From NCBI RefSeq assembly GCF_000756375.1, contig NZ_JNFD01000006.1, forward strand, positions 62,001-126,000: a stretch of 64,000 nucleotides of DNA, written 5' to 3'. Shown here piece by piece: positions 1 to 64,000 of this stretch. A model generated the notes under the pieces. The model saw only the letters and a list, made by a program, of their open reading frames with translations. It was not told where the DNA came from and made no database searches. This stretch comes from Sphingopyxis sp. LC81. Its GTDB lineage: Bacteria > Pseudomonadota > Alphaproteobacteria > Sphingomonadales > Sphingomonadaceae. Position 1 is the first letter of the stretch. Every line of letters begins with the position of its first letter. Both the position numbers and the translations under genes were made by a program.

Positions 1-1124
1 GCAATCTGATCGTCGGCGCAAAGGGGCAGGACCCGTTCCGTGCCGAAGGCGAAATCGGCGGGATCGCGCTAGCCGGAAACGTCGAGGCAAAGGTCGCGAA
101 GCCGCTGCTGGGCGCAGGCGTCGAACAACGCGAGGTCAAGCTCGAACGCGCCGCCAACGGCCTGCTATATCCGGTCGATCCGGCGCTTGCCGCGGTCGGC
201 GCGCCGCGCGACCTGAAGCCGGTGACGCGGGCTGAGGTTGGCGTCAGTTGGTATCGTGGCGATGCGCCCGAAGCGGCATTCGGCGGCGGAAGCAAGCGGC
301 CGCTTGCCACCGGCGCATCGCTCGCGCAGGCGGTCGCCGATGCGAAGGCGGGCGATACGCTGACGCTCGCGACCGGCACCTATGACGTCGCCGCGCCGCT
401 GACGGTGCGGCACCGGCTGACCATCGCGGGCGCGACGGACGCGAAGCCCGTGCTGCGTGTCGCGTCGAGCCTTGCGCGCATCGAAGGCGGCGGAGGATTG
501 CGGCTCGAAAATCTGGCGGTCGACGCGAGCGCGGCATCTGGCGACGGCGCGCTGATCGCGATCGTGAGCGGCGTGGCGCCCAACTATAACGTCACGCTCG
601 ACGGCGTGTCGGTGCGCGGTCCCGGCAAGGGCCGGCTCGACGGCATCGCCATGGCGCAGGGTACTTTCGCCGACGACGTCACGATCACGAACAGCGACTT
701 CGCCGAGATGGGCGTCGTCGTCGCGGCGACGGGCGAACAGGAACCCAAGGGCTGGTATCCGATGGAGCGGCTGACGATCAGCGGCAGCCGCTTTGCGCGC
801 GTCGCGATGGTCGCCGACCTCTTGCGCAAGGGCACCGATGAAAGCACGTTCGGCCCCTGGTTCGCGATGACCGGATCGAGCGTCGCCGGCAGCGGTGCGG
901 GCGGCGCGTCGCTGCGTATCTCGGGCGCGCAGCACGCCGATATCGTCCAGAATAATTTCGCCAAATCGGACGGCATAATCGTCATCCATTCGGTCGGCGC
1001 GCCCGAAACGCGGATCGCGTCGAACGCCTTTGCCGCGACGCCCGCGCCGCGGATCGAGGAACTCGCGTGGAAAGGTCCGCCGCGCGGGCTGATCGCGGGC
1101 AATGTCGTGGAGGCGCGCCCGTGA
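1..1124 (+). CDS. Alginate lyase, polysaccharide lyase family 6 (C-terminal part; 5' end outside window)
   Basis: The reading frame is open from the left edge (first full codon at base 3) to the TGA at 1122-1124, so the N-terminus is missing. The visible protein has the repetitive short-strand composition of a right-handed beta-helix. It contains a second helix start (GASLAQAVADAKAGDTLTL, about 100 residues in) typical of the C-terminal domain of two-domain PL6 enzymes, and Asn-rich turns such as GNVEA and QNNFAKSDG. PL6 enzymes cleave poly-mannuronate/guluronate by beta-elimination outside the cytoplasm. The next gene (PL17) overlaps its stop by GTGA, so the two are translationally coupled. 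The catalytic Lys/Arg of the N-terminal domain cannot be checked. Family assignment rests on fold pattern and context; another PL6/chondroitinase-B-like specificity is possible. Confidence 0.8.
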   Translation, partial: NLIVGAKGQDPFRAEGEIGGIALAGNVEAKVAKPLLGAGVEQREVKLERAANGLLYPVDPALAAVGAPRDLKPVTRAEVGVSWYRGDAPEAAFGGGSKRPLATGASLAQAVADAKAGDTLTLATGTYDVAAPLTVRHRLTIAGATDAKPVLRVASSLARIEGGGGLRLENLAVDASAASGDGALIAIVSGVAPNYNVTLDGVSVRGPGKGRLDGIAMAQGTFADDVTITNSDFAEMGVVVAATGEQEPKGWYPMERLTISGSRFARVAMVADLLRKGTDESTFGPWFAMTGSSVAGSGAGGASLRISGAQHADIVQNNFAKSDGIIVIHSVGAPETRIASNAFAATPAPRIEELAWKGPPRGLIAGNVVEARP

Positions 1125-3283
1125 CCCGTACCATCGCGCTCTTGCTCGCCGCGGCCGCGCTGCCGGTCATCCCCGTTTCGGCGCAGACGCCGCCCGCCGC
1201 TTCAGCGCAGGCGTTCGCGCCGATGTTCGCTGCCGAGATCGCGCGCTCCAAGGCCGGCGCCGATGCGTCGATCCGGGCGGGCATCAATGTGCCCGTGCCC
1301 AAGGACCCCGGCGGCGGTTTCACGCACGAACAGCACAAGCGCAATTACCGCACGATCTTCGAGGGCGGTCAGCTCTTCCGCCTGACCGGCGACGTGCGCT
1401 ACCGCGATCATGTCCGCGACCTGCTGCTCGCCTACGCCGGCCTTTACCCAAAGCTCGGGCCGCATCCCGCCGCGTCGAACCAGGTTCCGGGTCGTCTCTT
1501 CTGGCAGAGCCTGAACGACAGCGTCTTCCTCGTGAACGCGGTGCAGGGCTATGCCGAGATCCGCGATGCGCTGTCCGCCGCCGACCGCAAGCGCATCGAC
1601 GATCAGGTAATCCGCCCGATGGCGCGCTTCTTGTCCGACGGCTCGCCCGAGGTCATCAACCGCATCCACAATCATGCGACATGGGCCGCGGCGGGCGTCG
1701 GCCTGTCGGGCTATCTGCTCGGCGACCGCGACCTTGTCGACAAGGCGCTGCTCGGGCTCGACAAGAGCGGCAAGGCCGGCTTCCTGCGCCAGCTCGACCT
1801 GCTTTTCTCGCCCGACGGCTATTATGCCGAAGGACCCTATTATCAGCGCTATGCGCTCCAGCCTTTCGTCGTCTTCGCGGCCGCGATCGCGGCAAATGAC
1901 CCCGATCGCAAGATTTTCGAATATCGGGGCGGCATCGTGCTGAAGGCGATCCGCACCGCGATCGACGTGACGCACGACGGCTATTTCCTGCCGATCAACG
2001 ATGCCATGCCCGACAAGAGCCTGCGCACCGAGGAACTATATCACGCGGTTGCCATCGCCTATGGCGCCACCAAGGACCCGACTTTCCTGTCGATCGCCGA
2101 CTGGCAGGGGCGCACGGTGCTGACGCCGGCGGGCCAGGCGATGGCGGCCGATCTTGCGGCGGGGAATGCCAAACCCTGGCCCTTCGGCTCGCGGCTGCTT
2201 TCCGATGGTCCCGACGGCAAGGGCGGCGCGCTCGTGCTGCTGCGCACCAAGCCCGATCCGACCGGCCCGCTGCTCGTCGCCAAAAACACGGTGCAGGGCA
2301 TGGGACACGGCCATTTCGACCGGCTTGGCTGGCTCTATTATGACGAAACCGGCGCGGTCGTGACCGACTATGGCGCAGCGCGCTTCCTCAATGTCGAGGC
2401 GAAGCGCGGCGGGCGCTACCTCCCCGAAAACGACAGCTGGGCGAGCGCGACGATCGCGCACAATACGCTGGTGGTCGACGAGCAAAGTCATTTCGGCGGC
2501 GACTGGAAAGCCGGCGAAAAATCGGGGACGCGCCAGCTCGCCGCCTCGCTCGACGGCCCGACCCGCTACGCGATCGGTGAAATCTACAGCGCGTATAAGG
2601 ACGTCAAAATCCGCCGTGCGCTGTTGCTCGTCGAGGTCGACGGCCTCGCCAACCCCCTCACGCTCGATATCCTCCACGGGACTGGCAGCGGCAGGCATCG
2701 TTATGACCTGCCGCTGCATTTTTCGGGGCATATCATCGACAGCGACATTGCCTTCGACCGCAAGCTCGCCGAGCGCCCGGTGCTCGGCAAGGCGAACGGC
2801 TACGAGCATCTGTGGGTCGACGGCGAAGGCACGAAAGCCGGCAAGGCGCGACTGACGTGGATGCAAGGCAGCCGGTTCTACAGCTACCATATGGTGCCGC
2901 CGGCGGGCGCGCGCTTCATCGTCGCCGAAAGCGGCGCCAACGATCCCGAGTTCAATCTGCGCCGCGAACCCGCGCTGATCCAGCGCGTCGACGGCGCGGC
3001 GGGCGCGACCTTCGTCAGCCTGCTCGAACCCCACGGCGCCTATGACGCGTCGGCGGAAACGGTCGTCGCGAGCAGCGCGCGTGTGTCGGCGCTTGAGCAC
3101 CGCAAGGAAAAGGGCGTCGACCTCGTCCTGATCACCCTCGTCGACGGGCGCCGCATTGTACTCGCGGTTGCGGAGGATGTTGCCGCCGATGCGAAGCACA
3201 GCATCACCGTCGATGGCCGCACCGTCGCGTGGACCGGCCCCGTCGGCCGCCTCGACCTCGCCAAAACCGGAGCGAAGAAATGA
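1121..3283 (+). CDS. Oligoalginate lyase, polysaccharide lyase family 17 (heparinase II/III-like)
   Basis: A 720-residue exolytic lyase expected to release the monomer that rearranges to 4-deoxy-L-erythro-5-hexoseulose uronate (DEH). The GTG start at 1121 overlaps the PL6 stop and gives a clean signal peptide (VTRTIALLLAAAALPVIPVSAQ). The open frame extends 18 codons further upstream but only inside PL6. The N-terminal (alpha/alpha) domain carries NRIHNHATW near residue 183 and YYAEGPYYQRY near residue 240, matching the Asn-His and Tyr catalytic region of Alg17C-type enzymes. The C-terminal heparinase II/III beta-sheet domain starts near residue 370, with GMGHGHFDRLGW supplying the second conserved His. 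It sits between PL6 and a uronate transporter, in a tight operon (ATGA overlap downstream). Length is normal for PL17. Confidence 0.9.
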   Translation: MTRTIALLLAAAALPVIPVSAQTPPAASAQAFAPMFAAEIARSKAGADASIRAGINVPVPKDPGGGFTHEQHKRNYRTIFEGGQLFRLTGDVRYRDHVRDLLLAYAGLYPKLGPHPAASNQVPGRLFWQSLNDSVFLVNAVQGYAEIRDALSAADRKRIDDQVIRPMARFLSDGSPEVINRIHNHATWAAAGVGLSGYLLGDRDLVDKALLGLDKSGKAGFLRQLDLLFSPDGYYAEGPYYQRYALQPFVVFAAAIAANDPDRKIFEYRGGIVLKAIRTAIDVTHDGYFLPINDAMPDKSLRTEELYHAVAIAYGATKDPTFLSIADWQGRTVLTPAGQAMAADLAAGNAKPWPFGSRLLSDGPDGKGGALVLLRTKPDPTGPLLVAKNTVQGMGHGHFDRLGWLYYDETGAVVTDYGAARFLNVEAKRGGRYLPENDSWASATIAHNTLVVDEQSHFGGDWKAGEKSGTRQLAASLDGPTRYAIGEIYSAYKDVKIRRALLLVEVDGLANPLTLDILHGTGSGRHRYDLPLHFSGHIIDSDIAFDRKLAERPVLGKANGYEHLWVDGEGTKAGKARLTWMQGSRFYSYHMVPPAGARFIVAESGANDPEFNLRREPALIQRVDGAAGATFVSLLEPHGAYDASAETVVASSARVSALEHRKEKGVDLVLITLVDGRRIVLAVAEDVAADAKHSITVDGRTVAWTGPVGRLDLAKTGAKK

Positions 3284-4563
3284 GCAATATCAAGGGTCGC
3301 TTCCGCTGGTGCGTCATCGCGCTGATCGCGCTCGCGACGGTGATCAACTACATCGACCGCAACGCGCTCGCCGTGATGTGGCCCGAAGTGTCGAAAGAAA
3401 TCGGCGCCACCAAGGAAGATTATGCGCTGCTAGTGACGATCTTCATGATCTTCTACGCCTTCGGCCAGTCGCTGTTCGGGCGTATCTTCGACGCCATCGG
3501 CACGCGAATGGGCTTCACCATCTCGATTGTCGTCTGGTCGCTGTCGATCGCCGCCCATGCGCTGGTGCGCTCGATGCCGCTCCTGATGGTCCTGCGCGCC
3601 ACATTGGGCGTCAGCGAGGCGGGCAACTGGCCCGGCGCGGCAAAGGCAAACGCGCTCTGGTTCCCGTCGCGCGAACGTGCCCTGGCGCAGGGCATCTTCA
3701 ACGCCGGGGCATCGCTCGGCGGTATCATCTCGGCGCCGCTGATCGCGCTGCTGTTCGTCCAGTTCGGCTGGCACGGCACCTTCCTGTTGATCGGCGTGCT
3801 CGGCTTCATCTGGCTCGTTCCCTGGCTTTGGTTCTACAAGGCCGATCCCGAAAAGCATCCGGGGCTGAGCGAGGAAGAGCGCGACTATATCCTGACCGGG
3901 CGCACCGAGGCGGGACGCGACGACAGCCGCCGCGTGCCGCTCGGCGAACTGCTGCGCTATCGCCAGAGCTGGGGCGTGATCCTCTCGCGCTTCTTCCTCG
4001 ACCCGGTGTGGTGGCTCTTCGTGTCGTGGCTGCCGATCTATCTCGCCGAAACCTTCGGCTTCGACGTCAAGCAGATCGGCCTCTTCGCCTGGGTGCCCTT
4101 CGTCGGCGCGATGCTCGGCAGCCTGTTCGGCGGCTGGTTCGCGGGGCGGATCATTGCGGGCGGCGGCGGCGTTCACAAGGCGCGCACGCTGACCATCGCG
4201 ATCGGCTGCGCGATCATGCTGCCCTCGCTGCTGTTCACGATCGGCGCGAGCGAGCCGCTCTCCGCGGTGCTGCTGATCGCGTGCATCCTCTTCGGATTCC
4301 AGATGGCCATCGGCAATATCCAGACGCTGCCCAGCGACTATTTCGGCGGCGGCGCAGTCGGCAGTCTTGCCGGGATCAGTGGCACCGCCGCGGTCGCGGG
4401 CACGCTCATCACGACGTGGCTCGTCCCTGTGCTCACCACGACAAGTTACGCGCCGATCTTCGCGCTCAGCGCGGCGATCGTGCCGATTTCCTTCCTGTGT
4501 TTCTGGCTGGTCGGCGGTCGCGTCGAACCGGTCACCATCAAACCCACCCACAATCAAGAATAA
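3280..4563 (+). CDS. MFS transporter, probable hexuronate/DEH importer
   Basis: A 427-residue integral inner-membrane protein with about 12 hydrophobic segments. The start ATG at 3280 overlaps the PL17 stop as ATGA; the longer upstream frame lies within PL17 and is rejected. The first helix carries INYIDRNALAVMWPE, the signature of the anion:cation symporter (ACS) branch that includes ExuT hexuronate and galactonate carriers. The segment ACILFGFQMAIGNIQTLPSDYF lies in the C-terminal half. Its position between an exolytic alginate lyase and a DEH-reductase-like SDR makes unsaturated uronate monomer (DEH) the likely substrate. Substrate is inference; family membership is secure. Confidence 0.87.
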   Translation: MSNIKGRFRWCVIALIALATVINYIDRNALAVMWPEVSKEIGATKEDYALLVTIFMIFYAFGQSLFGRIFDAIGTRMGFTISIVVWSLSIAAHALVRSMPLLMVLRATLGVSEAGNWPGAAKANALWFPSRERALAQGIFNAGASLGGIISAPLIALLFVQFGWHGTFLLIGVLGFIWLVPWLWFYKADPEKHPGLSEEERDYILTGRTEAGRDDSRRVPLGELLRYRQSWGVILSRFFLDPVWWLFVSWLPIYLAETFGFDVKQIGLFAWVPFVGAMLGSLFGGWFAGRIIAGGGGVHKARTLTIAIGCAIMLPSLLFTIGASEPLSAVLLIACILFGFQMAIGNIQTLPSDYFGGGAVGSLAGISGTAAVAGTLITTWLVPVLTTTSYAPIFALSAAIVPISFLCFWLVGGRVEPVTIKPTHNQE

Positions 4564-4576
4564 GGAATAGCATCAC

Positions 4577-5329
4577 ATGACTCTCCAGGGGAAAACCGCG
4601 CTCGTCACCGGCGGCGGCCGCGACATCGGCCGATCGGTCTCGATCGCCCTCGCCCGCGCCGGCGTTCGCGTCGCGATCAACTATAACAGCGGCCGCGAAG
4701 CCGCCGAAGACACGCTGAAGACGATTCAGGATGCCGGCGGCGACGCCTTCCTCGTGCAGGCCGACGTCACCGACAGCAGCGCGGTCAAAACGATGCTGGA
4801 AGAAGTCGGCGTCGCGTTCAGCGGCCGACTCGACATCCTCGTCAACCTCGCGGGCGGCATGGTCGCGCGCAAGACGCTGAGCGAGATGGACGAGGAATTC
4901 TTCGACCATGTCATGACGCTCAACCTCAAATCGGCCTTCCTCGTCCTGCAGGCGTCGCAGCCGTTCCTCGGCGAAGGATCGGCAGTCGTGAACGTATCGT
5001 CGCTCGCTGGCCGCGACGGCGGCGGCCCCGGCGCGTCGGTCTATGCGACCGCGAAGGGCGCGCTGATGACCTATACCCGCTCGATGGCGAAGGAACTCGG
5101 CCCGCAGGGCATTCGCGTCAACGCCGTCTGCCCCGGCCTGATCGGCACCAGCTTCCACGACATCTTCTCGAAGCCCGAGGGTCGCGCTGCGGTCGCGGGC
5201 AATACGCCGCTGCGCCGCGAAGGTCATCCCGACGAGGTCGCCGACACGATCGTCTATCTCGCCTCGCCGGCGGCGAGCTTCCTCGCGGGCGTCTGCCTCG
5301 ACATCAACGGCGGGCTGGGCTTCTCCTGA
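4577..5329 (+). CDS. SDR oxidoreductase, probable DEH reductase
   Basis: A 250-residue classical short-chain dehydrogenase. The cofactor loop is TGGGRDIG near residue 10, the NLAGG motif follows at about residue 90, and the active site has Ser in VVNVSSLAG and YATAKG (Tyr-x3-Lys). In alginate-degrading sphingomonads an SDR reduces DEH to 2-keto-3-deoxygluconate (KDG). Here it sits directly after the transporter and in the same cluster as KDG kinase, which supports that role. The gap to the transporter is 13 nt with AAGGAA as ribosome-binding site. The stop overlaps the next start by one base (TGATG). The exact substrate and NADH/NADPH preference cannot be read from the sequence. Confidence 0.8.
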   Translation: MTLQGKTALVTGGGRDIGRSVSIALARAGVRVAINYNSGREAAEDTLKTIQDAGGDAFLVQADVTDSSAVKTMLEEVGVAFSGRLDILVNLAGGMVARKTLSEMDEEFFDHVMTLNLKSAFLVLQASQPFLGEGSAVVNVSSLAGRDGGGPGASVYATAKGALMTYTRSMAKELGPQGIRVNAVCPGLIGTSFHDIFSKPEGRAAVAGNTPLRREGHPDEVADTIVYLASPAASFLAGVCLDINGGLGFS

Positions 5330-6168
5330 TGCGCCGGCTCGCCCCGATCGCCGTGGCTGCCCTGCTCGCGAGCGGGGCGCAGGCCCAGACCCGCGAGCGG
5401 ACCGATGCCCCGCCGCTCGAGCCGTACAAGATCATCCTCGTCGGCGATTCGACGATGGCGCCGCACAGCGGCTGGGGCGGGGCGTTTTGCTCGCGCCACG
5501 TCAAATCGTCGGTTGCGTGTCTTAACGCCGGGCGCGGCGGGCGCAGCACGCGCAGCTATCGTCAGGAAGGCGGCTGGGACATCGCGCTCGCCGAGGCGAA
5601 GGTGCCGGGCTATCGCGGCACCTGGGTGCTGATCCAGTTCGCGCATAACGACCAGTCGAGCAAATCTGAGCGCTGGACCGACGAGACAACCGAGTTCCCC
5701 GCCAACCTCCGCCGCTTCGTCGAAGAGGTGAGGGCGGCGGGGGCGACGCCGGTGCTCGTGACGCCGCTGACGCGGCGCGAGTTCAAGGATGGCAAGCTCA
5801 GGAACACGCTCGCGAGCTGGTCCGATCAGGTGCGCGGCGTCGCCAAGGCGATGGACGTGCCGCTGGTCGATCTCAACGCGCTGAGCGCCGCACAGGCACA
5901 GGAAATGGGCGCGGAAATGGCGACCAAGCTGGCGCAGGAACCGCCGACGGCTGAGGAACTTGCCGCGGCGAAGGCGGGCACAACGCTGACCGCACGCCCG
6001 GCGCCGCCCGAACCGGCGCCGATTACCGGTGACGGCGCGCGCGGACAGGTGACGCGCAAGTTCGATTACACGCACCTCGGCGACATCGGCGCCGAGGTCA
6101 CCGCCAAGCTGGTGACGCAGGCGCTCGCGCGCGCGGTGCCCGGGCTGCGGAGCCAACTCGTTCGCTAG
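5329..6168 (+). CDS. SGNH/GDSL esterase, rhamnogalacturonan-acetylesterase-like
   Basis: A 279-residue exported hydrolase. The signal peptide is MRRLAPIAVAALLASGAQAQ. Block I is LVGDSTMA with nucleophile Ser41, block II has NAGRGGRSTRSY, block III is QFAHNDQS, and block V is D246-x-x-H249 in FDYTHLGD. A low-complexity Ala/Pro-rich insert (about residues 195-235) precedes block V. Members of this family remove acetyl groups from polysaccharides. In an alginate locus the natural substrate would be O-acetylated alginate such as bacterial alginate, which blocks lyases. That substrate is inference. It is translationally coupled to the SDR upstream (TGATG) and ends 114 nt before the TonB receptor. 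Confidence 0.8.
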   Translation: MRRLAPIAVAALLASGAQAQTRERTDAPPLEPYKIILVGDSTMAPHSGWGGAFCSRHVKSSVACLNAGRGGRSTRSYRQEGGWDIALAEAKVPGYRGTWVLIQFAHNDQSSKSERWTDETTEFPANLRRFVEEVRAAGATPVLVTPLTRREFKDGKLRNTLASWSDQVRGVAKAMDVPLVDLNALSAAQAQEMGAEMATKLAQEPPTAEELAAAKAGTTLTARPAPPEPAPITGDGARGQVTRKFDYTHLGDIGAEVTAKLVTQALARAVPGLRSQLVR

Positions 6169-6174
6169 CAATAC

Positions 6175-6211
6175 GTGTATGGCAAAATGGACTAACCAAT
6201 TTGCCATACAC
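6175..6211. promoter_or_regulatory. Long perfect inverted repeat upstream of the TonB receptor, probable operator
   Basis: Arms GTGTATGGCAAA (6175-6186) and TTTGCCATACAC (6200-6211) are perfectly complementary. Inside the 13-nt spacer a further TGG/CCA pair (6188-6190, 6196-6198) is symmetric about the same centre. A TTGACA (6217-6222) follows immediately and could be the -35 element of the receptor promoter; no strong -10 is visible 17 nt later. The inner TGG-N5-CCA resembles FadR/UxuR-type GntR operators, and a FadR-type regulator is encoded at 9230-9976. A related half-site (TTGTATGGAC, 9188-9197) lies upstream of that regulator. There is no T-tract, so a terminator is less likely. Confidence 0.65.
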
Positions 6212-6282
6212 AGTGGTTGACAATTTTGCAGCCATGCCTGACAGCATTGGTCAGAACAGAATCGACTTTTGGGAGAGACGAC

Positions 6283-9147
6283 GTGAATTCTCGTAATCAG
6301 ATCCGTGCGCGCATGCTGCGCGCCGCGCTGCTCGCCGGTGCCGGCTCGACGCTGCTGATCGCCGCGACGCCGGCGATCGCGCAGGACGCGCCCGCGCCGC
6401 AGGCCGAGCCGGAAGAAGACGCGATCGTCGTCACCGGTATCCGCGAAACGATCCAGAATTCGATCAACACCAAGCGCGAAGAGACGGCGATCGTCGACGC
6501 GCTGTCGTCGGACGACATCGGCGACATTCCGGCGATCTCGGTCGGGCAGGCGATCCAGACGATTACCGGTGCGACGACGCACCGCGAAAAAGGCGACGCG
6601 TCGGAAATCGCGCTGCGCGGGCTCGGCCCCTTCCTGTCGAACGCGACCTTCAACGGCCGCGATGCGTCGAACGGCAGCGGCGACCGCTCGGTGAACTTCA
6701 ACCAGTTCCCCTCCGAACTCGTCAACAATATCAAGATCTACAAGACCCAGCAGGCGAGCCTCGTCGAAGGTGGCGTCGCGGGCACGATCGAGATCGGCAC
6801 GCTGCGCCCGCTCGACTTCGGCAAGCGCCGCCTGCAGGGCGAAGTGAAGGCGCAGTTCAACCCCTATGGCGACCGCGTCACCGGCGGGTCGGGCGGTATC
6901 GGCTGGCGCGGGACGCTGAGCTATGTCGACCAGTTCGCGAACGACACGATCGGCATCGCGATCGGTGTCCAGCGCAACGACACGAACAATCCCGAGGAAA
7001 CTTACGCCGCGTCGACCACCTGGACCGCGTGCCAGGCGTCGCCCGTCGTCGCGAACGGCAATTGCGACGAATTTGAGCGCCGGGAATATGGGCAGGACCG
7101 GCCCTTTTACCTCGTCCCCAACGCCTATACCTTCCGCCAGATCAGCGAGACCGACAAGCGCGATGCGGTGTTCGGCGCGATCCAGTTCCGCCCGACCGAC
7201 ACGCTCGACATCAATCTCGACGTCCAATATTCGGACCGCACCTTCGTCGAGAGCCGCCGTGACCTCAACCTGTCCGAAGGCCGCGTCGGCCTGACCAACG
7301 TCGTCTATGACGAAAATGGCATCGTCCAGAGCCTGAACGGCCTGTCGGCCATCGAATCGAACGGCTCCGAACTGTCGCGGTCGGAGGAATATCTGGGCGG
7401 CGGCCTGTCGGTCGACTGGGAAGCGAGCGACCGTCTGACGATCAAGCTCGACGGCAGCTATTCGCGCACGATTCGCAAGGAAATCGAACGCAACGTCCGC
7501 CTGCGCACCGCGGCGACCGACGTCAACGGCGTGCGTACCGTGTTCAACAACCGGCGCATTCCCTATAAATATGAGATCATGCCGGGCAGCTTCGTGCCAA
7601 CGATCACGATCGACCCGCGCTTCGACCTCAACAATCACGATCTCTTCTGGGAGGACGCGCGCTTCCGCCGCGATGAGGCCAAGCGCCACAACGAAATTTT
7701 CGCCGGCCGCTTCGACGCGACCTATGAGCTCGACGGTTTCCTGAAGAATATCTCGGCCGGCGGCCGCTGGTCGCGGCTCACCTATCGCGACTACGACCTG
7801 CGTAACGAAGATCCAAGCCTGGTCACACCGACCGCGACCGACAAACGGATCAACAATATCTGCCGTCAGGCCTTCCCGCAGACCGATTTCCTCTCGGCGG
7901 CGAAGGGCAACAGCATCAACAGCTGGGCGACCTTCGACGTCGACTGCCTGTTCCGCGAATATCTGGGCACCGAGGACCCGGGCCTGCCCGACGAGATGCG
8001 TTCGGTCGCGAGCCGCAACGTCAAGGAAACCACGCTCGCGGGCTATGTGATGGCCGATTATGAAAGCGACCTCGGCAGCATGCCGGTGCGCGGCAACATC
8101 GGCGTGCGCGTCGTCAACACCCGCGTCACCTCGAAGGGGCTGCGCAGCGACCTCATCGTCGTTCCCGACCCCAGCGGCGATGGCTCCTTCACGCTCGACG
8201 AAACCGGCGATTTCGTGACCGAAACGATCAAGAGCAGCAACACGCGCATCCTGCCCAGCGTCAACGCGATCTTCGAGGTCGCACCGGACACCCTCGTTCG
8301 CCTCGCCGGCTATCGTGCCATGTCGCGTCCCAACCCCAGCGCGCTCGGCGCCGGGCGCACGATCACGCTGGAAGGCGCCGGGGATTTCACGTCGATCGAG
8401 GATGCGATCGACAATATCCGCGCCAACGGCAGCCCGCGCCTGAAGCCGCTGATGTCGTGGAACGGCGATCTGTCGGTCGAATGGTATCCGAACAAGGACA
8501 GCCTCCTGTCGGCGACCGTTTATTACAAGCAATTCAACGGCGGCTTCCAGCCGGTCGTGTTCGACGAGGATTTCACGATCGACGGCGAGACGGTGTCGAT
8601 CCCGGTGACGCAGACGCGCAACAGCCCCGACAAGTCGCGCATCTATGGCCTCGAACTGACCGCGGCGACGCGCTTCAGCTTCCTGCCCAAGCCGCTCGAC
8701 GGCCTCGGCGCGAAGGTCAGCTATAATTATGCCGATTCCAATTTCGAAACGCAGGACATTCGCCTCGGCGACCAATATGATCCGGTCACCGAAGAGGTCA
8801 GCGAAGGGATCATCCCGCCGGCGGGCCTGTCGGGTTATTCGAAGCATGTGCTGTCGGCGCAGGCCTATTATGACATCGGCCCCGTCTCGCTGCAGGCGAT
8901 CTACAATTATCGTTCGAGCTATTTCCAGGACTTCGTGGGTGGCAACAGCCAGCTGCGCTATGTCGGTCCGAGCGAGACGGTCGACTTCCGCGCGTCGTTG
9001 AACCTGATGCCGGGCGTGTCGCTCCGCTTCGAGGCGCTCAATATCTTCAACGAGCCGAAGGCGACCTACATGCCGGTCTATGGCAGCAGCCGTCAGTATC
9101 ACTATTATGGCGCGAAATATTTCGTCGGCATCCGGGCGCGAATTTGA
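6283..9147 (+). CDS. TonB-dependent receptor of the alginate locus
   Basis: A 954-residue outer-membrane beta-barrel transporter. The start is taken as GTG at 6283 with GGGAGAG ten bases upstream, followed by a signal peptide ending near PAIAQ. The TTG at 6217 that opens the longer frame is probably the -35 box. A TonB-box-like DAIVVTGIR follows the signal, then the plug (QAIQTITGATTHREKGDASEIALRGLG, cut here as a motif only). The C-terminus ends in an aromatic-rich strand (YFVGIRARI). Size and plug motifs fit the large sphingomonad/Caulobacter receptor family used for oligosaccharides. Context suggests alginate oligosaccharide uptake. It is probably controlled by the palindrome just upstream. 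Confidence 0.9.
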   Translation: MNSRNQIRARMLRAALLAGAGSTLLIAATPAIAQDAPAPQAEPEEDAIVVTGIRETIQNSINTKREETAIVDALSSDDIGDIPAISVGQAIQTITGATTHREKGDASEIALRGLGPFLSNATFNGRDASNGSGDRSVNFNQFPSELVNNIKIYKTQQASLVEGGVAGTIEIGTLRPLDFGKRRLQGEVKAQFNPYGDRVTGGSGGIGWRGTLSYVDQFANDTIGIAIGVQRNDTNNPEETYAASTTWTACQASPVVANGNCDEFERREYGQDRPFYLVPNAYTFRQISETDKRDAVFGAIQFRPTDTLDINLDVQYSDRTFVESRRDLNLSEGRVGLTNVVYDENGIVQSLNGLSAIESNGSELSRSEEYLGGGLSVDWEASDRLTIKLDGSYSRTIRKEIERNVRLRTAATDVNGVRTVFNNRRIPYKYEIMPGSFVPTITIDPRFDLNNHDLFWEDARFRRDEAKRHNEIFAGRFDATYELDGFLKNISAGGRWSRLTYRDYDLRNEDPSLVTPTATDKRINNICRQAFPQTDFLSAAKGNSINSWATFDVDCLFREYLGTEDPGLPDEMRSVASRNVKETTLAGYVMADYESDLGSMPVRGNIGVRVVNTRVTSKGLRSDLIVVPDPSGDGSFTLDETGDFVTETIKSSNTRILPSVNAIFEVAPDTLVRLAGYRAMSRPNPSALGAGRTITLEGAGDFTSIEDAIDNIRANGSPRLKPLMSWNGDLSVEWYPNKDSLLSATVYYKQFNGGFQPVVFDEDFTIDGETVSIPVTQTRNSPDKSRIYGLELTAATRFSFLPKPLDGLGAKVSYNYADSNFETQDIRLGDQYDPVTEEVSEGIIPPAGLSGYSKHVLSAQAYYDIGPVSLQAIYNYRSSYFQDFVGGNSQLRYVGPSETVDFRASLNLMPGVSLRFEALNIFNEPKATYMPVYGSSRQYHYYGAKYFVGIRARI

Positions 9148-9229
9148 AACTAAGTTCGGTCATGGGCTTCAAACTTGTCCTACCGGATTGTATGGACTTC
9201 CTGACGCTTGTGCGGGGAGAAGATTGACC

Positions 9230-9976
9230 ATGGCCGAACGCCGCCTTTTTGAAGATGTCGCCGACACGATTCGGCGCCTGATTCTCGACGGAACCTTTCC
9301 GCCGGGGACGCGGCTGCCGGGCGAGCGTGAGCTTTCCGAGCGCTTCGAGGTCAGCCGGGTGACGATCCGCGAGGCCGAGATCGCGCTGCAGGCGACGGGG
9401 TGGATTCACATCCGCACCGGCGCGGGCGCTTATGTCGAGGCGATCCTGCCCGGCGACAATGCGATATTGCCCAAGGTCAGCGCCTTCGAACTGACCGAGG
9501 CGCGCTCGCTGTTCGAGGCCGAAGCCGCGGCGCTCGCGGCGCCGACGATTTCGGCTGAAACGCTCGCCAAACTCGACGAATTGCTCGGGGCGATGGCCGA
9601 CGACAGCAAAAGCGAGGAAGAGATCAGCGCGATCGACCGCGAGTTTCACATGACGATCGCCGCGGCGTCGAGCAACAAGGCGATCATTCACGTGATCGAG
9701 AGCCTGTGGCGGATGCGGATGGAATTGCCCGAGGTGCGGAGCAGCCATTCTTTGGTGTGCCGCAAGGACGGCAGCGCGCGCCAGGCCGAGCATGCCGATG
9801 TCGTCGCGGCGCTGCGCAATCGCGATGCGACCGGCGCCCGGCTCGCGATGCGGCGCCACTTCAACCGCCTGATCGAATCGATGCTCGACGAGACCGAGGA
9901 ACGCGCGATCGTCGAGCTGCGCCGCCAGTCTGCCGAAAGCCGCGAACGCTATCTCTTGAGCGCCAAACTGGCCTGA
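9230..9976 (+). CDS. GntR-family transcriptional regulator, FadR subfamily
   Basis: A 248-residue regulator. The N-terminal winged helix-turn-helix (residues 1-75) contains LFEDVADTIRRLILDG and the recognition region GERELSERFEVSRVTIREA. The all-helical FCD ligand-binding domain follows (about 95-225), with the metal-site pattern DREFHMTIA and later conserved His (AEHADVV, MRRHF). The ATG at 9230 is chosen because GGGGAGAA precedes it; the longer open frame runs back into the receptor. FadR-type regulators commonly sense uronate/ketodeoxy sugar acids and repress catabolic operons. It lies between the receptor and KDG kinase and overlaps the hydratase by TGATG. Likely target: the palindrome at 6175-6211. 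Confidence 0.9.
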   Translation: MAERRLFEDVADTIRRLILDGTFPPGTRLPGERELSERFEVSRVTIREAEIALQATGWIHIRTGAGAYVEAILPGDNAILPKVSAFELTEARSLFEAEAAALAAPTISAETLAKLDELLGAMADDSKSEEEISAIDREFHMTIAAASSNKAIIHVIESLWRMRMELPEVRSSHSLVCRKDGSARQAEHADVVAALRNRDATGARLAMRRHFNRLIESMLDETEERAIVELRRQSAESRERYLLSAKLA

Positions 9977-10773
9977 TGCCCGACCATGTGCCTTCACCGG
10001 CCGCGCCGGATCCGGTCGCGGCGCTGCTCGGTGCACGCCTGTCGGGACGTGCGCTGACCGCCTTTCCCGCGCCAGTGCCCGCTACGCTCGCCGAAGCTTA
10101 TGCGGTACAGCAGCGCCTGATTGCGGCACTGGGCGCGCCAGTCCTCGGGTGGAAGGTTGGGCGTATTCCGCCAGCATTGATCGAGGTTCTGGGCGCTGAG
10201 CGTGTTGCGGGACCCGTGCTCCGGATCGCCGAACTCGACGGGGATGTTCCGGGCGCGGCGGCGATCTTCGCCGGTGGCGCCGGTGCGATCGAGGCCGAGG
10301 TGATGTTGCGTCTGCGCGCGGTGCCCGACCGGCTGACTGGCGGTGACGACGGTGCCACATGGGTCGACGAGATCCGCGCCGGGTTCGAAGTCGCAAGCTC
10401 GCCCGCACCCGACGTCCACGACCATGCCCCCTATGGCATCATCGCCGATATCGGCATCAACAACGGGCTCCTGCTGGGGCCGAGGCTGAAAATCGACGAT
10501 TTCGCGACGCTCGCCGTCGAAACCAAGATCGACGGCGTAACCGTCGGAACCGGGCGCGCGATCGACGTGCTCGACGGTCCGTGGGGATCGCTCAATTTCC
10601 TCGTCGATCTCCATCGGCGCGGCGTCATCGAACTGAAGCCCGGACAATGGGTTTCGGCCGGGGCGATCACCGGGGTCCATCCGATCGGCATTGGCGGGAC
10701 GGCGGCAGCCCTCTTCGGTCCGGCCGTCCATATTGCCTGCACCGCCATCGCGGAAACCGGATTCAAGCCATGA
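9976..10773 (+). CDS. MhpD-like 2-keto-4-pentenoate hydratase / FAA hydrolase family protein
   Basis: A 265-residue member of the fumarylacetoacetate hydrolase superfamily, closest in layout to 2-oxopent-4-enoate hydratase. GWKVG occurs near residue 54, EAEVMLRL carries the Glu metal ligands near residue 100, and GTGRAIDVLDGPWGSLNFL with GQWVSAGAITG form the C-terminal core. The start ATG overlaps the regulator stop (TGATG) and the stop overlaps the kinase start (ATGA), so it is firmly in the operon. Why an alginate operon needs it is unclear. It may hydrate or isomerise an unsaturated 2-keto acid derived from uronates. The reaction is not assigned. Confidence 0.8.
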   Translation: MPDHVPSPAAPDPVAALLGARLSGRALTAFPAPVPATLAEAYAVQQRLIAALGAPVLGWKVGRIPPALIEVLGAERVAGPVLRIAELDGDVPGAAAIFAGGAGAIEAEVMLRLRAVPDRLTGGDDGATWVDEIRAGFEVASSPAPDVHDHAPYGIIADIGINNGLLLGPRLKIDDFATLAVETKIDGVTVGTGRAIDVLDGPWGSLNFLVDLHRRGVIELKPGQWVSAGAITGVHPIGIGGTAAALFGPAVHIACTAIAETGFKP

Positions 10774-11789
10774 TCGCCCCCCAAGGACGCATCGCCTGCT
10801 TCGGCGAAATCGTCATGCGCGTCTCGGTGCCGCACGGCGAACTGCCGCTGCAATCGGCGCGCTTCGACGCGCATGTCGGAGGCGCCGAGGCGAATGTCGC
10901 CGTCGCGCTGGCGAAGCTTGGCCATGACATGGCGATGATCAGCGCGGTCCCCGAAGGGCCGATCGGCGACGGCGTGCTCGGGGAGCTGCGCCGCCACGGC
11001 GTCGATGTCGCGTCGGTGCGCCGCCCCGCGGGCCGCATGGGTCTTTATTATTACCTGCCCGGCGGTCCGATGCGGCCGGCCGAGGTCGTCTATGACCGCG
11101 CTGGCTCGGCTTTTGCCGAGGCCGGGCCGGGCGACTGGAACTGGGACCGTCTGCTGGACGGAGCCGGCTGGCTGCATGTCTCGGGCGTTACCCCCGCGCT
11201 CGGGCCGAACAGCGCGGAAGCGGTGCTCGAAGCCGTTACGCGCGCGCGGGCGGCCGGGGTCGGCGTGTCGTTCGACGGCAATTGGCGCGGACGCCTTTGG
11301 GATCGCTGGCAGCCCGATCCCGCGGCGATATTGAAGCCGATCGTCGCGCAGGCGACGCTGCTGTTCGGCAATCATCGCGACGCGGCGCTGCTCCTCGGCC
11401 GCGAATTCTCGGGCGAAGCCGAAGACCGGCGGCGCGAGGCGGCCCTCGCGCTGCTCGATCACTTTCCGTCGCTCGAATATGTCGCATCGACCGCGCGCGA
11501 GATAGTCGGCGCGGACGTCCACCGGATCACGGCGCGTATCGATACACGCGACAAAGGCGGCGCGAGCGATCCCACCGTCGTCGCGCCGGTGATCGACCGG
11601 GTCGGAACCGGCGACGCGTTCGCGGCCGGCGTTCTCGACGGATTGTGGCAAGGGAGGGGCTTGGCCGACGCAGCGAAGCGCGGCCTCGGGCTATCCGTGC
11701 TCAAACATGGCATCTACGGCGATTTTGCGCCATTTTCGCGCGCGATGGTCGACCGCGTTTCCGACGTAGCGCAGGACATTTCACGCTAG
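10770..11789 (+). CDS. kdgK: 2-keto-3-deoxygluconate kinase (PfkB family)
   Basis: A 339-residue ribokinase/PfkB sugar kinase. The N-terminal signature is GGAEANVAVALAKLG (about residues 32-46), and the C-terminal ATP/catalytic motif is DRVGTGDAFAAGVL, whose Asp is the general base. KDG kinases share YYYLPGG near residue 92, used for sugar-acid recognition. It phosphorylates KDG to KDPG, the last alginate-specific step before the Entner-Doudoroff aldolase, which is not in this window. The ATG at 10770 overlaps the hydratase stop (ATGA). Other ketose/sugar-acid kinases of the family are possible, but the locus strongly supports KdgK. Confidence 0.88.
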   Translation: MIAPQGRIACFGEIVMRVSVPHGELPLQSARFDAHVGGAEANVAVALAKLGHDMAMISAVPEGPIGDGVLGELRRHGVDVASVRRPAGRMGLYYYLPGGPMRPAEVVYDRAGSAFAEAGPGDWNWDRLLDGAGWLHVSGVTPALGPNSAEAVLEAVTRARAAGVGVSFDGNWRGRLWDRWQPDPAAILKPIVAQATLLFGNHRDAALLLGREFSGEAEDRRREAALALLDHFPSLEYVASTAREIVGADVHRITARIDTRDKGGASDPTVVAPVIDRVGTGDAFAAGVLDGLWQGRGLADAAKRGLGLSVLKHGIYGDFAPFSRAMVDRVSDVAQDISR

Positions 11790-11854
11790 ACTTCGCCCCT
11801 GCTCGAATATGGGAATTTGACCGGCGCGCTAGTTCCATTTTTGGAGGGCAGCGC

Positions 11855-11878
11855 AAAGTCCGGGACATTCGGACCTTT
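11855..11878 (+). terminator. Weak hairpin after kdgK
   Basis: GTCCG (11858-11862) pairs with CGGAC (11870-11874), flanked by AAA on the left and CTTT on the right, in the 184-nt gap between kdgK and the EF-G-like gene. It could end the alginate operon, but the stem is short and the T-run is only three bases. The rest of the gap shows no gene. Confidence 0.3.
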
Positions 11879-11973
11879 AAATGATCTTGTGTTCGGGTGC
11901 GTTGAGGTCGATCCTCGCAATTCCAGCGAGTCATTTTCCGGCGAGGAAAATAGGCAGGCAGGAGGAGAGCGAC

Positions 11974-14004
11974 ATGGATGGGACTATCCACGGCACCAGA
12001 GCCATCGCGATCGTCGGACCCGCCGGCACAGGCAAGACGAGCCTCGCCGAGGCCATGCTGTTCGCGGCGGGAGCCAGCGCCCGGCTGGGCGCGGTCGATG
12101 GCGGCAGCAGCGTGGGCGACGCCAGCCCGGAAGCGCGCGCGCGATGTGGCTCGACCGAACTGAACCTGATGCGCTTTGAATGGATGAAGGAAGGCTATGC
12201 GCTGATCGACGCGCCGGGGTCGGTGGGCTTTGCGGCGGACGCGGAGATGGCGCTGGCCGTGGCCGATCTGGCGCTGGTGGTGATCGATCCCGACCCGGCG
12301 CGTGCGCCGCTGGTCGAACCGACATTGCGACGCCTGGAAGCGCTCCGCCTCCCGCACGCGCTGTTCGTCAACAAGATCGATCAGGCGCGCGGCAGCATCG
12401 AGGATCTGCTTGCAGCGCTCCAGCCGCTGAGCGCCACGGCCCTTGTGGCGCGGCAAATCCCGATCCGGGCCGGCGAGCGCGTAGCCGGCTTTGTCGATCT
12501 CGCGCTGGAGCGTGCCTATCATTATCAGCCGGGCCGCCGCTCGGAACGGGTGCCGTTGGCCGCCCATCTAAAGAGCGATGAGACCGACGCGCGCTTCCAC
12601 ATGCTCGAACAGCTGGCGGATCATGACGATATACTGCTCGAGCAATTGCTGAACGATGAGAAGCCAAGCTCCGACACAATCTTTGGCGATCTCGCGCGTG
12701 AGACGGCAGCGGGGCAGATCGTACCGATCCTGTTTGGCTCGGCGCTCAACGGGTTCGGTATCCGCCGCCTCCTCAAGATGCTGCGCCATGATACACCCCT
12801 CGCCGCGCTGACGGCGGATCGGCTTGAGATCGACAGTGCCGCGGCGCAGGTCTTCAAGGTCACGCATGGCAGCGCGGTGGGCCGGCTGGCGCTCGCGCGC
12901 GTCTTCGGTGCGCCGCTTGCCGAGGGGGCCGAACTGTCCGGCGCCGATGGGAACCCGATGCGTATCGGGTCCTTGTTCGCGCTGCACGGAGCGGCGACCA
13001 CGAAGATCGCTCGCGCCGAACCGGGCGACATCGTCGGCATTGCCAAGGTGGATGCCGTCCAGGCAGGCGACCGGCTCGGCGCAGCCGGTCGCCCGCATGC
13101 CGTCGTGGACGCGGTGCAGCGGCCGGCACGCAATTATGCGCTGGCGATCGCGGTCACCGACCATAAGGATGAGGTGCGGTTGTCGACAGCGCTCAATCGA
13201 CTGGTCGAGGAGGACCCCGGCCTGCGCTGGAGGCTCGACGAGGCGACGCAGGAGACGCTGCTCCACGGGCTCAATGACGAGCATCTGGCCGTCGTCCAGG
13301 CACGGCTGAAACGGCGTTACGGCGTCGCCATATCGGTGCGTCCGCCCGCGATCGCCTACAAGGAAACGATCCGCAAGACCGTGACAAAGCATGGCCGCCA
13401 CAAGAAGCAATCGGGCGGGCACGGCCAGTTCGGCGACGTCATCATCGAACTCCGCCCGCGCGGGCGTGGCGACGGCTTTCAGTTCGAGGACCGGATCACC
13501 GGGGGCGCGATTCCCCGGCAATGGATTCCGGCGGTCGAGCAGGGCGTGCGCGATGCGATGGCGCGCGGGCCATTCGGCTTTCCGGTCGTCGATGTCGCGG
13601 TTGCGCTGGTCGATGGTTCCTTTCACAGCGTCGACAGCTCGGAACTGGCCTTTCGCACCGCCGGTCGGATCGCCATGGCAGAAGCCCTGGCGGCGGCGAC
13701 GCCCTATCTGCTCGAGCCGCTCGCGCACGTGACCATCCGGGCGCCGGGCAGCGCCGTTTCACGGATCACCTCCGCGGCGACCAGCCGACGCGGCCAGGTG
13801 CTGGGAATAACGCCGCTCGAAGGCTGGTCGCGCTGGGACGTGATCGAGTTGCTGCTGCCCGAGGCTGAACTTCCCGGACTGGAGCCCGAACTGCGATCGC
13901 TGAGCCAGGGCATGGCGCATTACGAGGCGCGCTTCGACCATCTCGCGGAACTCAGCGAGAAGCTCGCCAGCGCGCTGATCCGCCGCACGCCCGAGCCCGC
14001 CTGA
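11974..14004 (+). CDS. Elongation factor G-like GTPase (EF-G paralogue)
   Basis: A 676-residue protein with the EF-G domain order: GTP-binding domain (P-loop VGPAGTGKTS, Lys21; G4 NKID near residue 133), domain II, then domains III-V including KHGRHKKQSGGHGQFGDV near residue 470 and a C-terminal LGITPLEGWSR. The ATG at 11974 follows GGAGGAG; 31 upstream codons of the open frame are not used. Two features separate it from true FusA: the G3 motif reads DAPGS instead of DTPGH, so the catalytic His is missing, and it lies outside any str operon. It belongs to the EF-G-like group found in many alphaproteobacteria, with unproven function. It is the last gene before the integrase. Confidence 0.85.
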   Translation: MDGTIHGTRAIAIVGPAGTGKTSLAEAMLFAAGASARLGAVDGGSSVGDASPEARARCGSTELNLMRFEWMKEGYALIDAPGSVGFAADAEMALAVADLALVVIDPDPARAPLVEPTLRRLEALRLPHALFVNKIDQARGSIEDLLAALQPLSATALVARQIPIRAGERVAGFVDLALERAYHYQPGRRSERVPLAAHLKSDETDARFHMLEQLADHDDILLEQLLNDEKPSSDTIFGDLARETAAGQIVPILFGSALNGFGIRRLLKMLRHDTPLAALTADRLEIDSAAAQVFKVTHGSAVGRLALARVFGAPLAEGAELSGADGNPMRIGSLFALHGAATTKIARAEPGDIVGIAKVDAVQAGDRLGAAGRPHAVVDAVQRPARNYALAIAVTDHKDEVRLSTALNRLVEEDPGLRWRLDEATQETLLHGLNDEHLAVVQARLKRRYGVAISVRPPAIAYKETIRKTVTKHGRHKKQSGGHGQFGDVIIELRPRGRGDGFQFEDRITGGAIPRQWIPAVEQGVRDAMARGPFGFPVVDVAVALVDGSFHSVDSSELAFRTAGRIAMAEALAAATPYLLEPLAHVTIRAPGSAVSRITSAATSRRGQVLGITPLEGWSRWDVIELLLPEAELPGLEPELRSLSQGMAHYEARFDHLAELSEKLASALIRRTPEPA

Positions 14005-14198
14005 CCCGAAATAGCCGGGCCCGCGCAACATGCGCATCACCAAAAGGCGGTCCGGGATACTCCCGGGATCGTATGAATATTTGAAAACAAACGATAAATC
14101 ATAAATGATGGTGCGGTCGAGAAGGGAAAATTATGATCCCAAGTCGTCCCAGCCCGTCCCGTTGAACATGGAATTTACTCGCTTATTTTGATATACTT

Positions 14199-14262
14199 AG
14201 TCCACCTGAGATCATTCCGTCTCATCCAATCCCATGCGTTAGGGTGGACCAAAAGGTGGACT
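14199..14262. repeat. GTGGAC repeats in front of the integrase gene
   Basis: AGTCCACCT (14199-14207) and AGGTGGACT (14254-14262) form a perfect inverted repeat, and GGTGGAC occurs twice in direct orientation (14243-14249 and 14255-14261), separated by CAAAA. The 262-nt gap 14005-14266 is AT-rich compared with its neighbours. Such iterated sites next to a tyrosine integrase often bind the integrase or an excisionase, or regulate int transcription. That role is inference, and no attachment core was identified. Confidence 0.45.
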
Positions 14263-14266
14263 GAAT

Positions 14267-15412
14267 TTGCGCATCAACGTCCTTTCGAAACTGGGGTCGG
14301 TTTCGCTCCCGCCAGGCAAGCACGCCGACGGACAAGGGCTATGGCTCGCGAAGCGGACACAGCGAACAGGTAAATGGTTCTTGCGCCTCACCATACACGG
14401 CCGCCGTCGTGAAATGGGTCTCGGGCGATGGCCGGACGTGTCCATAGCCGAAGCCCGGGAAAGAGCTGAGGTTGCGCGGCGAACCGTTCGTGAAGGGAAA
14501 GACCCGCTCTTCGAAAGAGCCAAGTCTAAACGCGGGGCCAAGCCGCTGACGGTCAGGGAGGTGATCGACGACTGCTTCGAAGCCAGAAAAGCGGAACTGA
14601 AAGGCGAAGGTAAGAACGGGAAGTGGATGAGTCCGCTCCTCGTCCACATCATCCCCAAGATCGGTAAATATCCCATTGAGGAGGTCGATCAGCATGTCCT
14701 CAAGCAGACGTTGGCGCCGATCTGGCATGAGAAGGCGGAGTCCGCCGAAAAGGCGCTCAATCGCATAAACATCGCTCTGCGGCATGCAGCTGCGCTTGGC
14801 TTATCGGTCGATCTGCAAGCTACGATGAAGGCGAAGGCGCTCCTGGGAAAGCAGCGACGGACAACGACGCATGTTCCTTCCATGCCCTATTCTGAGGTGC
14901 CGGCCTTCTACAAATCGCTGAAAGAGCAAGCGACGATCTCGGCGAGCGCGCTTCGCTTTCTGATCCTGACGGTGGCCCGCACTACCGAAGTCCGGCTTTC
15001 GGCGTCCCCCGAATTTGAGGAGGATATCTGGACGCTCCCGGATGAGCGCACGAAAACGGGGGTAGGCCGCCGGATCCCACTCGTGACCGAGGCGCAGGAG
15101 ATTGTGCGAGATCGTATTGCCGGATCGGAGACGGATTTTCTGTTTCCTGCGTACCGTGGCCAACCGATTTCGGATGCTGCGATGGCGACGTTGATGAAGC
15201 GAGCGGGCCTCGATGCGCGGCCGCATGGATTTAGGGCGAGCTTCCGAACGTGGGTCGAGGAACAGACGGACGCACAATTCGAGGTCAAAGAGGCCTGTTT
15301 GGGTCACGTCGTCGACACTGGCGTTGTCGGGGCATACCAGCGGTCAGATCGGCTTGAGAAGCGTCGCTGTCTTTTGCAGCAATGGGAGGCTTTCTTGTTA
15401 CAGAATGGGTGA
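14267..15412 (+). CDS. Site-specific tyrosine recombinase (DUF4102-type phage/island integrase)
   Basis: A 381-residue integrase. The N-terminal DUF4102-like arm-binding region has LPPGKHADGQGLWL and GRRREMGLGRWPDVSIAEAR (residues 14-65). The core-binding domain spans about 90-200. The catalytic domain shows Arg238 (VARTTEVR), Lys263 (ERTKTG), His320-x-x-Arg323 (HGFRASFRTW), His347 and the nucleophile Tyr357 (GAYQRSD). All key residues are present, so it looks functional. The start is TTG at 14267, preceded by AAAAGGTGG. Base composition is lower in GC than the flanks, as expected of a transferred gene. Its last 50 codons and 3' flank are repeated, in damaged form, at 45864-46056, which marks out a likely 31-kb island. 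Confidence 0.9.
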   Translation: MRINVLSKLGSVSLPPGKHADGQGLWLAKRTQRTGKWFLRLTIHGRRREMGLGRWPDVSIAEARERAEVARRTVREGKDPLFERAKSKRGAKPLTVREVIDDCFEARKAELKGEGKNGKWMSPLLVHIIPKIGKYPIEEVDQHVLKQTLAPIWHEKAESAEKALNRINIALRHAAALGLSVDLQATMKAKALLGKQRRTTTHVPSMPYSEVPAFYKSLKEQATISASALRFLILTVARTTEVRLSASPEFEEDIWTLPDERTKTGVGRRIPLVTEAQEIVRDRIAGSETDFLFPAYRGQPISDAAMATLMKRAGLDARPHGFRASFRTWVEEQTDAQFEVKEACLGHVVDTGVVGAYQRSDRLEKRRCLLQQWEAFLLQNG

Positions 15413-15450
15413 AGCCGAAGCGAGATAAAGGTCGGCTTCGCGTCTAAGTC
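15257..15450 (+). repeat. Left copy of the integrase 3'-end direct repeat
   Basis: From GAGGAACAGACGGACGCA onward, the integrase 3' end and about 40 bp after its stop closely match 45864-46056. Shared strings include GAGGTCAAAGAGGC, GATCGGCTTGAGAAGC and AAGGTCGGCTT. Similarity stops abruptly on both sides. The repeats are in direct orientation and about 30.6 kb apart. Confidence 0.75.
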
Positions 15451-15584
15451 GGCCGTTTCAATCGCTGCCAACCGGGATTCAAAGTGAACGTTGGATTTTT
15501 TCCACGAGTAGGTACCGAGCCCTCATCAAATTTGCGTGCGTAGGTCCAGTAGTGGCTAACCGGAGGTCCAGCGGCGTATCGTTG

Positions 15585-16079
15585 TCAGACCCACGTGCTG
15601 GCCTGGATTGCGCCGACGTAAAATCCCGCACCCATGATCGCGTGGGACGTCAGCGTGGTGACGCATAGCTTCAGAGGGGCGGGCGTTTTTGTGCCGGCGA
15701 TGCCGGCGCCGAGAGCTGGCATGATCAGGAACCAGGCGAAGATTGTTGTAAGTAGCCCTGCAGCGATGGCAGGCATTGGTGTGGGGTGTGCCAGCCAGTC
15801 GGTTCCCATCGCGAGGATCAAGGCGAGCGCGAACAGGATTGCGGTCACATAATGGGCGGTCTCGCCCAATATTCGCTCAATGAGGGTGAAGGTTGGGGGG
15901 CCTGAGGGGGCGGGAGTCCCGTCGACGGCGGCGAAAGGCGCGAGTAGCCATTTGCCGAGGATGCCCCAATTGGGCGCGCGTATGCCCGCCAGCCGTTGGG
16001 CGAGCGCGTTCCAGATATCGAAGGCGAGCGCGCCGAAGATGCCGGTGATTATGGCACCGGCAAACAAGGTGATCGTCAT
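15585..16079 (-). CDS. DUF2938 family membrane protein
   Basis: A 164-residue hydrophobic protein with about four membrane segments (for example GAIITGIFGALAFDIW, YVTAILFALALILAMG and AAGLLTTIFAWFLIMPALG). The opening GIFGALAFDIWNALAQRL and HAIMGAGFYVGAI fit the DUF2938 family, of unknown function. It is the last gene of a minus-strand unit behind a LysR gene, 22 nt away. It is the first cargo gene after the integrase; the 172 nt between them hold no gene. Function unknown. Confidence 0.75.
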   Translation of the reverse strand: MTITLFAGAIITGIFGALAFDIWNALAQRLAGIRAPNWGILGKWLLAPFAAVDGTPAPSGPPTFTLIERILGETAHYVTAILFALALILAMGTDWLAHPTPMPAIAAGLLTTIFAWFLIMPALGAGIAGTKTPAPLKLCVTTLTSHAIMGAGFYVGAIQASTWV

Positions 16080-16101
16080 GGGCGAAGTCCTTTGCGGATT
16101 T

Positions 16102-17040
16102 TCAGGCGGAGTCTTCGAGCTCCGCGGCCAGATTGCGGATGCCGTCGGTCATTATGGACAGGAAGCTCGTGGCGGCCGGCGACAGGCCGCGGCTTCCGGG
16201 CGTGATCACCGACAGCCACAATTCGGGGGTGGAATCGATCAACGGCCTTCCATCGACCCCGAAGGAACTGAGGAAGCGCTTTCCCCAAGACGGCCAAAGC
16301 GCCACGCCCAACCCCGCCGACACCATCCCCAGTGCGGTGAACATCTGGTGGACCTCGATCTCCGGCCCTTCGGTGATGCGTGCCAGTCCGAGGCGGATGT
16401 CCAGTTCGCGCCGGATACGCGCCTGTCCCTTGATCGCGATAATCGGCTGACCGCGTAGTTCCGCCCAGCGTACCGCCTCCTTGCGCATCAGCATGTGTTC
16501 CGTCGGCGCGATCAGCAGCATTCGCTCTCGGAACAGCGTCGTCGTCTGGACGCCGTCGAGATCGTCGCCAAACACCCCCAGGCCGCAATCGATCTGGCCA
16601 GCGGCGACGGCCGGAACAATTTCGCCCGGCGGTACGTCCTCCACGATGATCGAAATTCGGGGATAGAGGCGATGGAAATGCGCCACGATCGGCGGCAGCA
16701 AACCCGCTGCCATGATCGGCGGCGCCGCCACCACGACCCGTCCGCGCCGACGGGCGACGCGCTCGATCGTGCTCAGATGCGCATGCTCGATCTCGGCGAT
16801 GATGCGGCGGGCGTGAACCAGATATTCCTCGCCCGCTTCGGTCAGCGCCAGTTTGCGGGTGGTGCGGTCGAGCAAACGCAGACCGATCGTCTCCTCGAGC
16901 TCGCGAAGGAGCACCGAAAGCGAGGATTGGGTCGAATTGACCACGACGGCTGCCGCGGTCAGACTGCCCGCATCGACTGTCGCCACGAAAGCGCGGATCT
17001 GCTTCAGCGTGACATTGGATGCGTTCAAGATATCGCTCAC
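16102..17040 (-). CDS. LysR-type transcriptional regulator
   Basis: A 312-residue LTTR. The N-terminal winged HTH is QIRAFVATVDAGSLTAAAVVVNSTQSSLSVLLRELE in layout (residues 14-50), followed by the DRTTRKLALTEAG wing. The effector domain (about 95-300) has RGRVVVAAPPIMAAGLLP and the GLGVALWP segment typical of periplasmic-binding folds. It is cotranscribed with the amidohydrolase (18 nt upstream) and followed by DUF2938. A perfect 21-bp palindrome containing a T-N11-A LTTR box lies at 19046-19066, in the divergent promoter region at the head of this transcription unit, and is the obvious candidate target. The effector is unknown, probably a metabolite of the local amidohydrolase pathway. Confidence 0.9.
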   Translation of the reverse strand: MSDILNASNVTLKQIRAFVATVDAGSLTAAAVVVNSTQSSLSVLLRELEETIGLRLLDRTTRKLALTEAGEEYLVHARRIIAEIEHAHLSTIERVARRRGRVVVAAPPIMAAGLLPPIVAHFHRLYPRISIIVEDVPPGEIVPAVAAGQIDCGLGVFGDDLDGVQTTTLFRERMLLIAPTEHMLMRKEAVRWAELRGQPIIAIKGQARIRRELDIRLGLARITEGPEIEVHQMFTALGMVSAGLGVALWPSWGKRFLSSFGVDGRPLIDSTPELWLSVITPGSRGLSPAATSFLSIMTDGIRNLAAELEDSA

Positions 17041-17058
17041 CGTGCATCGCCACCGCAG

Positions 17059-18432
17059 TCAAGTGGCGTCACGACGATAGCCCGATTCCGCGATGATGCG
17101 CGAGACCGAATGCAGCATCTCGGTGCGCCGCCGTGCGAGGAGGCCGTCGTCATAAACGAGCTTGCCCCCGCGCTTGCGGACGACGCCGTCGACCAGCACC
17201 GTATCGACGTTGGCAGCATTGGCCTGCTGCACCGTGCTGAAGGTCGGCTCGTGGACCGGAAACATGTTGAGCGCGAGGCCGTCGATCAGCACGATATCGG
17301 CTTTCTTGCCCGGCGTCAGGCTGCCCAGCCGGTCTTCCATGCCCAAGGCGCGCGCGCCGCCGATCGTTGCCCATTCGAGCACCTGCCGGGGCGGAACGGG
17401 CAGATTGGCGAGCGGCGGGCCGCCGGCACGATAGGCGGTGCGCTGGTCGACCGCGCGTTGATAGAGCATCGCGAGCCGCATCTCGTTGAAGAAATCGCTG
17501 TTGGCGAGCGGAACGCTGTCGATGCCGAGTGACGGCATTGCGCCCAGTTCGAGCAGCCGGCCGCTGACCGGATCCATCGGATGGACATGGATTTCGATAT
17601 TGGCGGTCACCGTCACCGACGCGCCGCTCTCGACGATCAGCTGAAGCTCGGCATCGTCGATATAATTGCCATGGACGACATTATGGCTGGCATCGAGCAG
17701 GCCGAGCTTCGCCGGAATCCGGAATCCCTCGGGCGAAACCCAGTCACTCGGCCGACGCGCCGCATGCGAGCTCGACAGCAGGCCAAGATCGCGGGCCATA
17801 CGGAAATCATGCTCGACGACTTCGGGGATCGAGAATTGGGGGCCGAGGATCGCCGCGGCGAGCGTGACGAGCCCGTCGTCCGATGACAGCCGCCCCTTGC
17901 GCAATTCTTCGAGCCGTTCGCGCGGGTGCGGAATATGGGTGAAGGGCAATTGTCCTTCCGCGGCGTTCGGTTTGGCCGACCCGTGGCCGAACACCGCGCG
18001 AATGCCCGTTTCCTCCAGCGCGTCGATTGAGCGATGCGCATAATCGATCGACGTGATGTCGTGGCACCAGTCGAAGATCGTCGTGACGCCGCCGCTGAGC
18101 TGCTCGAGCGCGCCGAGCAACGTGCCGATATAATTGTCGTCGGGCAGGAAGCGGGTGCCAAGATTCCCGTGCATGATCCGGTGATAGTCGGGACCGGTCC
18201 AGCCGCTGCCGATCGATCGGAGGCCGGTTTGCCAGGTGTGCAGATGCGCATTGATCAGGCCGGGAATGACGATCTTGTCGCGGGCGTCGATGACTTCGTC
18301 GACGTCGGCGACGATGTTCGGGCGAACTTCGGCGATCCGGTCGCCGACGATCAGGATATCGCAGTCGTCGAAGTCGCCGAGCGCCGGGTCGACGGTGACG
18401 ACGCGGCCGTTGCGGATGAGCGTCCGGGTCAT
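17059..18432 (-). CDS. Metal-dependent amidohydrolase (cytosine deaminase/TrzA-like)
   Basis: A 457-residue amidohydrolase of the cyclic deaminase/chlorohydrolase group. N-terminal strand MTRTLIRNGRVVTVD, metal site NAHLHTW (HxH near residue 66), further ligand regions VVHGNYID and SLGIDSVPLAN (conserved Asp), and C-terminal GSLTPGKKADIVLID, which closes the composite beta-sandwich. The ATG at 18432 is chosen because it lies 17 nt after the stop of the upstream gene. Members hydrolyse C-N or C-Cl bonds on heterocycles such as triazines, cytosine or thioadenosine. Together with RidA and a SnoaL-fold protein it suggests degradation of an N-containing aromatic. Substrate unknown. Confidence 0.85.
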   Translation of the reverse strand: MTRTLIRNGRVVTVDPALGDFDDCDILIVGDRIAEVRPNIVADVDEVIDARDKIVIPGLINAHLHTWQTGLRSIGSGWTGPDYHRIMHGNLGTRFLPDDNYIGTLLGALEQLSGGVTTIFDWCHDITSIDYAHRSIDALEETGIRAVFGHGSAKPNAAEGQLPFTHIPHPRERLEELRKGRLSSDDGLVTLAAAILGPQFSIPEVVEHDFRMARDLGLLSSSHAARRPSDWVSPEGFRIPAKLGLLDASHNVVHGNYIDDAELQLIVESGASVTVTANIEIHVHPMDPVSGRLLELGAMPSLGIDSVPLANSDFFNEMRLAMLYQRAVDQRTAYRAGGPPLANLPVPPRQVLEWATIGGARALGMEDRLGSLTPGKKADIVLIDGLALNMFPVHEPTFSTVQQANAANVDTVLVDGVVRKRGGKLVYDDGLLARRRTEMLHSVSRIIAESGYRRDAT

Positions 18433-18448
18433 GGTGTCGTCGTGCCGG

Positions 18449-19000
18449 TCAGTGCGCGAAATGGGCGTAGGACGGATCGTCCCGGCCGACGTCCGCAGCA
18501 TGGACATAGGTGGTTGTGGACGCGAATTCCTCGGGGGTCAGGATGCGGACCGAGCGATAGTCGCGCAAGGTCCGACGGCTCGCCAACTGCCAGACGCCGT
18601 CGGACTTGCGCCAGTTGTCGAGATAGCGCGAATGGGTTTCGCGATCCTCGATGTCGCCATCGGAACGCGAGACGACGAGGTGTGCGGTGGCCGTCGTTTC
18701 GCTCACGGCTTCGTCGCCGTGGACTTCGATCAGGACGTTGCCGATGGTGTGGCGGTTGTAGAGCATGTCGGTGTGCGCGGCCATCAGCCAGTCGACAAAG
18801 CCGGCCCAGCTGCCGCTGAACATTCCCGGAAAGTCGACCGTCGCCTCATCGGCGCCGATCGTGAGCAGCAATTCCTTGTCGAGCCGGTCAAGACCGCGCG
18901 GATAGGTGTGGATCAGCCGCATGATCGCCGACTGCGCCAGAAGGTCGTTTAGATTTTGGTCCTGCACAATGATTCTCGCTGCGGTTGAATGATGCCGCAT
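18449..19000 (-). CDS. SnoaL/NTF2-like domain protein
   Basis: A 183-residue protein with the cone-shaped alpha+beta SnoaL_4 pattern: helical LLAQSAIMRLIHTYPRGLDRLD, then strands ending VWQLASRRTLRDYRSVRIL. The open frame extends to 19210 but overlaps the divergent RidA gene, so the internal ATG (residue 71 of the long frame) is taken as start. This fold serves ring-hydroxylating dioxygenase beta subunits, dehydratases and isomerases; no alpha subunit lies beside it, so an enzyme or binding role in the amidohydrolase pathway is more likely. It is the first gene of the minus-strand unit that also carries the amidohydrolase, LysR and DUF2938. Confidence 0.7.
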   Translation of the reverse strand: MRHHSTAARIIVQDQNLNDLLAQSAIMRLIHTYPRGLDRLDKELLLTIGADEATVDFPGMFSGSWAGFVDWLMAAHTDMLYNRHTIGNVLIEVHGDEAVSETTATAHLVVSRSDGDIEDRETHSRYLDNWRKSDGVWQLASRRTLRDYRSVRILTPEEFASTTTYVHAADVGRDDPSYAHFAH

Positions 19001-19045
19001 TTTAGGATCGCTGAATTGATAGGGCGACAGAATTGATTTGATGAC

Positions 19046-19066
19046 TTCATCGTATTTTACGATGAA
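19046..19066. promoter_or_regulatory. 21-bp perfect palindrome with LysR box, divergent promoter region
   Basis: TTCATCGTA (19046-19054), spacer TTT, TACGATGAA (19058-19066). Inside it, T19050-N11-A19062 fits the LysR-type box. It lies in the roughly 140-bp region between the divergently transcribed SnoaL unit (which contains a LysR gene) and the RidA/amidohydrolase/MFS unit. The LysR at 16102-17040 is the likely binder, controlling both directions. Confidence 0.65.
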
Positions 19067-19139
19067 TATCGTTGCCGCCTTGTCAGGGTCAGACGCCGCC
19101 CATATGCCGACGGGAGGTTCAGGATGGGATAGGCGTAAA

Positions 19140-19535
19140 ATGCACAAGATCACGATGCCCGAGGGCGTGTTCGAGCCGGTCAAGGGCCTGTATTCGCAGG
19201 TCATCACCACGACCTCGCCGATCCGGCACGAGATTGCGGGATCGATCGCCTATGACGCCGAAGGCAATATGCCCGAAACGCTGGTGGACCAGTGCCGGGC
19301 GGTGATGCGCAATATCGACCTGTCGCTGAAAGCGGTGGGCATGACGCCGGCCAACGTCATCCGCATCCGCATCTATACGCTCGATATGGATGCCTTTCTG
19401 CGCGAGGCGCTCGACATCGTATTCGGCTATTTCGGTGACACGCGCCCGACCTCGACGCTGCTGGAAATCTCACGGCTGGCCAATCCCAAAATGCTGGTCG
19501 AAATCGACGCGACCGCCGCCCCGTTCAACGATTGA
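19140..19535 (+). CDS. RidA/YjgF/YER057c family protein
   Basis: A 131-residue RidA-fold protein. GSIAYDAEGNMPETLVDQCRAVMRNI and the C-terminal RPTSTLLEISRLANPKMLVEIDATA are the diagnostic strand-helix blocks; the Arg of RPTST binds the carboxylate of imine/enamine substrates in this family. The ATG at 19140 is preceded by AGGATGGGA at a longish distance; an upstream in-frame start at 19038 would run through the palindromic operator and is rejected. Role: hydrolysis of reactive enamine/imine intermediates or deamination in the neighbouring catabolic route. It heads a plus-strand unit with an exported amidohydrolase and a transporter. Confidence 0.85.
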   Translation: MHKITMPEGVFEPVKGLYSQVITTTSPIRHEIAGSIAYDAEGNMPETLVDQCRAVMRNIDLSLKAVGMTPANVIRIRIYTLDMDAFLREALDIVFGYFGDTRPTSTLLEISRLANPKMLVEIDATAAPFND

Positions 19536-19575
19536 TTGCCGCGCGCCGGTCACGGTGCCGATGGGAGTATTCAAG

Positions 19576-20679
19576 ATGCACGATCATTCCGACTGTTGCG
19601 CGAGTCATCCGCGCCGCGACTTCCTGTTGGGCGTGGCCGGCGCCGCGGGGGCGTCGCTTGTGATCGCCGGCGGTGCGCAGGCGGCTGAACAAGCCGCGCC
19701 TGTGGCGGCGGGACGGGCCGCCGCGGGCGTGCGCATCGACACGCATGCGCACCTGTGGCCAGTCGAATATCTCGACTTCCTCGAAAAAAATGGTTCCACG
19801 GGCACCCCCGTGGCGCGCAATATTCGCGCGACCGACAGCGCCGAGGATTTGAAAGCCCGTTTTGCGATGATGGACGCCGCCGGCGTCCAGATGCAGGTCT
19901 TGTCGGCGTCTCCGCAGATTTTGCAGACCGACGATGCTGCCGCCTGCCTGACTGCGGCGAAGATGATCAACGACACCTATGCCCGGCTGGTCGGTCAATA
20001 TCCCGATCGTTTCATGGCTTATGGCGCGGTGCCATTGCCGCATGTCGACGAGGCGATCGCGGAGGCGCGGCGCTGCGTTGAAGAGCTGGGCTTCCTGGGT
20101 ATCTCGCTTAACACGCTGGTCGCCAACAAGACGATCGCGGACCCGGCCTATCTGCCTTTCTACGCCGAAATGGACCGGCTCGGCGCGGTCATCTATATCC
20201 ATCCCACAGGCTGCGGCACGCTGAGCCCGATGGTCAATGACTTCCGGCTCGAGTGGGTAGTCGGGGCGCCGTTCGAGGATTCGCTCGCCGCACTCCAGCT
20301 GCTCAAGGCGGACATTCCGCACAAATTCCCCAACATCAAATTTCACGTCGCGCATCTCGGCGGCGTGGTGGCGTTCCTCATGCAGCGCATCGAGGATAAT
20401 TACACCGGCTGGAAAGCCTTTCCGCGCAGCCCGACCGCCGAACTCAAGAAGATGTGGTTCGATACCGCGAACTTCCACGGGCCGGCGCTGCGCTGCATTG
20501 CCGACACCTTCGGCACCGACAAGCTGCTGCTCGGCAGCGATTTCCCTTATTTCCAGGACGAGCTCTACACCCGGATCGTCACCTATATCGAAGAGAGCAA
20601 GCTTCCTCCCGAGACGTGCGAGGCGATTTTGAGCGGCAATGTGCGCCGCTTGTACGATCTCGATAAAAAGCGAGCCTGA
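19576..20679 (+). CDS. Exported amidohydrolase-2 family enzyme (ACMSD/resorcylate decarboxylase-like) with Tat signal
   Basis: A 367-residue TIM-barrel hydrolase/decarboxylase. The start at 19576 has GGGAG eight bases upstream; the ATG at 19561 lacks a ribosome site. HPRRDFLLGVAGAAGAS is a twin-arginine signal followed by GGAQA. The mature protein opens with RIDTHAHLWP (HxH metal site), then IYIHPTG (His), HVAHLGG (His) and LLLGSDFPY (Asp), the set of ligands in the ACMSD-type subfamily. Export of this fold is unusual and implies action in the periplasm or a co-folded metal cofactor. Whether it decarboxylates or hydrolyses cannot be told. It sits between RidA and an MFS carrier. Confidence 0.82.
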   Translation: MHDHSDCCASHPRRDFLLGVAGAAGASLVIAGGAQAAEQAAPVAAGRAAAGVRIDTHAHLWPVEYLDFLEKNGSTGTPVARNIRATDSAEDLKARFAMMDAAGVQMQVLSASPQILQTDDAAACLTAAKMINDTYARLVGQYPDRFMAYGAVPLPHVDEAIAEARRCVEELGFLGISLNTLVANKTIADPAYLPFYAEMDRLGAVIYIHPTGCGTLSPMVNDFRLEWVVGAPFEDSLAALQLLKADIPHKFPNIKFHVAHLGGVVAFLMQRIEDNYTGWKAFPRSPTAELKKMWFDTANFHGPALRCIADTFGTDKLLLGSDFPYFQDELYTRIVTYIEESKLPPETCEAILSGNVRRLYDLDKKRA

Positions 20680-20803
20680 CCGGTCCATCGCTCCGGCGCG
20701 CTGCGCCGCGGCGATGTGCGCCAAAGTCCGGAACAATTCTGGTTGAACCAGCTTGCACGCGGGGCGCTGACTCGTGCGGCAGGCGATCGCATGGGTAGAT
20801 GAC

Positions 20804-22387
20804 ATGACCGCAGACCATAGCGCCGCCCCGATGACCCCCGATGGAGAGGCGCGCGCCAGCGGCTATGCCTGGTATGCGCTGGGGCTGATGTTCGTCGTCT
20901 ATGTGCTGAACTTCATCGATCGGCAGATATTGTCGATCCTCGCCGAAGATATCAAACGCGACCTCGGGCTCACCGACGTCGATCTGGGGTTCCTGTTCGG
21001 GACGGCGTTCGCGGTCTTCTACGGCGTTTTCGGCATTCCGATCGGACGCCTCGTCGATGAGTGGCGCCGCGGCTGGCTGATGGCGATGGGGCTTGCGCTC
21101 TGGTCGAGCATGACGGCGCTGTCGGGGCTCGCCACCAACTATGCTCAGCTCGCCATCGGGCGCATTGGCGTCGGAATTGGCGAGGCGAGTGCATCGCCGG
21201 CCGCCTATTCGCTGATCGCCGACTATTTTCCCAAGCGCCAGCGCGCAGCCGCGCTGTCGATCTATTCGGCGGCGCTCTACGTCGGGATCGGGCTCAGTCT
21301 GGTATTCGGCGCCCGTATCGCGACGGTGTGGGACGGCGCCTATTCGGTTGCCGAAGCCCCGATGGGTCTGAAGGGATGGCAGGCCGCCTTCATATGCGTC
21401 GGTTTGCTCGGTCTGCCGCTGGCTGTGATCGTCAGCCGCCTGAAAGAGCCGGTGCGCGGCGGGATGGATGGCACTCCTGCTCCGACGGTCGTTCCCGGCG
21501 CGTGGCGGCGCTTTCTTGGCGAACTCGTCGCCGTCGTCCCCCCCCTGACGCTGTGGAGCGTCTCGCGCATCCGCGGCGGTCTTGTGGTCAATCTCATGCT
21601 CGCCGGCATATTGGCCGCGGCGGCTGTCCTGCTCGTCATGGTGACGGGCGATGCCATGCAATGGATCGCGCTGGCGCTCGGCCTCTACTCGATCGGCTCG
21701 TGGATCCAGATGCTGCGCGACAAGGATCTGCCTGCCTATCGGCTGATCTGCACCACCCCGGCGATGCTGCTCGGCCTCGGCGGCTTCGGCTTGCTCGCGA
21801 TGTTCGGATATACGTTCAGCTTCTGGGCGCCCCCCTTCGCGATGCGAGAGCTAGGCGTCACCAAGGAGGTCGCGGGCATCTATCTCGGGTTGCCGGGCGC
21901 GGCCGCCTCGGCCGCCGGCGTCATTCTGGGCGGGATGCTCTCCGACGCGTGGCGCGCGCGCGATGCGCGCGGGCGCATATTCGTTTGCATCCTCTCGCTG
22001 TTGTTACCGCCGCCTTTCCTGTGGCTGGCGCTGCAGCAGCAGGATTTCGCAAGCTTCGCGATGATCGCACCCGTGATCTATTTCACGTCGAGCCTCTGGG
22101 TCGGGTCGGGCGTCGCGGCGTTCCAGGATCTGGTGTTGCCGCGTATGCGCGGTCTGGTCGGGGCGATCACGGTGCTGGCATCGACGATCGTCGGACTGGC
22201 GATCGGGCCTTATCTGGTCGGCAAGATTTCGACGGTATCGGGATCACTGCAAACCGGTTTATATGCCTTGTTCTGCGTTGCCCCGCTGAGCCTGATATTG
22301 CTGGTCCTAATGAGCCGCAAAGTCGGTGCGGCGGAAGCGTCGAAGCTCGAGCGCGCGAAGGCGGCGGGCGAAGCTTCGACTTCCTGA
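20804..22387 (+). CDS. MFS transporter, spinster-like/aromatic compound type
   Basis: A 527-residue inner-membrane carrier with about 12 hydrophobic segments. MTADHSAAP at 20804 is taken as start; a GTG ten codons upstream is possible. VLNFIDRQILSILAEDIKRDLGL in helix 1 and the loop GRLVDEWRR are typical of the Spns-like MFS group common in sphingomonad catabolic clusters. It is longer than most MFS proteins because of a central insertion (about residues 220-310) containing two extra hydrophobic stretches. Probably imports the product or substrate of the amidohydrolases next to it. Substrate unknown. Confidence 0.82.
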   Translation: MTADHSAAPMTPDGEARASGYAWYALGLMFVVYVLNFIDRQILSILAEDIKRDLGLTDVDLGFLFGTAFAVFYGVFGIPIGRLVDEWRRGWLMAMGLALWSSMTALSGLATNYAQLAIGRIGVGIGEASASPAAYSLIADYFPKRQRAAALSIYSAALYVGIGLSLVFGARIATVWDGAYSVAEAPMGLKGWQAAFICVGLLGLPLAVIVSRLKEPVRGGMDGTPAPTVVPGAWRRFLGELVAVVPPLTLWSVSRIRGGLVVNLMLAGILAAAAVLLVMVTGDAMQWIALALGLYSIGSWIQMLRDKDLPAYRLICTTPAMLLGLGGFGLLAMFGYTFSFWAPPFAMRELGVTKEVAGIYLGLPGAAASAAGVILGGMLSDAWRARDARGRIFVCILSLLLPPPFLWLALQQQDFASFAMIAPVIYFTSSLWVGSGVAAFQDLVLPRMRGLVGAITVLASTIVGLAIGPYLVGKISTVSGSLQTGLYALFCVAPLSLILLVLMSRKVGAAEASKLERAKAAGEASTS

Positions 22388-22426
22388 TCCAAGCCTGTCC
22401 GAAAAGTCAGATCCCGATACGACGAC

Positions 22427-22482
22427 GCCGGAACCCGCGAGGGTCCCGGCGCCGGACATCGCCCGCATCACGGATGTGGGCG
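22427..22482. terminator. Two hairpins between convergent genes
   Basis: GCCGGAACCC (22427-22436) pairs with GGGTCCCGGC (22441-22450) with one mismatch around a GCGA loop, and CGCCCGCAT (22460-22468) pairs with ATGTGGGCG (22474-22482) with one mismatch. They lie in the 108-nt gap between the convergent MFS gene and nbaD homologue, so they may end both transcripts. No T-tract, so factor-dependent or weak. Confidence 0.45.
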
Positions 22483-22495
22483 GTGGTCGATAATG

Positions 22496-23503
22496 TTAAT
22501 TGCCTCTCTCGAGACCGAAGAAGCGGGCGGCGTTGAGGCCCATCAGCTTGGCGCGCAGATCGGGCGAGATGCCATCATCTTCGCGGATCATCTTGCCGAC
22601 CACTTGCTCGCCGAGCGGGAAGGGATAGTCGGAACCGAGCACGACGCGGTCTTCGCCCATCACCTTGACCAGGAGGGCGAGCGCGTCTTCGTTGAAGACG
22701 GCGGAATCGACATAGAAGCGGTCGGTATAGCTCGACGGCAGCTGCGGGCAGTCGGCGCGCACGATGTCGCGGTGACGCCACGCATTATCGACGCGCCCGA
22801 GGAGGAAGGCGAAGCTGCCGCCGCCGTGCGCGAAGCAGATCCGCAGGTTCCGCGGCAGTTTTTCGAACGCCCCTGACAGGATCAGCGACAGGATCGACAG
22901 CTGGGTTTCGGCGGGCATGCCGACGAGCCACGACATCATATATTTGGGCATGCGCGCCTGCGCCATCATGTCCCAGGGATGGATCAGCACCGCGGCGCCG
23001 ACGTCGGCGCAGTGATGGAGGAAGGTCACGAGCCCGGCATCGTCGAGATTGCGTTCGCCGACATGATTGCCGATCTGGACGCCAATATGCCCCTCGGCCA
23101 TTGCTGTATCGAGCTCGGCGCAGGCGGCATCGGTGTCCTGCAATGGCACCTGGCACAGCGACTTGAGGCGCTTGGGGTCATGCGCGCAAATCTCGCGCGC
23201 CGCGGCGTTGAATATCCGCGCGACTTCGCTCGCATGCGCCGCCGGCCGCTCATAGGAGAACATCACCGGCGTCGCCGACATGACCTGAATATCGATGCCA
23301 TGCGCGTCCATCGCAGCGATGCGCCGTGCGCCATTCCACAAATCCTCGTGGACGGGACGGAATTCGCGGTCGCCGACCATGATCATCGCCTTGCCGTCGC
23401 CGAGATGCTTCATCCACGGCCAGTCGGGCGTGCCGAAGCGTGCGGCAAGGTCGGGCCATTCGGCGGGCAGGAAGTGGCTGTGAATATCGATAGCGAGCGT
23501 CAT
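22496..23503 (-). CDS. nbaD: 2-amino-3-carboxymuconate-6-semialdehyde decarboxylase
   Basis: A 335-residue ACMSD, the family's normal length. Zinc ligands: DIHSHF (His8, His10), LIHPWDMM (His near 175), and GSDYPFP (Asp near 293). SWLVGMPAETQ and RICFAHGGGSFAFLLGR are hallmark ACMSD blocks. It decarboxylates the unstable ring-opening product of 3-hydroxyanthranilate to 2-aminomuconate semialdehyde, diverting it from spontaneous quinolinate formation. It is the last gene of the minus-strand operon, 13 nt after the dioxygenase. Confidence 0.93.
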   Translation of the reverse strand: MTLAIDIHSHFLPAEWPDLAARFGTPDWPWMKHLGDGKAMIMVGDREFRPVHEDLWNGARRIAAMDAHGIDIQVMSATPVMFSYERPAAHASEVARIFNAAAREICAHDPKRLKSLCQVPLQDTDAACAELDTAMAEGHIGVQIGNHVGERNLDDAGLVTFLHHCADVGAAVLIHPWDMMAQARMPKYMMSWLVGMPAETQLSILSLILSGAFEKLPRNLRICFAHGGGSFAFLLGRVDNAWRHRDIVRADCPQLPSSYTDRFYVDSAVFNEDALALLVKVMGEDRVVLGSDYPFPLGEQVVGKMIREDDGISPDLRAKLMGLNAARFFGLERGN

Positions 23504-23516
23504 CGCGATGCTCCTC

Positions 23517-24476
<960 letters not shown>

Positions 24477-24480
<4 letters not shown>

Positions 24481-25256
24481 GCGCCTTGCTCTAATATGTT
24501 GAGGTGGACGCGGCCGAGCCGTTCGGCTTCGAGCCGGACATGGCATCCGGGTCGCAGCGCCTCGGCATTGGTGGCCGCGCCGCACAGGATGATCCAGCCG
24601 GCTTCGAGTGTGACGCCAGCCTCTCCGGCGAGGCGGGCGGCCTCGACGAGCGAACGCAGCGGATTGCCGAGGATCGCACCGCTCGAGCCGAACTGGACGG
24701 CACGCCCGTCAAAGCTCATTACCATGCCGAGATTGGACATGTCGCCGAAGGGGGCTTGCCAGCTGCCGACGACAAAGGCCGACGAGGAACTGTTGTCGGC
24801 GACGACGTCTTCGAGCGCGAAGCGGAAGTCGGCGTAGCGGCTGTCGATCACTTCCATCGCCGGTGCAACCGCCTCGATCGCCGCGAGGGCTTCCGCCGAA
24901 CCGACGGGGCCAGCGAGCGGTGCCTTGAGGCGGAAAGCGACCTCGGGCTCGATCCGCGGATGGACAAAGCGGCGCAGGTCGAGCGTGCCATCGTCAGCGA
25001 TCTGCATCGCATCGGTCAGCCGACCCCAGATCAGGTCGGAAACTCCCATCTGCGCCATCTTGGCGCGGCTGGTGAAGCCCATCTTCATCCCGATGACCCG
25101 TTCGCCGCGCGCTTCGCGATGCGCGATCAGCCGGCGCTGGATCGCATAGGCGTCATCGAGCGAGAGATCGGGATGCGCGGCGGTGAGCTGGGTTGTGGCG
25201 GATGCGGTTCGGGCTGCGGTGTCCAGCCGTTCGGCGAGGGAGTTGAGGTCGGGCAT
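24477..25256 (-). CDS. nbaG: 4-oxalocrotonate decarboxylase
   Basis: A 259-residue member of the FAA hydrolase-like decarboxylase/hydratase family. [18 protein letters not shown] near residue 56, [10 protein letters not shown] with the Glu pair near 105, and [23 protein letters not shown] near 150 are the family's metal-site blocks. It decarboxylates 4-oxalocrotonate to 2-oxopent-4-enoate, acting with the hydratase NbaH as partner. Start ATG 25256 overlaps the aldolase stop by TGATG; 127 upstream codons of the open frame belong to a shadow of the aldolase gene. Confidence 0.92.
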
Positions 25257-26290
25257 CACAGGCTTTCCTTTTGCCGGACCATGTCCAGCGCTACGTCGGT
25301 GATCATGTCTTCCTGTCCGCCGACCATGCGGCGGCGGCCGAGTTCGACGAGGATGGCGCGGGTATCGAGGCCGTGATCCGCCGCCGCCTTTTCGGCGTGG
25401 CGCAGGAAGCTCGAATAGACGCCAGCATAGCCGAGGCTCAGTGTCTCGCGGTCGACCCGGACCGGACGATCCTGCAGCGGCCGGACGAGATCTTCGGCGG
25501 CGTCCATCAACGCCATCAGGTCGCAACCGTGCTTCCAGCCCTTGCGGTCGGCGGCAGCGATGAACACCTCGAGCGGCGCATTGCCCGCGCCGGCGCCCAT
25601 GCCCGCAAGGCTCGCATCGACGCGCAGCGCACCGCACTGCACGGCGACCAGCGAGTTGGCGACGCCGAGCGACAGATTGTGATGGGCATGGATTCCGCGC
25701 TGGGTTTCCGGGCGCAGCACATGGTCATAGGCCACAAGGCGCGCGCGAACACCTTCCATGTCGAGCGCACCGCCGCTGTCGGTGACATAGATGCATTGCG
25801 CCCCATAATCTTCCATCAGCTTTGCCTGCGCGGCGAGGATGTGGGGCTCGACCATATGGCTCATCATCAGGAAGCCCGAGACGTCCATGCCAAGGCTGCG
25901 CGCCGCCTCGATATGCTGTTTCGAGACATCGGCCTCGGTACAATGCGTCGCGACGCGAACCGAGCGCACCCCCATGTCGTGCGCGCGGTGCAGGTCGTGA
26001 ACGGTGCCGATGCCCGGCAGCAGCAATGTGGTGAGGATGCTGTGCTCGAGTACCTCGGCAACTGCGCCGATCCATTCCCAGTCGGTGTGCGCCCCGAAGC
26101 CATAATTGAAGCTCGATCCGGCGAGGCCGTCGCCATGCGCGACCTCGATCGCATCGACCTTTGCGGCGTCGAGCGCCTTGGCGATGCGCACGACATGGTC
26201 GAGCCCATATTGATGGCGGATCGCGTGCATTCCGTCGCGTAGGGTGACGTCCTGGATGTAGAGTTTTGTCACTGTGGGGTCGAAGTTCAT
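25256..26290 (-). CDS. nbaI: 4-hydroxy-2-oxovalerate aldolase
   Basis: A 344-residue DRE-TIM aldolase of the MhpE/BphI/DmpG class. The DRE-type motif is [14 protein letters not shown] near residue 15, the metal ligands are in HAHHNLSLG (about residue 200), and [12 protein letters not shown] follows. It splits 4-hydroxy-2-oxovalerate into pyruvate and acetaldehyde and normally forms a complex that channels acetaldehyde to the dehydrogenase encoded just upstream (ATGA overlap). Length is standard. Confidence 0.95.
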
Positions 26291-27231
26291 GCTGCCAGCT
26301 CCGGCTGGCGGCGTGCCGCGATCTTTTCCGCGGTGCGCAGCGCGGCGGAGGTCATGATGTCGAGATTGCCGGCGTAGGCAGGCAGATAATGCGCCGCGCC
26401 TTCGACCTCGAGGAAGACGGTGACCTTCAGGCCGGTGAAGCTGCGGTCCATCTCGGGAATGCGCAGCGGGGCGTTGCTGCCGATATGCTCGAACTGCACC
26501 GCCTGTTTGAGGCGGTAGCCCGGAACATATCCTTGCACCTCGGCCACCATCGCTTCGACCGATGCGGCGATCGCGTCGCGATCGCCATCCTCGGTCAGAC
26601 AGAACACGGTGTCGCGCATGATGAGCGGCGGCTCGGCGGGGTTGAGGACGATGATCGCCTTGCCACGCGTCGCGCCGCCAACCTCCATGATCGCCTGGCT
26701 CGTCGTCTCGGTGAACTCGTCGATGTTCGCGCGGGTGCCGGGACCGGCACTTTTCGAAGCGATCGAGGCGACGATCTCGCCATAATGAACCTTGGCGACG
26801 CGGTTGATCGCGGCGACAATCGGGATCGTCGCCTGACCGCCGCAGGTGACCATATTGACGTTCCCGGCATCGAGATGATCGTCGCCGTTGACCGGGGGGA
26901 TGACATAGGGACCGATCGCGGCGGGGGTCAGGTCGATCACGGTCTTGCCGTGCGTCCGCAGCACGTCATTGTGGCGCGCATGCGCACCCGCCGACGTCGC
27001 GTCGAAAACCATATCGATCGCGTCAAAGCCGGGGAGGGCGACCAGCCCGTCGATCCCGTCCGATGTCGTCGCTACGCCGAGCCGGGCCGCGCGGGCGAGT
27101 CCGTCCGATGCGGCGTCGATGCCGACCATCGCGGCCATTTCGAGGGTCTCCGACAGCCGCAGTATCTTGATCATCAGATCGGTGCCGATGTTGCCCGAAC
27201 CGATGATCGCAACCTTTGTTTTCGCGGTCAT
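26287..27231 (-). CDS. nbaJ: Acetaldehyde dehydrogenase (acylating)
   Basis: A 314-residue MhpF/BphJ/DmpF-type enzyme. The Rossmann motif is [15 protein letters not shown] at the N-terminus, and the catalytic Cys lies in [13 protein letters not shown] near residue 130. [27 protein letters not shown] is the aldolase-interface block. It converts acetaldehyde, CoA and NAD+ to acetyl-CoA. The ATG at 27231 gives the family's usual N-terminus ([13 protein letters not shown]); 85 upstream codons in frame are rejected. Coupled by ATGA overlaps to both neighbours. Confidence 0.95.
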
Positions 27232-28025
27232 GCGCGTGCTCCTTCGCCGAAGCGTACCGAAACATCGCCCAGCCCGCTGATCCGCACGTCCACGGCGTGA
27301 CCGGACCGGACCGTCGCCATCGGACCGAGCGCGCCGGTGAGGATGATGTCGCCCGCCTGAAGTGGCCGCCCCTTGGCGACCATCATGTCGGCGAGCCAGC
27401 GCGCGGCGTTGAGTGGATTGCCGAGGCAGGCGCGGCCGGCGCCGGACGACTGGACCTGGCCATTCACTTCGAGCACCATCCCGCACAGCCGCAGATCGAG
27501 TTGGCGAAGCAGGCGCGGCGAGCTGCCGAGCACGAAGCCGCCCGACGACGCATTATCGGCGATCGTATCGACGATGCCGATCTTCCAGTCGGCGATGCGG
27601 CTGCCGACGATCTCGATGCCGGGCAGCGCATAGGCGGTCGCCGAGATGATGTCCGCGACCGTATGCCGTTCGTGCGGAAGGTCGCGTTCCAGCACCAGTG
27701 CGACTTCGGCCTCGACTTTCGGCTGAAGAATGGCGTCAATCGGCACTTCGGCGCCATCGTCCCACGCCATGTCGGCGAAGAGCATCCCATAATCGGGTTG
27801 ATCGACGCCGAGCTGCTTCTGAACCGACGCGGACGTCAGCCCGATTTTGCGTCCGGCCAGCCGCCGGCCGGCGGCCAGCGCGGCGTCGGTGTTGATTTCC
27901 TGCACCGCATAGGCCGCGGCAAGGTCGCCGGCCGGCAGCAGGGGAGCGATCGGCGCGCAAGGCGTGCCGCTGACTTCGGCGGTGCGAAGCTGCTCGGCGA
28001 TTTGGGCGTTAACGTTGGCGGACAT
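27228..28025 (-). CDS. nbaH: 2-oxopent-4-enoate hydratase
   Basis: A 265-residue MhpD/DmpE-type hydratase. [23 protein letters not shown] (about residues 59-81), [11 protein letters not shown] with metal-binding Glu residues, and [20 protein letters not shown] are diagnostic. It adds water to 2-oxopent-4-enoate to give 4-hydroxy-2-oxovalerate. It is a clear paralogue of NbaG and more distantly of the hydratase at 9976-10773. It lies 8 nt after the semialdehyde dehydrogenase and overlaps the acylating dehydrogenase by ATGA. Confidence 0.93.
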
Positions 28026-28033
28026 GGCGGCGC

Positions 28034-29512
28034 TCACAATTTGATGCAGATGTTGACGGGCTCGGAATAGAAGGCGAGCGAGTGCTCGCCGCCCTCGCGG
28101 CCAATTCCCGATAATTTGACCCCGCCGAAAGGCGTGCGGAGGTCGCGCAGGAACCAGTCGTTGACCCAGACGACGCCCACTTCGAGCTGCCGCGCGACGC
28201 GGTGGGCGCGCTTGACGTCGCTGGTCCACACCGCCGAGGCGAGGCCGTAGGGGGAGTCATTAGTGCGCTCGATCACCTCATCCTCGTTGTCGAACGGCGC
28301 GATGTGGCAGACGGGGCCGAAAATCTCTTCGCGCACGCAGCGCGCGTCGTCGCCGAGACCGGTGAGGATCGTCGGTTCGACGAAGGCGCCTTGGTCGAGT
28401 TCGTTGCCGAAGTGCGGCACGCCGCCGCCGGTAACGATCGTCGCGCCTTCCTCGACCGCGAGCCGATAATAGCCCAGCACCTTTTCGCGGTGCTGCGCCG
28501 AAATCAGCGGCCCCATGTCGGCGCCGTCATAGGGGTCGCCGATCGTGATTGCGCGCGCGCGTTCCGCTAGTTCGGCGACGAAGCGCTCGAAGATCGGGCG
28601 CTCGACATAGACGCGCTCCGAGCAGAGGCAGACCTGCCCGCAATTGGTGAACACCGACCGCATCGTCCCCGCCACCGCGGCGTCGAAATCGGCATCGGCG
28701 AATATGATCGCGGCATTCTTGCCACCCAGTTCGAACGAGATCGGTTTCACGCCGTTCGCTGCGCTGCGCATGATCGCCGAGCCGGTCGAGGATTCGCCGG
28801 TGAAGGTGATTGCGTCGATGTCGGGATGGCCGACCAGCCACTCGCCGGTCGAACCGCCGCCGAAGCCGTGAACGAGGTTGAACACCCCCGGGGGCATACC
28901 CGCCGCATCCATCACCTCGGCGAGCAAGGTCGCGGTCGAGGGCGTCTCTTCCGAAGGCTTGGCGACGACCGTGTTGCCGCAGGCGAGCGCCGGCGCCACT
29001 TTCCAGGTGAGCAGGAGCAGCGGCAGGTTCCACGGCGAGACCACCGCGACGACGCCCAGCGGCTTCGCGATGCTATAGTTGATCGCGCCCAATCCGTCGG
29101 GGGTTTCGCTTTCGAAGGACTGGTTCGACCGCCCTTGCGCGAGCGCGGCGAAATTGCGGAAATTGGCGGCGCCGCGCGGAATGTCGATCTTCGTCGCCTG
29201 AAGGATGGATTTGCCGGTGTCGGCAATCTCGGCGGCGACGAAATCGTCGAAGCGCGCCTCGATCATGTCGGCGACTTTCCCCAGCAAGGCCGAACGCTCG
29301 GCGAGCGACATGCGCCCCCACGGTCCCTTGAGCGCGCGCCGCGCGGCTTGCACCGCCGCATCCACCGTTTCGCGGTCAGCGAGCGCCACCCGGCCAATCT
29401 CGTTCGCCGTAACGGGATCGACCGCAGCGAAGCTCTGGCCGGTCTCGACGAACCTGCCGTCGACATAATTGGCCAGCACGCGACTGGCGAAGGGATAGGG
29501 TGTGTTGGGCAT
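28034..29512 (-). CDS. nbaE: 2-aminomuconate-6-semialdehyde dehydrogenase (ALDH family)
   Basis: A 492-residue NAD-dependent aldehyde dehydrogenase. Motifs: SPWNLPLLLLTWK, NAD-binding GNTVVAKPSEETPSTA, FTGESSTGSAI, the general base Glu in SFELGGKNAA (about 262), and the nucleophile Cys in FTNCGQVCLCSERV (about 295). Members of this clade oxidise 2-hydroxy- or 2-aminomuconate semialdehyde. It is the promoter-proximal gene of the nba operon; an ATG six codons upstream (29530) is possible. A LacI-type operator (29606-29615) lies about 95 nt upstream. Confidence 0.92.
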   Translation of the reverse strand: MPNTPYPFASRVLANYVDGRFVETGQSFAAVDPVTANEIGRVALADRETVDAAVQAARRALKGPWGRMSLAERSALLGKVADMIEARFDDFVAAEIADTGKSILQATKIDIPRGAANFRNFAALAQGRSNQSFESETPDGLGAINYSIAKPLGVVAVVSPWNLPLLLLTWKVAPALACGNTVVAKPSEETPSTATLLAEVMDAAGMPPGVFNLVHGFGGGSTGEWLVGHPDIDAITFTGESSTGSAIMRSAANGVKPISFELGGKNAAIIFADADFDAAVAGTMRSVFTNCGQVCLCSERVYVERPIFERFVAELAERARAITIGDPYDGADMGPLISAQHREKVLGYYRLAVEEGATIVTGGGVPHFGNELDQGAFVEPTILTGLGDDARCVREEIFGPVCHIAPFDNEDEVIERTNDSPYGLASAVWTSDVKRAHRVARQLEVGVVWVNDWFLRDLRTPFGGVKLSGIGREGGEHSLAFYSEPVNICIKL

Positions 29513-29603
29513 GATCCATCCGGTGAGCAATTGTTTCCCAATCGCGCGGAGCGGGTCGCTGTGCTCGCCGCAACGTCGGCGACGACACCTATGAGAAACG
29601 CTC

Positions 29604-29617
29604 TACAATCGATTGCA
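29604..29617. promoter_or_regulatory. Operator site 1 (CAATCGATTG) at the nba promoter
   Basis: TACAATCGATTGCA; the palindromic core is 29606-29615 with the central CG typical of LacI-family operators. It lies in the 183-nt region between nbaE (minus) and the LysR gene (plus). On the minus strand TTGCAA of the site could serve as a -35 for nba, so binding would block initiation. One of four copies in the window. Confidence 0.75.
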
Positions 29618-29695
29618 AAGTCGCTGCTAAAGGGTGTAGATATGCTCCGATAATATAATTTTGTCTCTCGGGTATAACAGGAATGAGATAGCGAT

Positions 29696-30706
29696 ATGGC
29701 CCAACCCGCCCCCGAGGCGCCGCGGTTCGAGAACCGACTGCTCACCGGGATCAAGCTCAGGCAGTTGCGCCTGCTGGTCGCGGTGAGCGAACAGGGCAGC
29801 ATCCTGCGTGCTGCCGCCACGCTGAATGTCGCCCAGCCCGCAGCAACGAAGATGCTACGCGATCTGGAACATGCGCTCGGCGTCGAACTGTTCGCCCGTT
29901 CATCGCGCGGGGTAATGCCAACGCTGTTCGGCGAGGTCGTCATCCGTCATGCCAAGCTCGTGCTGGCGCAATTGCGCCATGCGAGCGATGAACTGTCTTC
30001 GCTCACGCAGGGCGCTTCGGGGCGTGTCGTCGTCGGCACCTTGCTTGCGGCGGCGCCGCACCTCTTGCCTCGCGCCATCATCGCGTTGAAGCGCGAGCGG
30101 CCGGGGATCCGTATTTCGGTGGTCGAGGGAACGAACGACAAGCTCCGTCCGATGCTGCGCGGCGGCGATCTCGACCTCGTAATCGGCCGTCTTCCCGAAT
30201 ATCGTGAACGCGCGGGACTGACGCATGAAATATTATACGAAGAGCCGGTTTCGATCGTGGTGCGCCGGGGGCATCCGCTGGCGCGGCGATCTGCGTTAAA
30301 GCTGGCCGATCTCCGGTCGCAGGAATGGATACTCCCGCCGCCCGAGACATCGCTGCGCCGCCAGCTTGAGCAGGGGTTTCGTGCCGCCGGCCTTGAACTG
30401 CCGGCACTATCGATCGAATCGGTGTCGATCCTGGCCAATTTCGCGCTTCTGCGGGAAACCGACATGGTGGCTGCGCTGCCCTTTGAGGTCGCGGGTTCGC
30501 AACCCGATCTCGTGCGGCTGCCGATCGATGTCGACATAGGCTATGGTGCGGTTGGCGTCACGCTGCGGCGTGACGCGGAATTGGCGCCGGCAACGCAATA
30601 TTTTCTGTCGATCATCCGCCGTATCGCGAGCACGCAGAAAGCCAAAAAGGGACGGAATGGCAGTGCATCGTGCGCAATCGATTGTAAAATCGAACCCGGG
30701 CTGTAA
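29696..30706 (+). CDS. LysR-type transcriptional regulator, divergent from the nba operon
   Basis: A 336-residue LTTR of the GbpR/PcaQ-like group. The HTH is KLRQLRLLVAVSEQGSILRAAATLNVAQPAATK in layout (residues 18-50), followed by FARSSRGVMPTLFG. The effector domain starts at GRVVVGTLLAAAPHLLPRAI. The ATG at 29696 is preceded by a GGAATGAGA ribosome site. Its divergence from nbaE matches the usual activator arrangement (an LTTR, NbaR, also accompanies nba genes elsewhere). Its last codons overlap operator site 2, so the 3' end also serves as the lacI control region; the C-terminal Lys-rich tail may reflect that. Confidence 0.88.
   Translation: MAQPAPEAPRFENRLLTGIKLRQLRLLVAVSEQGSILRAAATLNVAQPAATKMLRDLEHALGVELFARSSRGVMPTLFGEVVIRHAKLVLAQLRHASDELSSLTQGASGRVVVGTLLAAAPHLLPRAIIALKRERPGIRISVVEGTNDKLRPMLRGGDLDLVIGRLPEYRERAGLTHEILYEEPVSIVVRRGHPLARRSALKLADLRSQEWILPPPETSLRRQLEQGFRAAGLELPALSIESVSILANFALLRETDMVAALPFEVAGSQPDLVRLPIDVDIGYGAVGVTLRRDAELAPATQYFLSIIRRIASTQKAKKGRNGSASCAIDCKIEPGL
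30673..30686. promoter_or_regulatory. Operator site 2 (CAATCGATTG) upstream of lacI-type gene
   Basis: Core 30675-30684, inside the last codons of the LysR gene and about 95 nt before the GTG of the LacI-type regulator. TTGTAA (30682-30687), 16 nt, then TAATCT could be the lacI promoter, so the operator overlaps its -35: negative autoregulation. Confidence 0.75.
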
Positions 30707-30776
30707 TCTTCAATTTCCAGAATGCCCTTGTCTTTGCGTGCGATAAAGGCAAGCCAATCGTCCTGAAGGAGTCACG

Positions 30777-31829
30777 GTGGCAAAACGATCGAAGCCGGTT
30801 GGGACGGTCACTTTGAAGCATGTTGCCGAGGCGGCGGGCGTGCATGCCTCGACGGTTTCGCGCGCGCTCAACCCGGCGACGCGTCATATGGTCGTTCCCG
30901 AGGTGGCCGAGCGGGTGGCGAAGCTTGCCGGGAGCCTTGGATATCGGCCCAATCTTATGGCTGCCGGATTGCGTACCGGTCGTTCGCAACTGATCGGGGC
31001 GCTCGTTCCGGACATCGCCAATACCGTATTCTCGCCTATTTTGAGCGGCGCGAGCGCCAGTCTTGCCGCGCAAGGCTATTCCATTCTCGTCGCCGACGTC
31101 GGCACCAACCCGGCGCGGCATCTTGAGCTCGCCAATCAATTGGTCGCGCGCCGGATCGACGGCTTCATCCTCGCGACGGTGAGCCGCGACGATCCCATCG
31201 TCGATTTCTGCCTCGAACAGAATCTACCCGCGGTGCTGGTCAACCGCGCCGAGGAAAGGCGCCGGCTGTCCGCCGTCGTGTCGGACGATACGCTGGGCAT
31301 GCAGCTGGCGGTCGACCATCTCGTGGCGCTCGGTCACAAACGGATCGGCCATCTTGCCGGACCCGAAACCATCTCTACAGGTCATCTGCGGCGCAAGGGG
31401 TTTTACGACGCGATCGCGCTGCACGGCCTCGCTGCCGGGAATTGCCCGAGCGAAGCAACCGAAGCCTATAGCCGCGAGGAAGGCCTGCGCGCCGGCGAGC
31501 GATTGCTTGCCTCGGCGCCCGACATCACCGCGATCGTCGCCGCCAATGATCTTCTGGCGCTTGGCGCTTATGATGCCGCGGCCCGCGGCGGCCGATCGGT
31601 GCCGGACGACCTCTCGATCGTCGGGCACAATGACATGCCGCTCGTCGACATGGTCGCGCCGCCGCTCACCACGGTACGGATCAGCCATCAGGAAATCGGC
31701 CGCGTCGCCGCCGACCTGTTGTTGCAGCAATTGACGGGCAAGGAATATTCGACGCGCAATATTGTGCTGGCGCCGACACTGATCGTGCGCGGCTCGACGG
31801 CGACCGCACGAGGGCGCGATAGCGGTTAG
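30777..31829 (+). CDS. LacI-family transcriptional regulator
   Basis: A 350-residue repressor. Start GTG at 30777 with GAAGGAG upstream. The LacI HTH is VTLKHVAEAAGVHASTVSRALN (residues 11-32) followed by the hinge helix PNLMAAGLRTGRS (about 58-70), the part that inserts at the central CG of an operator. The periplasmic-binding-like domain has GALVPDIANTVFSPILSGA, DDTLGMQLAVDHLVALGHKRIGHLAG and VGHNDMPLVDMVAPPLTTVR. Four CAATCGATTG palindromes occur within 5 kb around it, at nba, at itself, at the dioxygenase promoter and in the SDR gene, so it probably controls this whole block. Its stop overlaps the convergent cupin gene by four bases. The ligand is unknown, likely a pathway aromatic or acid. 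Confidence 0.92.
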   Translation: MAKRSKPVGTVTLKHVAEAAGVHASTVSRALNPATRHMVVPEVAERVAKLAGSLGYRPNLMAAGLRTGRSQLIGALVPDIANTVFSPILSGASASLAAQGYSILVADVGTNPARHLELANQLVARRIDGFILATVSRDDPIVDFCLEQNLPAVLVNRAEERRRLSAVVSDDTLGMQLAVDHLVALGHKRIGHLAGPETISTGHLRRKGFYDAIALHGLAAGNCPSEATEAYSREEGLRAGERLLASAPDITAIVAANDLLALGAYDAAARGGRSVPDDLSIVGHNDMPLVDMVAPPLTTVRISHQEIGRVAADLLLQQLTGKEYSTRNIVLAPTLIVRGSTATARGRDSG

Positions 31830-32188
31830 GGAGGCGTGGGCGGGGCGTTTTCCATCGCCAGCAGGATCGTCGCCGGCGTTTCGGTGCGATTGACCAGCGC
31901 ACGGTCGGCGCCGGGCGCGATGCGGCACGAATCCCATAGACCCAGCCGCACCGTTTCGCCCGCGCTCGTCATCTCGACGCTTCCCTCGAGTATGACATAC
32001 ATCTTCTCTAGCGACGAGGTACTCGGCGCAATGCTGCCGCCGGGGGCGATCGTCGAGATCGCCATCCACATGGCGGTCGAGGGCCCTGCTTCCATTCCCT
32101 GGACGCGCAGGCAGCGCATCGCGTGATGGCCGGGCGCCTGATATTCGGGCGCTTCGGAAAAGCGGGTCACCTGCATGGCGGTGGTCAT
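31826..32188 (-). CDS. Small cupin-fold protein
   Basis: A 120-residue single-domain cupin. GGSIAPSTSSLEKMYVILEGSVEM and LGLWDSCRIAPGADRALVNRTETPATILLAM correspond to cupin motifs 1 and 2. The usual metal-binding His residues of motif 1 (HxH) are replaced (IAPSTSS), and motif 2 has no His, so it may bind no metal and act as a binding, isomerase or accessory protein. The start ATG overlaps the MDR reductase stop (ATGA), so the two are coupled. The last four bases overlap the convergent lacI stop. Function unknown. Confidence 0.72.
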   Translation of the reverse strand: MTTAMQVTRFSEAPEYQAPGHHAMRCLRVQGMEAGPSTAMWMAISTIAPGGSIAPSTSSLEKMYVILEGSVEMTSAGETVRLGLWDSCRIAPGADRALVNRTETPATILLAMENAPPTPP

Positions 32189-33186
32189 CGGGGTACGATC
32201 ACCACGCGTTCGCGATCCGAACGCATCACTTTCGCATAGGCATTGGCCGCATCCTCGAGCGCGTGGATCCCGTCGGGCTTCACTGCGAAGGGCCGTAGCG
32301 CGCCGGATTCGAAGTGCGGCGCAAGTTCGGTGAGCGACGCGACCGTCGCACGCGTGTCGAGCGCCAATGTGTCGATACCGATATAATGGTGCTGGCCGCG
32401 GTAGAATTGCAAAATGTCGAATGGGACGACGCGGTCGATCGTTCCGATCAATATCTGTCGGCCGCGCTTGGCAAGCGCGTCGGCGGCGGCGGTCATATAG
32501 GGGCTGCCCACCGTATTGTAGATCAGCGATACGCCGACGCCGTCGGTCCGTGCGCGGATCGCGGCGGCAGCATCTTCGCTGCTCGAATCGATCATGTCGA
32601 TTGCCGCGCTGGCATGGCCGATATAGCCTTCGTCGCGCCGCGTGATACCGATCACCCGCGCGCCCAACATGGTTGCAATCTGTGCCGCGGCCTGCCCAAC
32701 CTTACCGTTGGCACCGAAGATCGCGATCGCTTCACCAGCCTGGGGCAGACCCGCGCGTTTCAACCCTTCCCATGCCGTGACGAAGGGAACGCCCGCAGCA
32801 CCCGCCTCGATCAGCGAGATATTGCCGGGCTTGGGTGCGACACAGTCATGATCAAGCACCAGATGCGTGGAATGTGAGCCATCGCAGCGGATGCCAAGGT
32901 CGCCGCTTGATCCCCAGACCTCCGTGCCGATCAGGTGCGAAGGACCCTCGACGACGCGTCCGGAAAAGTCGCGGCCCGGTGTGCGCGGCCATATGGCATA
33001 GGGCATCATTCCGATTGCGGCCTTGACGTCGCTGGGATTGACTGCGGCGCAGGCCACTTCGACGACGACCTGCGCCTGTTCATCGCACTCCGGCAGACCA
33101 TTTTCGATCACCGGCGCGATGGCGTCGACACTCTCGGCCTTGTGCAGAAGGCGAAGTCGGCGCGAAGTGGCATAACCGGTGGTCAT
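32185..33186 (-). CDS. MDR-family NAD(P)-dependent oxidoreductase (quinone-reductase-like)
   Basis: A 333-residue medium-chain reductase. GroES-like domain with CAAVNPSDVKAAIGMMPY and PRTPGRDFSGRVVEG; Rossmann domain with AIFGANGKVGQAAAQIA and GARVIGITRRDEGY; GIDTLALDTRATVASL near the end. The Cys cluster of zinc alcohol dehydrogenases is absent, so it is of the zinc-free quinone/enoyl reductase type. The start is placed at 33186 (MTTGYATSRRLR) with AAGGAA upstream; ATGs at 33195 and 33204 are alternatives. It is divergent from the hydroxyquinol dioxygenase across a region holding operator site 3. It may reduce maleylacetate or another ring-cleavage product; that is inference. Confidence 0.78.
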   Translation of the reverse strand: MTTGYATSRRLRLLHKAESVDAIAPVIENGLPECDEQAQVVVEVACAAVNPSDVKAAIGMMPYAIWPRTPGRDFSGRVVEGPSHLIGTEVWGSSGDLGIRCDGSHSTHLVLDHDCVAPKPGNISLIEAGAAGVPFVTAWEGLKRAGLPQAGEAIAIFGANGKVGQAAAQIATMLGARVIGITRRDEGYIGHASAAIDMIDSSSEDAAAAIRARTDGVGVSLIYNTVGSPYMTAAADALAKRGRQILIGTIDRVVPFDILQFYRGQHHYIGIDTLALDTRATVASLTELAPHFESGALRPFAVKPDGIHALEDAANAYAKVMRSDRERVVIVPR

Positions 33187-33307
33187 CAATTTCATTTCCT
33201 TCATGTGCGAGCCGCCGGGACGGCCCCGACGCATATCCTTCGCGCGAAGGACCCCGGCAAATTGCGCGTGGTCACATCGCGGTAACATTTTTTGTTTGCA
33301 GTCTCTG

Positions 33308-33317
33308 CAATCGATTG
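33308..33317. promoter_or_regulatory. Operator site 3 (CAATCGATTG) between the MDR gene and the dioxygenase operon
   Basis: CAATCGATTG within CTCTGCAATCGATTGTAAAG, in the 257-nt divergent region 33187-33443. On the plus strand TTTGCA, 17 nt, then TAAAGA could be a promoter with the operator between its two boxes. The same site could repress the divergent minus-strand pair. Confidence 0.78.
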
Positions 33318-33443
33318 TAAAGAGATTCTTGTTCGGAGCGAGAATGGCAGCGCCGCAAGATTGCCGATCCGTTCTTCGACGATGAAGTTGCACGTAGCGC
33401 CCCGCTTTCACGACCGGGCCAGGCAATAGAGAGAGGTTGCGAC

Positions 33444-34328
33444 ATGCTCGACTCGACGACGCTGGACCGCGAAGCGGACGAAGCCGGTATGATCACGGAG
33501 GCCGTCGTCGCATCCTTTTCCCAGACGGGCGATGCGCGTCTTCGCGAAGTGTGCGAGGCGTTGACGCGGCATCTGCATGCCGCCGTGCGCGAGACCGGGT
33601 TGACGCGCGAAGAGCTGGATACGGGCATCGCGTTCATCAATGCGGTGGGGCAGGCGACGACTTCGACGCATAATGAAGCAATCCTGCTCGCCGATGTTTT
33701 CGGGCTGACGACGCTCGCGTGTCACAATGACGAAGCCTGGGAAGGCGACGAAGCTTTGCTTGGCCCGTTCTGGCGGATGCATTCGCCGCTGACACCCAAT
33801 GGCGGCTCGATCATCCGCTCGGCGACGCCGGGCCGTCCGCTCGAAGTCGCCGGCCATATCGTCGATCGCGCGGGGCAGGGGATAGCCGGGGTCGAGGTCG
33901 ATGTGTGGCAGGCGTCGCCCTGCGGACTCTATGAAAATCAAGATGATACGCAGAGCGAAATGAATTTGCGCGGCAAGTTCATTACCGATGCGGATGGGCG
34001 GTTCGGCTTCGAAACGGTGATGCCGGCGGGCTATCCGGTGCCGACGCACGGGCCGGTCGGCGGCTTGCTTGCTCATCAGCAGCGCCATCCTTTCCGGCCG
34101 GCGCACATCCATTTTCTGGCGTGGAAAGACGGGTATCGGACGCTGATCACCCAGATATTCGTCCAGGATGACGAGCATCTGACGAGCGATGTCGTGTTCG
34201 GCGTCAGTGACAAGCTAGTCGGCACCTATGCGCGCAGCGATACGGACGGCGAGGCGGCTTACCGGCTCGAGCGGACCTTCACGATGCGGGAAGGGGAAAC
34301 GCACTTGCCGCATCCCCCGATCGCGTGA
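33444..34328 (+). CDS. Hydroxyquinol 1,2-dioxygenase (intradiol)
   Basis: A 294-residue intradiol dioxygenase. The N-terminal helical linker domain (1-100) is followed by LLGPFWRMHSP, the signature that separates hydroxyquinol from catechol enzymes. Ferric iron ligands fall at Tyr163 (GLYENQ), Tyr197 (AGYPVP), His221 and His223 (RPAHIHF), the spacing of characterised hydroxyquinol dioxygenases. It cleaves 1,2,4-trihydroxybenzene to maleylacetate (3-hydroxy-cis,cis-muconate). It is the first gene of a plus-strand operon with an SDR, a BKACE enzyme and a TonB receptor. No dedicated maleylacetate reductase of the iron-ADH type is present. Confidence 0.9.
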   Translation: MLDSTTLDREADEAGMITEAVVASFSQTGDARLREVCEALTRHLHAAVRETGLTREELDTGIAFINAVGQATTSTHNEAILLADVFGLTTLACHNDEAWEGDEALLGPFWRMHSPLTPNGGSIIRSATPGRPLEVAGHIVDRAGQGIAGVEVDVWQASPCGLYENQDDTQSEMNLRGKFITDADGRFGFETVMPAGYPVPTHGPVGGLLAHQQRHPFRPAHIHFLAWKDGYRTLITQIFVQDDEHLTSDVVFGVSDKLVGTYARSDTDGEAAYRLERTFTMREGETHLPHPPIA

Positions 34329-34339
34329 GGAGCAGCATG

Positions 34340-35095
34340 ATGCCCCAGTCCCTGACAGGAAAGACGGCGCTGATTTTCGGCGGCACCGGCGCGATCGGTG
34401 CGGCAAGCGCGCGCGCCCTCGCCACTGCGGGAGCGCGGATCATCATCGTCTACCGCCACAGTGCGGCGGGCGTCGAGAGCGCGGGGGAACTGCTTGCATC
34501 GCTTGACGGCACTGGCCATCGGGCCTGTCCCGCGGACATTTCCGACACCGCTTCGATCGAGCAATTGCGAGACAATCTTGCAATCGATTGTGCTGTTTTG
34601 GATATATTGGTCAATGCCGCGGGCTTTACCCAGCCTGTCGCCCACGCCGACCTCGACGCGCTCGACGATGCGCTGATCGACGAGATTTTCCGCGTTAACT
34701 GGCGGGGTCAGTTTGCGGCGATCCGGACCTTCGCGCCGATGCTCAAGGCGTCGAAAAACGGGCTGATCGTTTCGCTATCGTCGATCGCCGGATTTACCGG
34801 CGTCGGTTCGAATATCGCCTATTGCGCCGCCAAGGCGGGCATCGACGTGATGACGAAGGCTCTGGCGCGCGCGCTGGCACCCGAAGTGCGTGTGCTCGCC
34901 GTCTCTCCCGGTGTGGTCGACAGCGATTTCGTGCCGGGCCGCAGCGCCGACTTCAATGCGCGCGTCGAGGCCAGCATTCCGCTGCGGCGGATCGCCACCG
35001 CCGACGATGTGGCCGATGCGGTGCTCGCCTGCGCCACCCACCTTCGCTATTCGACCGGGCACATCGTCCAGATCGATGGCGGCCGAGCACTCTGA
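34340..35095 (+). CDS. SDR-family oxidoreductase
   Basis: A 251-residue classical SDR. The cofactor loop is FGGTGAIGAASARALA (residues 12-27), then NAAGF near 90, Ser in IVSLSSIAGF and YCAAKAG (Tyr-x3-Lys), and C-terminal GHIVQIDGGRAL. The start is taken as the second of two adjacent ATGs (34340), seven bases after AGGAG; 34337 and GTG 34325 are alternatives. It follows the dioxygenase by 11 nt. Odd: operator site 4 lies inside the coding sequence, spelling LAIDC. Substrate unknown; a ring-cleavage product or a beta-hydroxy acid feeding the BKACE step is plausible. Confidence 0.82.
   Translation: MPQSLTGKTALIFGGTGAIGAASARALATAGARIIIVYRHSAAGVESAGELLASLDGTGHRACPADISDTASIEQLRDNLAIDCAVLDILVNAAGFTQPVAHADLDALDDALIDEIFRVNWRGQFAAIRTFAPMLKASKNGLIVSLSSIAGFTGVGSNIAYCAAKAGIDVMTKALARALAPEVRVLAVSPGVVDSDFVPGRSADFNARVEASIPLRRIATADDVADAVLACATHLRYSTGHIVQIDGGRAL
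34581..34590. promoter_or_regulatory. Operator site 4 (CAATCGATTG) inside the SDR gene
   Basis: Perfect CAATCGATTG about 240 bp into the SDR gene and 1.27 kb downstream of site 3, in reading frame as codons for A-I-D-C. Like intragenic lac operators it could support DNA looping with site 3 or act as a roadblock. Confidence 0.6.
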
Positions 35096-35107
35096 AGGGC
35101 TGCGGCG

Positions 35108-36040
35108 ATGTTTCCGATCACCGACCCGATCATCCTCACCTGCGCCGTTACCGGCAATCTCACCACGCGCGAGCAGACGCCGCATCTGCCGGTTACGCCC
35201 GCCGAAATCGCGAATTCCGCAATTGAAGCTGGCGATGCCGGGGCTGCGGTCGTGCATCTCCATGTGCGCGATCCCGAAACCGGCGCGCCTTCGATGGAAA
35301 TTGCGCATTACCGCGAGGTAATCGAGCGCATCCGCGACGCCCGGCCCGAACTGGTGCTCAATATCACCACCGGCCCCGGCGGGCGTTTTGTGCCTTCACG
35401 CGACGATCCGAAGATTGCGGCGGCGGGAACCACCTTGCTCGCTCCCGAAGCCCGCGTCGAACATATCGCGTTGCTGCGGCCGGACATCTGCACGCTCGAC
35501 CTGAACACCATGAACTCGGGCGCGGCGGTCGTCATCAATACGCCCGACAATGTAAGGCGCATGGCCGCAGTCATCCGCGAGGCAGGGGTCAAGCCGGAGA
35601 TCGAATTGTTCGACTCGGGCGACATCGCCTTGCTCCACGATCTCATCAAGGACGGCACGCTCGATACTGCGCCGCTCTGCTCGATCGTGACCGGCGTACG
35701 CTACGGATTCCAGGCAAGCGCGGCGACGGCGCTCTATGCGTCGGGCCTGCTGCCGGCCGGGTCGACCTGGGCGGCCTTTGGTATCGGCCGGGCGGCCTTT
35801 CCGATGGTCGCGCAGTCCGTGCTCGCCGGCGGACATGCCCGCGTCGGCCTCGAAGATACCGTCTACCTCGATCGCGGCGTTCTGGCGCCGTCGAATGCTG
35901 CTCTCGTCATGAAGGCGCGGCGCGTCATCGAGGATCTCGGAGGGCAGCTTGCCGATGCGGCCGCGGCGCGCCGGCTTCTGGCACTCGATCACACCACGCG
36001 CCGATCGGCGGATGGTCAAAAGATAAAAGCTCAGGGATAG
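35108..36040 (+). CDS. BKACE (DUF849) beta-keto acid cleavage enzyme
   Basis: A 310-residue TIM-barrel enzyme of the 3-keto-5-aminohexanoate cleavage family. The zinc ligands lie in AAVVHLHVRDPETG (His50, His52), and the C-terminal Glu is in VGLEDTVYLDRG; NITTGPGG and EIELFDSGD are family blocks. These enzymes take a beta-keto acid and acetyl-CoA (or another CoA ester) and give acetoacetate or a new CoA ester without a classic thiolase. Following hydroxyquinol cleavage, the attractive substrate is 3-oxoadipate from maleylacetate, but this is inference. It lies 12 nt after the SDR and 10 nt before the receptor. Confidence 0.88.
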   Translation: MFPITDPIILTCAVTGNLTTREQTPHLPVTPAEIANSAIEAGDAGAAVVHLHVRDPETGAPSMEIAHYREVIERIRDARPELVLNITTGPGGRFVPSRDDPKIAAAGTTLLAPEARVEHIALLRPDICTLDLNTMNSGAAVVINTPDNVRRMAAVIREAGVKPEIELFDSGDIALLHDLIKDGTLDTAPLCSIVTGVRYGFQASAATALYASGLLPAGSTWAAFGIGRAAFPMVAQSVLAGGHARVGLEDTVYLDRGVLAPSNAALVMKARRVIEDLGGQLADAAAARRLLALDHTTRRSADGQKIKAQG

Positions 36041-36050
36041 GAGAATAATC

Positions 36051-38291
36051 ATGGGGACTCGTAGCAATCTTACTTTCGCGCTTCTCGCCGCGTCGTCGGC
36101 GCTGGCTTTTCCGGCATTCGCCCAGACACCGACCGCGCCCGCGGGTTCCGCAGCGGAGAATGGGTCATCGGCCGCATCCGAGCCCGGCGGTCTCGAGGAG
36201 ATCGTCGTTACCGCGCAGAAGCGGAGCGAGAACCTGCAGACTGTCCCGCTGTCGTTGACCGCCTTTTCGGGCGATACGCTCGAGAAGTCGGCAGTCACGA
36301 GCATCGCCGAGCTTGCCGCGCGCACTCCGAATGTGAGCTATGACACCTTCTCGCCGGGTCAGCCGCGCTATTTCATCCGCGGCATCGGCGGCACCGCCAG
36401 CGGTTCGGCCCGCGACGGGGCGATCGGCATCTTTGTCGACGATGTCTATATGGGTCGACCCGCGATGACGGGCACCGATTTCGTAGACTTGGCGCGCGTC
36501 GAAGTGCTGCGCGGTCCGCAGGGCACATTGTTCGGCCGCAATGTCGTCGGCGGGGCGATTTCCTATTTTACCCTCAAGCCCGACGACGAGTTTCGTGCGC
36601 AGGCCGCGCTTACGCTCGGCAATTATCGCAGGATCGATGGCAATTTCCTGGTCAGCGGGCCGATTTCGGACACGCTGTCAGCGAAGGTCGCGGTTTCGTC
36701 GCGCAATCATAATGGTTACGCATTCAACGAGACAACGGGCAAGGATATCGAAGACGAACAGTCGATTGTGGCGCGCGGTGCGCTGCGCTTTCAGCCCAAC
36801 AGCGATGTCGATATCCAGCTCAATGCCGATATCTCGCGGCTTCGGGCGACCGGCAACTGGTGGCACCTGCTGCGCGAAGGCCCGAACTCCATTGGAAAGT
36901 CGAACGCCGATCCGCGCCGCGGCCGCAACCATACCGACGACGGCTTCAGCGACGTTGATAATGGCGGCGTCAGCCTCAATGCACGGTTCCAGACGGGCAT
37001 CGGCGAGATCGCTTCGATAACCGCCTATCGCGAATCGACCTCGTCGACCCGCGCCAATACGACAGGGTTGTTCGTCGCGCCGCTGACCGATCCGAACCGC
37101 GGCCAGTTCCATCACACGCTGTTCATCCAGCAAAGCGACGTCGATTCGAGCCAATTCTCGCAGGAACTGCGCCTCGCCTCGGAAATCGGATCCGATATCA
37201 GCACTGTGATCGGCCTCTTCTATTTTCACGAAAATGTGAAATCGACCGACATTACCGATTATCGCTTCGTTAGCCGCAATAGCGAGGGCCGCCGCCGTTT
37301 CGACGGGCGTAACAAGACCGATTCCTATGCCGCATTCGCCAACATTGCATGGGACGTGACCGACGAACTCAAACTGCGCGCCGGTCTGCGCTGGAGCCTC
37401 GACAAGAAGGATCATGTCGCCGTCGCCGGGGGCAATAATTTCGTGCCCTATCGGGACGGCGGCGTCATCGTTCCGGGCTTCACGGCTCCGGGCAAGGACT
37501 CATGGGACGCCTTCACGCCCTCGCTCTCGATCAACTATCAGGCGACCCCGACCAAATTCTTCTACGCGTCGCTCTCGCGCGGGTTCAAGAGCGGCGGCTT
37601 CAGCGATACCGAGATCGAAAAGCTGAGCGCGATGACGGCGTTCGATCCCGAATTCGCGTGGAACTATGAGGTCGGCATGAAGACCGAATGGTTCGACCGC
37701 CGCCTGCGCTTCAATGCGTCATTGTTCTACACCGACTATACCGATCTGCAGGTCACCGTGATCCGTATCGTCGATCCGGCCTTTCCGCCGTTCGGGACGA
37801 CCGGCAACGCCGGCAAGGTCGTGATCAAGGGGGCCGAGCTGGAGGTGAATGCCATTCCGGTCGACGGATGGAATATCTACGGCAACTACGCCTACACCGA
37901 TTCCAATATCAAGGAACTGGTCGTCGGCACGGCCGATCTGGCGGGCAATCGCCTCGGCCGTTCGCCCAAGCACAAATTCTTCGTCGGAACCTCCTATGAG
38001 ACCGAAATCGGGGGCGGATACAAGGCGGCGGCGCGCGTCGAATATACCTATAGCTCGTCCTTCTTCAGCTCTATCAACAACACGCCGGTCGAACTGATCG
38101 ACGGACAGCGCAGTCTCGATCTGGGACTGACGCTCACCACCCCCGACGACAAATGGTCGGTCGATTTCTGGGGCAAGAACATGACCGACCGCCTCAACAT
38201 CAACACGATTACGGAAGTGCCGCTGCGCGACGGCTACGCGTCGTTCCTGCCGCCGCGCACTTTCGGAGCGACATTGCGCTTCCGCTATTGA
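36051..38291 (+). CDS. TonB-dependent receptor
   Basis: A 746-residue receptor. Signal peptide MGTRSNLTFALLAASSALAFPAFAQ, a Pro/Ala-rich linker, then TonB box EEIVVTAQKRSENLQ and the plug with RYFIRGIGGTASGSARDGAIGIFVDD and VEVLRGPQGTLFGRN as landmarks. It ends in FGATLRFRY with the terminal aromatic. It belongs to the large sphingomonad receptor family linked to aromatic and hydrophobic substrates. It shares the dioxygenase-SDR-BKACE operon (10-nt gap), so it probably imports the aromatic precursor. AGGAG-like GGATAGGAGAA precedes the ATG. Confidence 0.92.
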   Translation: MGTRSNLTFALLAASSALAFPAFAQTPTAPAGSAAENGSSAASEPGGLEEIVVTAQKRSENLQTVPLSLTAFSGDTLEKSAVTSIAELAARTPNVSYDTFSPGQPRYFIRGIGGTASGSARDGAIGIFVDDVYMGRPAMTGTDFVDLARVEVLRGPQGTLFGRNVVGGAISYFTLKPDDEFRAQAALTLGNYRRIDGNFLVSGPISDTLSAKVAVSSRNHNGYAFNETTGKDIEDEQSIVARGALRFQPNSDVDIQLNADISRLRATGNWWHLLREGPNSIGKSNADPRRGRNHTDDGFSDVDNGGVSLNARFQTGIGEIASITAYRESTSSTRANTTGLFVAPLTDPNRGQFHHTLFIQQSDVDSSQFSQELRLASEIGSDISTVIGLFYFHENVKSTDITDYRFVSRNSEGRRRFDGRNKTDSYAAFANIAWDVTDELKLRAGLRWSLDKKDHVAVAGGNNFVPYRDGGVIVPGFTAPGKDSWDAFTPSLSINYQATPTKFFYASLSRGFKSGGFSDTEIEKLSAMTAFDPEFAWNYEVGMKTEWFDRRLRFNASLFYTDYTDLQVTVIRIVDPAFPPFGTTGNAGKVVIKGAELEVNAIPVDGWNIYGNYAYTDSNIKELVVGTADLAGNRLGRSPKHKFFVGTSYETEIGGGYKAAARVEYTYSSSFFSSINNTPVELIDGQRSLDLGLTLTTPDDKWSVDFWGKNMTDRLNINTITEVPLRDGYASFLPPRTFGATLRFRY

Positions 38292-38302
38292 GCACTACGG
38301 AC

Positions 38303-38330
38303 GGGGCCGGATCCATTGGGGTCCGGCCCC
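38303..38330 (+). terminator. Strong hairpin after the receptor gene
   Basis: GGGGCCGGA (38303-38311) pairs perfectly with TCCGGCCCC (38322-38330). It lies in the 64-nt gap before the amidohydrolase pair, with no T-run (TAAATG follows). It may attenuate rather than fully stop transcription into the next genes. Confidence 0.5.
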
Positions 38331-38355
38331 TAAATGTTGGGTTGGAGGACGATAA

Positions 38356-41349
38356 ATGAAAAAATGGGCCGCGCTGTTGTTGGGCATGAGTTCGTTGGCT
38401 GCACCGCCGGCGCTGGCCGAAACCCGGACTTTCACCGTCGATGAAGGAACCAACTTTGCCGCGGCGCTCTCGCCCGACGGCAAGAGAATCGTCATCGACC
38501 TTCAGGGCGAACTCCGTATCCTGCCCGCCAAGGGCGGCGCGGCATCCTATCTGGTCGAACTGCCCGACGAGGCGCGTCTGCCCGCTTGGTCGCCCGACGG
38601 CCAATGGATAGCGTTTCAGCATTTCTCGGCCGGACATTGGCGCATCTTCATCGTCGCGCGCGACGGCACCGGTCTGCGCCAGCTCACCCAAGGCATGTCC
38701 GACGACCGCGAACCGGCCTGGTCCGCCGACGGCAAGACGATATTCTTCAGTTCCGACCGCGCGGGCAATTTCGATGTCTGGAAGGTCGGGCTCGATAGCA
38801 GCGCCCCGGAGCAGTTGACGAAGTCTCAGGCGGAAGAATATTTTCCCGCCGTCGCCCGCGATGGACGTCTGGCCTTCGTCTCCGCCAGTCAGGACGATCG
38901 CAACCTGGTGGTGCGCGAGAGCGGGAAGGACCGCATCCTCCTGTCATCGAAGAATGAGCTGGTTGGCCCGGTCTGGAATGCCGACGGAAGCCGGCTTGCA
39001 TATGTCGAATATCGCGAGGTCAACGAAGGCCGCGACGCGGGGATGAGTGCGCTCAACATCGTCGATCCGGCGACCGGCACGATCATGCGCCAAAGCGGCG
39101 AGCGCGAGGATGTCTTTACCGGGCGGCCCCAATGGCGCGCGGACGGCGGGCTGCTTTACGCCGCCGACGGCAAGATCCGCACACGCCGCGGCGCGAAGGC
39201 GAAGGATATTTCCTTCGCTGCGCGCTTCGAGGTCGCGCGTCCCGAACCCTATCGCTTCAAACGTCAGGACTTCCTGTCGTCGGCGCCGCAGACGGCAAAG
39301 GGCATCATGTCCCCGGTCGTTTCGCCGGACGGCCGCAAGATTGCCTTCGTCGCGCTGGGCGACATCTGGCTGTTGACGATCGGCAAGGCGCAGCCCGAGC
39401 GGCTCACCGATGATCCATGGGTCGACATCGATCCGACGTGGTCGCCCGACGGATCGAAGCTTGCCTTCGCGTCGGACCGCCGCGGCAACGGCATCATGGA
39501 CATCTATGTGCGTGATATGAAGACCGGCCGCGAAGAACGTGCAACCGAAACCAAAGAAAACCTGACCGCGCCGGCTTTTTCGCCCGACGGCAAAAGCATT
39601 GCAGTCACCATGCTCGACCATGGCGACTGGCACGCCAACACGCTCCATGTCCTCGACTTGGGAACGCGCCAGCTGCGCAAGCTCGATGAGGCGCAGTTCA
39701 AGCCCAGCCCGCCGCGCTGGCTTCCCGATGGCAGCGCGATTGCCTCGGTGGCGCTCGACTATATTTCCAAACGGTATCGCAAGGGGCTCAACGAAGTCCG
39801 TCTTGTCCCGCTGGACGGTTCGCCGCCGCATTTTGTCAGCCCCACCCCGGGTGTCGCGCTTGGCATCCGTTCGGCCAACGGCATCAGCTGGTCGCCCGAC
39901 GGCCGGCAGGCCGCCTTCGTAGAGGATGGCGCGCTTTGGTCTGTCATGACGACCCGCGATGGCAAGTTCAACGGCACGCCGCGCCGGCTGACCAGTGACA
40001 TTGCGGATTATCCGAGCTGGACCGCCGATTCCAAAGCGATCATTTTTACATCGGTCGACAAGCTGAAGCGGCTCAACATCGACGATGGTTCGATCGATGA
40101 CATCCCGCTGACGCTGGACTGGACCCCGCATCGTTCGAAGGGGCGCAAGGTGATCCGCGCTGGCCGGCTGTTCGACGCGCGTTCGCTCGACTATCGCACC
40201 AACGTCGACATCCTTGTCGAAAACAATGTCATCAAGGAGATCGTCCCGCGGCGCGCCGACTGGGGCGGCGTCGAGATCGTCGACGCTTCCGACAAGACCG
40301 TGATCCCCGGACTGTTCGAAAATCACATCCACAATTTCATCATCAACGGCGAGATTACCGGGCGCGTCGCGCTGTCCTATGGCGTCACGTCGATCCGCGA
40401 GCCGGGCACCGAACCGAGCGAAGGGCGTGAGTCAAAGGAAGCCTGGGCGAGCGGGCGCCGTATCGGGCCGCGACTGTTCACCACCGGACTGATCGAGGGC
40501 GGACGGGTCTATTACCCCATGTCCTTCCCGGTGCGTTCCCCCGCGGCGCTCGAACTGGAACTCGATCGCGCCGCGCGTTTCGATGTCGACTTCATCAAGG
40601 CCTATGAGCAACTCGACGCCCCCTTCCTCAAGCGAACAATCGAGTTTGCGCACAAGCTGGGTATCCCTGTCACCTCGCACGACGCCTATCCGGCGGCGCG
40701 TTTCGGTGCCGATGCCGTTGAGCATCTGACGGCGCGCGATCGCGCTTCGATCGGCGATCGGCAGTCGGCGCTCGGCAACATCTATCAGGACGTCGCGCAA
40801 ATTTATGCGCAGTCGGGGATGGCCGTTGTGCCCACCGCGATCGGCGGTTCAATGCGCACGGGCGGCTATTATCTGCAGCAAGCGGGCCGGTCGATGATCG
40901 ACCTGCCGCAAATGAAACTGCTGCCTGAGCGTTTTCGTAACTCGCGCCAGATTGCCGGCGCCGTCGTCCCGGGCAAGTCTACCTTCGACGCCAGGCTGCT
41001 GGCCGAATCCACCGGGCCGCTGCGTACGCTGATCGCCGCCGGCGTTCCCATCCCGACCGGGACCGACACCGCCTTTTACAATATCGGTTTCGGCATTTTT
41101 GGCGAAATGTTCTATTATGTCGAGGCTGGTATGACGCCCGCGCAAGCGATCCAGCAGGCGACGATTGAATCCGCCCGCCTCAACCATGTCGAGGATCTGT
41201 TAGGCACGATCGAACCGGGCAAGCTTGCCGACATGGTGATCCTGTCGGGCGATCCGCTTGCCCGCATCACCGACCTCGTTAACGTCTCCGCCGTCGTTAA
41301 GGACGGCGAAGTCTACACCCTCGACCGGCTTCTCGCCGGACCCCGCTGA
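38356..41349 (+). CDS. Exported TolB-propeller/amidohydrolase fusion protein (copy 1)
   Basis: A 997-residue protein. Signal peptide MKKWAALLLGMSSLAAPPALA; residues about 25-590 carry repeated S-P/A-D-G blades (AWSPDGQW, AWSADGKT, TWSPDGSK, FSPDGKS, SWSPDGRQ) of a TolB/WD40-like beta-propeller. A metal-dependent amidohydrolase domain follows, with HxH in FENHIHNF near 658, TSHDAYPAARFGADAVEHL, GTDTAFYNIG (Asp) and the closing IEPGKLADMVILSGDPL. The ATG follows GGAGG. Such fusions are common in sphingomonads and act outside the cytoplasm, often annotated as peptidase/imidazolonepropionase-like; the real substrate is not known. It is paralogous to the next gene, 10 nt away. Confidence 0.85.
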   Translation: MKKWAALLLGMSSLAAPPALAETRTFTVDEGTNFAAALSPDGKRIVIDLQGELRILPAKGGAASYLVELPDEARLPAWSPDGQWIAFQHFSAGHWRIFIVARDGTGLRQLTQGMSDDREPAWSADGKTIFFSSDRAGNFDVWKVGLDSSAPEQLTKSQAEEYFPAVARDGRLAFVSASQDDRNLVVRESGKDRILLSSKNELVGPVWNADGSRLAYVEYREVNEGRDAGMSALNIVDPATGTIMRQSGEREDVFTGRPQWRADGGLLYAADGKIRTRRGAKAKDISFAARFEVARPEPYRFKRQDFLSSAPQTAKGIMSPVVSPDGRKIAFVALGDIWLLTIGKAQPERLTDDPWVDIDPTWSPDGSKLAFASDRRGNGIMDIYVRDMKTGREERATETKENLTAPAFSPDGKSIAVTMLDHGDWHANTLHVLDLGTRQLRKLDEAQFKPSPPRWLPDGSAIASVALDYISKRYRKGLNEVRLVPLDGSPPHFVSPTPGVALGIRSANGISWSPDGRQAAFVEDGALWSVMTTRDGKFNGTPRRLTSDIADYPSWTADSKAIIFTSVDKLKRLNIDDGSIDDIPLTLDWTPHRSKGRKVIRAGRLFDARSLDYRTNVDILVENNVIKEIVPRRADWGGVEIVDASDKTVIPGLFENHIHNFIINGEITGRVALSYGVTSIREPGTEPSEGRESKEAWASGRRIGPRLFTTGLIEGGRVYYPMSFPVRSPAALELELDRAARFDVDFIKAYEQLDAPFLKRTIEFAHKLGIPVTSHDAYPAARFGADAVEHLTARDRASIGDRQSALGNIYQDVAQIYAQSGMAVVPTAIGGSMRTGGYYLQQAGRSMIDLPQMKLLPERFRNSRQIAGAVVPGKSTFDARLLAESTGPLRTLIAAGVPIPTGTDTAFYNIGFGIFGEMFYYVEAGMTPAQAIQQATIESARLNHVEDLLGTIEPGKLADMVILSGDPLARITDLVNVSAVVKDGEVYTLDRLLAGPR

Positions 41350-41359
41350 GAGGCCGACC

Positions 41360-44300
41360 ATGCGCTCTATGCTCAAATTGCTGATTCCCAGCCTGATCGC
41401 ACTTGCCGCGGGCACCGCGTCGGCGCGCGAGGTGTCGTTCGAAGTGGGGGAGGGCACCAATTTCGCGGCGGTGCCGTCGCCGGACAAGTCAGCGGTGGCG
41501 ATCGATCTTCAGGGCCGGATCTGGATCGTACCGTTCAAGGGCGGGACGGCGCGGCCGATCACCCCGCTGATGGACGAGGCACGCTTTGCCGCCTGGTCGC
41601 CTGACGGCAAGTGGCTCGCCTTTCAATATTACCAGGACGGTGGCTGGCACATCTGGGTCAGCCGTCCGGACGGCAGCGAACGCCGTCAGCTGACCTTTGG
41701 CACCAGCGACGAGCGTGAACCGCACTGGACCGCCGACGGCCGGGCGATCCTGTTCGGATCGGATCGCGGCAACAGCTTCGATATCTGGCGGGTCGATGTC
41801 GCAAGCGGCACGATCGACAAGGTTAGCGCCGCGTCGAGCGATCCCGCAAGCGACGAATTTTATCCCGATGCATCGCCCGACGGTCGCAGCATCGCCTATA
41901 TCGCCGCGGCGGGCCGTGCACAGAGTCTGGTCGTCGAAACCGACGGGCAGGCGCGCAAGCTGCTGACGGTCGAAGGCGACGACCTCGCGTTGCCGCGATG
42001 GAGTCCCGACGGCACCCGCATCGTGATCAATCGCTATAATGAGGATCGCGCCGAGAGCTCGCTGCGCATTGTCGATGTCGCGACTGGCGCTGAGACGCGC
42101 GCCGACGATCCAAAAGAGGATGTCTTCCCGACCGGCGCTTCATGGCTCGATCGTGACACGCTGTCCTATGCGGCCGACGGTCAGATCAAGACGCGCCGCA
42201 TCGGCGGCAAGTCATCGGTAATCCCCTTTCGTGCGCGGTTCGACGTGCAATCGCGCGCCGAATATCCCAAGCGCAGCTTCGACCTCGCTTCGACGGGCCC
42301 GCGGCCGGTGAAGGGTATCATGCGCCCGCAGGTGTCGCCCGACGGGAAGGCGATATTGTTCACCGCGCTCGGTGACCTTTGGCGGCTCGATATTGGCGAA
42401 GCGAAGCCCAAAAAACTCACCGACGACGCCTTTCTCGATGCCGATCCGGCGTGGTCGCGCGATGGACGGCGGATTGCCTATCTGTCCGATCGCCGCGGCG
42501 TCGGTACGACCGATCTTTATATTCGCGATGTAGCGACAGGGACGGAGCGCCGGCTGACCCAGACCGAGAATGATCTCATGCAGCCGGCCTGGTCGCCCGA
42601 TGGCACGAGCATCGCGGTGTTCATGCGCGACGCCAACGACTGGCACGCCGCACGGCTCAACATCGTCGACGTCGCGACGGGCAAGCTGCGCCAGGTTCAT
42701 GACGGGTTGTTTTTGCCTTCCAGTCCGACCTGGTCGCCCGATGGCAAGTCGATCATGACCCTTGTTCTGCGGGCTCCGGCGAAACGGTTCCGCAAGGGGC
42801 ATAATGAGTTCATGACGATCGATGTCGCGACTGGTGCGACACGCTTTTCGACGCCCGACAAGAGCCGTTCGATCTCGGCGCGCAGTCAGACCGCGCCGGC
42901 CTGGTCGCCCGACGGCAGCAAGATCGCCTACCTTCATCAGGGCGTGCTGTGGAGCGCCGCGGTCGATGCGCAGGGCGATATTGTCGAGGCTCCGGTGCAG
43001 CTGTCGCGAGCCTATGCCAGTTACCCGAGCTGGACAGGCGATTCAAAGGCGATCGTCTATCTCGACGGCACGGCGTTCAAGCGCATTTCGCTGGTCGATG
43101 GCGCGATCGAGGACATCGCGCTCGATTTGACATGGCAGCGCAAGACCGCGCCGCAGCGCACGGTTATTCGCGCCGGGCGCGTCTTTGACGCGGTCACGGC
43201 AGGCTACCGCCGCGATTTCGATATTGTGATCGACGATAACAAGATCAGTGAGATTGTTCCGCGCCGTGCCGATTGGCCGGGCGCGCGCATCATCGATGCG
43301 CAGGACAAGACCGTTATTCCCGGCCTGATCCAGACGCATATCCATCATTTTGTCAGCGATGGCGAGACGCCGGGGCGCACCTGGTTGTCTTTCGGCGTCA
43401 CATCTGTGCGCGAACCGGGCGCCGAGCCCTATGAAGCGCTCGAACGCCGCGAAGCCTGGGCCAGCGGTCGCCGCCTCGGACCGCGCCAATTCTATTCGGT
43501 GATCCTCGAGGGCGACCGGCTCTATTACTGGATGAACGTCGGCGTCGGCCCCGACGCGCAGCTGGAGATGGAGCTCCAGCGGGCTCTCGATCTCGATTAC
43601 GACTTTATCAAGACCTACGAAACGATGACGCACGAGGTGCAGCGTCGCATTGTCGACTTCGGGCATCGTCACGGGCTGATGGTCGCGTCGCACGAACTCT
43701 ATCCCGCCGCCACCTATGGCGTGGACGCGATCGAGCATATGGGAACGCGCGACCGGATGCAGTTTTCCGATCGCATATCGATGAACAACCGCGCCTATGA
43801 TGACGTGGTGAAGCTGCTCAGCCTCTCGGGAATGTATATCAGCCCGACGTCGGGCGGGCGGTTGCCGGGGACGAGCTTTACCTACCAGATGCGCAAGCTG
43901 CCAAGATTGCTCGACCTGCCACAGGTCAAAGCATTTCCGCCGCGGTACATCGCCGCTTACAAGCGTGCGATGGGCTATTTCGAGAAGGTCCATGGCGACC
44001 GTGCGGTGGAGGCTGCGCATGACGAACTCGCAACGCTCAAGAAATTCAGCGATGCGGGGATTGTGATCGGCGCGGGCACCGACGGCGGCACCGTCAGCTA
44101 CGGTTTTGGCGAGATCGGCGAGATCATGCATTTTGCCGAAGCCTATGGCGCGGACAAGGCGCTGCGTTCCGCGACGATCGAGTCTGCGCGTATCACGGGT
44201 GTCGAGAAATATCTGGGCAGCATAGAGGTCGGAAAGCTTGCCGATCTGGTCATCCTTGACGGTGATCCGCTGGCCGACGTCCGCGACTTGTTCAAGGTGA

Positions 44301-44386
44301 ATACCGTGGTGCGCGACGGCGAAGTGCTACCGATCGACCGGCTGCTGGCGGCGCCCGGGCCGGCGAAGGCCGACACAACACCCTAA
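41360..44386 (+). CDS. Exported TolB-propeller/amidohydrolase fusion protein (copy 2)
   Basis: A 1008-residue paralogue of the preceding gene with the same order: signal peptide (MRSMLKLLIPSLIALAAGTASA), EGTNFAAVPSPD, propeller blades with WSPDG/WTADG repeats, then the amidohydrolase domain with THIHHF near 660, SHELYPAATYGVDAIEHMGTRDR in layout, AGTDGGTVSYG (Asp) and IEVGKLADLVILDGDPL. The start at 41360 is 10 nt after copy 1; 34 upstream codons lie inside copy 1 and are rejected. The two copies have diverged substantially and so probably differ in specificity. A TonB receptor upstream and a (broken) DAACS symporter downstream suggest periplasmic hydrolysis followed by uptake of small acidic products. 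Confidence 0.85.
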   Translation: MRSMLKLLIPSLIALAAGTASAREVSFEVGEGTNFAAVPSPDKSAVAIDLQGRIWIVPFKGGTARPITPLMDEARFAAWSPDGKWLAFQYYQDGGWHIWVSRPDGSERRQLTFGTSDEREPHWTADGRAILFGSDRGNSFDIWRVDVASGTIDKVSAASSDPASDEFYPDASPDGRSIAYIAAAGRAQSLVVETDGQARKLLTVEGDDLALPRWSPDGTRIVINRYNEDRAESSLRIVDVATGAETRADDPKEDVFPTGASWLDRDTLSYAADGQIKTRRIGGKSSVIPFRARFDVQSRAEYPKRSFDLASTGPRPVKGIMRPQVSPDGKAILFTALGDLWRLDIGEAKPKKLTDDAFLDADPAWSRDGRRIAYLSDRRGVGTTDLYIRDVATGTERRLTQTENDLMQPAWSPDGTSIAVFMRDANDWHAARLNIVDVATGKLRQVHDGLFLPSSPTWSPDGKSIMTLVLRAPAKRFRKGHNEFMTIDVATGATRFSTPDKSRSISARSQTAPAWSPDGSKIAYLHQGVLWSAAVDAQGDIVEAPVQLSRAYASYPSWTGDSKAIVYLDGTAFKRISLVDGAIEDIALDLTWQRKTAPQRTVIRAGRVFDAVTAGYRRDFDIVIDDNKISEIVPRRADWPGARIIDAQDKTVIPGLIQTHIHHFVSDGETPGRTWLSFGVTSVREPGAEPYEALERREAWASGRRLGPRQFYSVILEGDRLYYWMNVGVGPDAQLEMELQRALDLDYDFIKTYETMTHEVQRRIVDFGHRHGLMVASHELYPAATYGVDAIEHMGTRDRMQFSDRISMNNRAYDDVVKLLSLSGMYISPTSGGRLPGTSFTYQMRKLPRLLDLPQVKAFPPRYIAAYKRAMGYFEKVHGDRAVEAAHDELATLKKFSDAGIVIGAGTDGGTVSYGFGEIGEIMHFAEAYGADKALRSATIESARITGVEKYLGSIEVGKLADLVILDGDPLADVRDLFKVNTVVRDGEVLPIDRLLAAPGPAKADTTP

Positions 44387-44430
44387 CGCCTGAACAGTTT
44401 TTCCTACCGTAGCAGCATTGTCGGATGCGT

Positions 44431-44452
44431 CCCGTTGCCCGTCGGCAACGGG
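44431..44452 (+). terminator. Hairpin between amidohydrolase 2 and the symporter gene
   Basis: CCCGTTGCC (44431-44439), loop CGTC, GGCAACGGG (44444-44452): a perfect 9-bp stem in the 125-nt gap. No T-run follows, so it may be a weak terminator or an mRNA-stabilising hairpin. Confidence 0.5.
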
Positions 44453-44511
44453 CGATAATCGCGTGCATAACGCCTTGCCGCGCGTTGTCTTGAATTCATG
44501 GAGAATTCCGC

Positions 44512-45858
44512 ATGGCGAGAAATCTGACCTATACCATTCTCGCTGCGCTGGTGCTCGGCGTCATCGTCGGCCTGACGCTGAACAGGGTGTTCGAGGATGG
44601 GGGCGGGGCGGGCAGCGAAACGCTGAAGAGCATCGCCTATTATCTCTCAGTCGTGACTGACGTCTTCCTGCGACTGATCAAGATGATCATCGCGCCGCTG
44701 GTGTTTGCCACGCTGGTTTCGGGGCTCGCGCATATGGGCGACACGGCTGCACTGGGACGGGTCGGCGGGCGGGCGCTGCTCTGGTTCATCGCCGCGAGCC
44801 TCTTGTCGTTGTCGCTGGGTCTTCTTCTCGTCAATCTGTTCGAGCCGGGTGTCGGGTTGAACATACCGACCCCGCCGGCGCACGCCGCAAGCGGGATCGA
44901 CAAGGCCGCCTTCGATTTCCGGACCTTTGTCTCGCACATCTTTCCCGCGTCGGGCATCGAGGCGATGGCCGAGAATGAGATTCTCCAGATCGTAGTCTTT
45001 TCGCTGTTCATCGGTGTCGCGATAACCGCCGTGGGCGAGAAAGCTGCGCCGATCGTCCGCGGCGTCGAGGCGATGGTGCAGGTGACTGGCTATGTGATGC
45101 GCTTTGCGCCCTTCGCCGTGTTTGCCGCGGTGGCATCGACGCTGGCCGAGCGTGGCCCTGAGATTCTTGGTAGCCTTGGCTATTTCATGCTCAGTTTCTA
45201 TATTGCGATCGGCCTTTTATGGTGTTGCCTGATTGCGATCTGCTTTCTGTTTGTCGGCAAGCGAACGGTCCTGCTCGTGCGATATATTCGCGACCCGCTT
45301 TTGCTCGCCTTCACCACCGCCTCGTCCGAAGCGGCCTATCCGTGAACGCTTGAGGCGCTCGATCGCTTCGGGGTTCCGCCGCGGATTGCCAGTTTCGTTT
45401 TACCGCTTGGCTATTCCTTCAACCTCGACGGATCGATGATCTATATGAGTTTTGCGACGATGTTCATCGCGCAAACTTACGGCATCGACATGACTCTGGG
45501 GCAACAGTTGACGATGCTGTTGATCCTTATGATCACTTCAAAGGGCATCGCCGGTGTTCCGCGCGCAAGTCTCGTGGTTATCGCCGGAACACTAAGCTTC
45601 TTCGACATTCCCGAGGCCGGGTTGCTTCTGATACTTGCGGTCGACCATTTCCTCGACATCGGGCGCTCGGCCACCAATGTCGTTGGCAACGCCGTGGCTG
45701 CGACCGTCATCGCCAAATGGGAGCGCGGCCAGTTCGATAAGGTGGAACCCGCCGATTTCGTGCGTGTGCACGCCCCTTCGGGCGGGGGGCCAGCGCATGA
45801 CATTGACAGCTTTTGCAAATTTGGCGCGCCTTCGAAGGTCGTAACGAAATCCGACTGA
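44512..45858 (+). pseudogene. Dicarboxylate/amino acid:cation (DAACS) symporter interrupted by an in-frame TGA
   Basis: One reading frame of 448 codons encodes a full DAACS/GltP/DctA-type symporter. TGA at 45343-45345 (codon 278) splits it into a 277-residue front part and a remainder that continues in the same frame (TLEALDRFGVPPRIASFVLPLGYSFNLDGSMIYMSF in layout). The break falls right after the HP1 motif TASSEAAYP and before the conserved NLDGS helix, so the first half alone cannot transport. Family proteins have Arg or Lys at this position, so CGA to TGA is the simplest change. Readthrough or a sequencing error are alternatives. It sits at the right edge of the proposed island, next to the decayed integrase end. 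GGAGA precedes the ATG. Confidence 0.85.
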
Positions 45859-45863
45859 GCGGG

Positions 45864-46016
45864 GAGGAACAGGCGGACGCAGTTCGAGGTCAAAGAGGCT
45901 TGTTTGGGGACGTCGTCGATACCGGCGTTGTCGGCGCCTACCAGCGCTCGGATCGGCTTGAGAAGCGGCGCGGTCTTTTGCAGCAGTGGCAGGCATTCTT
46001 ATTACAGGATGGGTGA
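45864..46016 (+). pseudogene. Remnant of an integrase 3' end
   Basis: The translated piece DVVDTGVVGAYQRSDRLEKRR and LLQQWQAFLLQDG matches the last residues of the intact integrase at 14267-15412, including the active-site Tyr. Upstream of that the match continues in other frames (GAGGAACAGGCGGACGCA, GAGGTCAAAGAGGCTTGTTTGGG), broken by a 2-nt and a 1-nt deletion. Homology starts abruptly six bases after the symporter stop. Only about 50 codons remain, so no function is possible. It marks the right end of a region flanked by related integrase sequence. Confidence 0.85.
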
Positions 46017-46056
46017 AGTCGGAGCAGATGAAGGTCGGCTTGGCGCCTCAATGACA
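45864..46056 (+). repeat. Right copy of the integrase 3'-end direct repeat and gene-free stretch to 46254
   Basis: Matches 15257-15450, including about 40 bp after the stop (AAGGTCGGCTT-G/C-GCG). After about 46056 the similarity ends. From there to 46201 I see no gene, only unclassified sequence; 46202-46238 holds a hairpin near the thiolase stop. Confidence 0.7.
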
Positions 46057-46201
46057 GTCGTTCAGGCCATGATTGATCTGCGCCAGAAAGCTGTCATTCA
46101 ACCCGTTCCAGAAGCGCCGATCCGCGCTGCAATGAGTTGCAGGTCGTTCGACAAGCAGAGAATTCTAGGTGTATGAGACGATCGGCCTTCAGCCTGCGAG
46201 G

Positions 46202-46238
46202 CTCAGCATCGACAAGCCTACTTTGTCACGATGCTGAG
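46202..46238 (-). terminator. Hairpin downstream of the thiolase gene
   Basis: CTCAGCATCG (46202-46211) pairs perfectly with CGATGCTGAG (46229-46238), extended by ACAA/TTGT after a two-base bulge. It begins 16 nt after the minus-strand thiolase stop. No clear T-run, so termination strength is uncertain. Confidence 0.55.
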
Positions 46239-46254
46239 TCTTCGACCATTTTTC

Positions 46255-47445
46255 TCAGACCTTTTCGTAGAGCGTGACGACGCATGCTCCGCCGAGGCCG
46301 AGATTATGCTGCAGCGCATGACGTAAACCATCGACTTGGCGTGCGTCGGCGGTGCCACGAAGCTGATGGGTCAGTTCATAGCATTGAGCGAGGCCCGTGG
46401 CGCCGAGCGGGTGACCCTTCGATAAAAGTCCGCCCGATGGATTGGTGACGACGCGTCCGCCATAGCTGTTGTCGCCATCGGCGATGAATTTCTGGGCTCC
46501 GCCTTCGGGGCATAGCCCAAGTCCTTCATAGGTGATGAGCTCATTGTGCGCGAAGCAGTCGTGCAGTTCGACGACGCGGATGTCTTCGGGGCCGACACCG
46601 GCGGCCTCATAGACTTGCCGGGCCGCGCGCCCGGTCATGTCGTAACCGACGACCTGCATCATGTCGTTGGCATCGAAGGTCGAGGGCTGGTCCGACACCA
46701 TCGCCTGCGCTGCGATACGGACGCCGGGCGCGAGGCCGTTACGCTTGGCGAATTCGGGCGAGACGAGAATGGCGGCCGCCGCGCCGCAGGTCGGCGGGCA
46801 CGCCATCGGGCGAGTCATCACGCCGGGCCAGATCAGCTGTTCGCCGAGCACGTCGGCTTCGCTCATTTCCTTGCGGAAGACCGAAAGCGGATTGTTCACC
46901 GCATGGCGGCTCGCCTTCGCGCGGATCTTGGCGAAATCCTCCATCGTCGTGCCATATTTCTGCATGTGCGAAAGGCCAGCACCGCCGAAATATTTGAGCG
47001 CGAGGGGGAGTTCGGTATCGACGAGCGCATCGGTTGCGGTGTTGAAGTCGACAAAAGGGCTCGGTCGGTCGGTGAAGGTTGCGCCGAGCGCGCCCGGCGT
47101 CATCTGCTCGAAGCCGACCGCGATCGCGCATTCCACCGTGCCGCTCGCGACCGCCTGCCGTGCCAGATAGAGCGCGGTCGAGCCCGTCGAGCAATTATTG
47201 TTGACGTTGAACACCGGAATACCGGTCAGCCCGACCTGATAGACGACGCGCTGGCCGCAACAGCTGTCGCCATAGACATAGCCGGCATAAGCCTGTTCCA
47301 CATCGGCATAGTCGATGCCGCCGTCGGCGAGAGCTAGGCGGATCGCTTGCGATCCCATCTCATCATAGGCGGGACCGGCGCCCGGCTTGGTGAAGGGGAC
47401 CATGCCCACACCAGCGACAAGGACTTCGCGTTCAGATTTGGCCAT
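46255..47445 (-). CDS. SCPx-like thiolase (3-ketoacyl-CoA thiolase, lipid-transfer type)
   Basis: A 396-residue thiolase of the SCP2/SCPx subfamily. The nucleophile Cys85 is in FNVNNNCSTGSTALY, ELHDCFAHNE and GGLLSKGHPLGATG supply the His residues, and the C-terminus has NLGLGGACVVTLYEKV. The start MAKSEREVLVAGVG (47445) follows GAGAG; 24 upstream codons are rejected. SCPx-type thiolases prefer 2-methyl-branched or sterol side-chain 3-ketoacyl-CoAs, unlike FadA. It has its own promoter with the shared LysR box (47507-47547) and so belongs to the regulon with the racemase and MFE-2. Some family members act as aldolases; this cannot be excluded. Confidence 0.87.
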   Translation of the reverse strand: MAKSEREVLVAGVGMVPFTKPGAGPAYDEMGSQAIRLALADGGIDYADVEQAYAGYVYGDSCCGQRVVYQVGLTGIPVFNVNNNCSTGSTALYLARQAVASGTVECAIAVGFEQMTPGALGATFTDRPSPFVDFNTATDALVDTELPLALKYFGGAGLSHMQKYGTTMEDFAKIRAKASRHAVNNPLSVFRKEMSEADVLGEQLIWPGVMTRPMACPPTCGAAAAILVSPEFAKRNGLAPGVRIAAQAMVSDQPSTFDANDMMQVVGYDMTGRAARQVYEAAGVGPEDIRVVELHDCFAHNELITYEGLGLCPEGGAQKFIADGDNSYGGRVVTNPSGGLLSKGHPLGATGLAQCYELTHQLRGTADARQVDGLRHALQHNLGLGGACVVTLYEKV

Positions 47446-47506
47446 TTTCTTCTCTCCGACAGATTCATTGTTCCGTGGAGACGTATCGGATGCACGCCGG
47501 CATCGG

Positions 47507-47547
47507 GTCCAATTCAAAATAGTCCGGAACTATTCATCTATGGAATA
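47507..47547 (-). promoter_or_regulatory. LysR-type box plus conserved promoter element, thiolase gene
   Basis: Read on the minus strand: TATTCC (47547-47542 complement of GGAATA), N5, TGAATA, exactly 14 nt, then TGAATTGGAC (complement of 47507-47516). T-N11-A is satisfied. TTGGAC could be the -35 hexamer. It lies 62 nt upstream of the thiolase start. The same layout recurs at three other promoters. Confidence 0.75.
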
Positions 47548-47579
47548 ATGCTCCGCAACGCGACCGAAGCGGACGCAGC

Positions 47580-48473
47580 CTAGCCTAGCCTCTCGCGCAC
47601 TTGGGCGATCATCGCCCTGGTCGCCGGCTTGGCGGGCCAGCGGGCCCGTATGGCGCAGCATAGCGGCGGTCCTTCGAAAAAGTTGGTTTCCCGCAACGCC
47701 ACGAACCGTTCCTGGAATCGCCGGCTGTTGGCAAATTCGACGGCAACGAAGCCGATGGTATCCGAGGAGGCGACCAGACGCTCGATGAGCGGAAAGAAGT
47801 CCATCACATGCAGGCGGTCACCCAAGGCCTGTCCGCTTGCTTCATACATCCGGCGCACCGCGGTTGTGTAGGGTTCGGAGGACGAAGGGACGACGAAATC
47901 AAACTGGGTGAGCGTCTCCACCGTTACCGGCCCCATGGCGAGGATTGGATGCTCGCGGCGGACAAACGGTACGGCGTCGAGCACGCCCATTTTCTCGCAC
48001 TTGAACTGGGCCCAGTTGGCGAACGCGGCGTGCATGCCGAAAGCGACATCGATGTCGCCGCGCGTCAAGAGCTGGACCCCCCGTTCGCTGGACCCTGTCA
48101 CCATCTCGATGCGAATGCTGGGGCGACGATTCAGCAGTGCGAGGAGCGGCTCTGTCAACATCCACTCGAGCGAGCCCGGGAAGATGCCGATGCGCAAAAG
48201 CCCCTTGTACGGATCGGCGCTTCGCTCGGTGTCGCCCACCAATTCGGCGGCATCGGACAGGAGACGCGAGGCGCGATCGATGAAATCGCGACCCTCTTCG
48301 GTCAGCAGCGCGCCGCGCGAGGTCCGGTGAAACAAGGGATAGCCAAGCTGTCGCTCGAGATCGGCGACGCTCTTGGTCACCGCCGACTGGGTGACGCCGA
48401 CATCGTCCGCAGCGCGCGAGAAGGAACCGAGCTTTCCCACCGCCACGGCATGCTTCAATCGGGAATCGAACAT
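47580..48473 (-). CDS. LysR-type regulator of the beta-oxidation regulon (probable)
   Basis: A 297-residue LTTR. HTH in LKHAVAVGKLGSFSRAADDVGVTQSAVTKSVADLE layout (residues 6-40), then LFHRTSRGALLTEEG. The effector domain starts at GLLRIGIFPGSLEW; PCCAIRAR-like C-terminal strand is present as GPPLCCAIRARWP. The start ATG at 48473 has GAGAGGA six bases upstream; an ATG six codons earlier (48491) is less likely. It is divergent from the racemase gene, and a degenerate copy of the shared box lies in between, overlapping its own start region, as expected of autoregulation. Four promoters in this region carry a T-N11-A box with identical downstream spacing, so this protein is the best candidate binder. 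Confidence 0.88.
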   Translation of the reverse strand: MFDSRLKHAVAVGKLGSFSRAADDVGVTQSAVTKSVADLERQLGYPLFHRTSRGALLTEEGRDFIDRASRLLSDAAELVGDTERSADPYKGLLRIGIFPGSLEWMLTEPLLALLNRRPSIRIEMVTGSSERGVQLLTRGDIDVAFGMHAAFANWAQFKCEKMGVLDAVPFVRREHPILAMGPVTVETLTQFDFVVPSSSEPYTTAVRRMYEASGQALGDRLHVMDFFPLIERLVASSDTIGFVAVEFANSRRFQERFVALRETNFFEGPPLCCAIRARWPAKPATRAMIAQVRERLG

Positions 48474-48475
48474 AT

Positions 48476-48516
48476 CATTCCTCTCGGGCATGATTCATGA
48501 TGATAATGAATTAGAA
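48476..48516 (+). promoter_or_regulatory. Degenerate LysR-type box plus promoter element, racemase gene
   Basis: Plus strand: CATTCC (48476-48481), N5, GGCATG (48487-48492), exactly 14 nt, then TGAATTAGAA (48507-48516). Eight of ten bases match the TGAATTGGAC element and the T-N11-A spacing is kept. It lies 50 nt before the racemase start and overlaps the divergent LysR start region. Confidence 0.65.
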
Positions 48517-48566
48517 CAAAAGCATCGGCTCCGCCAATCTTTCCCTTTTCAACGAGGAGAGGATGT

Positions 48567-49709
48567 ATGGCCGGACCATTGGCTGGACTGCGGATTATCG
48601 AGATTGCCGGCATCGGGCCGGGGCCGTTTTGCGGCATGATGCTCGCCGATCATGGCGCGGAGGTGATCCGTATCGAACGGCCGGGCGACGGTCCGGGCTT
48701 CGCACCCGGGGTTTCGGATGACATATTGGCGCGCTCGCGGCGGTCGATCATGGTCGATCTCAAATCGCCGGAAGGCGTTGCGATCATTCGCGATCTGTGC
48801 CGCGACGCCGATGGTCTGATAGAGGGGTTTCGTCCGGGGGTGATGGAGCGCCTGGGTCTTGGGCCGGACGCCCTGTTGCAGGACAATCCGCGCCTCGTTT
48901 ACGGCCGGATGACCGGCTGGGGGCAGGAGGGCCCCTACGCACACACCGCAGGGCACGACATCAACTATATCGCGCTCTCGGGCAATCTGCACACCTATGG
49001 GCGCGCCGGCCAGAAGCCGACGCCGCCCGCCAATGCCGTCGGCGATTTCGGCGGCGGCGGGATGATGCTCGCTTTCGGAATGGTGAGTGCGATCCTTCAT
49101 GCCCGGCAAAGCGGCCAGGGCCAGGCAATCGACTGCGCGATGGTCGATGGCGCCGCGGTGCTGGCGAGCATGATCTGGTCCTTCTATGGAAATGGTAATT
49201 GGCGCGATGAACGCGGCGCCAATCTGCTTGATACGGGGGCTCCGTTTTACGACAGCTATGAAACCGCGGACGGCAAATTCATTGCCATCGGTCCGGTCGA
49301 GCCGCAATTTTACCGGGAACTGCTTCGGCTGGTCGAAGCGACGGACCTGCCGTCCAATCATTTCGACGCCAGGACATGGCCGGAGATGGGGGCCAGCCTT
49401 GACCAACTGTTCCGGATGCGGACCCGGGAAGAGTGGTGCGCCCTGCTCGAGGGTTCCGATGCCTGTTTCGCGCCGGTGTTGTCGCTGGCCGAGGCACCGC
49501 TCCATCCACATAATCAGCAACGCGGCACCTTCCTTCATGTGGATGGCAAGGTCCAGCCCGCTCCGGCACCGCGCTACACCCGGACCATGACCGAAGAGCC
49601 CCGGATGTCGCAAGTCGCGGGCGAGGATACCGAAGAAGTGCTCGCCTCGCTTGGCTATGAAGCCGCGGACATCGCCGACCTGCAGGCGCGGGGAATCGTT
49701 GGCGGTTAA
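48567..49709 (+). CDS. Alpha-methylacyl-CoA racemase (CaiB/BaiF CoA-transferase family III fold)
   Basis: A 380-residue protein. The catalytic residues of AMACR/MCR align in spacing: His130 in AGHDINYIALSG, Asp160 in VGDFGGGG and Glu245 in GPVEPQFY (His126, Asp156 and Glu241 in the mycobacterial enzyme). This favours racemase over CoA-transferase, whose Asp nucleophile lies elsewhere. It epimerises 2R/2S-methylacyl-CoA so that stereospecific acyl-CoA dehydrogenation can proceed, a need specific to branched or sterol-type side chains. It is divergent from the LysR gene, has a copy of the shared promoter element and ends at a strong terminator. GAGGAGAGG precedes the ATG. Confidence 0.9.
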   Translation: MAGPLAGLRIIEIAGIGPGPFCGMMLADHGAEVIRIERPGDGPGFAPGVSDDILARSRRSIMVDLKSPEGVAIIRDLCRDADGLIEGFRPGVMERLGLGPDALLQDNPRLVYGRMTGWGQEGPYAHTAGHDINYIALSGNLHTYGRAGQKPTPPANAVGDFGGGGMMLAFGMVSAILHARQSGQGQAIDCAMVDGAAVLASMIWSFYGNGNWRDERGANLLDTGAPFYDSYETADGKFIAIGPVEPQFYRELLRLVEATDLPSNHFDARTWPEMGASLDQLFRMRTREEWCALLEGSDACFAPVLSLAEAPLHPHNQQRGTFLHVDGKVQPAPAPRYTRTMTEEPRMSQVAGEDTEEVLASLGYEAADIADLQARGIVGG

Positions 49710-49756
49710 AAAAAACGAGGCGCGGCCAGAGAGAGGAGAACTGCCGCGCCTCGTTT
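49708..49756 (-). terminator. Strong intrinsic terminator between convergent genes
   Basis: AAACGAGGCGCGGC (49713-49726) pairs perfectly with GCCGCGCCTCGTTT (49743-49756) around a 16-nt loop. An eight-base A-run at 49708-49715 is the U-run for the minus-strand receptor transcript. The plus-strand racemase transcript would meet the same stem with a shorter TTT, so it is probably bidirectional. Confidence 0.85.
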
Positions 49757-49763
49757 CGGTGCT

Positions 49764-51917
49764 TCAGAAGCTGACCGCTACCTCGCCACCGATCACGCGC
49801 CCCTTGTTGAGGGGCGAGAAGCTGGCGCCAACCCCGCCAAAGGCGGCCGGAAGCTGTAGATCGGCTCCGATCGTGGCTTCGTTCAGCAGGTTGCGGCCAT
49901 AGATGGAAAACTTCCAATGCGTGTCCGCCGTCGCCAGCGTCAGGCTCGCGTCGAGCATGTCCGCACCCTGGAGGAAGCCGCGATTATTGTCGGTGAAGGC
50001 GGCCTTGTCGCGGTGGTTATAGCTTACCCGCGCGGTCGCGGTGCCGAACGAACCGAGGCGCTGATCGTAGGTGAGGCCGGCGCCATAGGTCCACGGCGAC
50101 AGGCGGGGCAGTTTGAGCTCGCGATCGACGCCGTCGATCACGCCATCACCGCTGAGGTCGAACTGGACATTGCGGTATTGGCCGTCGACATAACCGACCT
50201 GGCCCGACAGCGCGAGGTTCGGGAGGATGAAGAACAGTCCCTCGGCTTCGATCCCCTTGATCGTCGCATCGGCGGTGTTGCGGATTACCTGGCTGGCGCC
50301 GAGCGGCCCCGGCAGGACGATCTCGCGCTGCAGATCCTTGATCCGGTTGTAGAAACCCGCAACGTTGATCCGGTTGCGGCCGAACTGCTGCTTCACGCCG
50401 AGTTCGAAGCTGTCCTGCACTTCCTGATCGAACGGTCCCGGCGGAACGCCCGGATCGGTGTTGCGCAGATTATAGCCGCCGCTGCGAAAGCCGCGGGTGT
50501 AGACGCCATAGACCTGCGTATCGTCGCCCGGTTGCCATTGCAGGCCGATCTTGGGCGTGAAGCCCTTCCATTTGTCGCTGTCGGCGAAGTTGGTCGTGCA
50601 GATGGTCGTATCGAGATTGCAGCCATTGGGCCGGAGCGTCGACACTTGCACGGCCTTGCGCTCCCAAGTGTAGCGACCACCGAGGTTCAGCGTCAGCGTC
50701 TCGCTCAAATGCCAGTCGGCCGAAGCGAACACACCCCAGGTCGTCTGATCCTGGGCGCCGCCGCCGGAGACGATCTGCCGGCCGCCAAGCAGGGTACGGC
50801 GCTCGCCGTAACGAATGTCCTGCGTGAAATAATACAGGCCGGTGGTGACATCGACGGCACCGAATTTTCCGGCATAGCGAAGTTCGTCGCTGAGCTGGCT
50901 CTGCGCGATCTCGATGTCGGCATTGAAAAGCGACAGCGGCGTGGCGTCAATGTCGGATGACGCGGAGGATCGATAGCGCCGATAACCCGCGATATTGGTG
51001 ATGACACCCTCACCAAAGCCGACATCGACATTGGTCTCGACGCTCGCCTGATCCCATTTGTTGTCGTAAAAACCGGGATTGTTGACCGAGAAGTCGAAGC
51101 TGTCGCGGCTGAACATCCCATGATTTTGGCCTGCGGGGCCGTCGCCTTTGGTTTCGCCGTGCTCATAGCGAATATCCATGCGGAAATCGTCGCCGCCCCG
51201 GATCGATAGGGCGGGGCGGATGATCAGATCCTTCGCCTTGCCAAAGCTCTTGCCGTCGAAGCGATTGCGGAACCAGCCATCGTCGTCGCTGTAATAGACC
51301 GCGAGTTTTGCGGCCACGACGTCGTCGACAATCGGCCCCGTCACGACGCCGCTGACGGTCTTTTTGAGGCCGGTCTCGACCGATGCCTTGCCTCTGAACT
51401 CGAAATCAAAGCTCGGTCGCGACGTGCGAACGACGACGGCGCCGCCGGTGACATTGCGCCCGAAGAGCAGACCCTGCGGGCCGCGCAGCACTTCCAATCC
51501 CTCGAGGTCAAAATTGTCGAACACGACCCCGGCGTTGATGCCGAGATAGACGCCGTCGATGAAGACGCCGACCGTCGGGTCGATCGAGGGGATCGAACTG
51601 TTGATGCCAAGCCCGCGGATCGAGAAGTTCGCATAACCCGGCGTGGAACCCACGTCCTCGAGCTGGACGTTGGGAACATCATAGCTCAGGCTTTGCAGGT
51701 TCTGAACGAACTTGGCGTCGAGTTGCGCCTCGCCATAGGCGGTCACCGCGATCGGCACATCCTGGACATTTTCGCCATAACCCTTCTTCGTGGCAGTGAC
51801 GACGATGTCTTCGCTAAGCGCGCTTGTCGCCCGGTCGGACTGCGACGCCGCTTCATTCTGGGCGAATGCCGATCCTGGCCAGAGCAATGCGGAAGCCAGC
51901 AACAGATATTTCTTCAT
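49764..51917 (-). CDS. TonB-dependent receptor of the beta-oxidation regulon
   Basis: A 717-residue receptor. MKKYLLLASALLWPGSAFAQ is the signal peptide; the start at 51917 is supported by this and by GAGAGGG upstream, while 26 earlier codons are rejected. TonB box SEDIVVTATKKGYG, plug with ANFSIRGLGINSSIPSIDPTVGVFIDGVYLG in layout and LEVLRGPQGLLFGRN; the barrel ends in GGEVAVSF. It has its own copy of the LysR box/promoter element 68 nt upstream, so it is coregulated with the racemase, thiolase and MFE-2 operon and likely imports the hydrophobic substrate (branched acid, terpenoid or steroid). Confidence 0.92.
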   Translation of the reverse strand: MKKYLLLASALLWPGSAFAQNEAASQSDRATSALSEDIVVTATKKGYGENVQDVPIAVTAYGEAQLDAKFVQNLQSLSYDVPNVQLEDVGSTPGYANFSIRGLGINSSIPSIDPTVGVFIDGVYLGINAGVVFDNFDLEGLEVLRGPQGLLFGRNVTGGAVVVRTSRPSFDFEFRGKASVETGLKKTVSGVVTGPIVDDVVAAKLAVYYSDDDGWFRNRFDGKSFGKAKDLIIRPALSIRGGDDFRMDIRYEHGETKGDGPAGQNHGMFSRDSFDFSVNNPGFYDNKWDQASVETNVDVGFGEGVITNIAGYRRYRSSASSDIDATPLSLFNADIEIAQSQLSDELRYAGKFGAVDVTTGLYYFTQDIRYGERRTLLGGRQIVSGGGAQDQTTWGVFASADWHLSETLTLNLGGRYTWERKAVQVSTLRPNGCNLDTTICTTNFADSDKWKGFTPKIGLQWQPGDDTQVYGVYTRGFRSGGYNLRNTDPGVPPGPFDQEVQDSFELGVKQQFGRNRINVAGFYNRIKDLQREIVLPGPLGASQVIRNTADATIKGIEAEGLFFILPNLALSGQVGYVDGQYRNVQFDLSGDGVIDGVDRELKLPRLSPWTYGAGLTYDQRLGSFGTATARVSYNHRDKAAFTDNNRGFLQGADMLDASLTLATADTHWKFSIYGRNLLNEATIGADLQLPAAFGGVGASFSPLNKGRVIGGEVAVSF

Positions 51918-51984
51918 GAGATTCCCTCTCCCTCGGATGTTGGTTTTGTTTTCGAGGGAAAGTGTCCTATTCCGTAGGGCAGGC

Positions 51985-52025
51985 GTCCAATTCAAACCTT
52001 TGCCGAGTTATTCCTGCTACTCATA
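51985..52025 (-). promoter_or_regulatory. LysR-type box plus promoter element, TonB receptor gene
   Basis: Minus strand: TATGAG (complement of 52020-52025), N5, GGAATA (52009-52014), exactly 14 nt, TGAATTGGAC (complement of 51985-51994). One box half is degenerate but T-N11-A is kept. 68 nt upstream of the receptor start. Confidence 0.72.
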
Positions 52026-52048
52026 GCATGACGCTACGGCATAGGTGG

Positions 52049-52849
52049 TTACCGGCCGCAGAAGTTCGGCGGACGACGTGCGAGAAAAGCCGTGACGCCT
52101 TCACGAAAATCGGCGGTCTGGGCGGCGGCATGTTGGTCGTGCCCTTCCATCGCGAGCGTCTCGGAAAAGCTCTGATTCAGGGCCGCGCGCATGCCATGTC
52201 GGATCAGCCGGTACGAGGTCGTCGCGCCTTTGGCCAACCGATCCGCCAGTGCACGAGCGGTTCCAGCAAGTTCCTCATCATCGACACAGGCATGGATCAT
52301 GCCCCAGTCGCAGGCCTGCTCGGCGCTGATCTTTTCGCCGAGCAACAGCATTCTGCCCGCGCGCTGGAGTCCGATCAGCCTTGGAATGATCCAGGTCGCC
52401 CCGGCGTCGGGCACGAGTCCGATATTGGCGAACGACTGGTAGAAATAGGCAGAGCGGGCCGCGACGACGAAATCCCCATAGAGGGCAAGCGAACACCCCG
52501 CGCCCGCCGCCGGCCCGTTCACCGCGGTAACGATGGGAATGGGAAGGTTCGCGAGCTTCTCGAAGGCGGGATTGAGTTGCTCGACGAACATTTGGCCTAT
52601 GTCGCGGGCGAACGCATCCAGATCCATCTCCTGAAGGTCGGCTCCGGTCGAAAACCCGCGTCCGTTGCCCGTGAGCAGCAGGCAACGCGCGCCTTCTTCG
52701 ACCACCCGATCGAGTATGGCCGCCAAATCGTCAATCATCCCGAAGGTGAGGGCATTCAACCGATCGGGACGATTGAATGTGATCGTCGCGACGTCGCCGT
52801 CGAGCGCGTAGAGGAGTGGGTCGAGCATCACCGCATCGGGAGGGGGCAT
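52049..52849 (-). CDS. Enoyl-CoA hydratase/isomerase family protein
   Basis: A 266-residue crotonase. NRPDRLNALTFGM, the oxyanion block RGFSTGADLQEM (about residue 68), and AVNGPAAGAGCSLALYGDFVVAARSAYF are present; the second catalytic region DAGATWIIPRLIGLQRA has Asp where classic hydratases have Glu, as in PaaG-like isomerases and some other subfamilies, so isomerase activity is possible. The start is put at 52849, where it overlaps the acyl-CoA synthetase stop (TGATG); an internal ATG at 52828 is an alternative. Last gene of the five-gene operon. Confidence 0.85.
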   Translation of the reverse strand: MPPPDAVMLDPLLYALDGDVATITFNRPDRLNALTFGMIDDLAAILDRVVEEGARCLLLTGNGRGFSTGADLQEMDLDAFARDIGQMFVEQLNPAFEKLANLPIPIVTAVNGPAAGAGCSLALYGDFVVAARSAYFYQSFANIGLVPDAGATWIIPRLIGLQRAGRMLLLGEKISAEQACDWGMIHACVDDEELAGTARALADRLAKGATTSYRLIRHGMRAALNQSFSETLAMEGHDQHAAAQTADFREGVTAFLARRPPNFCGR

Positions 52850-54399
52850 CACGCCGCGTCCTGCTTTGCCCAATATGGCGCGCGCAATTCGGTTTTCAGC
52901 ACCTTGCCTGCCGCCGAAAGCGGAAGCGGTTGTTCGCGAACTTCGCACGAGCGCGGGCATTTATAGCCGGCGATCAACGTCTTGCAGTGGGCAATCAGTA
53001 TATCGAGCGTAACGGATTCCCCCGCGCGCGGGACGATGATCGCATGCACGCGCTCGCCCCATTGATCGTCGGGCACGGCAATCACCGCGCAATCCGCAAC
53101 GGCGGGATGTTTGAGCACCGCATTCTCGACCTCGGCGGAAAAGACATTTTCCCCGCCCGAGATGATCATGTCCTTGACCCGGTCGACGATGAACAGGAAG
53201 CCGTCGGCATCCATATAGCCGGCGTCGCCGGTCAGCACCCAATGGTCGATGATAGTCGCGGCGGTGACCTCGGGTTTGTTCCAATATCCCATCATGATAT
53301 TGGGGCCGCGAACCCAGACCTGGCCGACCTCGCCGCGCGCCAGTTCGCTGCCGCCGTCCGCAGCAACTTTCACATCGATCCCCGGGAGCGCATGGCCGAC
53401 CGAGCCAAGTTTGGACAGGTCACCGTCCAGCCGCTGATATTCGGGCGACAGGACCGTCGCGCCCGGCGACAGCTCGGTCTGGCCATAGCCGTGGAAAAGC
53501 TGCGCATCGGGCAACGCCGTTATAGCGCGGCGCAATACCGGTTCGGGCATCGGAGCGGCGCCATAGACGAGCGTCCGGATCGACGACAGGTCGCCGCCAT
53601 GCTCGTCGCAATGATCGAGCAGCATCTTCACCATCGTCGGAACCAGCAGGATATCGGTGATCCGGTCGGCCGCGATCGCATCGCAGACGAGCGCAGGAAC
53701 AAAGCCGGGGATGATCGAATGGCATCCGCCGAAAAATGTCGCAGAGAACATCATGGCCGCCGCAGCCATGTGAAAGAGCGGAGGGGCATGCAAGGTGATG
53801 GAGTGACGACCGGGGTGCGTCATCGCGCCCATCGACTGCACACTGGAGATAAGCCCCGCGTGACTCAGCATGACACCCTTGGGGAACCCCGTCGTCCCAC
53901 CGGTATACATGATCGCCGCCAGCGCCTCGCCGCCATGCCGCAGGTCCTCGACCGGGGCGGCTTCGGCGATCAGCCGCTCATAGTCCTGCGCCCAGTCGGG
54001 AGATATTCCTTCGCCAGCGTAAATAAGATGGAGCAGCGACGCGGCCTCGTCGCGCAACGCCGCCGCCTGATCGACAAAACTGTCGTCGAACAGCAGGACC
54101 GACGGCGTCGAATCGTCGAGCGAATAGAGGATTTCCGCCATGCTCCAGCGCGTGTTCACGGGAACCGCAACGGCGCCAACCCAGAACACCGCGTAATAAT
54201 GTTCGACATAGCGATCCGAATTATGCGCCAGCATCGACACCCGGTCGCCGGGGCCCACGCCCAGTGCACGGAGCGCCCCGGCGAGCCGGGCGACGCGGTC
54301 GCCAAATTCACGCCAGTTTCGCTTGCGGCCTTGGAATGACGTCGCAGTGCCACTGCCGTTGATCTGAACCGATCGGTGAACGCCTTGAGTCAGGTACAT
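52849..54399 (-). CDS. Acyl-CoA synthetase (AMP-forming, FadD-like)
   Basis: A 516-residue ANL-superfamily ligase. A3 P-loop-like motif MYTGGTTGFPKGVMLSH (about 172-188), A5 FHGYGQTELSP, A7 VLTGDAGYMDADGFLFIVDR and A10 LPLSAAGKVLKTELR with the catalytic Lys. The start ATG at 54399 follows GAGAGGA; 128 earlier codons overlap the thioesterase and are rejected. It activates the free acid to the CoA ester by an acyl-adenylate, the entry step for the operon. Medium/long branched or steroid side-chain acids are plausible substrates; the sequence does not specify. Confidence 0.9.
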   Translation of the reverse strand: MYLTQGVHRSVQINGSGTATSFQGRKRNWREFGDRVARLAGALRALGVGPGDRVSMLAHNSDRYVEHYYAVFWVGAVAVPVNTRWSMAEILYSLDDSTPSVLLFDDSFVDQAAALRDEAASLLHLIYAGEGISPDWAQDYERLIAEAAPVEDLRHGGEALAAIMYTGGTTGFPKGVMLSHAGLISSVQSMGAMTHPGRHSITLHAPPLFHMAAAAMMFSATFFGGCHSIIPGFVPALVCDAIAADRITDILLVPTMVKMLLDHCDEHGGDLSSIRTLVYGAAPMPEPVLRRAITALPDAQLFHGYGQTELSPGATVLSPEYQRLDGDLSKLGSVGHALPGIDVKVAADGGSELARGEVGQVWVRGPNIMMGYWNKPEVTAATIIDHWVLTGDAGYMDADGFLFIVDRVKDMIISGGENVFSAEVENAVLKHPAVADCAVIAVPDDQWGERVHAIIVPRAGESVTLDILIAHCKTLIAGYKCPRSCEVREQPLPLSAAGKVLKTELRAPYWAKQDAA

Positions 54400-54452
54400 A
54401 TGATTCCTCTCCACAGCCGCTCTTGTGGCGGTCCGTCCATTCACCAGGTCCG

Positions 54453-54950
54453 CTACATCGCGGCACGGTCCAGCCGCACGTCTGCCTTGGCAGGGCGCAG
54501 GGGGCGCACGACATAGACGGCTTCGGTCACCGCCACTGTTGCGCCGCCTTCGTCCCGAACGACCGCGTGAAGGCGAAACGTCGCATCCTGTCCGTCCCCC
54601 ATCATCTGTTCGATCCGCCGGGCCTCGCGCTCGTCGAACAGGGCTTCGGCGACGATCGCCGACCGGGCCGGGCGCTGGAAATCGATCGAGACCGACTGGA
54701 CCGCACCGTACATCTTGTCCAGTTGCTCCAGGCCGAAAACGGCCATGACCACCAGACCGCCCAGAACCTCCGCCGCGGCCCATTGCAAAGCAGCATGGAC
54801 GGTGTTCATGTGGTTGCCATTCTCGCGGTTCAGCGGGAGGCGGACCCGATAGATGCCGTCACGCGCCGATTCCACGGTCAGGCCGGCATGCTCGTAGATC
54901 GGGAAGATCCGCCGCAGGGCGGCTTCCACTTCAGTCTCGCTGGCGGCCAT
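54453..54950 (-). CDS. PaaI/DUF4442-type hotdog thioesterase
   Basis: A 165-residue hotdog-fold protein. HAGLTVESARDGIYRVRLPLNRENGNHMNTVHAALQW contains the helix-forming NHMNTVHAA region, where Asn/His act in related thioesterases; IDFQRPARSAIVAEA and ATVAVTEAVYVV complete the sheet. The start at 54950 is favoured by AGGAG six bases upstream; the ATG at 54983 that overlaps the MFE-2 stop (ATGA) is an alternative. Probable role: hydrolysis of stalled acyl-CoA esters, recycling CoA within the operon. Confidence 0.78.
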   Translation of the reverse strand: MAASETEVEAALRRIFPIYEHAGLTVESARDGIYRVRLPLNRENGNHMNTVHAALQWAAAEVLGGLVVMAVFGLEQLDKMYGAVQSVSIDFQRPARSAIVAEALFDEREARRIEQMMGDGQDATFRLHAVVRDEGGATVAVTEAVYVVRPLRPAKADVRLDRAAM

Positions 54951-54979
54951 TTCCATCTCCTGTCCTTGACCCATGCGGG

Positions 54980-57220
54980 TCATGTCACATTACCGGCAAG
55001 CCGTCTTGCCTTGGCCTTGTCGTACCGATCAGGGTCGATCACCGAGAGTTCGCTTAGCTTGTTCGACGCCATCACGTCGCCGCCGACCTTCATCTGACCG
55101 CCGAAGAACAGCTTCTGGACATCGGCGAGCGGCGCGGTCACGACGGTGTGCAGCAGGTCCGCGTCGAGCTCGATCGTGCAGTCGGCCTTGTCGGCAATGC
55201 CTTCGCGAACGGCATCGGCCCCGGTCTTCAGATCGAGCACCCAATGGGATTCGGGGTTGTTGAGCTTGAACTGGAAGGCCGTGTCGACCTTGGCGGCGAG
55301 CTCGGGATGTCCCGCGACATGATCGGCGATTACCGCGAACACGTCCTGCGGGATGACCTTGTCAGGTTGGGCCGCAGCCGCCGCGTCGGTGTCCTGGCTT
55401 GCGGCCTTCGGCTTGCGAACCGGTATCTCGTCATAGAATTCGACCACGGCATTTTTGATCACGACCTTGCCGCGTTCCTTGACGCTCGTCTCGACGATCA
55501 CGCGGTTGTCGGCCTCCTTCCACATCTTTGTCACCAGCGTCTCGCCGGGGAAGACCGGTTCGGCAAAGCGCACCTTGATGCTCTTGAACTTGCGAGGATC
55601 ATTGCCGAGCATCGCCTTCACCACATGACGGCCGACATGACCGAAGGTGCAAAGACCATGCAGGATCGGCTTGTCATACCCGAACGCCTTGGCGAATGCG
55701 GGGTCGGCGTGGAGCGGGTTCCAATCGCCCGAGAGGCGGTAGAGCAAGGTCTGGTTGGCATCGGTCGCTTCCTCGACGATGGCATCGGGCTTGCGCGCCG
55801 GTGGCACATTGATGTCGGCCGAGGGGCCGCGCTCGCCGCCCCAGCCGCCCGCGCCCTTCACGAAAGAGGTCATCTCGTTATAGACGAGTTCTTCGCCATG
55901 CTCATCGACCGTGCTGACGCCGAACACCACCACAGCGTGGGGATCCTTGTCATAGGCCTGCTTGAACTTGAAAATGTGCTTGAGCTTGGCCGATTTGGGA
56001 AGCGGTCCGCGCACTTCGGTATATTGTTCGCCATGAAGTATCCGGTCAAAGCCATAGCTCATCCCTGGAAGCTTCAGTCCGCCGTCCTTCGCCTTGGCGA
56101 GCATCGCGTTCGATTGCGGCATCACGCCCCAGGTCGGCAGCGCGTGAAAGTCGCCGAGCTCATAGACGAACTTGCGCTCGTCATCGTCCATCGGGTCGCG
56201 TGCGGCACCGACACCCAGCGCATAGATGGCGAGGTCACGCTCGTCATAGGCGGATTCGAGCACCAGCTCCTCTCGCATCGCGACATCGAGATCGATGAAT
56301 TCATTGCCGCCGAAAGTCTTTGTGTTCACGGCCTGCATCACCGCCGTGAAGGTGTCGTTGACGGTCACGGGATGTTCGGCATCGGCGAAATCGGTGATCT
56401 TGTTCCATTGCCGTGCCACATCGTCGGGCGTGAAGGCGCGATCGGCCCCGAAGCTGTATCCGCGCGTGCGCTCCCAGCGCAGCTTCGAGATATAGCCCGC
56501 GCCGACCTCGAACAGCCCCTTGGTTTCGGTGCAGCTCTCATGCGCGAGCCATCCGACCAGCGGGCTGACCGCCTCGGGCTTGAGATTGGCGAGAAATTCT
56601 TCGGGAAAGGCGGTTTCGGTGAGGCGCGAGGCGGCGATCGGGGCGATCGTATTGACGAGAATATTCTTCGCGCGCCCTTCTTCGGCGAGCGTGTTGGCCA
56701 AGCCATAGATGCCAAGCTTCGCGGCCGAATAGTTGGCTTGGCCGAAATTGCCGTAGATGCCCGCCGCCGACGTCGTCATCACGATGCGTCCATAGGCCTT
56801 GTCGCGCAGGATCGGCCAAGCGGCGTGGGTGACGGCCTTGGTCCCGTTCAGATGAATGCGCACGATCATATCCCAATCGGCGTCGGTCATCTTCGCGAAG
56901 CTCGTATCGCGGAGGATGCCGGCGTTGTTGACGAGGACATCGATGGTCCCGAACGCATCCAGCGCGGTCTGGACGATCTTCGCGCCATCCTCGACCGAGT
57001 CATAATTGGCGACGGCGTCGCCGCCCAGCGCCTTGATCTCTTCGACCACGGCATCGGCCGCGGCGGACGATTTGCCGCCGCCGGCGATGTCGCCGCCCAG
57101 ATCGTTGACGACGACCTTCGCGCCGCGCGCACCGAACATCAGTGCATGCTGGCGGCCAAGCCCGGCGCCCGCGCCGGTGATGATGACGACCTTGTTATCG
57201 TAACGGAGTTGTTCAGCCAT
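54980..57220 (-). CDS. MFE-2-type multifunctional enzyme: 3-hydroxyacyl-CoA dehydrogenase (SDR) + MaoC enoyl-CoA hydratase 2 + SCP2 domain
   Basis: A 746-residue three-domain fusion with the layout of peroxisomal multifunctional enzyme type 2. Residues 1-300: SDR with TGAGAGLGR (15-23), NNAGILRD (98-105), Ser151, Tyr164 and Lys168. Residues about 320-600: hotdog hydratase 2 with catalytic Asp499 and His504 in SGDWNPLHADP, then KPILHGLCTFG. Residues about 620-735: SCP2 sterol-carrier-like domain (FGGQMKVGGDVMASNKLSEL). An Ala/Gln/Pro-rich linker (605-620) joins the last two. It hydrates trans-2-enoyl-CoA to 3R-hydroxyacyl-CoA and oxidises it. The ATG at 57220 is preferred over a GTG four codons earlier. 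It lies 30 nt after the acyl-CoA dehydrogenase. Confidence 0.93.
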   Translation of the reverse strand: MAEQLRYDNKVVIITGAGAGLGRQHALMFGARGAKVVVNDLGGDIAGGGKSSAAADAVVEEIKALGGDAVANYDSVEDGAKIVQTALDAFGTIDVLVNNAGILRDTSFAKMTDADWDMIVRIHLNGTKAVTHAAWPILRDKAYGRIVMTTSAAGIYGNFGQANYSAAKLGIYGLANTLAEEGRAKNILVNTIAPIAASRLTETAFPEEFLANLKPEAVSPLVGWLAHESCTETKGLFEVGAGYISKLRWERTRGYSFGADRAFTPDDVARQWNKITDFADAEHPVTVNDTFTAVMQAVNTKTFGGNEFIDLDVAMREELVLESAYDERDLAIYALGVGAARDPMDDDERKFVYELGDFHALPTWGVMPQSNAMLAKAKDGGLKLPGMSYGFDRILHGEQYTEVRGPLPKSAKLKHIFKFKQAYDKDPHAVVVFGVSTVDEHGEELVYNEMTSFVKGAGGWGGERGPSADINVPPARKPDAIVEEATDANQTLLYRLSGDWNPLHADPAFAKAFGYDKPILHGLCTFGHVGRHVVKAMLGNDPRKFKSIKVRFAEPVFPGETLVTKMWKEADNRVIVETSVKERGKVVIKNAVVEFYDEIPVRKPKAASQDTDAAAAAQPDKVIPQDVFAVIADHVAGHPELAAKVDTAFQFKLNNPESHWVLDLKTGADAVREGIADKADCTIELDADLLHTVVTAPLADVQKLFFGGQMKVGGDVMASNKLSELSVIDPDRYDKAKARRLAGNVT

Positions 57221-57250
57221 TTTTCTATCCACTTGCTTATAGGGCGCGCG

Positions 57251-58417
57251 TCACAGCGAGCGCGCGATGATGGTCTTCATGATTTCGCTGGTGCCGCCAA
57301 AGATGCGGCCGACCCGAACATCGGCGTAGAGCCGCGCGATGGGATATTCGGTCATATAGCCATAGCCGCCGAACAGCTGCAGGCACTCGTCGATGACCTG
57401 GCATTGCTGCTCGGCGGTCCAGAGTTTCGCCTTGGCCGCCGTGTCGCTGTCGAGCTGGCCGGCGAGCAGGCGCACGATGCAGTCATCGACAAAGGCGCGT
57501 GCGACGGTCGCGATCGTCGCGCATTCGGCGAGCTTGAACTGTGTGTTCTGGAATTCGAAGAGTGTTTTGCCGAATGCGCGCCGCTCTCTGGTATAGGTCG
57601 TCGTCATCGCGACCGCCTGTTCCATATTGATCGCGGCGATGATCGCGAGTTGCAGTCGCTCCCATGCGAGCTGCACCATTAGCTGGGTAAAGCCCTGGCC
57701 TTCGACGGTGCCGAGCAAATTGCCTATGGGCACGCGAACACCATCGAAGAACAGCTCGGACGTGTCCTGCGCGCTCATCCCGATCTTGTGGAGATTGCGG
57801 CCCCGGCGAAACCCTTGTGCCTGATCGCCATCATCGGTTTCGACGACGATCAGCGACATGCTTTTCGCCCCCGCTTCGCTGCCGGTCCGTGCAACGACGA
57901 TTATGAGGTCGGCATTCTGGCCGTTGCTGATGAAGGTCTTGGACCCGTCGATCACATAGTCATCGCCGTCGCGCTTCGCGGTCGTGCGGACCGCTTGCAG
58001 ATCGGACCCGGTGCCCGGCTCGGTCATGGCGATCGCGCCGATCTTCTCGCCCGACGCGAGGCCCGGCAGCCACCGGAGCTTCTGCTCCTCGGTGCCATAG
58101 GACAGGATATAATGCGCGACGATGCCGGCATGCACGCCGACCCCGCTGCCCAGGCCTCCAGTCAGGCCGGCACGGGCCATCTCTTCGAAAATGACGATAT
58201 CATGGGCATAGGTGCCGCCAGCGCCGCCATAGGCTTCGGGAATGCTCGCGCACAGCAGCCCTGCTTCGCCCATCTTGCGCCAGGATGCCCGATCGACAAT
58301 TCCCTCGGCTTCCCAGCGTTCGCGTTGCGGCACCATTTCTTGCGCCAGGAAACGCGACGCCGCATCACGAAGCAGCGATAACTCTTCATTCATCCAAGGG
58401 GAATTGCTTCCGGACAT
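57251..58417 (-). CDS. Acyl-CoA dehydrogenase
   Basis: A 388-residue flavoprotein of the ACAD family. AMTEPGTGSDLQAVRTTA and DGSKTFISNGQNAD are the two signature regions; the C-terminus has QLFGGYGYMTEYPIARLYADVR and FGGTSEIMK. The Glu of the medium-chain type (YEGT) is Gly here; instead Glu253 in AWERLQLA occupies the position used by isovaleryl- and long-chain-type enzymes. This fits branched or bulky substrates. First gene of the operon ACAD, MFE-2, thioesterase, synthetase, hydratase, with the best copy of the shared LysR box 85-125 nt upstream. Confidence 0.92.
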   Translation of the reverse strand: MSGSNSPWMNEELSLLRDAASRFLAQEMVPQRERWEAEGIVDRASWRKMGEAGLLCASIPEAYGGAGGTYAHDIVIFEEMARAGLTGGLGSGVGVHAGIVAHYILSYGTEEQKLRWLPGLASGEKIGAIAMTEPGTGSDLQAVRTTAKRDGDDYVIDGSKTFISNGQNADLIIVVARTGSEAGAKSMSLIVVETDDGDQAQGFRRGRNLHKIGMSAQDTSELFFDGVRVPIGNLLGTVEGQGFTQLMVQLAWERLQLAIIAAINMEQAVAMTTTYTRERRAFGKTLFEFQNTQFKLAECATIATVARAFVDDCIVRLLAGQLDSDTAAKAKLWTAEQQCQVIDECLQLFGGYGYMTEYPIARLYADVRVGRIFGGTSEIMKTIIARSL

Positions 58418-58501
58418 TCAGCTCTCCAAACCCATCGCCTTTGTCCGCCGTCGTGACGGCAGGTGCGATTGGACTTGAAGGTGTTGGAAAGCTTGGTGGC
58501 A

Positions 58502-58542
58502 GTCCAATTCATTCTAATGAGATCATATTCCTTAAAGGAATA
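58502..58542 (-). promoter_or_regulatory. LysR-type box plus promoter element, acyl-CoA dehydrogenase operon
   Basis: Minus strand: TATTCC-N5-GGAATA as a perfect 17-bp palindrome (58526-58542), exactly 14 nt, then TGAATTGGAC (complement of 58502-58511). Best match of the four copies. It lies in the roughly 220-nt gene-free stretch between the operon and the pilus region; the rest of that stretch shows no gene. Confidence 0.8.
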
Positions 58543-58639
58543 ATATATGCGTAAGCGCCACGGGTGGATGCCGCGTTCCGCATGCCCCGTTCAAATGGAG
58601 ATAGGGGGCGGAGAGTGACCGCTGAGCGCCCGATCTAGC

Positions 58640-58813
58640 CTATTCGAACTTGAACGCGCTGACCCAAAAGCCGTCATTTGACATGTAGGCGGGAAACTCT
58701 TGGCGATATCTGTTTTCGTCCATGCCTTTCGTCACCGGAAGTCGATACCGAAGAGCCACGATGCCTGCGATCATTCCCTTGCAAAGCGGACGAGGTTTCG
58801 GATTGCGGTTCAC
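58640..58813 (-). CDS. Small hypothetical protein (57 residues)
   Basis: A GTG at 58813, one codon after the stop of the pilus tip gene and in the same frame, opens a 57-codon frame ending in TAG at 58640-58642. The protein includes GMIAGIVALRYRLPVTKG and QEFPAYMSNDGFWVSAFKFE and has balanced amino acid use rather than the Arg/Ala-rich look of shadow frames here. An inner ATG would give 44 residues. It could be a genuine small gene, or the decayed end of a larger one. No recognised domain. Confidence 0.35.
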   Translation of the reverse strand: MNRNPKPRPLCKGMIAGIVALRYRLPVTKGMDENRYRQEFPAYMSNDGFWVSAFKFE

Positions 58814-58816
58814 GAG

Positions 58817-59812
58817 TCAAAAGGCGACGTCGACTAGGATGGTATCGGTATAAAGCCCGGGTGGCGGGGTGGCCTGGCCGGCCAGGATAGCAGCGCGATA
58901 GCCGAATTCCTGCGTGGTCACCGAATCATAGACGCCCGGATTGGTGTCGGCCGTTCCACTCCCACGCCGGGCGCTGCCGACCGATCCCCACCGGTCGGGC
59001 GAGGTGGTGGTCTTGTAGATTTCATAGCGCAGATAATCGCTGCCGCTGCGCATGCGCCGCACGCCATTGTCGGGATTATTGCCGTCGCCGAGGCCGACGG
59101 TGTAGGCGGCCCCCGCGCTGCAGCGGATCAAGATGGTGCGCGTGATCGGATTGAAGCTGCCGGCGAGCGGCGCCGTGCCGAAGCTCGCATTGGGCGCGGT
59201 GATGATGCAGTCATTCTCCACTGTCAGCTGGACATTGACCCGGACTGCGACGCCGCTTCCCCATGTCGTCGGCGGGCCCAGAATCGGGCGGACGAAGCCG
59301 GGGCTGCTCGAATGGGCGAGGCATACAGCGACGCCCAGCGAGCAGACCGAATAATACCAGCGCAAATCGAGAAAGCCGGAATAGTCGCCCGCGCGCAAGC
59401 CGGGAGTGGCGGCGGTACGGAAATAGATGGGGACGCTGTTGTTCGTTCCGGCGAAGAGGCTGACGAGGCTGGTCGAGGACAGATCCTGGAAGTTCCCGAC
59501 CGTCAGCGGTGGGCCATTGGCGGTCAGCGCGGCGGTGTAGGCGATCGTTTGTCCCGTGGGGCCGGTGAGCTGGAAGGTCGATGCATCGACGCGCAGGCCG
59601 ACATAATGGGTAGCGAGCGCGGCGAGGACGATGTTGCATTGGAGGCCGGCCGAACCGCTCCCCTGCTGCGGCGTCGTGGCAACGGCATAGGAGCTCGCGT
59701 TCCCCAGGTTGGTGCTCGTGGTGGAGGTCGTGCAAGCCGAGGACTCGGTGGATATCAGCGTCGCGACCGTCAGTGCGGACAGTGCGCGGATGGTGCGCAT
59801 CAGCGTCGACAT
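58817..59812 (-). CDS. Csu-type pilus tip protein, two spore-coat-U (SCPU) domains
   Basis: A 331-residue exported protein. The signal peptide ends near TESSA, followed at once by a Cys. Two beta-sandwich halves are visible: about 27-170 and 185-331, the second with QLTVENDCIITAPNASFGTAPLAG and ending GLYTDTILVDVAF, the SCPU C-terminal strand. Two-domain SCPU proteins (CsuE-like) form the adhesive tip of archaic chaperone-usher pili. The ATG at 59812 has AGGGGAA upstream and overlaps the usher stop by 13 nt. Last recognised gene of the pilus operon. Confidence 0.82.
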   Translation of the reverse strand: MSTLMRTIRALSALTVATLISTESSACTTSTTSTNLGNASSYAVATTPQQGSGSAGLQCNIVLAALATHYVGLRVDASTFQLTGPTGQTIAYTAALTANGPPLTVGNFQDLSSTSLVSLFAGTNNSVPIYFRTAATPGLRAGDYSGFLDLRWYYSVCSLGVAVCLAHSSSPGFVRPILGPPTTWGSGVAVRVNVQLTVENDCIITAPNASFGTAPLAGSFNPITRTILIRCSAGAAYTVGLGDGNNPDNGVRRMRSGSDYLRYEIYKTTTSPDRWGSVGSARRGSGTADTNPGVYDSVTTQEFGYRAAILAGQATPPPGLYTDTILVDVAF

Positions 59813-62151
59813 GTCAGTTCCCCTAGTTCAATAATGTCGTCGGCCTTCGGGTCGGCGGCGAAGGTGACGTGGCAGGTGCCGCCATCAGCCAGCTCAATCT
59901 CCACCCGATTGTCGGCCGCCACCCGTTCGACAAAGAGTATTCCGTCCCAGCCGACATAAGTGGACAGTGTGCCGTTGATTGTTGCAGCCGCCCCGGCGGG
60001 CAGCGGCTCGCCGGTGACGGTCCTGATCGTTGCGCGGGCCGCGGTCACATGTTCTACCGGGAATTTGATGATATGGCCGCTGCCCGCCGCGACGGCCACG
60101 CGCTGGCTGACCACCGGTGCCTTGACGTTGGCAGGGAGCGACAGCGTATCAATATCGTAGCGCCCGGGATAATATGCGCTCGCGGATGGGACGAGCAATT
60201 GGCCGTTCGCGTTGGTCGTGCCGATCAGCTGGTTTTCATAGCGCACCGGAATCCCCGGCTCGCCATTGGTGCTGACGACCGCAAAGGCGTCGGAAACGCG
60301 ATTGGCGGCGAAGACGGCGTCGTCCATGAACACCAGCGAGCCGCTGATGCCGAGCCATCCGGTGACCTTGTCGCGGCCATAGGCGCCCGCGCGCAGCTGA
60401 ACCGGCTGCAATCGCCAGGTCATGTCGCCGCGCCAATAGGGGCTGGCGCCGTCTTCGCTCACCGCGTTCGCATTCCATCCGAAACCGCCCTCGACCGGCG
60501 CCGCGCGCGAATAGTCAGCGCGCAGCCCGGTGCGTCCATTCTGACCCTGCACGACGCCGGCGCCGAGTATGCCGCCGCCGAGCGGAACGCTCAGGGTCAG
60601 CGCGCCCGACCAGCTCCGTTCGACAAATTCGCGCGATAGCGAGGCGTGGAGACGGCTTTCGCCCCAAAGGGGAAGAGCCCAGGCGATGTTTGCGAGTCGC
60701 GCATCGCGGACCAGTGCCTGCCGGAAATCGAAATAGCCGATCCCGAGCGTGCCCGCCGGTCCGAGCGACAGGCTGGCCGTCACCGCCGTCAGCCGTTCCC
60801 AGCCGCCGAGACCCTCGCGGTCGAGCAGGCCGAGATCGGTATAATCACCGTCGCGCCGGCGGTGCCGCAGCCCGATCGAAAAGCCGCGGGTCTGATAGTC
60901 ATAGCCGAGCGTCAACTCGCCGCCGTCGGACCCGTCGCGAAAGCTGCGGCTGTAGGATGCGCTGACGGTGCCGAAGTTGCCGAGCTTGACGACCGCGCCG
61001 CCGCCCGCAAGCTGCATGTCGTCGGCGACCTCCGCGCGCACTTCGAGTGTCAGGCCGTCGGTCACGCCATGGCGCGCCGAAGCGCTGGCGGCGAGACCGC
61101 CATAGTCGAAATTCTTCATGCCATAGTTGCGGCGAAAGGCGCCGAGGGCGGCGGCATAGTCGGTGAGCCCCGGGCGCAGCAGCGCGCTGCTGATATAGAA
61201 GGGCATCGTCGTCGAGACGCTGCGTCCGTGCATGTCGGTAACGATCAGATTGGCCTCGCCATAGCCGTTGATCGGCGGTAGCGTATCGAGCGCAAAGGGG
61301 CCGGGGTTCACATCGGCGCCGGCGACCCGCTGGCCATGGACAACGAGGTCGACGGTCGAGGGCAGCGCGGCGCTGCCGGCGAATTCGGGAAGCGGATAGG
61401 TGACGACGTCGGGGCGCACCGAAAAGTCACGCGAGATCTGGAGCCCGCCCAGACGGACCGCGGGTGCCCATGGCAGGCTGCGCGTGATGATGTCGCCCGC
61501 CTCGATGGTCGTCATGCTCCGTTCGTCGGACCAACGCCAATAGGTGTCGAAACGAACATAATTTTTTGCGCTGCCCGACCGCAGCGCTCCGGTCGTCGAG
61601 ACGATGCCTGCGGGGCCGAATATGCGGGCTTCGTGCCACAATGACGCCTGGACCGGCGTCCTGTCGCCGCCGCTGACATAGGCGTCGTAGTTGAGCAGCG
61701 CGCCGATATCATATTGCGCGCGCTCGAAACGGCGTTTGTCGCGGCCGACACGCTGGGCGGGCAGATATTCGGGCGATACGGTCAGGTGCAATTGCTGGCG
61801 CGGCGCGTCATAGTCGGCACGAAGACCTTCGAGGCTGTCGAGGAACAGCGTCTCGCCTGTTGTTTGAAGCAAAATTCCGGCGCGGCGCATGTCCGCGGTG
61901 CGGAGCCGGAACCGCGAACCCTGTTTCACGGCTGGCGCCACGATGCCGCTGCGCATGCCGTTGACGAACAGTTCGAGTTCGAGCCGCTGCTCCGCGGCGG
62001 GGTCGATGTGCTGCGGCGGGGGCGGCAGGTCGCCATAACCGTCACGCCCTGTTTCGGCACAGGCGGCGTGGAAGAAACCCGGCACCAGCAGCGCGCCTGC
62101 GAACATCATCGCCCATCGGGAATGCGCCGGCAGATGGAGCGAGCCGGCCAT
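59800..62151 (-). CDS. Outer-membrane fimbrial usher (FimD/CsuD-like)
   Basis: A 783-residue usher. Signal peptide ending near FHAACA, then the N-terminal periplasmic domain (LELELFVNGMRSG), and the 24-strand barrel with the conserved region FALDTLPPINGYGEANLIVTD before the plug. DYAAALGAFRRNYGMKNFDYG and many Asp/Gly-rich strands follow. The C-terminal domain has PVRYENQLIGTTNANGQLLVP and GGTCHVTFAAD. It is smaller than FimD and fits the archaic (sigma) clade. It receives chaperone-subunit complexes from the gene just upstream (6-nt gap). Confidence 0.9.
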   Translation of the reverse strand: MAGSLHLPAHSRWAMMFAGALLVPGFFHAACAETGRDGYGDLPPPPQHIDPAAEQRLELELFVNGMRSGIVAPAVKQGSRFRLRTADMRRAGILLQTTGETLFLDSLEGLRADYDAPRQQLHLTVSPEYLPAQRVGRDKRRFERAQYDIGALLNYDAYVSGGDRTPVQASLWHEARIFGPAGIVSTTGALRSGSAKNYVRFDTYWRWSDERSMTTIEAGDIITRSLPWAPAVRLGGLQISRDFSVRPDVVTYPLPEFAGSAALPSTVDLVVHGQRVAGADVNPGPFALDTLPPINGYGEANLIVTDMHGRSVSTTMPFYISSALLRPGLTDYAAALGAFRRNYGMKNFDYGGLAASASARHGVTDGLTLEVRAEVADDMQLAGGGAVVKLGNFGTVSASYSRSFRDGSDGGELTLGYDYQTRGFSIGLRHRRRDGDYTDLGLLDREGLGGWERLTAVTASLSLGPAGTLGIGYFDFRQALVRDARLANIAWALPLWGESRLHASLSREFVERSWSGALTLSVPLGGGILGAGVVQGQNGRTGLRADYSRAAPVEGGFGWNANAVSEDGASPYWRGDMTWRLQPVQLRAGAYGRDKVTGWLGISGSLVFMDDAVFAANRVSDAFAVVSTNGEPGIPVRYENQLIGTTNANGQLLVPSASAYYPGRYDIDTLSLPANVKAPVVSQRVAVAAGSGHIIKFPVEHVTAARATIRTVTGEPLPAGAAATINGTLSTYVGWDGILFVERVAADNRVEIELADGGTCHVTFAADPKADDIIELGELTCRR

Positions 62152-62157
62152 GAAGCA

Positions 62158-62901
62158 CTATTCGTGCCGGCGCTCGATACGAACGCCGGCCTTTCCATTG
62201 ACCGTCGCGACCAGGTCGCCGGTGCCGCCGACATTTCCCGGCAGCGGCCAGCGCATCGACGCGCCCGGGAGGACATATCCGAGCAAACCCTCAGCGACGG
62301 GCGACTTTTGTGGACCGGTGGCAAAGCTCACGTCGGTCAGCCGCGCATGGCCGGCCCCGCGATTGTGGATCTCGAGGAAGCGGCCCCCGGCATCCGCACC
62401 GGCGCGCCAGGAGATTTGCGGCGCCGGTGCGGGCGGCTTGACCTTGCCGTCGCCGCGTGGGGAATGGGAAAAAAGCGGGAGCGAATAGCGCATGCGAAAG
62501 CTCACCGAAGCGCCCGGAGCGGCCGATTCCCGTGCGACCGGGATTTCGTCGACGACCACCCGATAGGGTTTTTCCGCGACCGCGGCGGGCGATGAGGTGC
62601 GCGTCAAACGGATCAGCTGCCGCTGTCCCGGTTCGATGCTGACGATCGGCGGCGTGCCGATGACCTCGCTCTGCTCGGCGTAGAGGTTGCGGCCGTCCTG
62701 CTGATCCCAGGCGTAGACGCGGACTTGCAGCGTGATCGGCGCCTTGCCCGGATTTTCGAGCCAAAGCGCCGCGGCGCGCGCGTCGCCCTCGATGACCGGA
62801 TTGACCGGCCAGATCAGCAGCGAGCCGGGCTGCTGTGCCCCGGCGGAAGCGGCGGCGGCGAGCAGCGCCGGTGCGACCATGAAAAGAAGGCCCTGTTTCA
62901 T
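62158..62901 (-). CDS. Periplasmic pilus chaperone (CsuC-like)
   Basis: A 247-residue exported chaperone. Signal peptide MKQGLLFMVAPALLAAAASAGAQ; domain 1 with IWPVNPVIEGDARAAALWLENPG and QLIRLTRTSS, domain 2 from about residue 150. AEKPYRVVVDEIP holds the conserved Arg/Tyr region of the G1 donor strand area. Two-domain immunoglobulin-like organisation and operon position between SCPU pilins and usher identify it as the subunit chaperone of an archaic chaperone-usher system. Confidence 0.88.
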   Translation of the reverse strand: MKQGLLFMVAPALLAAAASAGAQQPGSLLIWPVNPVIEGDARAAALWLENPGKAPITLQVRVYAWDQQDGRNLYAEQSEVIGTPPIVSIEPGQRQLIRLTRTSSPAAVAEKPYRVVVDEIPVARESAAPGASVSFRMRYSLPLFSHSPRGDGKVKPPAPAPQISWRAGADAGGRFLEIHNRGAGHARLTDVSFATGPQKSPVAEGLLGYVLPGASMRWPLPGNVGGTGDLVATVNGKAGVRIERRHE

Positions 62902-62926
62902 CGGCGTGTCTCCAAAAAACCGGTGG

Positions 62927-63484
62927 TCACCATGTCAGCGTGACCGTGAGCGTGTCGGTATAGGTGCCCGGGACCAGCCCGCCGGGCAGGGTAAGCGACG
63001 CGAAGAGCGGCAGGATCACATCCTCGCTATTGGCCCCGGTTACCGCGATCGCGGCCGAGCCGCCGATCGCGATCGGCTGGTTGCAGGCGGCGTCGCGGCA
63101 TAGGGCATAGGCGATCCGCGCCGCCGTATCGCTGCCGCGCTGCAAGTGGCGCGCGCCGGTGGCGGCGTGGCTGCCGCCATCGACACCCATCATCAGATTG
63201 ACGCCGGGGGTGCAGCGCAGGCGGATCCCTTGCGCCGTCGTCGTCGTCGTCGTGTGCGTGGCGGTCGAAAAGGTCGAATCGACCCCGAAATCCAGTGTCC
63301 CGATCGTGCCGGCTTGCCCGCTGCTGCCGAGCCCGTCGACGAGGCAGCCCGGCGCGATCTCCGCCGAAACCTCGAACTGGGCAGTCGTTTCGGCCCGCGA
63401 TGCCGGAATGTTACTCGCGCACGCGAGAAGGGCGGCCAGCGAGGTCAGGGTGATCCGCGGTCTCAATCGGAGGGTGCGGGTCAT
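62927..63484 (-). CDS. Spore-coat-U domain pilin (CsuA/B-like) 2
   Basis: A 185-residue exported single-domain SCPU protein. Signal region ends near PASRA, then TTAQFEVSAEIAPGCLVDG with the first conserved Cys, LRCTPGVNLMMGVDGG with the second, and the closing GLVPGTYTDTLTVTLTW. A Thr-rich tract (THTTTTTTAQ) lies between strands. It is separated by 27 nt from the neighbouring pilin and 25 nt from the chaperone. Probable pilus shaft or adaptor subunit. Confidence 0.83.
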   Translation of the reverse strand: MTRTLRLRPRITLTSLAALLACASNIPASRAETTAQFEVSAEIAPGCLVDGLGSSGQAGTIGTLDFGVDSTFSTATHTTTTTTAQGIRLRCTPGVNLMMGVDGGSHAATGARHLQRGSDTAARIAYALCRDAACNQPIAIGGSAAIAVTGANSEDVILPLFASLTLPGGLVPGTYTDTLTVTLTW

Positions 63485-63511
63485 GGGCCTGAGTCCCTCT
63501 GGGCCGATCCC

Positions 63512-64000
63512 CTAAAGCTCGAGCGCCACCGTGATGATGTCCGAATAGACGCCAGGGGTAAGCCCCGCTTCGCCAAAGGCGCGGGCGTAGACATTCACGG
63601 TTTGCTGGGCGCCGCCCCCGGCGAGGCTGACGTCGCCGCCGACGGGAATGACGGTGTTGCGGCCGGCGTCCGAATAGAGATTGTAGGTGACGAACCGCCC
63701 GGCGTCGGTCTGGTGCTCCATCGCGTGGAGCCCCGCACCGGCGCCCTCGCCATCATTCAGTCCGGCGTTGAATGACAGCACGGGCGTGATGCCGTTGCTG
63801 CACTGGACTGTGAAGGCGGCGCCACCGCTCAATATTTGCGCGTCGGCCTGCGAGAAAAGCGTGTTCTCCGTGCCGAAATCGAGCGTGCCGAAATCGGCAC
63901 CTGACGTCCCGTCATCGAAGTTTTGCCCGTTAACTATACAGCCTGCTTCGAGCGTAATCGTCGCATCGACCGTTCCGGTTACATCTGCATACGCCGGAGA
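63512..64000 (-). CDS. Spore-coat-U domain pilin (CsuA/B-like) 1, 5' end outside window
   Basis: The frame is open from the right edge to the stop at 63512. The visible 162 residues start SPAYADVTGTVDATITLEAGCIV, so only part of the signal peptide is lost. ADFGTLDFGTENTLF, FTVQCSNGITPVLSF and the final GLTPGVYSDIITVALEL are the SCPU strands, with two conserved Cys residues. Probably the first or an early gene of the pilus operon. Confidence 0.82.
   Translation of the reverse strand, partial: SPAYADVTGTVDATITLEAGCIVNGQNFDDGTSGADFGTLDFGTENTLFSQADAQILSGGAAFTVQCSNGITPVLSFNAGLNDGEGAGAGLHAMEHQTDAGRFVTYNLYSDAGRNTVIPVGGDVSLAGGGAQQTVNVYARAFGEAGLTPGVYSDIITVALEL

Follow-up and report, generated by a model that had tools for sequence, protein, structure and literature searches.

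A LacI-linked gene module of Sphingopyxis that may join hydroxyquinol cleavage to a BKACE-family enzyme

The question raised by this locus of Sphingopyxis sp. LC81 is whether a ring-cleaving dioxygenase, two reductases and a BKACE-family enzyme could together form a lower aromatic pathway in which maleylacetate reductase (MAR), 3-oxoadipate CoA-transferase and thiolase have no part. The window, that is the whole stretch of 64,000 nucleotides that was analysed, indeed contains the adjoining run of dioxygenase (DIOX), SDR and BKACE genes claimed in the preliminary description, as three intact open reading frames on the + strand. The operon unit exceeds these three genes, and the LacI, cupin and MDR genes are part of it. 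The genes considered here are the following:

30777-31829, + strand: LacI-family regulator (PF00356 and PF13377)
31826-32188, - strand: small cupin protein (PF07883, in the family representative)
32185 to about 33270, - strand: MDR reductase of the quinone-reductase/enoate-reductase type (PF00107/PF08240), with a putative start
33444-34328, + strand: intradiol dioxygenase DIOX, 294 aa (PF00775 and PF04444)
34325-35095, + strand: classical SDR oxidoreductase, with a GTG start and a 4-nt overlap with DIOX (PF13561/PF00106)
35108-36040, + strand: BKACE-family enzyme, starting 12 nt past the SDR gene (PF05853)
36051-38291, + strand: TonB-dependent receptor, 10 nt past the BKACE gene (PF00593 and PF07715)
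38356-44386, + strand: two TolB-propeller amidohydrolases, after the TonB gene (PF07676 with PF01979/PF07969)
46255-47517, - strand: thiolase-fold gene of the PRK08256 lipid-transfer subfamily

Conservation was assessed in 80 loci of named genomes, the best 80 of 264 BKACE relatives from a pattern scan; several of these loci are short or come from MAGs, and some genomes contribute two. Single-gene annotation of the matches relied on tblastn and crude ORF calling, by which the BKACE ORF was missed in 9 of the 80 loci, while the counts of neighbouring homologues (tblastn, identity floors of 33-40%, limit of 9.5 kb) are independent of ORF calling. Among these best 80, the order DIOX>SDR>BKACE was found in 55, with MDR in addition in 50 and with both MDR and the cupin in 41; counted by neighbourhood, an MDR homologue lay within 9.5 kb of BKACE in 65 loci, a cupin homologue in 55 and a LacI homologue, often divergent from DIOX, in 39. 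Such an arrangement is far beyond chance expectation, and the view of the genes as a functional unit was borne out, gene order, operator and neighbours being kept across relatives.

Co-occurrence extended to genomes where the genes are dispersed. Where SDR-BKACE-MDR(-cupin) sets had no neighbouring DIOX, a DIOX was encoded elsewhere in 10 of 10 genomes, at 53-57% identity in nine of them; comparison genomes held one in 6 of 19 cases, none above 51% identity. Two loci that carry neither DIOX nor MDR (L070 and L084) were kept out of this comparison set because their genomes carry full clusters (L096 and L086). Within 298 genomes of the family, all four with a BKACE of at least 65% identity also had DIOX, against 2 of the other 294. 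Homologues of the TonB receptor occupy the same position in loci L055/L040 (72%) and L042 (55%), and those of the TolB-propeller amidohydrolases occur in L055/L040 (83%) and L042; the receptor is probably the uptake gene of the sphingomonad form of the module, and the amidohydrolases are putative accessory genes.

A palindrome, TGCAATCGATTGCA, was found at most 400 bp from DIOX, by its start, in 45 of the 56 loci with DIOX, which places a kept palindrome beside the regulated gene and predicts an operator. In 1.44 Mb, the pattern gave 112 matches and the reversed pattern a single one. The window genome has four sites of the TGCAATCGATTGCA type, all of them inside the window:

29604-29617: operator-like site, with the 3-hydroxyanthranilate operon (- strand) on one side and the LysR gene on the other
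30673-30686: putative LacI operator CGCAATCGATTGTA, upstream of lacI
33306-33319: putative LacI operator TGCAATCGATTGTA, between DIOX and the divergently oriented MDR gene
34579-34592: operator-like site TGCAATCGATTGTG, inside the SDR gene

Locus L055 of S. colocasiae has the identical word TGCAATCGATTGTG at 9473. TGCAATCGATTGCA is a probable LacI operator, with the regulator encoded at 30777-31829 as the proposed binder. The longest ORF of MDR extends to 33426, a form that would overlap the operator. A tRNA-Gly called by ARAGORN at 31197-31288 (- strand) was set aside as a false call because it falls within the lacI gene.

The substrate of the module depends first on the dioxygenase. The best solved relatives of DIOX were 1tmx (186.6 bits), PnpC (177 bits) and 6-chlorohydroxyquinol dioxygenase (174.7 bits), against 109.6 bits for the best catechol dioxygenase, scores that favour the hydroxyquinol over the catechol type. 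Besides the PF00775 and PF04444 domains of an intradiol dioxygenase, residues Y163, Y197, R218, H221 and H223 are kept in at least 95% of 52 aligned family members; Y163, Y197, H221 and H223 are those which we take, from the work on 1tmx, to be the iron ligands. DIOX is the sole PF00775 match of the window genome, in which no second intradiol dioxygenase was found. It is thus probably, as judged from sequence, a hydroxyquinol (1,2,4-trihydroxybenzene) 1,2-dioxygenase, and cleavage of the hydroxyquinol ring makes a cycloisomerase gene unnecessary.

DIOX is nevertheless distinct from DxnF of Rhizorhabdus wittichii RW1 (39.6% identity over 250 aa): in a tree of 81 sequences, built without catechol dioxygenases, it fell in a clade separate from that of DxnF and seven MAR-linked dioxygenases, with support of 0.97 and 1.0. 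Two members of the DIOX clade, Swit_5041 and an enzyme of Shinella, are encoded beside HpaH-/HpaI-type genes, and an alpha-keto product is suggested for these two dioxygenases because such genes adjoin. DIOX may accordingly be imagined to open another trihydroxylated or methoxylated ring, with SDR and MDR converting what is formed into some other omega-anionic beta-keto acid for BKACE. The sister dioxygenases speak for it, as do a Rieske VanA-type gene adjoining the cupin and MDR genes in locus L056 and the retention of two reductases where one suffices. However, among the simple trihydroxybenzenes it is hydroxyquinol that yields a beta-keto acid on intradiol cleavage, with no call for extra enzymes, and the MAR genes that neighbour the module at 8 of 56 DIOX loci point to maleylacetate; we consider a different ring unlikely. 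Among representatives of the frequent neighbour clusters, with 89 listed single genes left out, no module-wide upstream hydroxylase or decarboxylase was found, the frequent neighbours scanned being transport proteins (ABC, TctC, SDF) and amidohydrolases.

The canonical enzymes were said in the preliminary description to be missing here, and this stands for the operon, which encodes none of them, but not beyond it, as a CoA-transferase pair lies on another contig and a thiolase-fold gene lies in the window. No MAR homologue was detected in the whole window genome at E <= 1e-30, and DxnE as the query gave none within the window at 1e-20. The search for MAR took in 41 genomes, through 40 of the 56 DIOX loci, a further locus from those genomes and the window genome itself; in a MAG, a negative result is weak evidence. 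Two iron-containing alcohol dehydrogenases (Fe-ADHs) of the window genome exceed the Pfam cut-off, and both were rejected as MAR. The first, L003, on the same contig about 4.4 kb before the window, is ADH2/lactaldehyde-reductase-like, with 236 bits to 3owo against 79-87 bits to the MAR structures 3jzd, 3w5s, 3hl0 and 3iv7; the second, L004, is of the PsrA type and passes the PsrA model instead. The window gave no match to the dxn CoA-transferase or thiolase genes at 1e-20, and its thiolase-fold gene, 26% identical to the dxn beta-ketoadipyl-CoA thiolase of RW1, was rejected as PcaF on account of its lipid-transfer subfamily.

One CoA-transferase pair of the pcaIJ/scoAB type (pcaI/pcaJ subfamily) is encoded in the window genome, on contig C14, with 67/73% identity to its counterparts in the dxn cluster. 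It could allow an ordinary hydroxyquinol pathway, in which this pair and a housekeeping thiolase elsewhere would process 3-oxoadipate while SDR and BKACE would serve another beta-hydroxy acid. In line with this, the work on deoxyribonate operons (PMC6365646) describes sugar-acid catabolism with SDR-BKACE pairs, in which the SDR adjoins BKACE and turns a sugar acid into the beta-keto acid, and acetoacetate is produced; unlike the present operon, those described there have no dioxygenase. Locus L133, with its enolase-SDR-BKACE genes, agrees with it too. The proposed route itself has against it this CoA-transferase pair and the BKACEs 64-70% identical to ours that occur in loci without DIOX or MDR, next to an enolase-superfamily gene (L133) or an aldehyde dehydrogenase gene (L079, L087 and L088). 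An ordinary pathway with such a division of labour seems improbable to us, however, with no detectable MAR homologue in the window genome, a DIOX gene contiguous with SDR-BKACE under a common operator and co-occurring with the module even when unlinked, and a C14 pair whose examined surroundings (18 kb) hold nothing like DxnE, DxnF or a thiolase. Elsewhere, a canonical MAR gene in the same gene run as the module (L106) and pcaIJ/scoAB-type CoA-transferase genes at L102 and L127 (2 of the 56 loci) are independent hints of the proposed intermediates. The presence of MAR genes in 8 of the 56 loci also counts, on the other side, against the proposed route.

Which enzyme would then reduce maleylacetate? 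SDR has Y166 and K170 kept in at least 95% of 67 aligned members, and none of the best 25 NCBIfam matches listed for it reached its cut-off. For MDR, N-P-S-D is kept in at least 95% of 59 aligned members, and the nearest NCBIfam model is quinone_pig3, with a score under the model cut-off; it is a candidate reductase of maleylacetate or of hydroxyquinone. The alignment of 12 cupin members has no HxH metal site in its conserved columns. In L106, MAR and MDR occur together, and MDR may therefore do another job. It might act as a hydroxybenzoquinone reductase that keeps hydroxyquinol, which autoxidises readily, in its reduced form, with BKACE acting directly on maleylacetate to give acetoacetate and maleyl- or fumaryl-CoA. 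The quinone-reductase models closest to MDR agree with such a role, but maleylacetate is an unsaturated beta-keto acid, we know of no BKACE that acts on such a substrate, and the MAR that lies beside the module in some loci would then have no purpose. We thus regard direct use of maleylacetate as very improbable, and prefer its prior reduction to 3-oxoadipate.

From a mechanistic point of view, the proposal rests on BKACE. The enzyme matched PF05853 with 313.2 bits (cut-off 24.8), and its AlphaFold model (pLDDT 93) superposed on 3c6c with a Z of 42.6 over 290 residues, in agreement with a TIM barrel. The closest solved relative is BsfD (9zsc), with 54.9% identity over 286 residues, and the argument on the pocket is an alignment to the residues placed by the authors of BsfD. 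H50, H52 and E249 align with the BsfD zinc ligands His48, His50 and Glu247, which predicts a zinc site, and are kept in all 66 module BKACE sequences. R93 corresponds to BsfD R91, at the site which faces the phosphonate in BsfD, and its conservation would suit a beta-keto acid substrate with an omega-anionic group; the curated 3-oxoadipate BKACEs likewise place an arginine in this loop (16 of 16), and Kce is devoid of it. R228, R256 (Lys in BsfD) and Y253 match CoA contacts in the BsfD crystal structures. F168 (BsfD F166) stands where Kce has Tyr145, a tyrosine implicated in cleavage, but Phe is also found there in 16 of 16 matches to NF053568, the 3-oxoadipate:acetyl-CoA acetyltransferase family, so that Phe alone is no bar to cleavage.

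Membership of that curated family was nonetheless rejected, with 177.3 bits for a cut-off of 350, and BKACE reached the cut-off of no curated BKACE subfamily in NCBIfam. It shares with NF053568 enzymes (Cupriavidus type) the fold family, the zinc ligands, the loop arginine and Phe at 168, but departs at many columns from the residues that the family conserves, and its loop past the third strand is longer. No NF053568 match was found in the window genome at 1e-70, and its second BKACE, on contig C2, was dismissed as a 3-oxoadipate enzyme, its best NCBIfam match being Kce with 145.9 of 382 bits.

The kinship with BsfD suggests other chemistry. According to PMC12871164, BsfD belongs to a phosphonate (flavophos) biosynthetic cluster and acetylates and decarboxylates its beta-keto acid without cleaving it. 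By analogy, 3-oxoadipate would be acetylated at C2 and lose CO2 to give 4,6-dioxoheptanoate (succinylacetone), to be hydrolysed by another enzyme. The 54.9% identity, the common loop arginine and a Phe that both enzymes have instead of the catalytic Tyr are in line with this, but that Phe is equally that of the curated 3-oxoadipate enzymes; N133, N136 and S137, kept in 66, 61 and 62 of the 66 module enzymes, are D, F and F in BsfD; and no beta-diketone hydrolase was recognised among the annotated flanking genes of the module. Acetylation without cleavage is, in our opinion, quite improbable, and cleavage of 3-oxoadipate is retained in what follows.

Replacement of pcaIJF by a BKACE is not new in kind, since kce (DUF849) has been proposed in this role in the pca clusters of Methylobacterium (PMC8963497, PMC12379598). 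In these clusters, a BKACE likewise lies in a 3-oxoadipate-forming operon without pcaIJ or pcaF, with succinyl-CoA and acetoacetate as the proposed products; there, however, it serves the protocatechuate branch with the remaining canonical pca genes, whereas the window has a hydroxyquinol-type dioxygenase, SDR, MDR, cupin and LacI. The dxn cluster of RW1 (Swit_4887-4891, on pSWIT02) resembles the module in its intradiol cleavage of hydroxyquinol, but beside dxnF it encodes CoA-transferase A/B, a beta-ketoadipyl-CoA thiolase and an Fe-ADH that shares 53-56% identity with MARs, annotated or confirmed-type, all three being absent from the window operon. Among the open-access papers listed by the literature search, none joins the word hydroxyquinol with a BKACE term.

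Taken as a whole, a LacI-controlled hydroxyquinol module has, in our estimation, a probability of about one half, and we infer the following substrates and reactions for it. The substrate would be a trihydroxylated aromatic, most likely hydroxyquinol, which DIOX would cleave between two vicinal hydroxyls to give 3-hydroxy-cis,cis-muconate, that is, maleylacetate. The C=C bond of the latter would be reduced by one NAD(P)H enzyme to 3-oxoadipate, more likely by MDR, and SDR may act at another step or as an alternative maleylacetate reductase. BKACE would then move the acetyl part of 3-oxoadipate onto acetyl-CoA, yielding acetoacetate and succinyl-CoA, and pcaIJ and pcaF would thus both be unneeded for 3-oxoadipate. 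Acetoacetate may be activated by the scoAB-type CoA-transferase encoded elsewhere in the genome. More tentatively, and with odds clearly below even, this could be a widespread hydroxyquinol route in which a zinc-free MDR replaces the Fe-ADH type of MAR, a BKACE from outside the assigned subfamilies replaces 3-oxoadipate CoA-transferase and thiolase, and LacI acts through the operator TGCAATCGATTGCA.

The module is present in many soil bacteria and seems to represent a variant, so far little noticed, of an established pathway. It is compact, with five enzymes or proteins, one regulator and one operator, and is therefore directly testable; it also bears on whether the BsfD-like BKACE subfamily, with Phe for the catalytic Tyr, can cleave. 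If the proposal is true, BKACE closure of 3-oxoadipate would extend past the protocatechuate branch, a second type of enzyme would exist for the reduction of maleylacetate, and many Alphaproteobacteria, including rhizobia, would use an alternative lower aromatic pathway that is invisible to searches for MAR or pcaIJF.

Gene-set confirmation came from the coordinates: the dioxygenase (DIOX), SDR and BKACE genes of the preliminary description were found exactly where it had placed them on the plus strand, with a 4-nt overlap and then a 12-nt gap, and Pfam assigned them to an intradiol dioxygenase with N-terminal domain, a classical SDR and BKACE. The unit is extended beyond three genes: a TonB receptor gene starts 10 nt 3' of BKACE, and on the minus strand genes for an MDR reductase and for a small cupin protein stand head-to-head with DIOX, with a LacI regulator gene before them. 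The genome comprises 4.4 Mb in 48 contigs, and the window is bases 62001-126000 of contig C6.

Features of the window
17059-19210 (-) and 19390-20679 (+): PRK08204-type amidohydrolase, SnoaL-like protein and apparently Tat-exported Amidohydro_2 protein
22496-29530 (-): 3-hydroxyanthranilate pathway operon, apparently complete
29604-29617: palindrome site before this minus-strand operon, resembling a LacI-type operator
30673: palindrome site before lacI
30777-31829 (+): lacI
31826-32188 (-): cupin
32185 to about 33270 (-): MDR
33306: palindrome site between MDR and DIOX
33444-34328 (+): DIOX
34325-35095 (+): SDR
34579: palindrome site inside the SDR gene
35108-36040 (+): BKACE

The cupin is conserved and has no HxH metal site; its sole NCBIfam match, weak and below cut-off, is to a model named beta-D-galactosidase. 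ARAGORN placed a tRNA-Gly at 31197-31288 (-), inside lacI, which is probably a false call.

This module is widely conserved. From named genomes, 264 BKACE relatives were found and 80 loci kept, in which homologues of the window proteins were sought by tblastn within 9.5 kb: SDR was present in 71, MDR in 65, DIOX in 56, cupin in 55 and LacI in 39. The order DIOX, SDR, BKACE occurred in 55 of these 80 loci; MDR came next in 50, and MDR and cupin both did in 41. DIOX and MDR go together across BKACE loci (both 55, neither 14, MDR alone 10, DIOX alone 1). The ten loci with SDR, BKACE and MDR but no neighbouring DIOX all have the cupin, and each of the ten genomes encodes a DIOX at another place. 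Nine of these DIOX matches, two of them partial, are 53-57% identical, and the tenth is 49% identical. For comparison, 19 genomes that have a BKACE relative and no module were searched, and six had a DIOX match, none above 51% (two matches, 50 and 51%, in a set of four genomes; four matches, best 49%, in a set of 15). Within the family, BKACE at 65% identity or more occurred in 4 of 298 genomes, all with DIOX at E <= 1e-60, as against two of the other 294 (Fisher p 4.7e-8). Annotated plasmids of Bosea, Skermanella, Shinella and Rhizobium carry the identical gene order, adjoined by ABC, TRAP or TctC transporters. A third arrangement of such genes is seen in L162, a locus on an Agrobacterium plasmid, where a BKACE (65%) and another SDR are divergent from, and a few kb off, genes for maleylacetate reductase (MAR), a dioxygenase and two SDRs. 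In the Tardiphaga locus L096, a second BKACE, which passes the 3,5-dioxohexanoate model (536 bits, cut-off 430), adjoins the module's lacI; this cluster recurs in other Tardiphaga loci, L103 and L105.

The DIOX upstream regions share the palindrome TGCAATCGATTGCA, found with up to two mismatches within 400 bp of DIOX in 45/56 loci, and with 112 matches in 1.44 Mb versus one for the reversed-pattern control. Four matches were observed in the window (0.43 expected), and a search of the whole genome for TGCAATCGATTGYA with at most one mismatch returned only these four sites (control pattern, 0). The position of lacI beside a site suggests LacI as the binder. The 3-hydroxyanthranilate operon encodes an ACMSD-like amidohydrolase, a Rid-type deaminase, a DmpH-like decarboxylase, an aldolase, an acylating acetaldehyde dehydrogenase, a hydratase, a muconic semialdehyde dehydrogenase and a 3-hydroxyanthranilate dioxygenase-like cupin, the last assigned by eye without a family match. 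In Sphingobium (L209), the palindrome stands without mismatch 2 kb before a homologue of the operon's dehydrogenase; it was absent from the stretches fetched around this homologue in three other sphingomonads.

The amidohydrolase, SnoaL-like and Amidohydro_2 proteins are possible upstream enzymes: DIOX clusters are flanked by their homologues in L042 (88% for the amidohydrolase, 71% for SnoaL) and in L068/L041 (68%, 51%). In Sphingobium sp. 15-1 (L056, 4146-5186, -), a Rieske/VanA_C oxygenase adjoins the cupin and MDR genes, and could O-demethylate a methoxyphenol to the ring-cleavage substrate.

As to this substrate, the best solved relatives of DIOX are three hydroxyquinol-type enzymes (175-187 bits), catechol dioxygenases reaching at most 110 bits, and DIOX keeps four residues at iron-ligand positions together with R218. 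In a tree of 81 sequences, DIOX belongs to a 73-member clade that excludes seven MAR-linked dioxygenases and DxnF, the hydroxyquinol dioxygenase of the Rhizorhabdus wittichii RW1 dxn cluster; DIOX is 39.6% identical to DxnF. Two members of this clade, RW1 Swit_5041 and an enzyme from Shinella, have neighbouring genes with the annotations 2-oxo-heptene-dioate hydratase and HpaI-type aldolase, so that ring cleavage by DIOX-related enzymes may give an alpha-keto acid; no such neighbour was seen in L188, the locus of a third close relative. Since the module needs a beta-keto acid if BKACE acts as its family does, hydroxyquinol would be favoured as the DIOX substrate.

A search for MAR across the whole genome found no homologue at E <= 1e-30. 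Of 41 genomes (those of 40 of the 56 DIOX loci, plus this one), 18 gave no MAR match and 23 did, with at least 48% identity in 21. MDR is nearest to quinone and enoyl reductases, and has an N-P-S-D motif where zinc-dependent alcohol dehydrogenases carry a zinc ligand. C=C reduction is usual in this MDR group but unusual for classical SDRs. MAR genes nevertheless occur in 8/56 DIOX loci (six matched over their full length, the other two truncated where the locus ends); in Skermanella stibiiresistens (L106), a canonical MAR (13786-14853; 448 bits to 3jzd, 358 to 3hl0) stands in line, 21 nt past a symporter gene of the module's run. Such MARs support maleylacetate as an intermediate, and weaken the case for MDR as its reductase.

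The window BKACE reached none of the curated subfamily models (Kce 240/382, dioxohexanoate 185/430, 3-oxoadipate 177/350 bits against cut-off). Its AlphaFold model (mean pLDDT 93) resembles solved BKACEs (3c6c, Z 42.6, 1.4 A over 290), and the nearest PDB sequence is 9zsc, BsfD of flavophos biosynthesis (157/286 identical). The BsfD authors describe a zinc site (His48, His50, Glu247), CoA contacts (Arg226, Lys254, Tyr251), Phe166 in place of the Tyr of canonical BKACEs, and Arg91 close to the phosphonate of a beta-keto acid (PMC12871164). The corresponding residues here are H50, H52 and E249; R228, R256 and Y253; F168; and R93. R93 is nearly invariant (at least 90% of 59 aligned relatives), and the 16 matches to NF053568, the 3-oxoadipate model, that were compared share the loop arginine and Phe at 168, both of which Kce lacks. 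This pattern favours an omega-anionic beta-keto acid, e.g., 3-oxoadipate, which would then undergo either cleavage, or acetylation and decarboxylation. Some loci that lack DIOX and MDR also encode BKACEs of 64-70% identity, so the substrate cannot be read from overall identity. In L133, L043 and L044, an enolase-superfamily gene precedes SDR and BKACE, perhaps placing the same subfamily in sugar-acid catabolism (the family scan covered the enolase gene of L133).

The CoA-transferase and thiolase had also been reported missing, and indeed neither of dxn type is present in the window; across the 56 DIOX loci, the CoA-transferase pair occurs in two and the thiolase in none. The genome has one scoAB/pcaIJ-subfamily CoA-transferase pair, on contig C14, 67/73% identical to the dxn-cluster pair and with no dxn-like neighbours within the 18 kb examined. 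It could activate acetoacetate, as described for deoxyribonate catabolism (PMC6365646), or 3-oxoadipate itself.

The proposed 3-oxoadipate route is partly supported: the conserved module speaks for it, as does the genome search that found no MAR homologue. The open-access literature searched did not yield a hydroxyquinol-type version that includes MDR, SDR, cupin and LacI. A BKACE in place of pcaIJF is described for Methylobacterium pca clusters (PMC8963497) and was used in an engineered strain reported to grow on vanillate and protocatechuate (PMC12379598), and a BKACE is proposed in a Ralstonia catechol regulon (PMC6449761); the route is therefore already known in kind. In RW1 the genes of the classical pathway lie side by side (those for thiolase, CoA-transferase A and B, DxnF and iron-containing ADH), and the RW1 chromosome probably bears the BKACE module as well (L042 of genome G220, probably RW1 because it has a DIOX at the exact coordinates of Swit_5041).
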